Below, one piece after another: positions 1-26,160 of a DNA stretch of 26,160 nucleotides. The position numbers were made by a program, and so were the translations under genes. The DNA comes from a virus. Where the stretch lies: the IMG/VR virus record IMGVR_UViG_3300017720_000057, positions 1 to 26,160 of that record; one strand, written 5' to 3'. Each line of letters starts with the position of its first letter. Position 1 is the stretch's first letter. The notes beneath the pieces are model-generated. The model worked only from the letters and a program-made list of their open reading frames with translations, ran no database searches and was not told the origin of the DNA.

Positions 1-13
1 AGAAGTTGTCGCG

Positions 14-463
14 ATGATGACCGGACAAAATCACAGACAAGGAATTGCTTTATGGAGCTGTCTGCAGCGGGGTGACGACGTAAGTCGAGTAGTTAGTATC
101 CACCGATACATATCGAGCCAGCTGGTTGACTGGTTAACGTCTGAAGAGTTTATAGCCTACCAGAACCATGAAGACATGCTGCCCGAGTATGCTAAAGCCG
201 AGTTCGCTCCTGCGTCTGCTGCTCCTAATGTTGGTTCCTTAAATGGAGACGCTCTTTGTATCGATAATGAAGATCCAGCGTTTCCAACTTACTTAAAAGA
301 CGGCCAGCTCCAGCCTGTCTTAAATTTTGATCTTTCGCAATACCAGTGGGCTCCAACGTCTGAGGAAGCTAAAGAGGCAGAACACTATGAGCTAGGGAAC
401 TACGATGCTTACATGCTATCTGATGCGTGGAAAGAGCGAGTAGCGAGTAAACGACATGCCTAA
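14..463 (+). CDS. hypothetical protein, 5' end uncertain (may start upstream of the window)
   Basis: I do not recognise this protein. The frame is open from base 2, so the ATG pair at 14/17 may be internal and the gene may be truncated by the window edge. The 149 residues seen are hydrophilic and acidic in the second half, with no membrane segment, Cys cluster or clear motif. Its stop overlaps the start of the next gene by 8 nt, as is typical of the co-translated genes here, which supports it being coding. Confidence 0.55.
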   Translation: MMTGQNHRQGIALWSCLQRGDDVSRVVSIHRYISSQLVDWLTSEEFIAYQNHEDMLPEYAKAEFAPASAAPNVGSLNGDALCIDNEDPAFPTYLKDGQLQPVLNFDLSQYQWAPTSEEAKEAEHYELGNYDAYMLSDAWKERVASKRHA

Positions 464-686
464 AGAGGGTGATATCGTTAAGGTAACCGGCAACTTCTCA
501 AGTGACTGGAAATATATCGAAGGTATCCACGGGTTAGTCTTAAGTGCTAATAGCTTCCCGGGCCATGCCGCAGTTCGAAACGCCGAAGTTATGCTCTTCC
601 TAAACAACGGAAATATCGAGATCAAGGATTTCGTTGTTCAATGCTGGCCAGGACTAGAGGATCTAACTGTGATCGCATCGCTATAA
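456..686 (+). CDS. small SH3/KOW-like protein
   Basis: This 76-residue protein opens with the array signature (PKEGDIVKV). A Gly-Leu-Val turn and a strand ending in a NNGNIEI turn follow, matching the G-[IV] ... V-x-W-x-[ND]-G layout of the many paralogues downstream. It is the first member of that family in the window, lying before the first GTGCAA promoter. It overlaps the previous gene by 8 nt. The fold call is by pattern only; the function is unknown. Confidence 0.6.
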   Translation: MPKEGDIVKVTGNFSSDWKYIEGIHGLVLSANSFPGHAAVRNAEVMLFLNNGNIEIKDFVVQCWPGLEDLTVIASL

Positions 687-730
687 GTGAACGATGGATC
701 TATGTTTTAGGGCTCTATATTTATCATGGT

Positions 731-798
731 GGCGAAGCCTCGAGATGGACGGGGGTCTCTAGATATCTAGAACGTGGGTTCGATCCCCACCTATCGCC
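731..798 (+). other. tRNA-like relic (T-arm plus partial acceptor)
   Basis: Bases 774-790 form a textbook T-arm: GTGGG, loop TTCGATC, CCCAC. GGCGA at 731-735 can pair with TCGCC at 794-798 as a partial acceptor stem, and CCTC/GGGG could make a weak D stem. The middle is an almost perfect palindrome (TCTAGATATCTAGA) that leaves a 4-nt loop instead of a 7-nt anticodon loop, and no CCA is encoded. I read it as a decayed tRNA or tRNA-like structure, not a working tRNA. It lies in the longest non-coding gap of the left end (687-818). Confidence 0.3.
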
Positions 799-818
799 TT
801 GCCTTCATACTTACCAAC

Positions 819-1004
819 ATGCGCGCCACACTCAAAAAACCATGGAGGTCTCCGGCAGGTAAGCTCTACCCATCAGGTACCATGTTTGTTAAGAGCCGAG
901 GAGTTCGAACTCTACCATGGATTAAAGCTGAATGGTTTGATTTTGAGATTCCTGGTGTTGAATACGGTATGACGCTTATTCCCAATAGCGTTTTTTTACC
1001 ATAA
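819..1004 (+). CDS. hypothetical short protein
   Basis: About 61 residues from ATG 819; the frame extends up to GTG 774, but that would run through the T-arm-like sequence. The composition is protein-like (SPAGKLYPSGTMF, then a Trp/Phe-rich stretch and SVFLP at the end), suggesting a small beta protein. No ribosome binding site is visible before 819, so both the start and the gene itself are uncertain. The stop lies just before the first promoter. Confidence 0.4.
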   Translation: MRATLKKPWRSPAGKLYPSGTMFVKSRGVRTLPWIKAEWFDFEIPGVEYGMTLIPNSVFLP

Positions 1005-1007
1005 CGC

Positions 1008-1036
1008 GTGCAAGTACCTCCTGCATATGATAATAT
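1008..1036 (+). promoter_or_regulatory. promoter, GTGCAA family, copy 1
   Basis: GTGCAA (1008-1013), a 17-nt spacer and TAATAT (1031-1036), with ATATG just before the -10 box. This is one of six copies that all have exactly 17 nt between boxes and CG/AC/GT before the -35. Downstream is a leader ending in TTAAGGAGG (1047-1055), shared almost word for word with copy 2. It should drive the genes from 1061. Confidence 0.8.
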
Positions 1037-1060
1037 GTCTATGTAGTTAAGGAGGAAATC

Positions 1061-1324
1061 ATGGAGATTTCAATTGGTTCTAAGGTTCGTTCTTTCGACT
1101 TTCATTATATGCGTGATCTCGAAGGCCCACGGTCTTGTTATGTAGAAGGTGTCGTCACCGGTTTTCAAAAGATTCGAGGATGTGAACGTTACATTATTGA
1201 AGTTGATCGGGTTGTCGGTGGTGGTGTGGAAAGCGATAATTTTCGCCCTTCTACTGTTTGTCCCCCTGTTAACGGTACGCTTACTTCAATGGGACGTATT
1301 ACAGACGGTGTGGAGTTGTTATGA
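1061..1324 (+). CDS. conserved phage hypothetical protein, SH3-like N terminus
   Basis: An 87-residue protein, first gene after promoter 1, with a strong AAGGAGG 5 nt before ATG. It starts IGSKVRSFDF, followed by YVEGVVTGF and a CERYIIEVDR strand, then a PPVNGT segment near the C terminus. This layout recalls a small family I associate with other phages ('G-x-KVRSFDF ... VEG ... CDRY-IEV ... PPVNG'); that is memory, not a search. The role is unknown. It overlaps the next gene by 4 nt (ATGA). Confidence 0.8.
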   Translation: MEISIGSKVRSFDFHYMRDLEGPRSCYVEGVVTGFQKIRGCERYIIEVDRVVGGGVESDNFRPSTVCPPVNGTLTSMGRITDGVELL

Positions 1325-1671
1325 CAAATGATATCTTGCAAGTCGGAGATCAAGTGGTCGTCAAAGACCCAGGGTTGGGACCTTACCTTACAATCAAAGG
1401 TCGTGTTGTGAATGTATACTCAAATCAGAGTGTTTATAATGTTCAGTGGAATGACGGAATTAGAATCTGGACAAAATTCTTTTCAGGTGAGAGGCTTAAG
1501 AAAGTGAAAGACGGTGTGTCTAAAAAAGAGTTTGCTAAGGAAGTTCGAAAAGCAATCAAAGAGAACACAGACCCATCGATGACACGAATGCTAGCTTGGG
1601 AATATGTTATTGCTTCGGGTGTCAATATTCAATGGGAAGCGTTTAAGAGGTTTTGGCATGAGTCAAAATAA
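1321..1671 (+). CDS. SH3/Tudor-like protein with helical tail
   Basis: 116 residues. Residues 1-60 follow the array pattern (LQVGDQVVVKD, then VYNVQWNDGIR). Residues 64-116 are different: charged and helical with a Trp-rich end, giving a barrel plus a helical tail. It is therefore longer than most of the array. It is translationally coupled to the gene before by ATGA and overlaps the next by 14 nt. Confidence 0.75.
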   Translation: MTNDILQVGDQVVVKDPGLGPYLTIKGRVVNVYSNQSVYNVQWNDGIRIWTKFFSGERLKKVKDGVSKKEFAKEVRKAIKENTDPSMTRMLAWEYVIASGVNIQWEAFKRFWHESK

Positions 1672-1879
1672 AATTAAAACAGGGGTCATGGTCAAGGCAT
1701 CATATCAATCAGCCGCTGTTAGCTTCACCGGGATCGTTGTAGGAATCAGAGAGACTAAAGATATTTTTAGCGAAAAGTATGCCATTATGGAGACAGAAAC
1801 TCTTATTGATGTTTTGGCCGGTGGTACTGTTCGCACATTCATTTTAGAAGAAGATAATGTGGAGGTGATTTATGAGTAA
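1658..1879 (+). CDS. small SH3/KOW-like protein
   Basis: 73 residues from ATG 1658, chosen because AAGAGG lies 8 nt upstream and it gives the 14-nt overlap seen at many junctions; an in-frame ATG at 1604 lies deep in the previous gene. The sequence has IKTGVMVKAS, a GIVVGI turn and a TFILEEDNVEVI end, fitting the array fold although the GD pair is GV here. Function unknown. Confidence 0.7.
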   Translation: MSQNKIKTGVMVKASYQSAAVSFTGIVVGIRETKDIFSEKYAIMETETLIDVLAGGTVRTFILEEDNVEVIYE

Positions 1880-1985
1880 GACTTTCAAAGAAGACTTAGA
1901 AACAGCTGAACAGCTTATAGGCTCAATTTGTCTCTACATTGCTGCATTTACAACTGTTGCTTTATTTTACGCACTTACACACTAA
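1872..1985 (+). CDS. single-pass membrane microprotein (37 aa)
   Basis: MSKTFKEDLETAEQ is followed by one hydrophobic helix (LIGSICLYIAAFTTVALFYAL) running almost to the stop. GGAGGTG sits 7 nt before ATG 1872, within the end of the previous gene. It is one of eight very short membrane proteins scattered among the SH3/KOW-like genes. Target and function unknown. Confidence 0.6.
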   Translation: MSKTFKEDLETAEQLIGSICLYIAAFTTVALFYALTH

Positions 1986-2003
1986 ACTACTAGGAGGTAG
2001 ATT

Positions 2004-2339
2004 ATGTCAGACTCAAACAGAATCATCTTCGGCGCAAAGCTTCGAAGTCATGATTGGTATTTCGGTTATAGTGATGATCACCGATATTGGACACGAGGGC
2101 GAACTCAGCTTAAAGAATTGAATGCAATGCATGAGAATCTTAGCTGTCCTTACGATATGAAAGTTCTCAAGCAATGGGCACACGACATGATTGTTGAAAA
2201 CTTTGCAGAGGAATCCCCGGGTGAGTGGTATCTCCAGCCGAGAAAATACAAATGTGCTGCTCCGACTCGACGCGAAGATCTTATGACACAAAAAGAATGG
2301 GATGTCATTCAAGAGTGGTTTGATAAGAAAAGCGATTAA
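2004..2339 (+). CDS. hypothetical protein, 111 aa
   Basis: Not recognised. It is soluble and rich in Trp and charged residues, with a likely helical middle (MKVLKQWAHDMIVENF) and a C-terminal helix (QKEWDVIQEWFDKKSD). A good AGGAGG lies 7 nt before ATG 2004. It is the last gene of the first operon; an AT-rich stretch with a long T run follows, without a clear hairpin. Confidence 0.75.
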   Translation: MSDSNRIIFGAKLRSHDWYFGYSDDHRYWTRGRTQLKELNAMHENLSCPYDMKVLKQWAHDMIVENFAEESPGEWYLQPRKYKCAAPTRREDLMTQKEWDVIQEWFDKKSD

Positions 2340-2372
2340 GTCGAGAGTATATATTTTTTTTTGTGCTTACTC

Positions 2373-2401
2373 GTGCAAGTATCCTCTAGATATGATATTA
2401 T
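2373..2401 (+). promoter_or_regulatory. promoter, GTGCAA family, copy 2
   Basis: GTGCAA (2373-2378), 17-nt spacer, TATTAT (2396-2401), again with ATATG before the -10. From the -10 to the ribosome site (TGTCTATGTAGTTAAGGAGG) it is identical to copy 1, so the leader was duplicated with the promoter. Confidence 0.8.
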
Positions 2402-2428
2402 GTCTATGTAGTTAAGGAGGTTACTTAA

Positions 2429-2794
2429 ATGGCGCGTAAACGACGATCGGACAGGTATCACTTGATTTATCAGCTCACGGCCCCGGGCGGTGAGATGTAC
2501 ATCGGGGTGACGTTCGTTCGAGGTGACTCTCGAAGCATCAAAGCTCGCAAGAGGTCTGCTGAAACGCGTTACAAAGCACACTGCCGGAACGCTATGGAAT
2601 ACGGTCACGAAACGATTCTTTGCAAGACCCTTCGAGAGGTTGGCCCAGAGAACATGAAGAGAGAGGTGCTTGAAGTGATTCGTGGTAAAAAGGCTGTCCA
2701 CGAAAGAGAAAGGGAACTTATTTCTGAGCTAGCCCCTGAACTCAACATGGAAGGCATGGGACGCAAAATCAATAGCGTTCGAAAGGTAAGCTAA
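2429..2794 (+). CDS. GIY-YIG-type nuclease-like protein
   Basis: 121 residues, basic. LIY (residues 12-14) and YIG (24-26) are the paired motifs of the GIY-YIG fold, separated by a short hairpin. An Arg-rich helix with RYKAHCRNA (47-55) and a late HERERELISELAPELN (91-106) supply the usual Arg and Glu positions. Such proteins cut DNA as homing or repair nucleases; nothing after the core looks like a separate DNA-binding domain, so it may be a stand-alone minimal nuclease. It is first gene after promoter 2. Confidence 0.7.
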   Translation: MARKRRSDRYHLIYQLTAPGGEMYIGVTFVRGDSRSIKARKRSAETRYKAHCRNAMEYGHETILCKTLREVGPENMKREVLEVIRGKKAVHERERELISELAPELNMEGMGRKINSVRKVS

Positions 2795-2865
2795 TGGAAG
2801 CAGTTTTAATCGTTGTGACTTTTTATGCAGCTAGCATCTTAATTGGTCACATTTTCTATGGGTGA
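2794..2865 (+). CDS. membrane microprotein (23 aa)
   Basis: MEAVLIVVTFYAASILIGHI plus three residues: the whole product is one hydrophobic helix. The start overlaps the stop of the gene before by one base (TAATG), and the stop lies 3 nt before the next ATG. Its size makes it uncertain, but the position and full hydrophobicity match seven other microproteins here. Confidence 0.45.
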   Translation: MEAVLIVVTFYAASILIGHIFYG

Positions 2866-2868
2866 TAA

Positions 2869-3036
2869 ATGAAAGTCGGAGATACAGTTCGAAGGTTAGG
2901 CGACGACAAGAAGTATAAAGTCAAACTTCTAAAGTCTGACCAGCGTGGCATTTGGATTCAATTGCATCATGATGATATGAGCTTTGATGTTTTCCACTGC
3001 GCAAAATATTTTGAGGTGTGTAATGAAAGTCGGTGA
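2869..3036 (+). CDS. small SH3/KOW-like protein (55 aa)
   Basis: Begins MKVGDTVRRL and ends in the typical tail FEVCNESR. It is one of the shortest members, with little beyond one barrel. Its end overlaps the next start by 14 nt: ATGAAAGTCGGTGA is both its last codons (N-E-S-R-stop) and the next protein's M-K-V-G-D. Confidence 0.65.
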   Translation: MKVGDTVRRLGDDKKYKVKLLKSDQRGIWIQLHHDDMSFDVFHCAKYFEVCNESR

Positions 3037-3268
3037 TTTGGTATTACGAAAAGTTAGTCCACATGCTGAGGACCATTTAAACTCTTTGCAGGAAGCAGCT
3101 GCATATGAGCAGCGATGTAGGCTCGGATACGGGATTATTTTGACCAAACAAACGGGAGGTAAGAATCCGCCTCATCCATGCATCACTGTTTATTATCCGA
3201 AAGTTGGAAAGATTTACGATATCGCAGAAAATTTAATGGAGGTGATCAGTGCAAGTACGCGAAGGTGA
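3023..3268 (+). CDS. small SH3/KOW-like protein
   Basis: 81 residues from ATG 3023, chosen because GAGGTG lies 6 nt before it and the MKVGDLVLRK signature follows at once; an upstream in-frame ATG at 2984 would only add shadow sequence. It has a GYGIILTKQ turn, a CITVYYPKVGKIYD strand and a LMEVI tail. It overlaps the next gene by 20 nt. Confidence 0.7.
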   Translation: MKVGDLVLRKVSPHAEDHLNSLQEAAAYEQRCRLGYGIILTKQTGGKNPPHPCITVYYPKVGKIYDIAENLMEVISASTRR

Positions 3269-3434
3269 GCTGGTAAGATACATGAGTAGAATAGTCCTTG
3301 TCATCGACGATAGTGATCCAGTCTGGGTCGAAGGATTGGAGATTGGCGAAAATGAGATAGGGCGTTATAAGCGTCGCGTACTTAGGAAGCTTGATGATAG
3401 TCATGAAGAAGAAAAAGAAACCGCTAGTTCTTAA
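3249..3434 (+). CDS. small SH3/KOW-like protein, GTG start
   Basis: 61 residues: VQVREGELVRYMSR, then a VWVEG strand and an acidic, charged tail. GGAGGTG lies 5 nt before GTG 3249. The start bases read GTGCAAG, the same letters as the promoter -35 box, but no -10 box follows at 17 nt. It overlaps the next gene by 32 nt. Confidence 0.6.
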   Translation: MQVREGELVRYMSRIVLVIDDSDPVWVEGLEIGENEIGRYKRRVLRKLDDSHEEEKETASS

Positions 3435-3543
3435 AGGTCGTAATTGGTATGCAGTTGCAGCACACTTACGCTCTGGTGCAGGAAAGCACAAGGATAAGTC
3501 AAAGTATAGTCGAAAGATTAAGCACAAGAAAGGATGCGAATGA
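3403..3543 (+). CDS. small highly basic protein (46 aa)
   Basis: Starts MKKKKKPLVLKGRNWYAVAA and continues HLRSGAGKHKDKSKYSRKIK; about a third of residues are Lys or Arg. Short basic proteins with an 'N-x-x-A-x-x-A-x-x-x-R-S-G ... H-x-D/K' look occur in many phages with no agreed function; binding to nucleic acid is a guess. It overlaps its neighbours by 32 and 4 nt. Confidence 0.55.
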   Translation: MKKKKKPLVLKGRNWYAVAAHLRSGAGKHKDKSKYSRKIKHKKGCE

Positions 3544-3746
3544 AGATTCAAAAGAGATCAATATTAACTCGAGTTCTTCACACTAGAGAGATTGATATCA
3601 CAGAGTCACAGATCAAGGAGTGGGAAGAGGGTGGATTAATTCAAGATGTTGCACCCCACTTGTCAGTTGAAGATCGAGAGTTTCTTATTAACGGAGTTAC
3701 TGAAGCTGAATGGCGTGAAGCGTTTGGAGAAGAAGATGAAGATTAA
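3540..3746 (+). CDS. conserved small acidic phage protein
   Basis: 68 residues from ATG 3540, preferred over ATG 3534 because AAAGGA (3529-3534) then has normal spacing. The pattern TREIDITESQIKEWEEG, LIQDVAPHLS, DREFLINGVT, EW is one I associate with a common short phage family ('T-x-EI-x-VT ... W-x-x-G-x-LIQ ... L-S-x-x-DREF-x-x-G-T'). It is helical and acidic with no known role. It overlaps the next gene by 11 nt. Confidence 0.75.
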   Translation: MKIQKRSILTRVLHTREIDITESQIKEWEEGGLIQDVAPHLSVEDREFLINGVTEAEWREAFGEEDED

Positions 3747-3906
3747 GGTTGGAGCACAAGTTCGACACGTTGGGTGTGAACTGCCTCATCGCGGGAAGGT
3801 CGTTGCTGCTCGTCATGTTCGTGATGAGTATTTGGTTGTGTGGTACCAGAATGGCCGCAGATGGACAGGAAAGCATAGTAGAATGGCACTTAAGGAGGTA
3901 TCATGA
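3736..3906 (+). CDS. small SH3/KOW-like protein (56 aa)
   Basis: MKIKVGAQVRHVG, a GKVVAARHVRDEYLVVWYQ strand pair with the N-G turn (YQNGRRW), and a LKEVS tail: a clean single barrel, quite basic. Start ATG 3736 sits in the acidic tail codons of the gene before. It overlaps the next gene by ATGA (3903-3906). Confidence 0.7.
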   Translation: MKIKVGAQVRHVGCELPHRGKVVAARHVRDEYLVVWYQNGRRWTGKHSRMALKEVS

Positions 3907-4190
3907 TGGATAGGATGGTTTTGGAAAAAGAAGTTACCAGGATGGTAGAATCGTACAGGAAAATGAAGAAGAATGTTCCTGGAAGCTCTATGTATCGAGA
4001 GGCAATGTGGCAATACGCAAATATGGCGCACGGAGGAGATGGTGGTCCAACCGGTAACGTCGACGGCGGAACGATTCGTGGCAAATACTATGATAATCAC
4101 CCTAACGAGTTTTTCTTTATGGTTCTTTCTGGCCTCGGAGAGTTTGAGCTATACATGAAGTCCGGTTCGGACCCCATTGGGATTCCTTAA
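3903..4190 (+). CDS. hypothetical protein, 95 aa
   Basis: Not recognised. A Met/Lys-rich amphipathic helix (residues 1-30) leads to a Gly-rich segment (HGGDGGPTGNVDGG) and a second compact part with FFFMVLSGLGEFELYM. AAGGAGG lies 4 nt before ATG 3903. It closes the second operon. Confidence 0.7.
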   Translation: MMDRMVLEKEVTRMVESYRKMKKNVPGSSMYREAMWQYANMAHGGDGGPTGNVDGGTIRGKYYDNHPNEFFFMVLSGLGEFELYMKSGSDPIGIP

Positions 4191-4217
4191 AAATAGTTTC
4201 TTTTTTATTGCCAACGC

Positions 4218-4246
4218 GTGCAAGAATCCTACAGATATGGTATAAT
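4218..4246 (+). promoter_or_regulatory. promoter, GTGCAA family, copy 3
   Basis: GTGCAA (4218-4223), 17-nt spacer, perfect TATAAT (4241-4246). Preceding CGC and the ATATGG before the -10 match the other copies. A T-rich stretch (4197-4209) just upstream may act as an UP-like element or end the previous transcript. Confidence 0.82.
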
Positions 4247-4279
4247 GTTTATGTAAACAATCATGGCTTAGGAGCTTTT

Positions 4280-4498
4280 ATGAACATTGGTAATCTCGTC
4301 ACTTTCACCCGCATTCCGGATCAAAACACCCCAGGGGCGCCGAAGGCTGTACAGCCTGGCGTCGGAACAATCGTCAAAGAACGCCATGAAGACAACGTTG
4401 TCTTTAAGGGAAACCTTTGGTGTGACGTTCTCTGGCCGAACGGTCAGATAACCAAGTGCTTCAAGCAAGACTTGACAATCATCAAGGGGGCAAAATAA
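4280..4498 (+). CDS. small SH3/KOW-like protein
   Basis: 72 residues from ATG 4280 with TAGGAG upstream. MNIGNLVTFTR replaces the usual GD with GN; then GVGTIVKE, a clear CDVLWPNGQITK strand-turn and a LTIIKG tail. The V-L-W-P-N-G turn is the same as in the members at 8755 and 9793. First gene after promoter 3; its stop overlaps the next ATG by one base. Confidence 0.75.
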   Translation: MNIGNLVTFTRIPDQNTPGAPKAVQPGVGTIVKERHEDNVVFKGNLWCDVLWPNGQITKCFKQDLTIIKGAK

Positions 4499-4839
4499 TG
4501 AGACGTTATAGAAACTACGGTCATGACGGTGGATATGATTCAACCGGAAGGTGGAGATCAGAAGCATGGCATATGGATGGCGGTGCTAACGATGAAGGCT
4601 GGCATCAAGCTTGGTGTCATAGTTGCGGTAAAAAAACTGAACATGGGCTTGGTGAAGGTTGTGTCCCTTGTGGCGATCGTGCTGCAGTTACACGTGCACG
4701 TCGAAACAATCAACACAAAGTCAAAGTCCGGACTGTTGGTGAGCATACTGTCAAGACATACCCAGGTGGCAAGTCTTACTGCAGCTGCAAAAGCTTTCAG
4801 TTTCGCAAAACCTGCAAACACATCGGGATGGTGTCATAA
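4498..4839 (+). CDS. SWIM zinc-finger protein with an additional CxxC pair
   Basis: 113 residues. The C-terminal part has C95-x-C97 ... C106-x-H108 (YCSCKSFQFRKTCKHIG), the CxCx(n)CxH layout of SWIM zinc fingers, which bind DNA or proteins. A second possible zinc site is C40-x-x-C43 with C55-x-x-C58. The N terminus is Gly/Tyr/Arg-rich and probably disordered. SWIM domains usually sit in larger recombination or transposase proteins, so this stand-alone double-zinc form is notable. Zinc binding is inferred from motif only. Confidence 0.75.
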   Translation: MRRYRNYGHDGGYDSTGRWRSEAWHMDGGANDEGWHQAWCHSCGKKTEHGLGEGCVPCGDRAAVTRARRNNQHKVKVRTVGEHTVKTYPGGKSYCSCKSFQFRKTCKHIGMVS

Positions 4840-4982
4840 TGGAAAACATTACTATTGAAAACCTCGCAATCGTTGGTCAAGCAGCGATAAAGATGGTAGG
4901 TTATTTTTGGCCGATTATTATTCTAGCAATTGGCTACATGATTTGGGAACGACACATGGAGGTGAAGTATGACACCAAATGA
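4839..4982 (+). CDS. membrane microprotein (47 aa)
   Basis: Short polar start, then one membrane helix (residues 20-36, VGYFWPIIILAIGYMIW) followed by positive residues (ERH), suggesting an N-out, C-in topology. The start shares one base with the stop before it; the end overlaps the next gene by 14 nt and holds that gene's GGAGGTG site. Confidence 0.6.
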   Translation: MENITIENLAIVGQAAIKMVGYFWPIIILAIGYMIWERHMEVKYDTK

Positions 4983-5196
4983 AATTTATAAGGCTGCCGG
5001 TCTTACTGAGCATATGATTCAATTAATGCCAAGATATCTAGCAGGCATCGATGAGTTCTATGATACTCCGGCTTGTAATAAGCTATATGATTACTTTGCT
5101 TTCGAAGTATGCACAATGCCTTACGAAGTAGCAAAAGCTCGAACAGAGTGTCCGGACGAGTGGATTTTAAAACAGGTGATTAATGAAAATAGGTGA
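4969..5196 (+). CDS. hypothetical helical protein, 75 aa
   Basis: Not recognised and not of the SH3/KOW type. It looks all-helical: TPNEIYKAAGLTEHM, YLAGIDEFY, LYDYFAFEVC, then an acidic segment. It shares the array's way of joining genes: 14-nt overlaps at both ends, and GGAGGTG 5 nt before ATG 4969. Its end (KQVINENR) has the same wording as family tails because the overlap dictates it. Confidence 0.7.
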   Translation: MTPNEIYKAAGLTEHMIQLMPRYLAGIDEFYDTPACNKLYDYFAFEVCTMPYEVAKARTECPDEWILKQVINENR

Positions 5197-5371
5197 TAAA
5201 TGCAGGTACAAATCAGACCACAACAACGTTGGTTGCTGGGACAATCATGGTGTCATCTTGCATATTGAGGGTCCATACAGTGCTAGAGTTTACACCATTG
5301 GGATACCAAAAACCGGCAAGCTTATAAGGAAAACAGATCATTATGTCCTCCCTGCTGTGGAGGCAAAATGA
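5183..5371 (+). CDS. small SH3/KOW-like protein (62 aa)
   Basis: MKIGDKCRYKSD, a NHGVILHIEG turn, a RVYTIGIPKTGKLI strand pair. ATG 5183 lies 4 nt after AGGTGA in the previous gene. It overlaps the next gene by 4 nt. Confidence 0.65.
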   Translation: MKIGDKCRYKSDHNNVGCWDNHGVILHIEGPYSARVYTIGIPKTGKLIRKTDHYVLPAVEAK

Positions 5372-5574
5372 AAGCCGGTGATATGGTAAGAAACAAGAAC
5401 TCTGAGTCCGGAGAGCTCGGTCTTTTCATAGGGCTTCGTACATTTAAGCCCAGCAAAACAGAAGATCAACGTCAGAGCTATACGTGTGCTGAGGTTATGT
5501 GGTTCGAACGAAATGCAGTGAACGGAGATCGAATTAGCACAATTCAAACAGATCTTTTGGAGGTGGTCAATTAA
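5368..5574 (+). CDS. small SH3/KOW-like protein
   Basis: 68 residues: MKAGDMVRNKNSESG, GLFIGL turn, AEVMWFERNAVNGD strand, and the family tail LLEVVN. Compared with close relatives it has a longer polar loop between the first two strands (FKPSKTEDQRQSY). One-base overlap with the next start (TAATG). Confidence 0.68.
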   Translation: MKAGDMVRNKNSESGELGLFIGLRTFKPSKTEDQRQSYTCAEVMWFERNAVNGDRISTIQTDLLEVVN

Positions 5575-5690
5575 TGCAAAATCAAAAAATCAAAAAACAT
5601 TTTCAGGGAGAAAATCTCTTAGAAATTGTATGCGGCATCTTGATACTGCCCGCGTTGTGGCTTCTTGTCTGCGGAGTGTTTGTATTATGA
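5574..5690 (+). CDS. membrane microprotein (38 aa)
   Basis: A basic start (QNQKIKKHF), then one helix from about residue 17 to 38 (EIVCGILILPALWLLVCG) that includes two Cys and ends at the stop: N-in topology by the positive-inside rule. GGAGGTG lies in the tail of the previous gene. It overlaps the next ATG by 4 nt. Confidence 0.6.
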   Translation: MQNQKIKKHFQGENLLEIVCGILILPALWLLVCGVFVL

Positions 5691-5920
5691 AAGAGGGCGA
5701 CATGGTTCGATTTGCAAAGTGGGAAGAAGTAAATATTCAAAACAGCAAGTCATGGCCGAATACTCCGAAAAATCATATCGGGATATTAGTAGAACATGAC
5801 AAGCTAATGGGTGTCACAAGAGTCCTTCATGAAGGGGAACTTTTAACACTTAGATCTGTATTCGTTACGAAGGCAGGCAAGAAAGATTTTAACTCGGAAG
5901 GGATGCGTGAGGATAGGTGA
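5687..5920 (+). CDS. small SH3/KOW-like protein
   Basis: 77 residues from ATG 5687, where MKEGDMVRFAKW begins; the frame extends to 5630 but that part is a shadow of the membrane microprotein. GGAG lies 12 nt upstream. It has HIGILVEHD, VTRVLHEGELL, then a charged tail (GKKDFNSEGMREDR). 14-nt overlap with the next gene. Confidence 0.68.
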   Translation: MKEGDMVRFAKWEEVNIQNSKSWPNTPKNHIGILVEHDKLMGVTRVLHEGELLTLRSVFVTKAGKKDFNSEGMREDR

Positions 5921-6098
5921 TTTAGTCAAACCCAAGTCAAACTCAATCTTTACTGTGTGGGGTAAAGCTAGCTCTAACGAAGTGTCTGGTGTCATTATCG
6001 ACTACAGAGGTGAAGAAGTTGTTGTTTTTTGGGGCAACAAATATGGAATTGAAATAGAATACCCAGATCAATTAGAGGTGGTAAGTGAAAGAAGGTGA
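5907..6098 (+). CDS. small SH3/KOW-like protein, GTG start
   Basis: 63 residues, VRIGDLVKPKS, a SGVIIDYRGEEVVVFWGNK strand pair and the tail QLEVVSERR. This is one of the clearest examples of the consensus. GTG 5907 is chosen because it gives the 14-nt overlap GTGAGGATAGGTGA and puts the signature at the N terminus. Confidence 0.72.
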   Translation: MRIGDLVKPKSNSIFTVWGKASSNEVSGVIIDYRGEEVVVFWGNKYGIEIEYPDQLEVVSERR

Positions 6099-6309
6099 TA
6101 TGGTAAAAGTTGTTCAGGCTTTAGGCTGTGGCCAATCTCCTCGCAGGACGCGTGACTGGGGCTTAGCCGTAATCATTAGCATATTCAAAGCTCCTCCTCT
6201 CTTCTATGGAAAGATTGGTCCATTTGATATCGGAGACGACGTAGTAGTAATGTTGTCAGACGGATCACTAAAAACTTTCAATTCTAAGAGCATCAAGGCG
6301 GCACAGTGA
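6085..6309 (+). CDS. small SH3/KOW-like protein, GTG start
   Basis: 74 residues: VKEGDMVKVVQ, an extended loop (GCGQSPRRTRDWG), LAVIIS, an FDIGDDVVVMLSDGS strand-turn and a SIKAAQ tail. GAGGTGG precedes GTG 6085. It holds a second GD pair before the V-x-x-x-S-D-G strand. Four-nt overlap (GTGA) with the next gene. Confidence 0.7.
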   Translation: MKEGDMVKVVQALGCGQSPRRTRDWGLAVIISIFKAPPLFYGKIGPFDIGDDVVVMLSDGSLKTFNSKSIKAAQ

Positions 6310-6506
6310 AAACAGGTGACTTAGTAAAAAGAACGCCTAAGTGGGGTGACTGGGTTGCTCAGAATCCATGGATGTACACAGATGAAGATCATCAGATTGG
6401 AATGATTATCAAAGTAGGCGCCTTGCGCCTTGTTGAAGTTGTGTGGCCTACTGGCATTAAAGCAGAAAGAAAAGATAAGCTGGAGGTTGTCAGTGAAGGT
6501 CGGTAG
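6306..6506 (+). CDS. small SH3/KOW-like protein, GTG start
   Basis: 66 residues: VKTGDLVKRTPKWGDW, a DHQIGMIIKVG turn, RLVEVVWPTGIKAE, tail KLEVVSEGR. It is nearly an ideal family member. The start follows AAGGCGG by 4 nt. 14-nt overlap with the next gene. Confidence 0.72.
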   Translation: MKTGDLVKRTPKWGDWVAQNPWMYTDEDHQIGMIIKVGALRLVEVVWPTGIKAERKDKLEVVSEGR

Positions 6507-6657
6507 TATCGTTCGTGTAAAGTCAATATCCGGACACCCCATCGGCATCATTGTCGAGATTGACAGTAGCTGCGGATGGCCGCGGGTTCTAATCGAATCA
6601 GGTAAACTAGTCTTCTGGCCAATGGAACAAATGGAGGTTATCAATGAAAGTCGGTGA
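6493..6657 (+). CDS. small SH3/KOW-like protein, GTG start (54 aa)
   Basis: VKVGSIVRVKS (GS replaces GD, and the upstream stop is TAG from GGT-AGT), GHPIGIIVEIDS, PRVLIESGKLV and tail QMEVINESR. GTG 6493 is chosen over the in-frame ATG at 6430 because it follows GGAGGTTG and restores the family N terminus and 14-nt overlap. Confidence 0.7.
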   Translation: MKVGSIVRVKSISGHPIGIIVEIDSSCGWPRVLIESGKLVFWPMEQMEVINESR

Positions 6658-6850
6658 TGCTGTGATGTTTACATCAAACTGCTCTTATTCACGATGGTTC
6701 TTTGGTCATTTAGGAATAGTTGAGAGCACAAACTACGCCAAAGATGGAAAGCTTCACTGTCGAGTTAGATGGATGCAGCCGGTCAAATACTTTGGCAGAA
6801 TGACCAAGATGTCTGATTTTTGTGCCGATAAGTTTACACTGTCAAAATGA
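6644..6850 (+). CDS. small SH3/KOW-like protein
   Basis: 68 residues: MKVGDAVMFTSN, FGHLGIVEST, LHCRVRWMQP, then a longer end (FGRMTKMSDFCADKFTLSK) with two Cys in the protein's second half. GGAGGTT precedes ATG 6644. It overlaps the next start by ATGA. Confidence 0.7.
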   Translation: MKVGDAVMFTSNCSYSRWFFGHLGIVESTNYAKDGKLHCRVRWMQPVKYFGRMTKMSDFCADKFTLSK

Positions 6851-7026
6851 AAATAGGTGATCTCGTTACATACACATGTCCATTGACAGAAAATACTTTG
6901 GTCGGTCATATAACTGACAGCATGGAAGATTTAAGCGGTTTTTACGTATACGAAGTTATATGCACAGACCCGTACGATAGAGGGTGGTTTGAAGACTATC
7001 AATTGGTGGTGATAAGTGAAAAGTGA
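6847..7026 (+). CDS. small SH3/KOW-like protein (59 aa)
   Basis: MKIGDLVTYTCPL, VGHITDSME, FYVYEVICTD, tail YQLVVISEK. Just below the usual length cut-off for gene finding, but the signature and the overlaps (4 nt before, 11 nt after) make it solid. In the 11-nt overlap the next protein's Ser-Asp codons (AGT GAT) supply the TGA. Confidence 0.68.
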   Translation: MKIGDLVTYTCPLTENTLVGHITDSMEDLSGFYVYEVICTDPYDRGWFEDYQLVVISEK

Positions 7027-7513
7027 TATTTGGTGGTCAGGATCTTTGTTTTCCGGCAGTGTGGCTAGATTAGACGCAATAGATGATGAAGATGATTATG
7101 GAAGAACATCTTCTGGTGATAGAAAGTATAGAGGAATGGTGTACAGCCATTTCAATTCTTTGGTTGGGTCTGAAGTCAATTACTATGGCGCTGACAGTGC
7201 TGAACATGCTTTTAAGATTGACGATATCGTATTCAAAGTCCTGGAAGACCCTAACGATGGTTATCGATCCTGCTTAGGCGTGATTGAATACGGAGAACAG
7301 AATAGCTCTATTTTCTTTCACACACCTGTAGCAAGAGTCCGGATCGAAATATTTCAAGAGTCTTCAGCGTACGGCAATGAAAAAGATGGATACAGGCTAG
7401 TTGACGTAAAAGACGGTCATGTGTGGCTAGAGTTTGGAACAGATCATACTGACGACTACTACCCAATGTTTGTTTTTAATCACCACCCGAGAGGTCCTAG
7501 TGATACCCCCTAA
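7016..7513 (+). CDS. hypothetical protein, 165 aa, embedded in the array
   Basis: The longest protein in the central array and not recognised. The N terminus (VKSDIWWSGSLFSGSVARLD) is followed by acidic loops. A middle part (residues 66-100) reads KIDDIVFKVLEDPNDG and LGVIEYGE, which could be a buried copy of the SH3-like pattern. The C-terminal third is rich in Asp, His and aromatics (WLEFGTDHTDDYYPMFVFNH), a possible metal site. It starts at GTG 7016 with an 11-nt overlap and ends with a 14-nt overlap. Confidence 0.72.
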   Translation: MKSDIWWSGSLFSGSVARLDAIDDEDDYGRTSSGDRKYRGMVYSHFNSLVGSEVNYYGADSAEHAFKIDDIVFKVLEDPNDGYRSCLGVIEYGEQNSSIFFHTPVARVRIEIFQESSAYGNEKDGYRLVDVKDGHVWLEFGTDHTDDYYPMFVFNHHPRGPSDTP

Positions 7514-7721
7514 GCTTAAAAGAAGTGGCGGTCCGGCGTACTTTCAAAAAGGAGATCTGGTAAAGCTCAGATATGATTTTGCATGGAGGGCTACTAAGAT
7601 AGAGAGTTACATTGACCACCCTATGATTGTTCTAGAAGTTCACGGAAATGCGATTAAAGTTTTAAGACCTGACGGCACTATTAAATCAGACCTCTCTGAA
7701 AATTATATACTTTTACCCTAG
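7500..7721 (+). CDS. small SH3/KOW-like protein, GTG start
   Basis: 73 residues from GTG 7500 (GAGAGG lies 7 nt upstream; the frame opens at 7434 only as a shadow). A 13-residue basic extension precedes the signature (FQKGDLVKLRYD). Then MIVLEVHGNAIKVLRPDGTIK gives a very clear V-x-x-x-D-G strand-turn, and the tail is NYILLP. It is the last gene before promoter 4. Confidence 0.72.
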   Translation: MIPPKLKRSGGPAYFQKGDLVKLRYDFAWRATKIESYIDHPMIVLEVHGNAIKVLRPDGTIKSDLSENYILLP

Positions 7722-7727
7722 AAGCAC

Positions 7728-7756
7728 GTGCAAGATTCTGTCTGTTGTAGTACAAT
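7728..7756 (+). promoter_or_regulatory. promoter, GTGCAA family, copy 4
   Basis: GTGCAA (7728-7733), 17-nt spacer, TACAAT (7751-7756). It lies only 6 nt after a stop codon. The region before the -10 (TTGTAG) is less like the others, but the -35 with its following G and the spacing are unchanged. AAAGGAGG (7780-7787) serves the next gene. Confidence 0.72.
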
Positions 7757-7793
7757 TAATATATACACGGTAACACAACAAAGGAGGTCCCAG

Positions 7794-7988
7794 ATGACCA
7801 AGAAGATCAAAGTTGGAGATAGAGTTTACTATCGAGCACCACGGATCGCGGATCGTAAGAAAGGATCAAAGCCAGAGTTTACAGTGGTAGAGCTTTATGA
7901 TGGCGGTCGAATGGCTAACGTCCGGCACGACAAAGGTTACATCTTCACCGGTTACATTGTAGACCGAATGACCAAGTACGTAGGATGA
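7794..7988 (+). CDS. small SH3/KOW-like protein (64 aa), basic
   Basis: KKIKVGDRVYYRAPRIADRK, an EFTVVELYDGGRMANVRHD strand-turn-strand, then TGYIVDRMTKYVG. It is strongly basic, unlike the acidic members. ATG 7794 has AAAGGAGG 6 nt upstream; the frame opens earlier at 7728, inside the promoter, and is rejected. First gene after promoter 4. Confidence 0.72.
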   Translation: MTKKIKVGDRVYYRAPRIADRKKGSKPEFTVVELYDGGRMANVRHDKGYIFTGYIVDRMTKYVG

Positions 7989-8125
7989 CAACACATCAAT
8001 GGATAGATCAAATAGCACAAGGCGTAATCCTCTCCGGAGGATACGCTTATTTGCTGGCCATGCTGGCCAACTACCTAGAAACAGGAAGCCCGTACTGGGG
8101 TCTGGAGGACGAGGATGATGATTGA
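7985..8125 (+). CDS. membrane-associated microprotein (46 aa)
   Basis: A central hydrophobic stretch (residues 10-30, IAQGVILSGGYAYLLAMLAN) and a strongly acidic end (EDEDDD). The start overlaps the previous stop by ATGA; TAGG precedes it. The acidic tail codons (GAGGATGATGATTGA) also hold the next gene's start. Confidence 0.5.
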   Translation: MTTHQWIDQIAQGVILSGGYAYLLAMLANYLETGSPYWGLEDEDDD

Positions 8126-8258
8126 TTTCTTGCTTAATGTTGCTGCTGTGGTTGTTGGCATCGTCGTTTATAAGAAGCTTGAGAATGTGTACGAAGACTT
8201 GCGATGGAAGTATTACCAACGTCATGATTCTTCAAAAGACTTTTGGGAGAGCTGGTGA
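8115..8258 (+). CDS. membrane microprotein with charged tail (47 aa)
   Basis: MMIDFLLNVAAVVVGIVVYK is an N-terminal membrane helix, followed by a charged amphipathic tail (KLENVYEDLRWKYYQRHD). This is the architecture of small inner-membrane regulators, but no family is recognised. GGAGGACGAGG upstream gives the ribosome site. Start 8115 or 8118. It shares one base with the next start. Confidence 0.58.
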   Translation: MMIDFLLNVAAVVVGIVVYKKLENVYEDLRWKYYQRHDSSKDFWESW

Positions 8259-8509
8259 TGATTAATATCAGCGACATTTTTACCGGGACAATTATTAGGT
8301 TTGTAGGGTGTGGAGATTGTGCTGGTAAGACAGTATGCTTTTTCTGTGAAAAGGGGGTAAAAAAATATGGTGAAGTTATTGCTGTGTACAGGGATTTCGC
8401 TATACCTACAGTTGAAGTTAAAGTGAAAGGCTCATTAAAGACTTTGGAGCTTACACAAGAAGATATCAACGATCCTTGTTTAGTTGAATCTATCTGTGCA
8501 GATGATTAA
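8258..8509 (+). CDS. small SH3/KOW-like protein with Cys cluster
   Basis: 83 residues from ATG 8258 (GGGAG at 8245-8249). The N terminus is changed (INISDIFTGTIIRFVGCGD) and a loop carries CGDC and CFFC, four Cys spaced C-x-x-C ... C-x-x-C that could bind zinc. Then YGEVIAVYR and TVEVKVKGSLKTLEL follow the family pattern. It resembles 10309, which also has a CFCFFC loop. Confidence 0.65.
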   Translation: MINISDIFTGTIIRFVGCGDCAGKTVCFFCEKGVKKYGEVIAVYRDFAIPTVEVKVKGSLKTLELTQEDINDPCLVESICADD

Positions 8510-8768
8510 AAATAGACAGAAAGAAGTGGGTAGAGTATTGTTTGGAAGAATGCCAGAAGACTTTGCAATAGAATTTCAACCTGATGTATATGTTGGTGAT
8601 TTACTAGAGATAAAAGAAAGCATGATGCTTATGGAGCCCATGGGGCCTGTGCTAGTCTTGGAGTCAGACAACGACAAGGGTATATATGAAATTATGTATT
8701 TGAGAAACAACTACGTAATAAGTTGCGGTCGCATGGATATTCGAAAGAAAATCTGTGAAGCCCGGTGA
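8502..8768 (+). CDS. small SH3/KOW-like protein
   Basis: About 88 residues from ATG 8502 (GTG 8496 and TTG 8484 are in frame and no good ribosome site decides between them). An N-terminal basic extension is followed by PDVYVGDLLEIKES, MGPVLVLESDNDKGIYEIMY and the tail MDIRKKICEAR. 14-nt overlap with the next gene (GTGAAGCCCGGTGA). Confidence 0.62.
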   Translation: MIKNRQKEVGRVLFGRMPEDFAIEFQPDVYVGDLLEIKESMMLMEPMGPVLVLESDNDKGIYEIMYLRNNYVISCGRMDIRKKICEAR

Positions 8769-8970
8769 TCTAGTGAAGTACCAGTGGCCTTCATTTTTAG
8801 GTGAGATGAACAAAGAGTTTGACAGAGGGATTGGCATTATTCTAAGCATTGAGGCGTGGGAAGACGGCGGCTCTGGTCGAAACTGTGGTGTAAGCGTCGA
8901 TGTGATGTGGCCAAATGGCACTATTGATACTTGTCTAGATGACGAACTTTTTTTGGAGGAAGAGATTTGA
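8755..8970 (+). CDS. small SH3/KOW-like protein, GTG start
   Basis: 71 residues: VKPGDLVKYQWPS, GIGIILSIEAW, SVDVMWPNGTIDT, tail ELFLEEEI. The V-M-W-P-N-G turn is the strongest form of the family's second motif. The next start (TTG) overlaps its stop by 4 nt. Confidence 0.72.
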   Translation: MKPGDLVKYQWPSFLGEMNKEFDRGIGIILSIEAWEDGGSGRNCGVSVDVMWPNGTIDTCLDDELFLEEEI

Positions 8971-9161
8971 GTAGCAGTAATATTTTTCTAGGGGATCTTG
9001 TTCTTAATCACTTGTGGAGGTACAATGGCTACGATGATGTTGGATTAGTTGTCGCCATACTCAATAGCTTTACTTCTCCTCAATTACTTGCTGTAATGTG
9101 GAATAATGGAAAAATAGAAAAAGTTTATGAGGATGAAGTGGAAGGAGTTGTTCTAGAATGA
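8967..9161 (+). CDS. small SH3/KOW-like protein, TTG start (64 aa)
   Basis: SSSNIFLGDLVLNHLWRY, VGLVVAILNS, LLAVMWNNGKIEKV, tail VEGVVLE. TTG 8967 is the only start that leaves the signature complete; GGAGGAAG lies 5 nt upstream. ATGA overlap with the next gene. Confidence 0.68.
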   Translation: MSSSNIFLGDLVLNHLWRYNGYDDVGLVVAILNSFTSPQLLAVMWNNGKIEKVYEDEVEGVVLE

Positions 9162-9289
9162 ATGAAGCAGGACTTTTAGCATTTCAGCTAGCAGAATGGT
9201 GGGAAGCTGTGATTATTACAGGGTTCGGTTCTCTACTACTTACAACTTTTACAATTATCTGTTGGAGAAAAATTGGTAAATCCACATAA
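9158..9289 (+). CDS. membrane microprotein (43 aa)
   Basis: NEAGLLAFQLAEWWEA, then one membrane helix (VIITGFGSLLLTTFTIIC) and a short basic tail (WRKIGKST): N-out, C-in topology. GGAG lies 13 nt upstream and ATGA overlaps the previous gene. Its tail overlaps the next gene by 17 nt. Confidence 0.58.
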   Translation: MNEAGLLAFQLAEWWEAVIITGFGSLLLTTFTIICWRKIGKST

Positions 9290-9497
9290 ACATAAAGTTC
9301 ACGTAGGTGATCTGGTAGAGTTTTATAGTTCATTTGACTCATTCATGAGAGATTATGAGCATCGAAATCCAGGCATTGTAATTGAAACAAGAATAGGGAA
9401 GCGTACAGGATCGCTAGTAGATACACAGTCAGCAAAAGTAATGTGGTCAGATAGTTCAGTAACTTCAGAGCACTCAACATATCTTAAGATGGTGTAA
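9273..9497 (+). CDS. small SH3/KOW-like protein, TTG start
   Basis: 74 residues: a His/Lys-rich extension (VNPHKHKVHVGDLVEFYSS), PGIVIETRIG, SAKVMWSDSSVT, tail TYLKMV. TTG 9273 has GGAG 6 nt upstream; no ATG or GTG alternative keeps the signature. Confidence 0.66.
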   Translation: MVNPHKHKVHVGDLVEFYSSFDSFMRDYEHRNPGIVIETRIGKRTGSLVDTQSAKVMWSDSSVTSEHSTYLKMV

Positions 9498-9499
9498 CA

Positions 9500-9793
9500 T
9501 TGAGCGGGCTAAGATACAAAGATAGAAACCCTGTTGTTGGTGACATGTTAGTGGTCACTCCTTGTAAAGATCGCTACCAACACATACCTGCAGGACAGCC
9601 AGAAGAAGAGTTTCTAGGAATCATCTACGAAATTCATCGTGACAAGTGGGGGCACAAAAACAAAGTGTTGGTTGAATGGTCGGAAAATGTGCCACCTAAC
9701 TACAATCCCCGACATGGATTTAGCGGCATTAACATTCACAATCTTCGTCATGAATTTAAGATCATTAGAGATGGAATAGAGGTTGTAGGGTAG
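9500..9793 (+). CDS. SH3/KOW-like protein with long loops, TTG start (97 aa)
   Basis: RYKDRNPVVGDMLVVTPCKD, a 20-residue loop, FLGIIYEIHRDKWG, NKVLVEWSENVP, a second long loop with HGFSGIN, and tail IEVVG. It is a stretched family member in which both loops are expanded. TTG 9500 is 3 nt after the previous stop; AAGATGG is the only purine-rich stretch upstream. Confidence 0.62.
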   Translation: MSGLRYKDRNPVVGDMLVVTPCKDRYQHIPAGQPEEEFLGIIYEIHRDKWGHKNKVLVEWSENVPPNYNPRHGFSGINIHNLRHEFKIIRDGIEVVG

Positions 9794-10059
9794 TGGGCCC
9801 GGGTGATCTAATAACTGCTACGTGGCCCGACGGCTCAAAAGTTGTAGGAATATATGCTAGATCTGAGCGTGGATATGTAGTGATCTTAGACTTACAAAAA
9901 AACAAAGAGGTGAATTGCAATATGAGAACAGTAAAGCTTGAGCCAGGTAATCAGAATAAGATTTACGACGCTGATAAGATAGTTCGAACTATCCAGTTAA
10001 CTGTGGCTTTTATTTGGGGGTGTTTGCTCGGAGCATGTCTTTACTGGATTGCCATTTAA
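9793..10059 (+). CDS. SH3/KOW-like domain fused to a C-terminal membrane helix, GTG start
   Basis: 88 residues. Residues 1-50 are an array domain (VGPGDLITATWPDGSKVVGI, then VVILDLQKN). Residues about 67-88 form one membrane helix (IQLTVAFIWGCLLGACLYWI) ending at the stop. It thus joins in one chain the two types of small protein that are otherwise separate genes here, and would hold the SH3-like domain at the membrane on the cytoplasmic side. Stop and next ATG share one base. Confidence 0.68.
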   Translation: MGPGDLITATWPDGSKVVGIYARSERGYVVILDLQKNKEVNCNMRTVKLEPGNQNKIYDADKIVRTIQLTVAFIWGCLLGACLYWIAI

Positions 10060-10319
10060 TGGTAGGTCTGATCAATTACAGGAATTCCAGTGCCAACATT
10101 GGTGATATGATAAAGTTCAAAGACGTCAGGATGGATGGCACTGTCAGGTCTGAACACGTGGGTATCATATATGATATTGTGGAAGGTTACGCGAGACTTC
10201 AGTGGATCGACAACTTAAAGCCATATGGTTACGTAGAAGATGTTGGTTACTCAATTACAAAAATACAATACGAATACGATGTATTCACCATTTTAGCAAA
10301 GGTAGAAGATGTTGAATAA
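10059..10319 (+). CDS. small SH3/KOW-like protein
   Basis: 86 residues from ATG 10059 (the frame opens at 10014 only as a shadow). SSANIGDMIKFKDVR, HVGIIYDIVEGYARLQWIDN, then an added beta-like segment (SITKIQYEYDVFTILA). It overlaps the next gene by 11 nt. Confidence 0.65.
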   Translation: MVGLINYRNSSANIGDMIKFKDVRMDGTVRSEHVGIIYDIVEGYARLQWIDNLKPYGYVEDVGYSITKIQYEYDVFTILAKVEDVE

Positions 10320-10554
10320 AGGCGATTTAGTCCAAGTAAAAAGCGATAAGTACTGCAGATATTCAACTGATGTTTTTAGCGGTGGATGTTTTTGTTTTTT
10401 TTGTGTCAACAACATGCGTAATGCCATGGGACTAGTCACTGTAGTGTGGACAGACGAAGACGATAGCCAGTCTGCTATTGTGGAGTTTGCATGCGGCGAG
10501 AATGTTTTTAGAGAGCGTGAATATCATACACTTCAAGTGTTAAGTCGAGCGTAA
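10309..10554 (+). CDS. small SH3/KOW-like protein with Cys-rich loop
   Basis: 81 residues: LNKGDLVQVKSDKYC, a loop GGCFCFFCVNN, AMGLVTVVWTDEDD, a later Cys, and tail HTLQVLSRA. The clustered Cys and the one at 8258 suggest a metal-binding sub-branch. It is the last gene before a 114-nt gap that carries promoter 5. Confidence 0.66.
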   Translation: MLNKGDLVQVKSDKYCRYSTDVFSGGCFCFFCVNNMRNAMGLVTVVWTDEDDSQSAIVEFACGENVFREREYHTLQVLSRA

Positions 10555-10609
10555 GGGATTCTAGAACATGCATACTCTCAACTTTAATCGACACTGTTTA
10601 TTGTAGCGT

Positions 10610-10638
10610 GTGCAAGACTCTATTGGGTGTGGTATAAT
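10610..10638 (+). promoter_or_regulatory. promoter, GTGCAA family, copy 5
   Basis: GTGCAA (10610-10615), 17-nt spacer, perfect TATAAT (10633-10638), with GTGTGG before the -10. The 10555-10668 gap around it holds no other feature that I can see. A purine-rich leader with AGGAGAGGAGG serves the next gene. Confidence 0.82.
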
Positions 10639-10668
10639 AATACTATAAACAAGGAGAGGAGGTCTTAG

Positions 10669-10923
10669 ATGACCGCTTTTGATAAAACAAAAACTCGCAT
10701 TCGGTTTTTAATAATGGAGCAGCTTCCTGTCGACGGTCGTTACGTTTCAAAGGCCGACTTAGAACAGAATGTATCTATAGACGCCCGTAGTTTAAGTCTG
10801 TGCTACTCCACGAACTTGTTTGATAATATACTCAACGACCTTATTAAAGATCAATACGTGGTCAATCTGGAGGGCAAGGTAATTGCTACTCACATGGGCT
10901 TAGTTAAGTCAAATATTTTATAG
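10669..10923 (+). CDS. hypothetical protein, possible small winged-helix
   Basis: 84 residues, no known motif. The order (helix TRIRFLIMEQL; RYVSKADLEQNV; helix SLSLCYSTNLFDNILNDLIKDQ; strands YVVNLEGKVIATHMG) is the H-H-H-strand-turn-strand order of a winged-helix DNA-binding domain. That is a structural guess. It sits alone between promoters 5 and 6, as a regulator might. Confidence 0.7.
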   Translation: MTAFDKTKTRIRFLIMEQLPVDGRYVSKADLEQNVSIDARSLSLCYSTNLFDNILNDLIKDQYVVNLEGKVIATHMGLVKSNIL

Positions 10924-10928
10924 ACCTC

Positions 10929-10957
10929 GTGCAAGTATTGAGCAGATATGGTATATT
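10929..10957 (+). promoter_or_regulatory. promoter, GTGCAA family, copy 6
   Basis: GTGCAA (10929-10934), 17-nt spacer, TATATT (10952-10957), with ATATGG before the -10 and TTTATGTGGTTAAGGA after it, like copies 1-3. It is 6 nt after a stop codon. Confidence 0.8.
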
Positions 10958-10989
10958 GTTTATGTGGTTAAGGATTAGGAGTTAAACAC

Positions 10990-11799
10990 ATGTCTCGTCG
11001 TAGAAAAAGTAAGTTCGCCATCGATTTTAACCAAGAGCCTAAGGTAGTTGCGCGACTTGTCTTGAAGGATTTACTTCGAAAGCACCCACGCGGTGCTACC
11101 GGAAAGCTTTCTAGCAAAGACTATGAATATGGTCGTAATCCTTACAAGTGCTACCGAAGCTCAGCTGAGCGTGAAGGTGTTGGTATTTACTGCGGATACA
11201 CTGAGGATCAGATCTTTAATATCTTCATCAAGCCGGGAGCTCCTCTTTCAGGAGGATACTCACCTATAAATCAAGCGCTTGAGTTTCTTTGGAAAAAGGA
11301 TGAGTACCCTAAGCTTACTGATGCAGAGATTGAAGACCGTTATGAATGGATCCCTGAGTCTACTATTACGAGGCGTGGCAACAAGATTCGTGATAGAATT
11401 GATGCTGTTAAGCGCATCATTGAGAACCGCGGTCGCCCCGGTGTTTACCGAGTCAACACAGGATATCGATCAACTTTTAGTGACGTCAACTTTTACGTTT
11501 GGGCAAAGAACTTAAAAGATGCTGAGGGTCAATTTAATCTTTTGACAAAGCCTTTATTGGCTGCAGCTGATCCTCGATTTACAATGGAAGATCATGTCTG
11601 TACTACACAACATGAGTATGATTCTAAGCCTGATGCATTACTAACCCATTCTCAAAAAACTATTGATGAAATGAATGATCTAGAAGTCCGTCTGCAGAAA
11701 CAAATGGATGATATCAAGAAAAAACTAGAAGGTCTCCGCGGCATTAAAGAGATGGTTACGCAAACAGCTGTTAACTCCATCTTGTCAGAAGGCGTATAA
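10990..11799 (+). CDS. hypothetical protein with C-terminal coiled coil, 269 aa
   Basis: Not recognised. Very basic start (SRRRKSKFA), a soluble core with many Tyr, Arg and Gly (residues 45-175, including GVGIYCGYTEDQIFNIF and RGRPGVYRVNTGY), and a coiled coil near residues 217-255 (SQKTIDEMNDLEVRLQKQMD). It is the largest protein of the left half and has its own promoter (copy 6), with AGGAG 9 nt before ATG. A role in nucleic-acid binding is suggested only by its charge. Confidence 0.8.
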   Translation: MSRRRKSKFAIDFNQEPKVVARLVLKDLLRKHPRGATGKLSSKDYEYGRNPYKCYRSSAEREGVGIYCGYTEDQIFNIFIKPGAPLSGGYSPINQALEFLWKKDEYPKLTDAEIEDRYEWIPESTITRRGNKIRDRIDAVKRIIENRGRPGVYRVNTGYRSTFSDVNFYVWAKNLKDAEGQFNLLTKPLLAAADPRFTMEDHVCTTQHEYDSKPDALLTHSQKTIDEMNDLEVRLQKQMDDIKKKLEGLRGIKEMVTQTAVNSILSEGV

Positions 11800-11807
11800 T
11801 CGATCTT

Positions 11808-12074
11808 ATGATTAACTCAACACTACAGTGTATTACATATTTTTTAGAAGCAGCTATGTCGACACATGTGCTGTATGACGCTGTTTACTTATTTCTAGTT
11901 GCTTTGTTAGTGTCTGCATCTTTTGGAGGAACTCTTACATTTGTGGGGGCTGAGTATCTATGCAAAAATCTAGTACGCAAACTAAATTTAAAGTGGGTGA
12001 GCTGGTTAGATTTGTTCATGTCAAAAAAAGTAAACACCCACAAATATGGAAAAGAACAGAAGGGTTGGGTGTAA
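11808..12074 (+). CDS. membrane protein overlapping the next gene by 115 nt
   Basis: About 88 residues with two hydrophobic parts, the main one at residues 25-48 (YDAVYLFLVALLVSASFGG), and a basic C-terminal tail. The tail lies entirely within the first 115 nt of the next gene, in another frame, which is unusual even here. No strong ribosome site precedes ATG 11808. The N-terminal part is likely coding; the true C terminus is in doubt (see the A7 run at 12023-12029). Confidence 0.5.
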   Translation: MINSTLQCITYFLEAAMSTHVLYDAVYLFLVALLVSASFGGTLTFVGAEYLCKNLVRKLNLKWVSWLDLFMSKKVNTHKYGKEQKGWV

Positions 12075-12229
12075 TAGTGTCAACTAATAAAATTGAAGAA
12101 TCTGATTTAGATACGTGTGTCTACACTGTCTTGTCAAACGGGGAAGCTTTTGACTGTATCGAAGTTTATCCTATAGAATCTTCTGAATATGTGCGTGCTA
12201 ACAATGAAGATAAACACAGAAAAGAATAG
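11960..12229 (+). CDS. small SH3/KOW-like protein
   Basis: 89 residues: KFKVGELVRFVHVKK, GLGVIVSTN, CVYTVLSNGEAFDCI, tail EVYPIE then a charged end. The family signature begins at about residue 10, so the long overlap with the membrane gene cannot be removed by choosing a later start. It overlaps the next gene by 26 nt. Confidence 0.65.
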   Translation: MQKSSTQTKFKVGELVRFVHVKKSKHPQIWKRTEGLGVIVSTNKIEESDLDTCVYTVLSNGEAFDCIEVYPIESSEYVRANNEDKHRKE

Positions 12230-12440
12230 TATTACAGAAGGTGATCTGGTGATGCTTAGCACTTCGTGGCCTCAAAGATCTGTAACACTTTCTGCAGTAT
12301 CTAGCCCAAACATTGGAATCGTGACTGAGGTCAGGGCTGCAGCAGGAATGTACGATGGTCATCGTTACGTAAAAGTTTTATGGGAAAACAATACTCACAG
12401 AGAGCATCACATAAAAGATCTGATCAGAGTTCGGCAATGA
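12204..12440 (+). CDS. small SH3/KOW-like protein
   Basis: 78 residues from ATG 12204: a polar extension, ITEGDLVMLSTSW, NIGIVTEVRA, RYVKVLWENN, tail LIRVRQ. It overlaps neighbours by 26 and 4 nt. Confidence 0.68.
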   Translation: MKINTEKNSITEGDLVMLSTSWPQRSVTLSAVSSPNIGIVTEVRAAAGMYDGHRYVKVLWENNTHREHHIKDLIRVRQ

Positions 12441-12622
12441 ACGAAAAGGGTTTTAAGCCGGGAGATCTTGTTCATTATGCTGACGGTTCAGCTGTTAACG
12501 ACTGGACTGGTTTAGTAATAGAAGTCTCTGAAGTAACAGCAACAGTTTTTTGGGGACATGAAAAGTTTATTTGGGTACATGATAGTGATGACTTAAAGTT
12601 ATCTGATAAGGTGGCATTATGA
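12437..12622 (+). CDS. small SH3/KOW-like protein (61 aa)
   Basis: NEKGFKPGDLVHYADGS, WTGLVIEVSEVTATVFWGHEK, tail LKLSDKVAL. It is the last clear member of the array before the TM2-domain gene, which it overlaps by ATGA. The ATG at 12437 sits within the previous gene's last two codons. Confidence 0.7.
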   Translation: MNEKGFKPGDLVHYADGSAVNDWTGLVIEVSEVTATVFWGHEKFIWVHDSDDLKLSDKVAL

Positions 12623-12870
12623 TAGACAAAAAGGAAACTGCTTGGGCATATGCATTCTTCTTCTTTTTAGGAATTTGGGGAGCACATAAGTTTTACTTGG
12701 GTAACACATTTATGGGTTTTCTTTATATGTTTACGTTTGGTCTTTGCGGTCTTGGCCTTCTTTACGATTTGTTCACACTACCTATTCAAGTTTCACATGC
12801 AAATAAGCAAAGCTTCATCAAGCATAATGAGCCAACACAATCTTCATGTAACTGTTCTTGTAGTTGCTAG
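12619..12870 (+). CDS. TM2-domain membrane protein with Cys-rich tail
   Basis: 83 residues. Residues 8-55 are a typical TM2 domain: AYAFFFFLGIWGAHKFYLG, a turn, then a second helix with TFGLCGLGLLYDLFTLP, including the G-x-H-x-FYLG motif and the Asp in the second helix. TM2 proteins are two-pass membrane proteins of unclear function, found in bacteria, phages and animals. The last residues, CNCSCSC, could bind a metal or be lipidated, which is not usual in the family. It ends the operon before a terminator. Confidence 0.85.
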   Translation: MIDKKETAWAYAFFFFLGIWGAHKFYLGNTFMGFLYMFTFGLCGLGLLYDLFTLPIQVSHANKQSFIKHNEPTQSSCNCSCSC

Positions 12871-12890
12871 CAATAAAATGTAAGAGTTAT

Positions 12891-12916
12891 GGGGCCTTTT
12901 TAGGCCCCCTTTTTTA
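12891..12916 (+). terminator. intrinsic terminator
   Basis: GGGGCC (12891-12896) pairs with GGCCCC (12903-12908) around a TTTTTA loop, followed by a C and a run of six T. It is the only strong hairpin-plus-T-run that I find in the window and marks the end of the small-protein region. Confidence 0.88.
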
Positions 12917-12966
12917 TTTGCAAATAGTTATAGCTACTCTTTCACTTCAGCAACAAGGAGAAAAGT

Positions 12967-13335
12967 ATGTTAGGTCTTAAGAGTAGAAAACCGTGGTTTA
13001 TTGAAAATAGCAAAGTTCCAGTTTGGCTTTCGCATCTAGCACCTATTAATATTTGGGCTATTAGCTTTGGTTTGTGGGTATGGTGCCGCGGAAACCTTTC
13101 AGAAGAAACTAGGCGACACGAAACAATACACTTTCAACAGCAGTTAGAGCTTCTGTTTTTAGGACAGTGGGTTCTTTACGGCTTGTTTTGGTTAATAGGC
13201 ATGGTAAGATATCGAGATGGCTCTAGAGCTTACTACGAGAACCCGTTTGAAAGGGAAGCATATCGAAATGACAAAGACGAAGGCTATCTAGCCACTAGAC
13301 CTCGTTACTCATGGATATTTTACGTTTTCGAATAG
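12967..13335 (+). CDS. membrane HExxH (putative zinc metallopeptidase) protein
   Basis: 122 residues. H51-E52-T-I-H55 is a zinc-protease HExxH motif, preceded by the pair RR. A membrane helix follows (about 63-82, LLFLGQWVLYGLFWLIGMV), then PFEREAY at 93-99, where Glu95 or Glu97 could be the third zinc ligand. Residues 20-40 are also hydrophobic. The arrangement (HExxH, helix, E-x-x-A-Y) suits a minimal gluzincin held in the membrane. AAGGAG lies 6 nt before ATG. Substrate unknown. Confidence 0.72.
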   Translation: MLGLKSRKPWFIENSKVPVWLSHLAPINIWAISFGLWVWCRGNLSEETRRHETIHFQQQLELLFLGQWVLYGLFWLIGMVRYRDGSRAYYENPFEREAYRNDKDEGYLATRPRYSWIFYVFE

Positions 13336-13394
13336 GAACATTATGAATGCACGTAATAAATAAAGTTTGACAATTTTGCACAAGGAGCAACTAC

Positions 13395-13631
13395 GTGTTT
13401 TCAACAATGACATACACATTTGTAATCGCATCTCTATTTGGTTCCGTTTGCCTGACACAACCTGTAACAGAAATTACGACATTGACGACTGTCGAACAGG
13501 TTTACAAGGTGGACGGTCACCACAAGACAGAATATTATCAACCTGTCTACTACGTTGATATGCCTGCAGATACTAATATTAATGCAACTACAACACCTTC
13601 CCTCTATATCACTCTACTAAACGAGTCTTAA
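13395..13631 (+). CDS. small exported protein, GTG start
   Basis: 78 residues from GTG 13395, chosen because AAGGAG (13382-13387) is at good distance; ATG 13407 is the alternative. The first 22 residues (with TYTFVIASLFGSVCLTQ) look like a signal peptide, possibly ending near GSVC. The rest is Thr/Tyr/Val-rich and beta-like (EYYQPVYYVDMPA). It may be exported to the periplasm; no family known. Confidence 0.6.
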   Translation: MFSTMTYTFVIASLFGSVCLTQPVTEITTLTTVEQVYKVDGHHKTEYYQPVYYVDMPADTNINATTTPSLYITLLNES

Positions 13632-13664
13632 ACCAAACTGCATCTGTGATCTATACTTAAGATC

Positions 13665-13838
13665 ATGAGAAATCAGAATAAAGACGCAATCACGACACGT
13701 GATGACAACGACATACGATTTAGCATTCGTAGCCTGGAAAAAATTGAGCGTACCTGCAGAGGAAATGGCAAGTTTAGAAGAGCTGCCATTTTAAGAAAAG
13801 CCATTGCACAACTCAAAATGGCACAGAGGGTAGAGTGA
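13665..13838 (+). CDS. hypothetical small basic protein (57 aa)
   Basis: Polar start with DDNDIRFSIRSLEKIERTC, then a basic helix (RGNGKFRRAAILRKAIAQLK). No known family. The stop overlaps the GTG start of the hydrolase gene by 4 nt, so the two are probably co-translated. The ribosome site is weak. Confidence 0.6.
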   Translation: MRNQNKDAITTRDDNDIRFSIRSLEKIERTCRGNGKFRRAAILRKAIAQLKMAQRVE

Positions 13839-14701
13839 AAATCAATAGAAGGCAAATTAGAAAGTTAATCCTGGAAAAATTTTCTACCGACGACTTTAAG
13901 GACGTATACGCTACTGCTCAAATGGCTCATATGGGTCAAACCAGAAGAGATGGCTCTGAATACTTTACACACCCATCTGAAGTGCGTGATATTGCACAAG
14001 GTTTTTATCCATCTGATCAGGTAGTTCACATGGCCGCTCTTCTTCATGACAGTCTCGAAGATGCACCTGGTTCTACTGTAGAATCTGTTGAGGAGATGGA
14101 AGAGTTTATTAAAGGCTCTATTCAAGATCCTTCAGCCGGCGAAGAAGTAATCCGTGTCGTTCGTGCGTTAACACATGAAAAAGGTGGCGACTACACAAGT
14201 TATGTTATGAGCTTGCTAAACGATATACCTGCACTTAGAGTTAAATTGGCTGACATGGTACATAATCTTTCAGATGCACCTCGGCCGAAACAAAAGATGA
14301 AGTACAAATCGGCCCTTGATGCAATAGGGGATCAGACGGGAGGCAATCCACCTTCAGGTATTTCACCAGAGCACTGGAATCAACTATATAGTTTGGTAGA
14401 AGGAAAGAAAATGAGGCTAACAGAAAGTGAGCTAAGATTAATTATTCGCGAAGAAATTGGTAGAAGTTTTAGTACAAATGCTGACGGTCCTATCCCATAT
14501 TGGAAAACAGTTGCCGATGATGTTCTCGTGACAGTACTGCCTATCGAAGCTGGGACTAAATACGCATGTGAAATAGAAGTGCCTTCACGCCCTGAGATGA
14601 GCTCACCTATGAGATACTTTCCAACTGAAGAAGAAGCTAATCACTTTGCCAGACAATACACAGAAAAAGTCAAAAGCGTTTTATTTAATGAACAAGCTTA
14701 G
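13835..14701 (+). CDS. SpoT/MESH1-type HD hydrolase fused to a second module
   Basis: 288 residues, GTG start. Residues 20-150 are a RelA/SpoT-class HD domain: H46, H71-D72 (AALLHDSLED), E75-D76 and D140 with N144 (KLADMVHNL). The spacing agrees with SpoT, including the E-D pair needed for hydrolysis, so it should be able to remove pyrophosphate from (p)ppGpp or a similar nucleotide. There is no synthetase, TGS or ACT domain. Two short matching motifs flank it: NRRQIRKLILEK at the N terminus and RLTESELRLIIREEIG from residue 193. The last 80 residues are a separate small alpha/beta part. Confidence 0.82.
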   Translation: MKINRRQIRKLILEKFSTDDFKDVYATAQMAHMGQTRRDGSEYFTHPSEVRDIAQGFYPSDQVVHMAALLHDSLEDAPGSTVESVEEMEEFIKGSIQDPSAGEEVIRVVRALTHEKGGDYTSYVMSLLNDIPALRVKLADMVHNLSDAPRPKQKMKYKSALDAIGDQTGGNPPSGISPEHWNQLYSLVEGKKMRLTESELRLIIREEIGRSFSTNADGPIPYWKTVADDVLVTVLPIEAGTKYACEIEVPSRPEMSSPMRYFPTEEEANHFARQYTEKVKSVLFNEQA

Positions 14702-14723
14702 GTGCCTTGTTTACCGTTGATAC

Positions 14724-15026
14724 ATGGCGAAAAGAAAATCAAAACTTAAAACTAAGAAACCTGAAATTGAAGAGCTTGACGGATATAAGATAGGTCAAGA
14801 AATTTACTGTAAACGATATCCTGACGGCAAACTTTCGTATGGAAGAATTGAAAGCTTTCACCTTAAAACAGAAAAGGGAAAAGCAGTTACCTTCATAGAC
14901 TTTATTACTAGCAAGTACAGACTGTCGCTTATGTCAGACATTATAGAAAACCCTACACCTAAACAAGTGGACGAATGTCAGACACAAATAGCTGTTTTAA
15001 AAAGAAGAAAAAAGACTACAAAGTAA
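14724..15026 (+). CDS. hypothetical basic SH3-like protein (100 aa)
   Basis: Lys-rich start (AKRKSKLKTKKPEIEEL), then YKIGQEIYCKRYPDGKLSYG and VTFIDFITSKYRLSLMSD, which fit a distant form of the SH3/KOW-like pattern, and a helical Lys-rich end. No clear ribosome site before ATG 14724. Its 3' end overlaps the end of the convergent reverse-strand gene by 11 nt. Confidence 0.65.
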   Translation: MAKRKSKLKTKKPEIEELDGYKIGQEIYCKRYPDGKLSYGRIESFHLKTEKGKAVTFIDFITSKYRLSLMSDIIENPTPKQVDECQTQIAVLKRRKKTTK

Positions 15027-15888
15027 AAACGTCTAATTTAGTTGGATTTATTTGAGGTGGCTCTTCTTCTGGTAGCGTAGACAAAATTTCTCTAATTGCT
15101 TGGGTACTAGTTGATATCGCTAGATTCTCAAATCCCATTACTGCTCGCTGAACCATTCCCACAATTTTACCTTCTGAGTTTAGTATAGGTGATCCTGAGC
15201 TACCAGGTCGAGCAGGAATAGTATAGTGATAAAAGCCTACAGAATTCTTGCCGGAGTAGTAACCATCCATCATCAGCACCATTCCAGGCGCCCATATTTT
15301 ATGAGGCGAAGCTACGTTAAAAACTTTCTCACCAATTTCAGGATCCACGCTTGAGACGGTAAACGGGTAACCCCACTCGTCTTTTGTTGTGATAACGCAT
15401 AGGTCATTAGGTTTGTCAACCCTAAACACACTGGCTTCTCTTTCCGTGCCTCCATAATCAGCAACTCTTATTTTTGAGACTTTTTGTTCAACAACAACGT
15501 TCACATGATCTCCTGACGAGGTCTTGTAGACAAACTTACTAATTGAGTTTTCTGAGCATACATGGGCTGCAGTCAAAACATATGTGCTAGAATTGTTATG
15601 ACCTACGACGACGCTAGACCCAACAGAACTAGAAGTTTTAGTAGGTAATCCGATGTCATTAACATTGCAAGCTGCTGAAGGATTTTTGACGTATGAACAC
15701 AGCGAAGGCTTCATTTCAATATCTACTAGCACTAGACCAAAAGACTGTTGGGGTTTTAAGTCAAAAGGAGCAGATACTCTAGAGCTAGACTTTGTACATC
15801 CAAGGCAACTCAGGGTAGACACACATGACATTAGACACAGTGTGATCATTGCTAAGGCTGTCATAGATGAAACTCTTTTTAATATCAC
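15016..15888 (-). CDS. lipoprotein trypsin-like serine protease
   Basis: 290 residues, GTG start with GGAG 8 nt upstream on the minus strand. The N terminus is a signal peptide ending in a lipobox L19-M20-S21-C22, so it is probably a lipid-anchored envelope protein. The rest is a chymotrypsin-fold (S1) protease: His109 in VLTAAHVC, Asp162 in NDLCVI and Ser231 in RPGSSGSPIL. More Cys (28, 31, 64, 74) may form disulfides. No PDZ domain, so it is not a full DegP. It is the only reverse-strand gene. A TATAGT at 15905-15910 (minus strand) is close to the start for a -10, so its promoter is unsettled. Confidence 0.85.
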   Translation of the reverse strand: MILKRVSSMTALAMITLCLMSCVSTLSCLGCTKSSSRVSAPFDLKPQQSFGLVLVDIEMKPSLCSYVKNPSAACNVNDIGLPTKTSSSVGSSVVVGHNNSSTYVLTAAHVCSENSISKFVYKTSSGDHVNVVVEQKVSKIRVADYGGTEREASVFRVDKPNDLCVITTKDEWGYPFTVSSVDPEIGEKVFNVASPHKIWAPGMVLMMDGYYSGKNSVGFYHYTIPARPGSSGSPILNSEGKIVGMVQRAVMGFENLAISTSTQAIREILSTLPEEEPPQINPTKLDVFTL

Positions 15889-15932
15889 TCTAGCTACTCC
15901 ACATACTATAGGTATATTCCGCAGAAGTTCAC

Positions 15933-15941
15933 TGTTATAAT
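15933..15941 (+). promoter_or_regulatory. extended -10 promoter for the right-hand genes
   Basis: TG-T-TATAAT (15933-15941) is a perfect extended -10 box, about 29 nt before the phosphomannomutase start, within the divergent spacer. No GTGCAA or TTGACA lies at the right distance, which is normal for extended -10 promoters. It would serve the + strand genes from 15970. Confidence 0.5.
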
Positions 15942-15969
15942 GTTAAGACATATCAAGAGGTGAACTGCA

Positions 15970-16758
15970 TTGAAAGCTATTGTTTTATTTGACATGGATG
16001 GGACACTTACACCACCAAGAAAAAAGATAAATAATGATGTAACTGAGGCACTAAAAAGTCTTCAAGACTTTGCTAGAATAGGAATAGTTTCCGGAAGTCC
16101 GTATGACTACATACAACAACAAATGGGAAGTGCATGGAGCGGTGATCACACGCTAGAAGCACAGCATTTGACCATCATGCCTTGTAATGGAACGCAACTG
16201 TACACATACTCAAACGAACAAAATCTATTTGTGCAAAAAAGTTGCACTGACATGATAGACTTTTTAGGTTTTCAAAAGTACAGAATTATGATATCGATAT
16301 TGACTGACTTGCAAAATCAAGTGATTGAATCTTATGAAGACCTACCCGTGTCAGGTAACTTTATTTCTTTTCGTGGTAGTATGGTTAATTGGTGTATGAT
16401 AGGAAGAGACGCGTCTGATTCTATGCGTCAATCATTTGTCAACATGGACGAGGGGTTACGATTGAAGCTGCAGAGCATGTTTAAGACTGAGCTATTAGAT
16501 GCCGGCATTACAGGTATATCTTCTGCATTGGGTGGCTCTACTTCAATTGACATATATCCTTGTGGCTGGGACAAAACTTACTGCTTGAGCCACGTACCAG
16601 ATGATCATGTTGTATACTTTGTTGGTGATAAATGTAAGGGAGGCGGAAATGATGCTGAGCTTTTTGAGAGTCCGCGCACTATATCATATGAAACTAGTGG
16701 ACCGTCTCAAACTTTGAAAATTATTGAAAGAATTAAAAGAAGCATAAGACATGTCTAA
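15970..16758 (+). CDS. phosphomannomutase, eukaryotic (HAD) type
   Basis: 262 residues, TTG start after AGAGGTGA. The HAD motif FDMDGTLTPPRKKI puts the nucleophile at Asp8 and the acid/base at Asp10. GRDASDSMR matches the PMM cap region, and SIDIYPCGWDKTYCLSHV with VGDKCKGGGNDAELF matches the conserved C-terminal PMM signature (GWDK ... GDK-x-x-GGND). It should interconvert mannose-6- and mannose-1-phosphate for GDP-sugar synthesis. Length fits eukaryotic PMM (about 250), not the 450-residue ManB type usual in bacteria. It begins the right-hand operon and overlaps the next gene by 8 nt. Confidence 0.9.
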   Translation: MKAIVLFDMDGTLTPPRKKINNDVTEALKSLQDFARIGIVSGSPYDYIQQQMGSAWSGDHTLEAQHLTIMPCNGTQLYTYSNEQNLFVQKSCTDMIDFLGFQKYRIMISILTDLQNQVIESYEDLPVSGNFISFRGSMVNWCMIGRDASDSMRQSFVNMDEGLRLKLQSMFKTELLDAGITGISSALGGSTSIDIYPCGWDKTYCLSHVPDDHVVYFVGDKCKGGGNDAELFESPRTISYETSGPSQTLKIIERIKRSIRHV

Positions 16759-17167
16759 GCGCGAAGACCTTTTATCAATGTTTCAACCCACGTCTTCTGT
16801 AATTGTTCGTGTTGTATTGTCACATGATGTTGTGCACAGAAAAAATTTAAAGTTTGCTAGTCAAGCACTTCAGCAATCTGGTTTTGCAAAACTTATAGTT
16901 TCTTTAGTAAACAACCTTCCTAATTCTTGTGCGTTAGAATTACTAGGAGAAGATAACAAGGATGTAGACTCGATTGACTTGTTTTGTAAGTATTTTCTCA
17001 GAACTAATTGTCGTCATCATGTCAATTACCATGATGAGAAGATGTGCACAGTTGAATTTTCTTGTAAGTTTAAATCAACTATTCAAGACTTGCTTGCATT
17101 ACCGATTGATATCTTAGATCAACTTCACTTAGAAGTCATAACTCCTGTAGGGAATGTTCAATTATGA
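16751..17167 (+). CDS. hypothetical protein, 138 aa
   Basis: Not recognised. Alpha/beta soluble protein with a Cys/His-rich middle (DLFCKYFLRTNCRHHVNYHD). Overlapped by 8 nt with the phosphomannomutase and by 4 nt with the SET/cytidylyltransferase gene, so probably part of the same sugar or modification pathway (inference from position). Confidence 0.75.
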   Translation: MSKREDLLSMFQPTSSVIVRVVLSHDVVHRKNLKFASQALQQSGFAKLIVSLVNNLPNSCALELLGEDNKDVDSIDLFCKYFLRTNCRHHVNYHDEKMCTVEFSCKFKSTIQDLLALPIDILDQLHLEVITPVGNVQL

Positions 17168-18063
17168 TGTTTTCTGATGTACCTACTCCTGAGAAAGATT
17201 GCTGGTATACTATACCCCAAATTAGAGCAAGAAAAAGCGAAATACACGGTTTAGGTCTTTTTGCCATAGACACAATTTCTAATGGCACAATGATAGAAAG
17301 GTCTCCTGTAATTGTGTGTGACAGATACACATATAAATGTCTAGATGACATTATGGGATATCGACATGTTTTGTCTGACTATCCTTTCAAGTGGAATCGT
17401 CATGAGTCAGCTTTTGCATTAGGCTATTCAGGACTAATCAATCACAGTCATGTCAACCCTAATGTTCTTTTTAAATTTAACTACAAGTATCCTGCAATTG
17501 AATTCTACGCTAAGCGGACAATCAAAAAAGGAGAAGAGCTTTTAATGCAGTACGTCCCTGACTATGCACTTGATAAGCTTTGGTTTGAGACAGACGCGAG
17601 ATTTGACAATTCAAATCAGATGGCACCTGCTAGACATATAGGCTTTACATGTGGTGCTTTCGATCTTATGCACGCCGGTCATGTTGAAATGTTGAAAGAA
17701 GCTAAAGAGGTATGTCAGCATCTAGTTGTTGGCGTTCAAGAAGATCCTAGCATAGATAGAAAAGAAAAAAACGCCCCGGTTCAATCGTACAAAGAAAGAG
17801 TCACTATGGTGGAATCATGCAAATATGTCGACGAAGTAGTCTTGTACAAAACAGAAAAAGAACTATATGATTTGATAAGAGATTTGAATCCTGATATTAG
17901 AATTCTAGGCTCTGATTGGCGTGGAAAACAATTTACTGGTTACGATCTCGATATCGAGGTATACTACAACAGAAGAGAACATGGTTACTCAACAAGCGAG
18001 TTGAGAAACAGAGTGTACTTGGCAGAGTCTCAAAGGGCAAATAATGAAAAGAAACAAGTTTAA
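17164..18063 (+). CDS. SET-domain / cytidylyltransferase fusion
   Basis: 299 residues. Residues 22-134 are a SET domain: IHGLGLFAIDTISNGTMIE, the GLINHSHVNPN (90-100) S-adenosylmethionine pocket and GEELLMQYVPDY (123-134) with the catalytic-type Tyr. Residues 158-290 are a TagD-like nucleotidyltransferase: GFTCGAFDLMHAGHVEML with H170-x-G-H173 and HGYSTSELRNRV (273-284). SET domains methylate protein lysines; TagD-type enzymes make CDP-alcohols or CDP/ADP-sugars. I know of no common protein joining the two. It sits after a phosphomannomutase, which suggests activated-sugar or polyol work. It overlaps the next gene by 20 nt. Confidence 0.85.
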   Translation: MMFSDVPTPEKDCWYTIPQIRARKSEIHGLGLFAIDTISNGTMIERSPVIVCDRYTYKCLDDIMGYRHVLSDYPFKWNRHESAFALGYSGLINHSHVNPNVLFKFNYKYPAIEFYAKRTIKKGEELLMQYVPDYALDKLWFETDARFDNSNQMAPARHIGFTCGAFDLMHAGHVEMLKEAKEVCQHLVVGVQEDPSIDRKEKNAPVQSYKERVTMVESCKYVDEVVLYKTEKELYDLIRDLNPDIRILGSDWRGKQFTGYDLDIEVYYNRREHGYSTSELRNRVYLAESQRANNEKKQV

Positions 18064-18715
18064 AAGATCTAAGTTCTGGATGTCGTCAGAGCAGGCACCC
18101 GAAAATATGACTATTGTTAGTGAAGAAGAAATGATGCAAATGATGGCATCAGGAATGCCGGGTGATCCTAACCCTTCCAGGGGCGTAGAGTCAGACGAAA
18201 ATCGTGTGTACTTCTATTCTAATGTTGGCGAAAAAGAAGTGTTTGAGCTAGTAAAGATTCTTAAAGCACTGGACATTGAAATGCAAGCTTTGTCACTTAG
18301 ACTAGGCATTAAGCAAATACCTATTGAGCTTCATATCCACAGCGGTGGGGGTGATTTGTTTTCAGGCCTAGCAGCAATTGATACAATTCAAAGTATGAAA
18401 ACGCCTATTCACACTTATGTTCAAGGATCTGTTGCGTCAGCAGCAACTCTTATGAGCATATGTGGATCAAAAAGATTTATGTACAAGAACTCTGTCATGC
18501 TAATTCATCAGATATCTACTGCTATGATGTACGGAAAGTATCACGAGTTTTTGGACGAAATAGAAAACCAGAATCTTTTAATGGAAAAAGTCAAGGATCT
18601 GTACAAAGAAAAGACAAACCTGACTGATGAAATGCTAGATGAAATGCTGCAGCATGACTTGTGGTTAGATGCTAAACAGTGTTTGAAATTAGGTTTGGTA
18701 GACAAAATTCTTTAA
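18044..18715 (+). CDS. ClpP-like serine protease
   Basis: 223 residues. A 50-residue Met/Glu-rich extension precedes the ClpP fold. HIHSGGGDLFSG (97-108) is the oxyanion strand, Ser132 in GSVASAATLM is the nucleophile and His155 in MLIHQIS the base; the Asp is probably among DLWLDA (205-210). The end KLGLVDKIL is typical. Phages use ClpP-like proteins as prohead proteases or to alter host proteolysis; no head genes are near, so the second is as likely. No Clp ATPase gene in the window. Confidence 0.88.
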   Translation: MKRNKFKRSKFWMSSEQAPENMTIVSEEEMMQMMASGMPGDPNPSRGVESDENRVYFYSNVGEKEVFELVKILKALDIEMQALSLRLGIKQIPIELHIHSGGGDLFSGLAAIDTIQSMKTPIHTYVQGSVASAATLMSICGSKRFMYKNSVMLIHQISTAMMYGKYHEFLDEIENQNLLMEKVKDLYKEKTNLTDEMLDEMLQHDLWLDAKQCLKLGLVDKIL

Positions 18716-18743
18716 TGTAAATCTAGATATCTCCTAGTACAAT
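18715..18743 (+). promoter_or_regulatory. possible promoter before the helicase
   Basis: ATGTAA (18715-18720), 17-nt spacer, TACAAT (18738-18743). It keeps the exact spacing of the GTGCAA family with four of six -35 bases (T, G, A, A). It is 27 nt before the helicase ATG, which has AGGAG upstream. Weaker than the six main copies. Confidence 0.4.
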
Positions 18744-18769
18744 ATTCATGGAATACTATAGGAGTCCAA

Positions 18770-20392
18770 ATGTCTACACCTTACCAGAAATTCTTTCCAT
18801 ACAACCAGCCTCGAGAAGCGCAAGATAAGGCAATTCAGTTTGCATTAGATGCGTTTAATGACAAGAAAAGATTTGTTATTATTGAAGCAGGAACGGGGGT
18901 TGGAAAAAGTGCCATTGGCCTCACGATATCTAGGCAAATTAACAGCCAAGAAAATGAACTTCCGGATTTTATTGGTCGCGGTACTTGGTATTTGACCACA
19001 CAAAAGGTTCTTCAAGAGCAGTATATTAAAGACTTTGGCAACATAGGAATGAAGTCAATTAAGAGTGCATCAAATTACGATTGCACTTTTAAAAAAGGAA
19101 ACAGTTGCTCAGAAACTCAAAAGCTTCTTAAGATAGAAGAAAAGGGCACAAAGCTTTGGAACGCGTGTGCATTTAAATGTCACTACAAAAAAGCAAAAGA
19201 AAACTTTATTGAAGCTAGTGATTCTGTTACTAACTTTCCCTACTTCTTAACTGAAGCTTCTTACTCTGGTAAAATTACACCACGAGAACTTTTAGTTGTA
19301 GATGAGGCTCACAATACAGAGTCAGAGCTTAGCAAATTTGTAGAGATTGCAGTCTCAGAGAGGTTTGTCAAAACTCTTATTAAGTCTGGTTTTGGCAACA
19401 CACGCACTCAACTTCAAGCTTATACGTGGATGAGAGATGTCTATTATCCAAAGCTTATGGCTCACATGAAACACATCAAATCTATGACTGAAAAGTTTGG
19501 TGGAATGCGTGAAGCTATTAAGAAGGACTTTGTTAAACTTTCTAGGCAGCTCGATCTTGTGTCAAGCCACTACCAGAAAATCAAGACATTCCTAAACATC
19601 TATGACAAAGAAAACTGGGTGTTTGAATTACTACCAGCTGGTGATGGAAAGTCCCGCAGAATTCAATTTAAGCCTATTGACGTATCACCCTATGCAGACC
19701 CTGTACTGTTTAAATTTGGTCAGAAGGTTTTAATGATGTCTGCAACTATTCTCAACAAAGATGCATTTTGTGAGTCATTAGGTATAGACAAAAGTGAATG
19801 TGCATTTATTAGTCTTCCCACACCGTTTCCAGCAGAAAACAGGCCGGTCATTACTGTTAGTATGGGTCGTATGGTGCAGGCTGAAATTGATTCTACACTT
19901 CCGAAGCTTGTAAAAGGAATTAAGCAGATTCTTGAAGAGCATAAGGGAGAAAAGGGTATTATTCACGCACACTCTTATAAGATTGCAAATTACATTAAGC
20001 GAAACATTAGAGATAAACGAATCTTAATTCATGACAGTACTAATCGAGAAGAAGTTCTTAAAAAGCATATGAGAGGATCAGAACCTACCGTCCTGCTATC
20101 TCCGTCTATGACCGAAGGTGTAGACCTAGTTGATGATGCGAGTAGGTTCCAGATCATCTGCAAGATCCCGTATCCTTATTTAGGAGACAAGCTAGTTAAG
20201 AAAAGAATGAACAAATGGAAGTGGTGGTATTCTCTACAGACGACAAAGACGATTGTGCAGTCAGTAGGAAGAAGCATCAGGTCAGAAAAAGACTTTGCAG
20301 TGACTTACATTCTTGACAGCGACTTCTCAAAATTCTACTATCGCAACACCTACTTATTTCCCGAGTCTTTTAGAGAATCGATGGTGTCATAG
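18770..20392 (+). CDS. DinG/XPD-type helicase with Fe-S cysteines
   Basis: 540 residues, superfamily 2. Walker A at 40-47 (AGTGVGKS), DEAH at 178-181, SAT motif in LMMSATIL and a C-terminal QSVGRSIRSEKD for motif VI. Between Walker A and DEAH lie C105, C113, C133 and C137, the place of the XPD/DinG 4Fe-4S cluster. Such enzymes unwind DNA 5' to 3' and help clear R-loops or repair intermediates. No exonuclease domain, so it is a helicase-only DinG. The next gene's GTG starts on the last base of its stop. Confidence 0.9.
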   Translation: MSTPYQKFFPYNQPREAQDKAIQFALDAFNDKKRFVIIEAGTGVGKSAIGLTISRQINSQENELPDFIGRGTWYLTTQKVLQEQYIKDFGNIGMKSIKSASNYDCTFKKGNSCSETQKLLKIEEKGTKLWNACAFKCHYKKAKENFIEASDSVTNFPYFLTEASYSGKITPRELLVVDEAHNTESELSKFVEIAVSERFVKTLIKSGFGNTRTQLQAYTWMRDVYYPKLMAHMKHIKSMTEKFGGMREAIKKDFVKLSRQLDLVSSHYQKIKTFLNIYDKENWVFELLPAGDGKSRRIQFKPIDVSPYADPVLFKFGQKVLMMSATILNKDAFCESLGIDKSECAFISLPTPFPAENRPVITVSMGRMVQAEIDSTLPKLVKGIKQILEEHKGEKGIIHAHSYKIANYIKRNIRDKRILIHDSTNREEVLKKHMRGSEPTVLLSPSMTEGVDLVDDASRFQIICKIPYPYLGDKLVKKRMNKWKWWYSLQTTKTIVQSVGRSIRSEKDFAVTYILDSDFSKFYYRNTYLFPESFRESMVS

Positions 20393-20835
20393 TGAGTAAT
20401 ATTAAAGAGTTTGTTGAGCTTGTAGTAAGTAAGGAGAATGATTTGTCTAAGTCACCTGGTGCAGGAATTGTCGTTGTAAGAAAATTTGGTGAAGAGTGGA
20501 AAGTATTAGGGCTTAAGCTAAATGGTGCTTACGATTTGCCTAAAGGTAAAACAGATCCAGGGGAAGACGCATTTCAAACTGCAGTCAGAGAGACCTATGA
20601 AGAGTCAGGCATTAACAAGCTAAAATTTTCATGGGGTATGATTTCAGTATCAATACGCCACTTAACGTTTTTTATTGCAGAAACTAATCAGGATGCTTAT
20701 ATTCCTATGAATCCACAGTCCGGAATTTATGAACATGACAGCGCAGAGTGGCTGTCTTTTAAAAAAATTAGATCAAAATCGTATGGATATTTAGTGCCAA
20801 TTGTTGATTGGGCACAATCAATAGTCATCAAATAA
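20392..20835 (+). CDS. Nudix hydrolase
   Basis: 147 residues, GTG start. The Nudix box is complete: G52-x5-E58-x7-R66-E67-x-x-E70-E71-x-G73-I74. Nudix enzymes hydrolyse nucleoside diphosphates linked to another group, using Mg2+ held by the Glu residues. Substrate unclear; diadenosine polyphosphates, NDP-sugars, damaged nucleotides or capped RNA are all possible. The sugar-nucleotide genes before it are one hint. GTG follows the helicase stop directly. Confidence 0.92.
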   Translation: MSNIKEFVELVVSKENDLSKSPGAGIVVVRKFGEEWKVLGLKLNGAYDLPKGKTDPGEDAFQTAVRETYEESGINKLKFSWGMISVSIRHLTFFIAETNQDAYIPMNPQSGIYEHDSAEWLSFKKIRSKSYGYLVPIVDWAQSIVIK

Positions 20836-20873
20836 TTTACCAGGACAAACAGCAGACCATAATTAAAAACGTT

Positions 20874-22049
20874 ATGTCTGTATTCAAAGAACACAAAACT
20901 GTCGCAGATCGATCTGCATCGGACCGTCGACGGCACAATAAGAAGATTGAAGAGGCTATTAAGAAGGGTGTGCATAACATCGTTTCGGAAGAGTCTATCA
21001 TTGGCCAAGACGGCAAAAAGAAGATTAAGATTCCTGTCAGAGGAATTAAAGAGTATCGATTTGTCTACGGCGACAATAGCCAAAACAAAAGAGTAGGATC
21101 AGCCCCGGGCAAGGACGTCCAAAAGGGTCAAAAAATTGGATCCTCACAAAAGCAAAAAGCACAAGGTAACAAGCCAGGTGATGAAGCTGGGGAAGAATTC
21201 TACGAGGTTGAAATAACCTTGGAAGAGTTGACCCACTATTTGTTTAACGATCTAGAGCTTCCTGATTTAGAGCGCAAAACAATTAAAAATATTGTTGGCG
21301 AGAAGTTTAAAAGAAGTGGCTATAGAACAAAAGGTATTCGGCCGCGTCTGGACAAAAAGAAGTCTGCAATTAGTAGAATTAAGAGAAAGATGGCAGCACA
21401 GAAACACATGTCTGAGCAAGAGAAAGCTGAAGATTCTTTTAGTTATCATGAAAATGATCTCAAGTACAGACACATCAAAAAAGATATTAAAGAATCCTCA
21501 AATGCGGTGATTTTCTTTTTGATGGATATCTCAGGCTCAATGACTTCAGAAAAAAAGTTTTTAGCCAGAAGCTTCTACTTTCTCTTGTACCACTTTATTA
21601 ATCACAGGTACGAAAACACCGAAGTTGTATTTGTTTCACACGATACCCAAGCATACGAAGTTGATGAAGAAAAATTTTTTAAGCGAGGATCAAGTGGTGG
21701 TACTATAGTATCATCCGGCTTAGAAATGGTTCACGACATCATTAACAAGCGGTTTCATCCAGCTAGCTGGAATATTTATTTGTTCCAGTGCTCAGACGGG
21801 GATAACTGGCCATCAGACATGGATAAGACTATGAATGAAATTACTGCTCTTAAAGACATATGTCAGCTAGTTGGATACTGTGAGATTGAACCTGACGCTG
21901 AACGAAGTCGCTGGTTAGAAGGTAGCACCAGACTTTCAGACGCTTACGAAAGCGTATCAGACCTAAACCTTAAGTCTGTTAAGTTGTTCTCCAAGGAAGA
22001 TATCTGGCCTGCTTTTAAAAAGCTTCTAGGGAAAAGGTTGGTGGAGTAA
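20874..22049 (+). CDS. yeaH: YeaH/DUF444 family VWA protein
   Basis: 391 residues from ATG 20874, preferred because the family's usual Arg-rich N terminus (DRSASDRRRHNKKIEEAI) then begins the protein; the TTG at 20808 lies within the Nudix gene. No good ribosome site is seen. A basic, low-complexity linker (residues 70-105) leads to a von Willebrand A domain with the MIDAS motif DISGSM at residue 218 and a GGTIVSSGLEM segment. In bacteria yeaH is next to the PrkA kinase gene and is linked to starvation responses. Here it is first of the YeaH-SpoVR-PrkA set. Confidence 0.9.
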   Translation: MSVFKEHKTVADRSASDRRRHNKKIEEAIKKGVHNIVSEESIIGQDGKKKIKIPVRGIKEYRFVYGDNSQNKRVGSAPGKDVQKGQKIGSSQKQKAQGNKPGDEAGEEFYEVEITLEELTHYLFNDLELPDLERKTIKNIVGEKFKRSGYRTKGIRPRLDKKKSAISRIKRKMAAQKHMSEQEKAEDSFSYHENDLKYRHIKKDIKESSNAVIFFLMDISGSMTSEKKFLARSFYFLLYHFINHRYENTEVVFVSHDTQAYEVDEEKFFKRGSSGGTIVSSGLEMVHDIINKRFHPASWNIYLFQCSDGDNWPSDMDKTMNEITALKDICQLVGYCEIEPDAERSRWLEGSTRLSDAYESVSDLNLKSVKLFSKEDIWPAFKKLLGKRLVE

Positions 22050-23357
22050 ATGAGTCAAGATTGGAACACAAAATTACTATCAGAGTTTGATGATAGAATT
22101 ATTGAACTGGCTAAGAGTCACGGTCTAGACTGGTTTCCTATTCACTATGAGGTTTGTGATTACTACTCTATGATTGGTCACATGGCATATCATGGAATGC
22201 CTACCCATTACGGTCACTGGTCGCACGGCAAAACTTTCGAAAGAACGCACCAGATGTACAATCTAGGGCAAGAAGGTCTTCCGTATGAGCTTATTATTAA
22301 TAGCGACCCTTCTATTGCATATCTCATGAGAGAGAATCCTGCGTACCTGCAGATACTAATCATGGCGCACTGTGTAGGACACTCAGACTTTTTTAAGAAT
22401 AACAGGATGTTTCAGTCAACCAGACCTGGAACTGTAATTCAAAGATTTCGAAACGCAAAAAAGCGAATTCAAAGTTATGTTGAAGATCCTACAATTGGAA
22501 TTGAAGAAGTTGAGAAAGTTTTAGACGCAGCTCATGCAATTCAATTTCAGACAAACAGATATCCCGGTAAGCAGCTTACGCATAAAGAGCTTAAAGATAA
22601 GTACACAAAGCTTATTAAAGAAGATGAGACCGGAAAATACTCAAAATTTAATATTGAAAAAATACCACTAGAGAAAAATTACGACATTCTTAATTTCTTA
22701 GTTGAGCACTCATCAGCAGAACCATGGAAAAAAGACTGCATGGAAATTGTCAGAGGGCAAGCAGACTATTTTATTCCTCAGATGCAAACAAAAATTATGA
22801 ATGAAGGTTGGGCTTCTTACTGGCACTATAGGTTGTGTCACGAATTAGAGCTCGACCAAAAATATCACATTCCAATTATTAAAAGCCACAATCAGGTCAT
22901 CAGGCCTCACATTGGCGGCTTAAACCCGTATCACATTGGGTTTGAAATGTTCAGAAGAATCGAGAAAAGATATGGCATCGAAGAGTGCTTCATTGCAAGA
23001 GAAGTTCACCATGATGCATCTTTCCTTAGGCAGTACTTGACTCAAGAAGACTGCATCGATTTAGGACTGTTTAGCTTCAGCAAAAAAAGGGATGATTATG
23101 TCATCCAACAGATATCAGATGATGACGGATGGAAAAAAGTTCGTGATTCATTATTAAACAATGTAGGAACAAACGGTATTCCTGTAATCTGTGTAAAAGA
23201 AGTTGAAGATGGTAACGTCCTTACATTAGAACATGCCCACGACGGAAGAGATCTAGATCTTGCATATGCGGATCCAGTGGTTCTTCATGTGAGCGAATTG
23301 TGGGGTGATATTGTGAAACTTTATACTGAAGTCGAAGGCGACACCTGGGAGATCTAA
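22050..23357 (+). CDS. spoVR: SpoVR family protein
   Basis: 435 residues; the ATG follows the yeaH stop directly and GGTGGAG lies 4 nt upstream. It has the SpoVR N-terminal pattern: DWFPIHYEVCDYYSMI, GHWSHGKTFERTHQMYN, YELIINSDPSIAYLMREN, MAHCVGHSDFFKNN and NEGWASYWHYR. The His/Glu repeats suggest a metal-dependent fold, but the family's biochemistry is not settled. In Bacillus it is needed for the spore cortex; in enterobacteria (YcgB) it goes with YeaG/YeaH. Length is near the usual 450-510, a little short at the C terminus. Confidence 0.92.
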   Translation: MSQDWNTKLLSEFDDRIIELAKSHGLDWFPIHYEVCDYYSMIGHMAYHGMPTHYGHWSHGKTFERTHQMYNLGQEGLPYELIINSDPSIAYLMRENPAYLQILIMAHCVGHSDFFKNNRMFQSTRPGTVIQRFRNAKKRIQSYVEDPTIGIEEVEKVLDAAHAIQFQTNRYPGKQLTHKELKDKYTKLIKEDETGKYSKFNIEKIPLEKNYDILNFLVEHSSAEPWKKDCMEIVRGQADYFIPQMQTKIMNEGWASYWHYRLCHELELDQKYHIPIIKSHNQVIRPHIGGLNPYHIGFEMFRRIEKRYGIEECFIAREVHHDASFLRQYLTQEDCIDLGLFSFSKKRDDYVIQQISDDDGWKKVRDSLLNNVGTNGIPVICVKEVEDGNVLTLEHAHDGRDLDLAYADPVVLHVSELWGDIVKLYTEVEGDTWEI

Positions 23358-23361
23358 TCAA

Positions 23362-25296
23362 ATGCCAAGCAAAAAAAATGACTTTCTATCTATAATCGAA
23401 AAGCAAAGAAACAAGAAGAAAAAGCCTAAGTTCAAAGGCAGTTTCCTCGAGTACTTAGAACTAGTTCAGAAAGATCCTTCTGTAGTACAGCACGCTCATA
23501 AGCGTCTTTACAACAGTATCACCGAACAGGGTGTTACTGAACTGGACGATTCAAACCCAAGAAAACGCAAAATCTTTAATGATGATCGTGTTAAGACATA
23601 CGATTACTTCCAGAAAGAATTTTTTGGTCACGAAAACGTCATTTCTAGAATTATGCGATTTCTTAAGTCGGCTTCACTTAAAGGTGAAGAGTGTAGACAA
23701 GTACTGCTTCTTATGGGACCGGTTGGTGCAGGTAAGTCAGCCATCACCGAGCACATTAAGGCAGCACTAGAACAAGAAAGATATTTTCATCTAGATGGTG
23801 ACCCACAAAGAGGGGAACCGCTTCAACTTATTCCAAGAAGTCTTCGATCAGAATTTGAAGAGGCATTAGGTGTTAAGATTGAAGGTGACATTAGTCCTAT
23901 TGCAAGACATGTTCTTCTAGAAGAAATGGACAACAAGTACGAAGAGTATCAGGTTGTTGAAAGCACATTTTCTCAAAGAGGCAGAAGAGGAATTGCTTCT
24001 GTCCCACCGATGGACCCGAACAGCCAGGATGTTTCAGTTCTAATCGGATCAGAAGATATTTCTAAAATTGATAAATATTCAGAGGATGATCCTCGAGTCT
24101 TGTCTCTTAACGGTGCATTTAATGTTGGCAATAGAGGAATAGTTGAGCTAATTGAGGTGTTTAAGAATGAAATTGAGTTTCTTCACACTGTAATTACAGC
24201 AACCCAGGAAAAGCGAATTCCTTCACCCGGCAAAAACGACATGATTTATTTCGATGGCGTTATTTTGGCACACTGCAACGAAGCTGAATGGAATCGTTTC
24301 CAGAGCGAGCACACAAACGAAGCGATTTTGGATAGAATTGTAAAAGTCAATGTTCCATACGTTTTAGAACTGGATCAAGAAATTCGAATTTATGAGAAAA
24401 TCTTAGGAAGGTCTAATTTTGAAGCTCACATCGCGCCTCATACAATTAAGATCGCTTCAATGTTTTCAGTGATGTCACGCCTTAAGTCATCTCAAAAGTG
24501 CGATCTTCTTACAAAGATGAAAATCTACAATGGAGACGATGTTATTGAGAAGGGTCGTGTTAAGAAAGTCGACATTAAAGACCTAAGAGAAGAAGCACCT
24601 AACGAAGGAATGTCAGGAATCTCTACACGCTTTATTATGAAAGCAATTGACAACGCGCTATCTGACTCTGACACTGGAATGATTACACCTATTAGTGTTA
24701 TGTCTTCACTGGCAAAGCAAACGAAAGAACAACTTATTAACGAAGAGTTTAAGTCACACTGCCTCCAGATTATTCAGCAAATTGTTCGTGAAGAATACCT
24801 TAAAATTTTAGAGACTGAAATTGCTAAGGCGTTTATCACAGCATATGAAGAACAAGCACAGTCTTTGTTTGACACTTATCTGGATAACGCAGAAGCTTAC
24901 ACAACTAGGCAGCGCATGAAGAACTCCATTACAAAAGAAGAGATGGAGCCAGACGAAAACTTCATGAAATCTATTGAAGAGCAAATTGGAATTACAGGAT
25001 CTTCACGAGATGGATTTAGAAGTGATGTTACTGCCTATATGTTTGCTAAGATGCGAAGAAGCGAGAAGGTTGACTACCAGTCTTATGAACCTCTTAAGGA
25101 AGCGATTGAAAGCTACCTAATCTCATCTGTTAGAGACATGGCAAGAATCGTCACAAAATCCAAAACCAGAGACGATGAGCAGCAAAAGAAGCATGGCGAT
25201 ATGGTACAAACACTTATTGACGAATATGGTTATACAGAGGAAAGCGCAGAAGAAATCTTAATCTACGCTAGTAATAACCTATGGAGAGACAGTTAA
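23362..25296 (+). CDS. prkA: PrkA serine protein kinase (YeaG type)
   Basis: 644 residues, near the family's usual size. The AAA+ part has Walker A at 119-126 (GPVGAGKS), a GHENVISRIMRFLKSAS lead, and the sensor region VILAHCNEAEWNRFQSEHTN followed by LDRIVKVNVPYVL, both hallmarks of PrkA. The C-terminal PrkA domain follows with helical, charged sequence. The family has been described as a serine kinase and in some work as an AAA+ protease; which applies here is open. GGGAG is 8 nt before ATG 23362. In bacteria the order is prkA-yeaH-ycgB; here it is last. Confidence 0.93.
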   Translation: MPSKKNDFLSIIEKQRNKKKKPKFKGSFLEYLELVQKDPSVVQHAHKRLYNSITEQGVTELDDSNPRKRKIFNDDRVKTYDYFQKEFFGHENVISRIMRFLKSASLKGEECRQVLLLMGPVGAGKSAITEHIKAALEQERYFHLDGDPQRGEPLQLIPRSLRSEFEEALGVKIEGDISPIARHVLLEEMDNKYEEYQVVESTFSQRGRRGIASVPPMDPNSQDVSVLIGSEDISKIDKYSEDDPRVLSLNGAFNVGNRGIVELIEVFKNEIEFLHTVITATQEKRIPSPGKNDMIYFDGVILAHCNEAEWNRFQSEHTNEAILDRIVKVNVPYVLELDQEIRIYEKILGRSNFEAHIAPHTIKIASMFSVMSRLKSSQKCDLLTKMKIYNGDDVIEKGRVKKVDIKDLREEAPNEGMSGISTRFIMKAIDNALSDSDTGMITPISVMSSLAKQTKEQLINEEFKSHCLQIIQQIVREEYLKILETEIAKAFITAYEEQAQSLFDTYLDNAEAYTTRQRMKNSITKEEMEPDENFMKSIEEQIGITGSSRDGFRSDVTAYMFAKMRRSEKVDYQSYEPLKEAIESYLISSVRDMARIVTKSKTRDDEQQKKHGDMVQTLIDEYGYTEESAEEILIYASNNLWRDS

Positions 25297-25571
25297 TGAG
25301 AATCGGTATGCCAGAAATCTTAGCAGCAGGATCTGTTGTCCTGCTTGCTACAGGAAACTCAACTTTTGGTTGGGTGTTTTTAGGACTATCAATTGTTGGT
25401 GCAGCTTTAAGATGGGGTGTTGAACTTCAATCTATCCAACAAGAACAAGCAAAAAAGAAGGAAGAGGGAGAAGAGCTAGCCAAAATTTTGACAGAAGCCG
25501 GCAAAGCTTTTTCTAATCTTATGCAAACTTCTGATTTTGCTAATAGACATAAAGACAAAAACATCCACTAG
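25296..25571 (+). CDS. small membrane protein with coiled coil (91 aa)
   Basis: ATG 25296 shares one base with the prkA stop; GGAGAG (25283-25288) lies 7 nt upstream, so it is preferred over ATG 25281. Two hydrophobic stretches (MPEILAAGSVVLLATG and WVFLGLSIVGAALRWG) form a hairpin, then a charged coiled coil (LQSIQQEQAKKKEEGEEL) and a polar end. The position suggests a membrane anchor or partner for the PrkA set (inference). Confidence 0.72.
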   Translation: MRIGMPEILAAGSVVLLATGNSTFGWVFLGLSIVGAALRWGVELQSIQQEQAKKKEEGEELAKILTEAGKAFSNLMQTSDFANRHKDKNIH

Positions 25572-25578
25572 GGCGTAA

Positions 25579-26160
25579 ATGAACTGCTATGAAGTCATAG
25601 CTGGACGACCTGTATCTACACAAATTAAAACATTAGTCGATGCAGTTCAGTCTGGCGTATCCACAATTGTATCTAAAAAAGGCTTGTTAAGTTACGGAAG
25701 CTGTATCGATACCGTTCAACCAGTTGACTGCTTAAGATATTTTGTAGAATGCAATCTGGTTAACTCTAGTAACAGGGCCCTAACAAACATATTCTTAGCA
25801 CACTTAAGTAGCACAGAATCCAATTCTGCAGGGTCTGGTGTTATATTTTCAACTGCCCTCTGTGTGTACCTTAAAAAAGGCTTAAGAATTCAACAGCTTA
25901 ACAACAAAAGAGAAAAATTTTCAATTCCATCTTTTAAGGGAAAAAGAGGAACAGCATTAGAAGCAGAAAAAGTACTCTTTTCGTTTTGTGACCCAAATAC
26001 AGTAGCTATGTCCATAGAGGCTGTCAAGTCTATTGGGGCTGAAGGTTCTTTGATTATAGAGTCACATGACACAAATCATCCTACTACTATCACAATAGAT
26101 AATATGTTTCGATTTGATGCATCTCCTAGCGAAGTGTTTGTACAACAAACAGGAAGAAGC
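25579..26160 (+). CDS. divergent GroEL-like (chaperonin-fold) protein, cut by window end
   Basis: Open for 194 codons to the last base. The order of motifs resembles GroEL: TLVDAVQSG like the first helix, NSAGSGVIFSTALCVYLKKG in place of NDAAGDGTTTATVLAQAI-type sequence, then FCDPNTVAMSIEAVKSIGAE and GSLIIESHD like the intermediate hinge (N-S-D-E-x-V-G ... A-M-D-K-V-G-x-E-G). The GDGTT ATPase site reads GSGVI and the usual Asp of the KDG loop is missing, and the N terminus is about 20-25 residues short. So it could be an ATPase-dead chaperonin relative. AGGGCG precedes ATG. The call is by eye. Confidence 0.5.
   Translation, partial: MNCYEVIAGRPVSTQIKTLVDAVQSGVSTIVSKKGLLSYGSCIDTVQPVDCLRYFVECNLVNSSNRALTNIFLAHLSSTESNSAGSGVIFSTALCVYLKKGLRIQQLNNKREKFSIPSFKGKRGTALEAEKVLFSFCDPNTVAMSIEAVKSIGAEGSLIIESHDTNHPTTITIDNMFRFDASPSEVFVQQTGRS

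Follow-up and report, generated by a model that had tools for sequence, protein, structure and literature searches.

A 14-nt coding joint appears to bound cassette shuffling in arrays of SH3/KOW-like mini-protein genes of uncultured T4-like phages

The window analyzed here is the whole stretch of 26,160 nt at positions 1-26,160 of the IMG/VR record IMGVR_UViG_3300017720_000057. Between 456 and 12,622 it codes for about 27-33 small proteins with a single SH3/KOW-like barrel. Once ORFs and starts were re-derived, the members (about 30 genes) were found to share an xGDxV start, a G-[IV] turn and a V-x-W-like strand; for several ORFs of the window the true start lies downstream of the one giving the longest reading. 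The initial annotation had described about 30 paralogous mini-proteins in one region beginning at 2869. The re-derived ORFs and the profile searches support the set itself, but its start was placed too late, as members are present upstream at 456, 1321 and 1658, and non-barrel genes break it up (GIY-YIG, 2429-2794; SWIM, 4501-4839; and those at 7016-7513 and 10669-11799). The features of the window are the following:

456..686 (+): SH3/KOW-like mini-protein, 76 aa
1321..1671 (+): SH3/KOW-like domain with helical C-terminal extension, 116 aa
1658..1879 (+): SH3/KOW-like mini-protein; 14-nt overlap with preceding gene
2869..3036 (+): SH3/KOW-like mini-protein, 55 aa, tail NESR
3013..3036 (+): 14-nt overlap joint with Shine-Dalgarno (GAGGTGTGTAATGAAAGTCGGTGA)
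3023..3268 (+): SH3/KOW-like mini-protein, 81 aa; four other phages carry orthologues, next to different neighbours
3249..3434 (+): SH3/KOW-like mini-protein, 61 aa, weaker match
3736..3906 (+): SH3/KOW-like mini-protein, 56 aa
4280..4498 (+): SH3/KOW-like mini-protein, 72 aa
4501..4839 (+): SWIM zinc-finger protein
5183..5371 (+): SH3/KOW-like mini-protein, 62 aa; 14-nt overlap with preceding gene
5368..5574 (+): SH3/KOW-like mini-protein, 68 aa; L054, L101 and L052 carry orthologues
5687..5920 (+): SH3/KOW-like mini-protein, 77 aa
5907..6098 (+): SH3/KOW-like mini-protein, 63 aa; 14-nt joint at both ends
6085..6309 (+): SH3/KOW-like mini-protein, 74 aa
6306..6506 (+): SH3/KOW-like mini-protein, 66 aa
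6493..6657 (+): SH3/KOW-like mini-protein, 54 aa; 14-nt joint at both ends; folded, pLDDT 94
6634..6657 (+): exact consensus joint GAGGTTATCAATGAAAGTCGGTGA: Shine-Dalgarno, end of gene 6493 (EVINESR-stop), start of gene 6644 (MKVGD)
6644..6850 (+): SH3/KOW-like mini-protein, 68 aa
6847..7026 (+): SH3/KOW-like mini-protein, 59 aa
7500..7721 (+): SH3/KOW-like mini-protein, 73 aa
7794..7988 (+): SH3/KOW-like mini-protein, 64 aa, weaker match
8258..8509 (+): possible member, 83 aa, weak match
8550..8768 (+): SH3/KOW-like mini-protein, 72 aa
8755..8970 (+): SH3/KOW-like mini-protein, 71 aa; folded, pLDDT 87.5
8967..9161 (+): SH3/KOW-like mini-protein, 64 aa
9273..9497 (+): SH3/KOW-like mini-protein, 74 aa
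9500..9793 (+): SH3/KOW-like mini-protein, 97 aa
9793..10059 (+): possible SH3/KOW-like domain with hydrophobic C-terminal segment, 88 aa
10059..10319 (+): SH3/KOW-like mini-protein, 86 aa
10309..10554 (+): SH3/KOW-like mini-protein with Cys-rich insertion, 81 aa
11960..12229 (+): SH3/KOW-like mini-protein, 89 aa
12204..12440 (+): SH3/KOW-like mini-protein, 78 aa
12437..12622 (+): SH3/KOW-like mini-protein, 61 aa

The motifs noticed in the initial annotation, namely a [KREP]-x-G-D-[LMV]-V start, a G-[IV] turn and a V-x-W strand with little else conserved, were recovered: among window members G4 is the sole invariant column and mean column identity is 15%. The protein middles vary (3.5-4 bits per column) and the ends are conserved, and pI ranges from 4.2 to 10, so that the barrel proteins are not uniformly basic. 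A profile built from 30 window proteins matched 28 places in the window, a circular result because the same proteins built the profile. Another, built from 89 proteins of other phages and one window protein, identified 14 in the window (E<=0.01), and an iterated profile searched against 2,647 ORFs of eight phage records kept 27 window members, with no reversed decoys at E<0.005.

AlphaFold (AF2) predicted a five-strand barrel of the same type for both members folded, 6493..6657 and 8755..8970, in agreement with the common barrel proposed earlier; for these two, the refuting outcome named in the initial annotation, structures that do not share a barrel, did not occur. Foldseek gave a TM of about 0.8 to Tudor/KOW/YorP, and VIA Z was 8.9 for Spt5 KOW, 8.6 for MutS2 and 8.2 for NusG. 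Matches of the family profile to PDB sequences (uL24c, 7e-4; NusG, 0.0095) are marginal but consistent with a KOW relation, and Pfam KOW was matched, also marginally, by 2 of 90 members (best 8e-4). The five-strand barrel is common to the known KOW/SH3-like barrels (NusG and Spt5 KOW, uL24, MutS2 KOW, Tudor and Bacillus SPbeta YorP), whereas the phage proteins are free-standing, 50-90 aa long and arranged in arrays. Beyond marginal matches, no family was found for the members in Pfam, PHROGs or PADLOC, and full-text searches of openly accessible papers gave no account of such arrays.

Adjacent members most often share an exact 14-nt overlap (435 of 590 pairs, with a 4-nt overlap in 57 of the 590), whereas this overlap is present in only 6 of 349 other neighbouring gene pairs. 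The joint, (A/G)TGAAAGTCGGTGA, places the start of the downstream gene within the end of the upstream one, and therefore codes for MKVGD in one frame and for the tail (N/S)ESR-stop in the other; it also holds the Shine-Dalgarno of the downstream gene. An ESR-type tail was identified in 382 of 497 genes that share a 14-nt overlap with the next gene, against 9 of 443 other genes. At exact joints, the profile was matched by the upstream ORF in 143 of 145 cases and by the downstream ORF in 137 of 144. Part of the motif conserved at the N-terminus is double-coded in the joint, where base variation falls at positions synonymous in both frames. The array of the window is less regular, with the 14-nt overlap at 10 of 41 consecutive gene junctions. 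Three joints folded as RNA or DNA were no better structured than shuffles, and a promoter scan limited to sigma-70-like sites showed no excess in the window (22, against 31.6 in shuffles). Rare non-barrel cargo, DUF2061 and SWIM-like proteins, carries the same joint; for example, a SWIM-like protein of the relative L127 (2434-2745) is encoded by a cassette that overlaps its neighbour by 14 nt on each side.

The same arrays are present in many uncultured T4-like phages, with 10-32 members per record and mostly from water samples. Of 14 control records (annotated or huge-phage), 13 had no member and one had one. All array-bearing records are metagenome assemblies, and neither tblastn of two cassettes nor blastn of the joint consensus gave a real match to isolates in 50,697 phage records. 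Relatives were reached through a DUF444 protein; none were obtained via the 269-aa array protein or the phosphomannomutase. A gp23-type major capsid protein was identified in all 10 relatives tested (T4 superfamily, Far-T4 side), its nearest named homologs being those of Microcystis phage Mel-JY01, Rhodothermus phage RM378 and the Flavobacterium immuto phages, while the window itself has no capsid gene. Joint-bearing MAG contigs (Halobacteriovorax, Deltaproteobacteria, Flavobacteriales, WOR-3) were rejected as indicators of the host: in one stretch, L195, a gap of N adjoins phage DNA inside cellular genes, and the remaining ones resemble phage contigs that were binned.

Shuffling of cassettes was seen in relatives and not in the window itself. 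The records G036 and G033 are 96-99% identical and collinear over 27 kb, yet their arrays are scrambled, with block edges lying in joints, at -20 to +23 relative to the start codon. L076 and L078 (99.5-100% identical) differ by one 176-nt cassette between identical 20-nt direct repeats, and in L127 two extra cassettes are flanked by two joints, a hybrid of which is found in L103. Among 135 blocks, the start falls within a joint in 65% and the end in 62%, against 13% and 11% expected, and identity rises from, or drops to, background within the joint. Between two phages, a homologous neighbour is shared by 9 of 47 cassettes at 80-95% identity and by 1 of 9 above 95%; the single-linkage cassette families were redone on bodies alone, since joint residues had inflated them. 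Judging from these comparisons, the joint bounds the shuffling unit, whole genes being lost, gained and reordered there in close relatives. Intragenic chimaeras also exist (at >=85% nt identity, 22 pairs match in one half only versus 33 in both halves), which rules out the joints as sole exchange points. Gene-sized exchange combined with selection for intact genes would likewise place edges near gene ends.

The variable middles and conserved ends of the proteins could evoke a library under diversifying point-mutation selection, as the initial annotation proposed. This is very unlikely, being contradicted at the gene level: dN/dS is about 0.14-0.16 for related cassettes of different phages in each of the unsaturated identity bins, and the 115 unsaturated pairs include no value above 1. 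Moreover, no reverse transcriptase of a diversity-generating retroelement (PF00078) was found in 11 records. One barrel in many copies, with variable middles, spread pI and no convincing family match, fits a set of different putative binders, in line with the arsenal idea of the initial annotation. Cassettes are apparently kept by purifying selection, and the repertoire varies through gene gain, loss and reordering at the joint. A misordering of cassettes by the assembler, led astray by short repeats, would agree with the joints being repeats in metagenome assemblies and with one compared contig, G036, ending within its array. Such an artefact is equally improbable: usual reads are longer than the joints (about 20-37 nt), cassettes measure about 180 nt, the scrambled G033 array is embedded in a 190-kb contig and the record compared with it is from a different sample, the identity of shuffled copies is 92-99% and not 100%, and the same pattern recurs across hundreds of arrays.

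A more serious alternative, although still rather unlikely, is that the joint is a coding and translation device only, SH3-type genes naturally beginning MKVGDLV and tight packing favouring coupling, with a mosaic produced by illegitimate recombination anywhere from which only gene-intact recombinants survive. Phage mosaicism with breakpoints at gene edges is commonplace, and both the doubly synonymous variation of the joint and the intragenic chimaeras are in line with this explanation. However, the clean cassette indel between 20-nt repeats and the hybrid joint are traces of repeat-mediated exchange, and at 60-80% identity neighbours are less conserved across 14-nt joints (11 of 87) than at other junctions (10 of 37), small numbers in both cases.

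We consider it probable that the arrays are translationally coupled cassettes of putative host-directed binders, reshuffled by short-homology recombination, in T4-like phages. The basis of this reading, drawn from sequence, is the barrel, the overlap, the joint-bounded shuffling in relatives and the low dN/dS; coupled translation, the choice of recombination pathway and host binding early in infection are what we infer. Each cassette of the chain would make one small barrel with a different face, neighbours being hooked together by the Shine-Dalgarno and start of the downstream gene inside the end of the upstream gene. Because the initial 15-35 nt are common to nearly all genes, joints could recombine with one another, by homologous or annealing recombination, to delete, insert or reorder single cassettes, and this would always leave start, Shine-Dalgarno and stop intact. 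This exchange is probably driven by the phage's own RecA-family recombinase, identified in 10 of 11 records. Single cassettes would thus remain under purifying selection while their set turns over quickly, and the barrels may act early in infection by binding host proteins or nucleic acids, with a repertoire matched to hosts or defences. More tentatively, the joint may be maintained because it permits reshuffling of single-fold putative binders by homology only, the joint providing RBS, start and stop and the content following defences or host range.

Orphans make up most of the small early genes of large phages, and the way in which such gene sets keep changing is a standing question. For uncultured T4-like phages, most of them aquatic, the arrays would reduce an entire class of orphans to one fold and one assembly rule, with the joint as a sequence tag able to find them in any virome. 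If the barrels are host-directed, the arrays provide a large ready stock of compact inhibitors or binders.

The lambda nin genes are small nonessential early genes, as those of the arrays would be, and likewise have stop/start overlaps and a content varying between relatives. However, they belong to unrelated families with ATGA (4 nt) overlaps in the delayed-early right operon of lambdoid phages, whereas the arrays combine a 14-nt overlap, a shared 15-35-nt sequence, one fold and tens of genes in phages whose relatives carry a T4-type gp23. Mobile regulatory cassettes (promoter-early stem-loop, PeSL) were reportedly described in T4-type phages by Arbiol et al. in 2010. There, as is probable for the arrays, a short shared sequence at small-gene boundaries reportedly mediates modular shuffling, but the PeSL element is an intergenic promoter and stem-loop, whereas the array joint is coding on both sides, contains start, Shine-Dalgarno and stop, and had no clear structure in the three joints folded. 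Finally, integron cassettes are promoterless, as the array genes may be, and are likewise gained, lost and reordered singly at a repeated boundary. Unlike integrons, the arrays have a coding overlap as boundary in place of an attC-like structured site, their exchange probably proceeds by homology, and no tyrosine integrase of the IntI type (PF00589) was found in 11 records (control rings, 14 of 14). The array looks like an integrase-free means by which the phage reshuffles a host-directed tool kit.

The set of about 30 small window proteins sharing an xGDxV motif, a G-[IV] turn and a V-x-W strand was upheld on re-examination. The array that they form is present, but it starts at 456 and not at 2869 as in the initial annotation (2869-12622), and other genes are interspersed in it. 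A profile trained outside the window recovered 14 of its members at E<=0.01; an iterated profile retained 27, and reversed decoys gave no hit at E<0.005. Both members folded with AlphaFold are predicted five-strand barrels, in line with the common barrel proposed initially: gene 6493 (6493..6657, plus strand; alignment of 90 relatives) has a mean pLDDT of 94, and gene 8755 (8755..8970, plus strand; window paralogues only), with identical strand order, 87.5. The top Foldseek matches of gene 6493 were YorP of the Bacillus prophage SPbeta, Tudor, PetP, and the KOW domains of NusG and Spt5 (TM ~0.7-0.8, E ~0.01), those of gene 8755 being weaker (TM ~0.6), and a second structure comparison of gene 6493 gave Z scores of 8.9 (Spt5 KOW), 8.6 (MutS2) and 8.2 (NusG). 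Since the member sequence profile also reaches chloroplast uL24 (7e-4) and NusG (0.0095), the members are predicted, from two folded proteins, to be SH3/KOW-type barrels. Every viral protein matching by structure is uncharacterised or single copy, and the fold by itself points to no binding partner. One barrel subfamily (window 10309-10554 and, in loci of other records, L053:1384, L125:4047, L132 and L126) harbors a conserved C-x-CFFC insertion, possibly involved in metal binding.

Among 956 distinct members gathered from the loci retrieved, the overlap between adjacent pairs is exactly 14 nt in 435 of 590 cases and 4 nt in 57. For the other gene neighbours in these loci, 4 nt is the most frequent overlap, and 14 nt occurs in 6/349. 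The overlap sequence of this joint, (A/G)TGAAAGTCGGTGA, encodes in one frame the MKVGD start of the next protein and in the other the (N/S)ESR-stop of the previous one, and GGAGGT sits upstream of its start codon; stop-start overlaps with a Shine-Dalgarno generally couple translation, as this one may. The overlap creates an ESR-type C-terminal tail as a by-product: 382 of 497 genes preceding a 14-nt overlap have it, vs 9 of 443 others. The barrel profile matches nearly all genes flanking 147 exact joints, before and after the joint alike, and the majority even once joint-coded residues are removed. The few non-barrel genes carrying the joint code for a DUF2061 membrane protein, a SWIM-like protein (locus L127) and short helical or membrane peptides. 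The DUF2061 gene has a joint at each end in L099 and recurs in L130, at different places in these two closely related arrays (L099:1751, L130:4599). A gp32-like single-strand binding protein gene (L088:8072) also begins with the joint (MKVGE).

At the level of sequence, comparisons among relatives of the window, which itself has no close strain for comparison, show joint-bounded gain, loss and reordering of cassettes. With families defined on protein bodies, joint residues left out, a homologous neighbour was retained across 14-nt joints in 9/47 comparisons at 80-95% identity and in 1/9 above 95%. Two contigs share a 168-nt cassette at 99.4% identity and a third has it at 96-97%, the neighbours on either side being unrelated in each of them. 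Similarly, 13 window members have recognisable relatives elsewhere, none keeping its window neighbour. Mean identity at the switch falls to background within the joint, ~+5 to +15 relative to the start codon. The clearest example is the pair of contigs G036 and G033, which outside the array align collinearly at 96-99% identity for 27 kb; inside it, at least seven blocks, each of one to three cassettes, have changed order, with edges at -20 to +23 of a start codon, and further cassettes occur in one phage only. Loci L076 and L078, with flanks 99.5-100% identical, differ by one cassette bounded at both ends by ATGAAAGTCGGTGATTTGGT. L103 lacks two cassettes of L127 and has a hybrid joint, its left half matching one L127 joint and its right half the other. 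Joints contain 65% of the starts and 62% of the ends of 135 similar blocks, vs 13% and 11% for random points. Cassettes common to G033 and G037 are 83-95% identical vs 65-79% for most collinear genes, which shows cassettes moving between lineages. Intragenic exchange was also seen.

Short homologies are usable by phage recombinases, and these outcomes suggest that the repeated joint serves as homology for cassette exchange, the probable agents being RecA-family (UvsX-like) or annealing proteins. All 10 of 10 larger records contain a RecA-family gene, and neither an integrase nor a reverse transcriptase was found in 11 records. A classical protein-recognised site was ruled out, because joint bases outside the double-coded part vary like synonymous sites; three joints folded gave no clear fold. 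The diversifying selection suspected initially is not supported: dN/dS is 0.14-0.16 in related cassette pairs wherever dS is unsaturated, with 0/115 pairs above 1, indicating that single proteins are kept for function while the cassette set changes. With less certainty, the products may be host-directed binders, since their middles vary, their pI values span 4 to 10, array content differs between relatives and they show no apparent core function.

Besides genes for ClpP and a helicase, the region 3' of the array harbors the following:
15016-15888, minus strand: gene for a trypsin-like protease bearing a lipoprotein-like signal
15970-16758: phosphomannomutase of eukaryotic type, in a phage (PF03332, 6e-38)
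17164-18063: SET domain fused to a cytidylyltransferase-like domain
20808-25296: DUF444 (YeaH-like), SpoVR and PrkA genes, consecutive on a phage

The protease gene is the sole long minus-strand gene of the window. Among named phage records, those of huge phages (595-642 kb) and of Thermus phages contain the nearest SpoVR. Of 18 related contigs located through the DUF444 gene, four have at least two members (G005, G006, G015 and, weakly, G014). At least 119 viral contig stretches match the joint pattern GAGGTNATNARTGAAAGTCGGTGA; the window has 5 such sites vs 0 expected by chance (<=3 mismatches). A strict profile counts 10 to 32 members in the window and in each of 16 large records, and 13 of 14 controls (T4, KVP40, P-SSM2, S-SM2, HTVC008M, phiKZ, SPbeta, four huge phages, immuto, Mel-JY01 and RM378) hold none, LR756508 having one. 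All array-bearing records are metagenomic. One of the loci, L195 (CP070664.1, WOR-3 bin), joins phage array DNA to cellular genes beside a run of N and is probably a chimaeric MAG. A T4-type gp23 is present in 10/10 large array records examined, closest to those of a huge phage, Microcystis phage Mel-JY01, Rhodothermus phage RM378 and Flavobacterium immuto phages. RM378 serves as the reference phage for Far-T4 (PMC4360716), a group linked to marine Bacteroidetes (PMC7198788). The gp23 of these relatives suggests placing the array phages near this group, the window, an IMG/VR virus record taken in full at 26,160 bases, itself containing no capsid gene.

The barrel arrays may represent a form of gene-boundary-mediated phage shuffling. 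T4-type phages reportedly harbor mobile regulatory cassettes, an account attributed to Arbiol in 2010 and cited in PMC4177764. In lambdoid phages, nin genes are interlinked (PMC8022706, citing Kroger and Hobom 1982). These two systems are the nearest precedents to the barrel arrays, neither being known to combine a coding joint, one fold and arrays with tens of copies.
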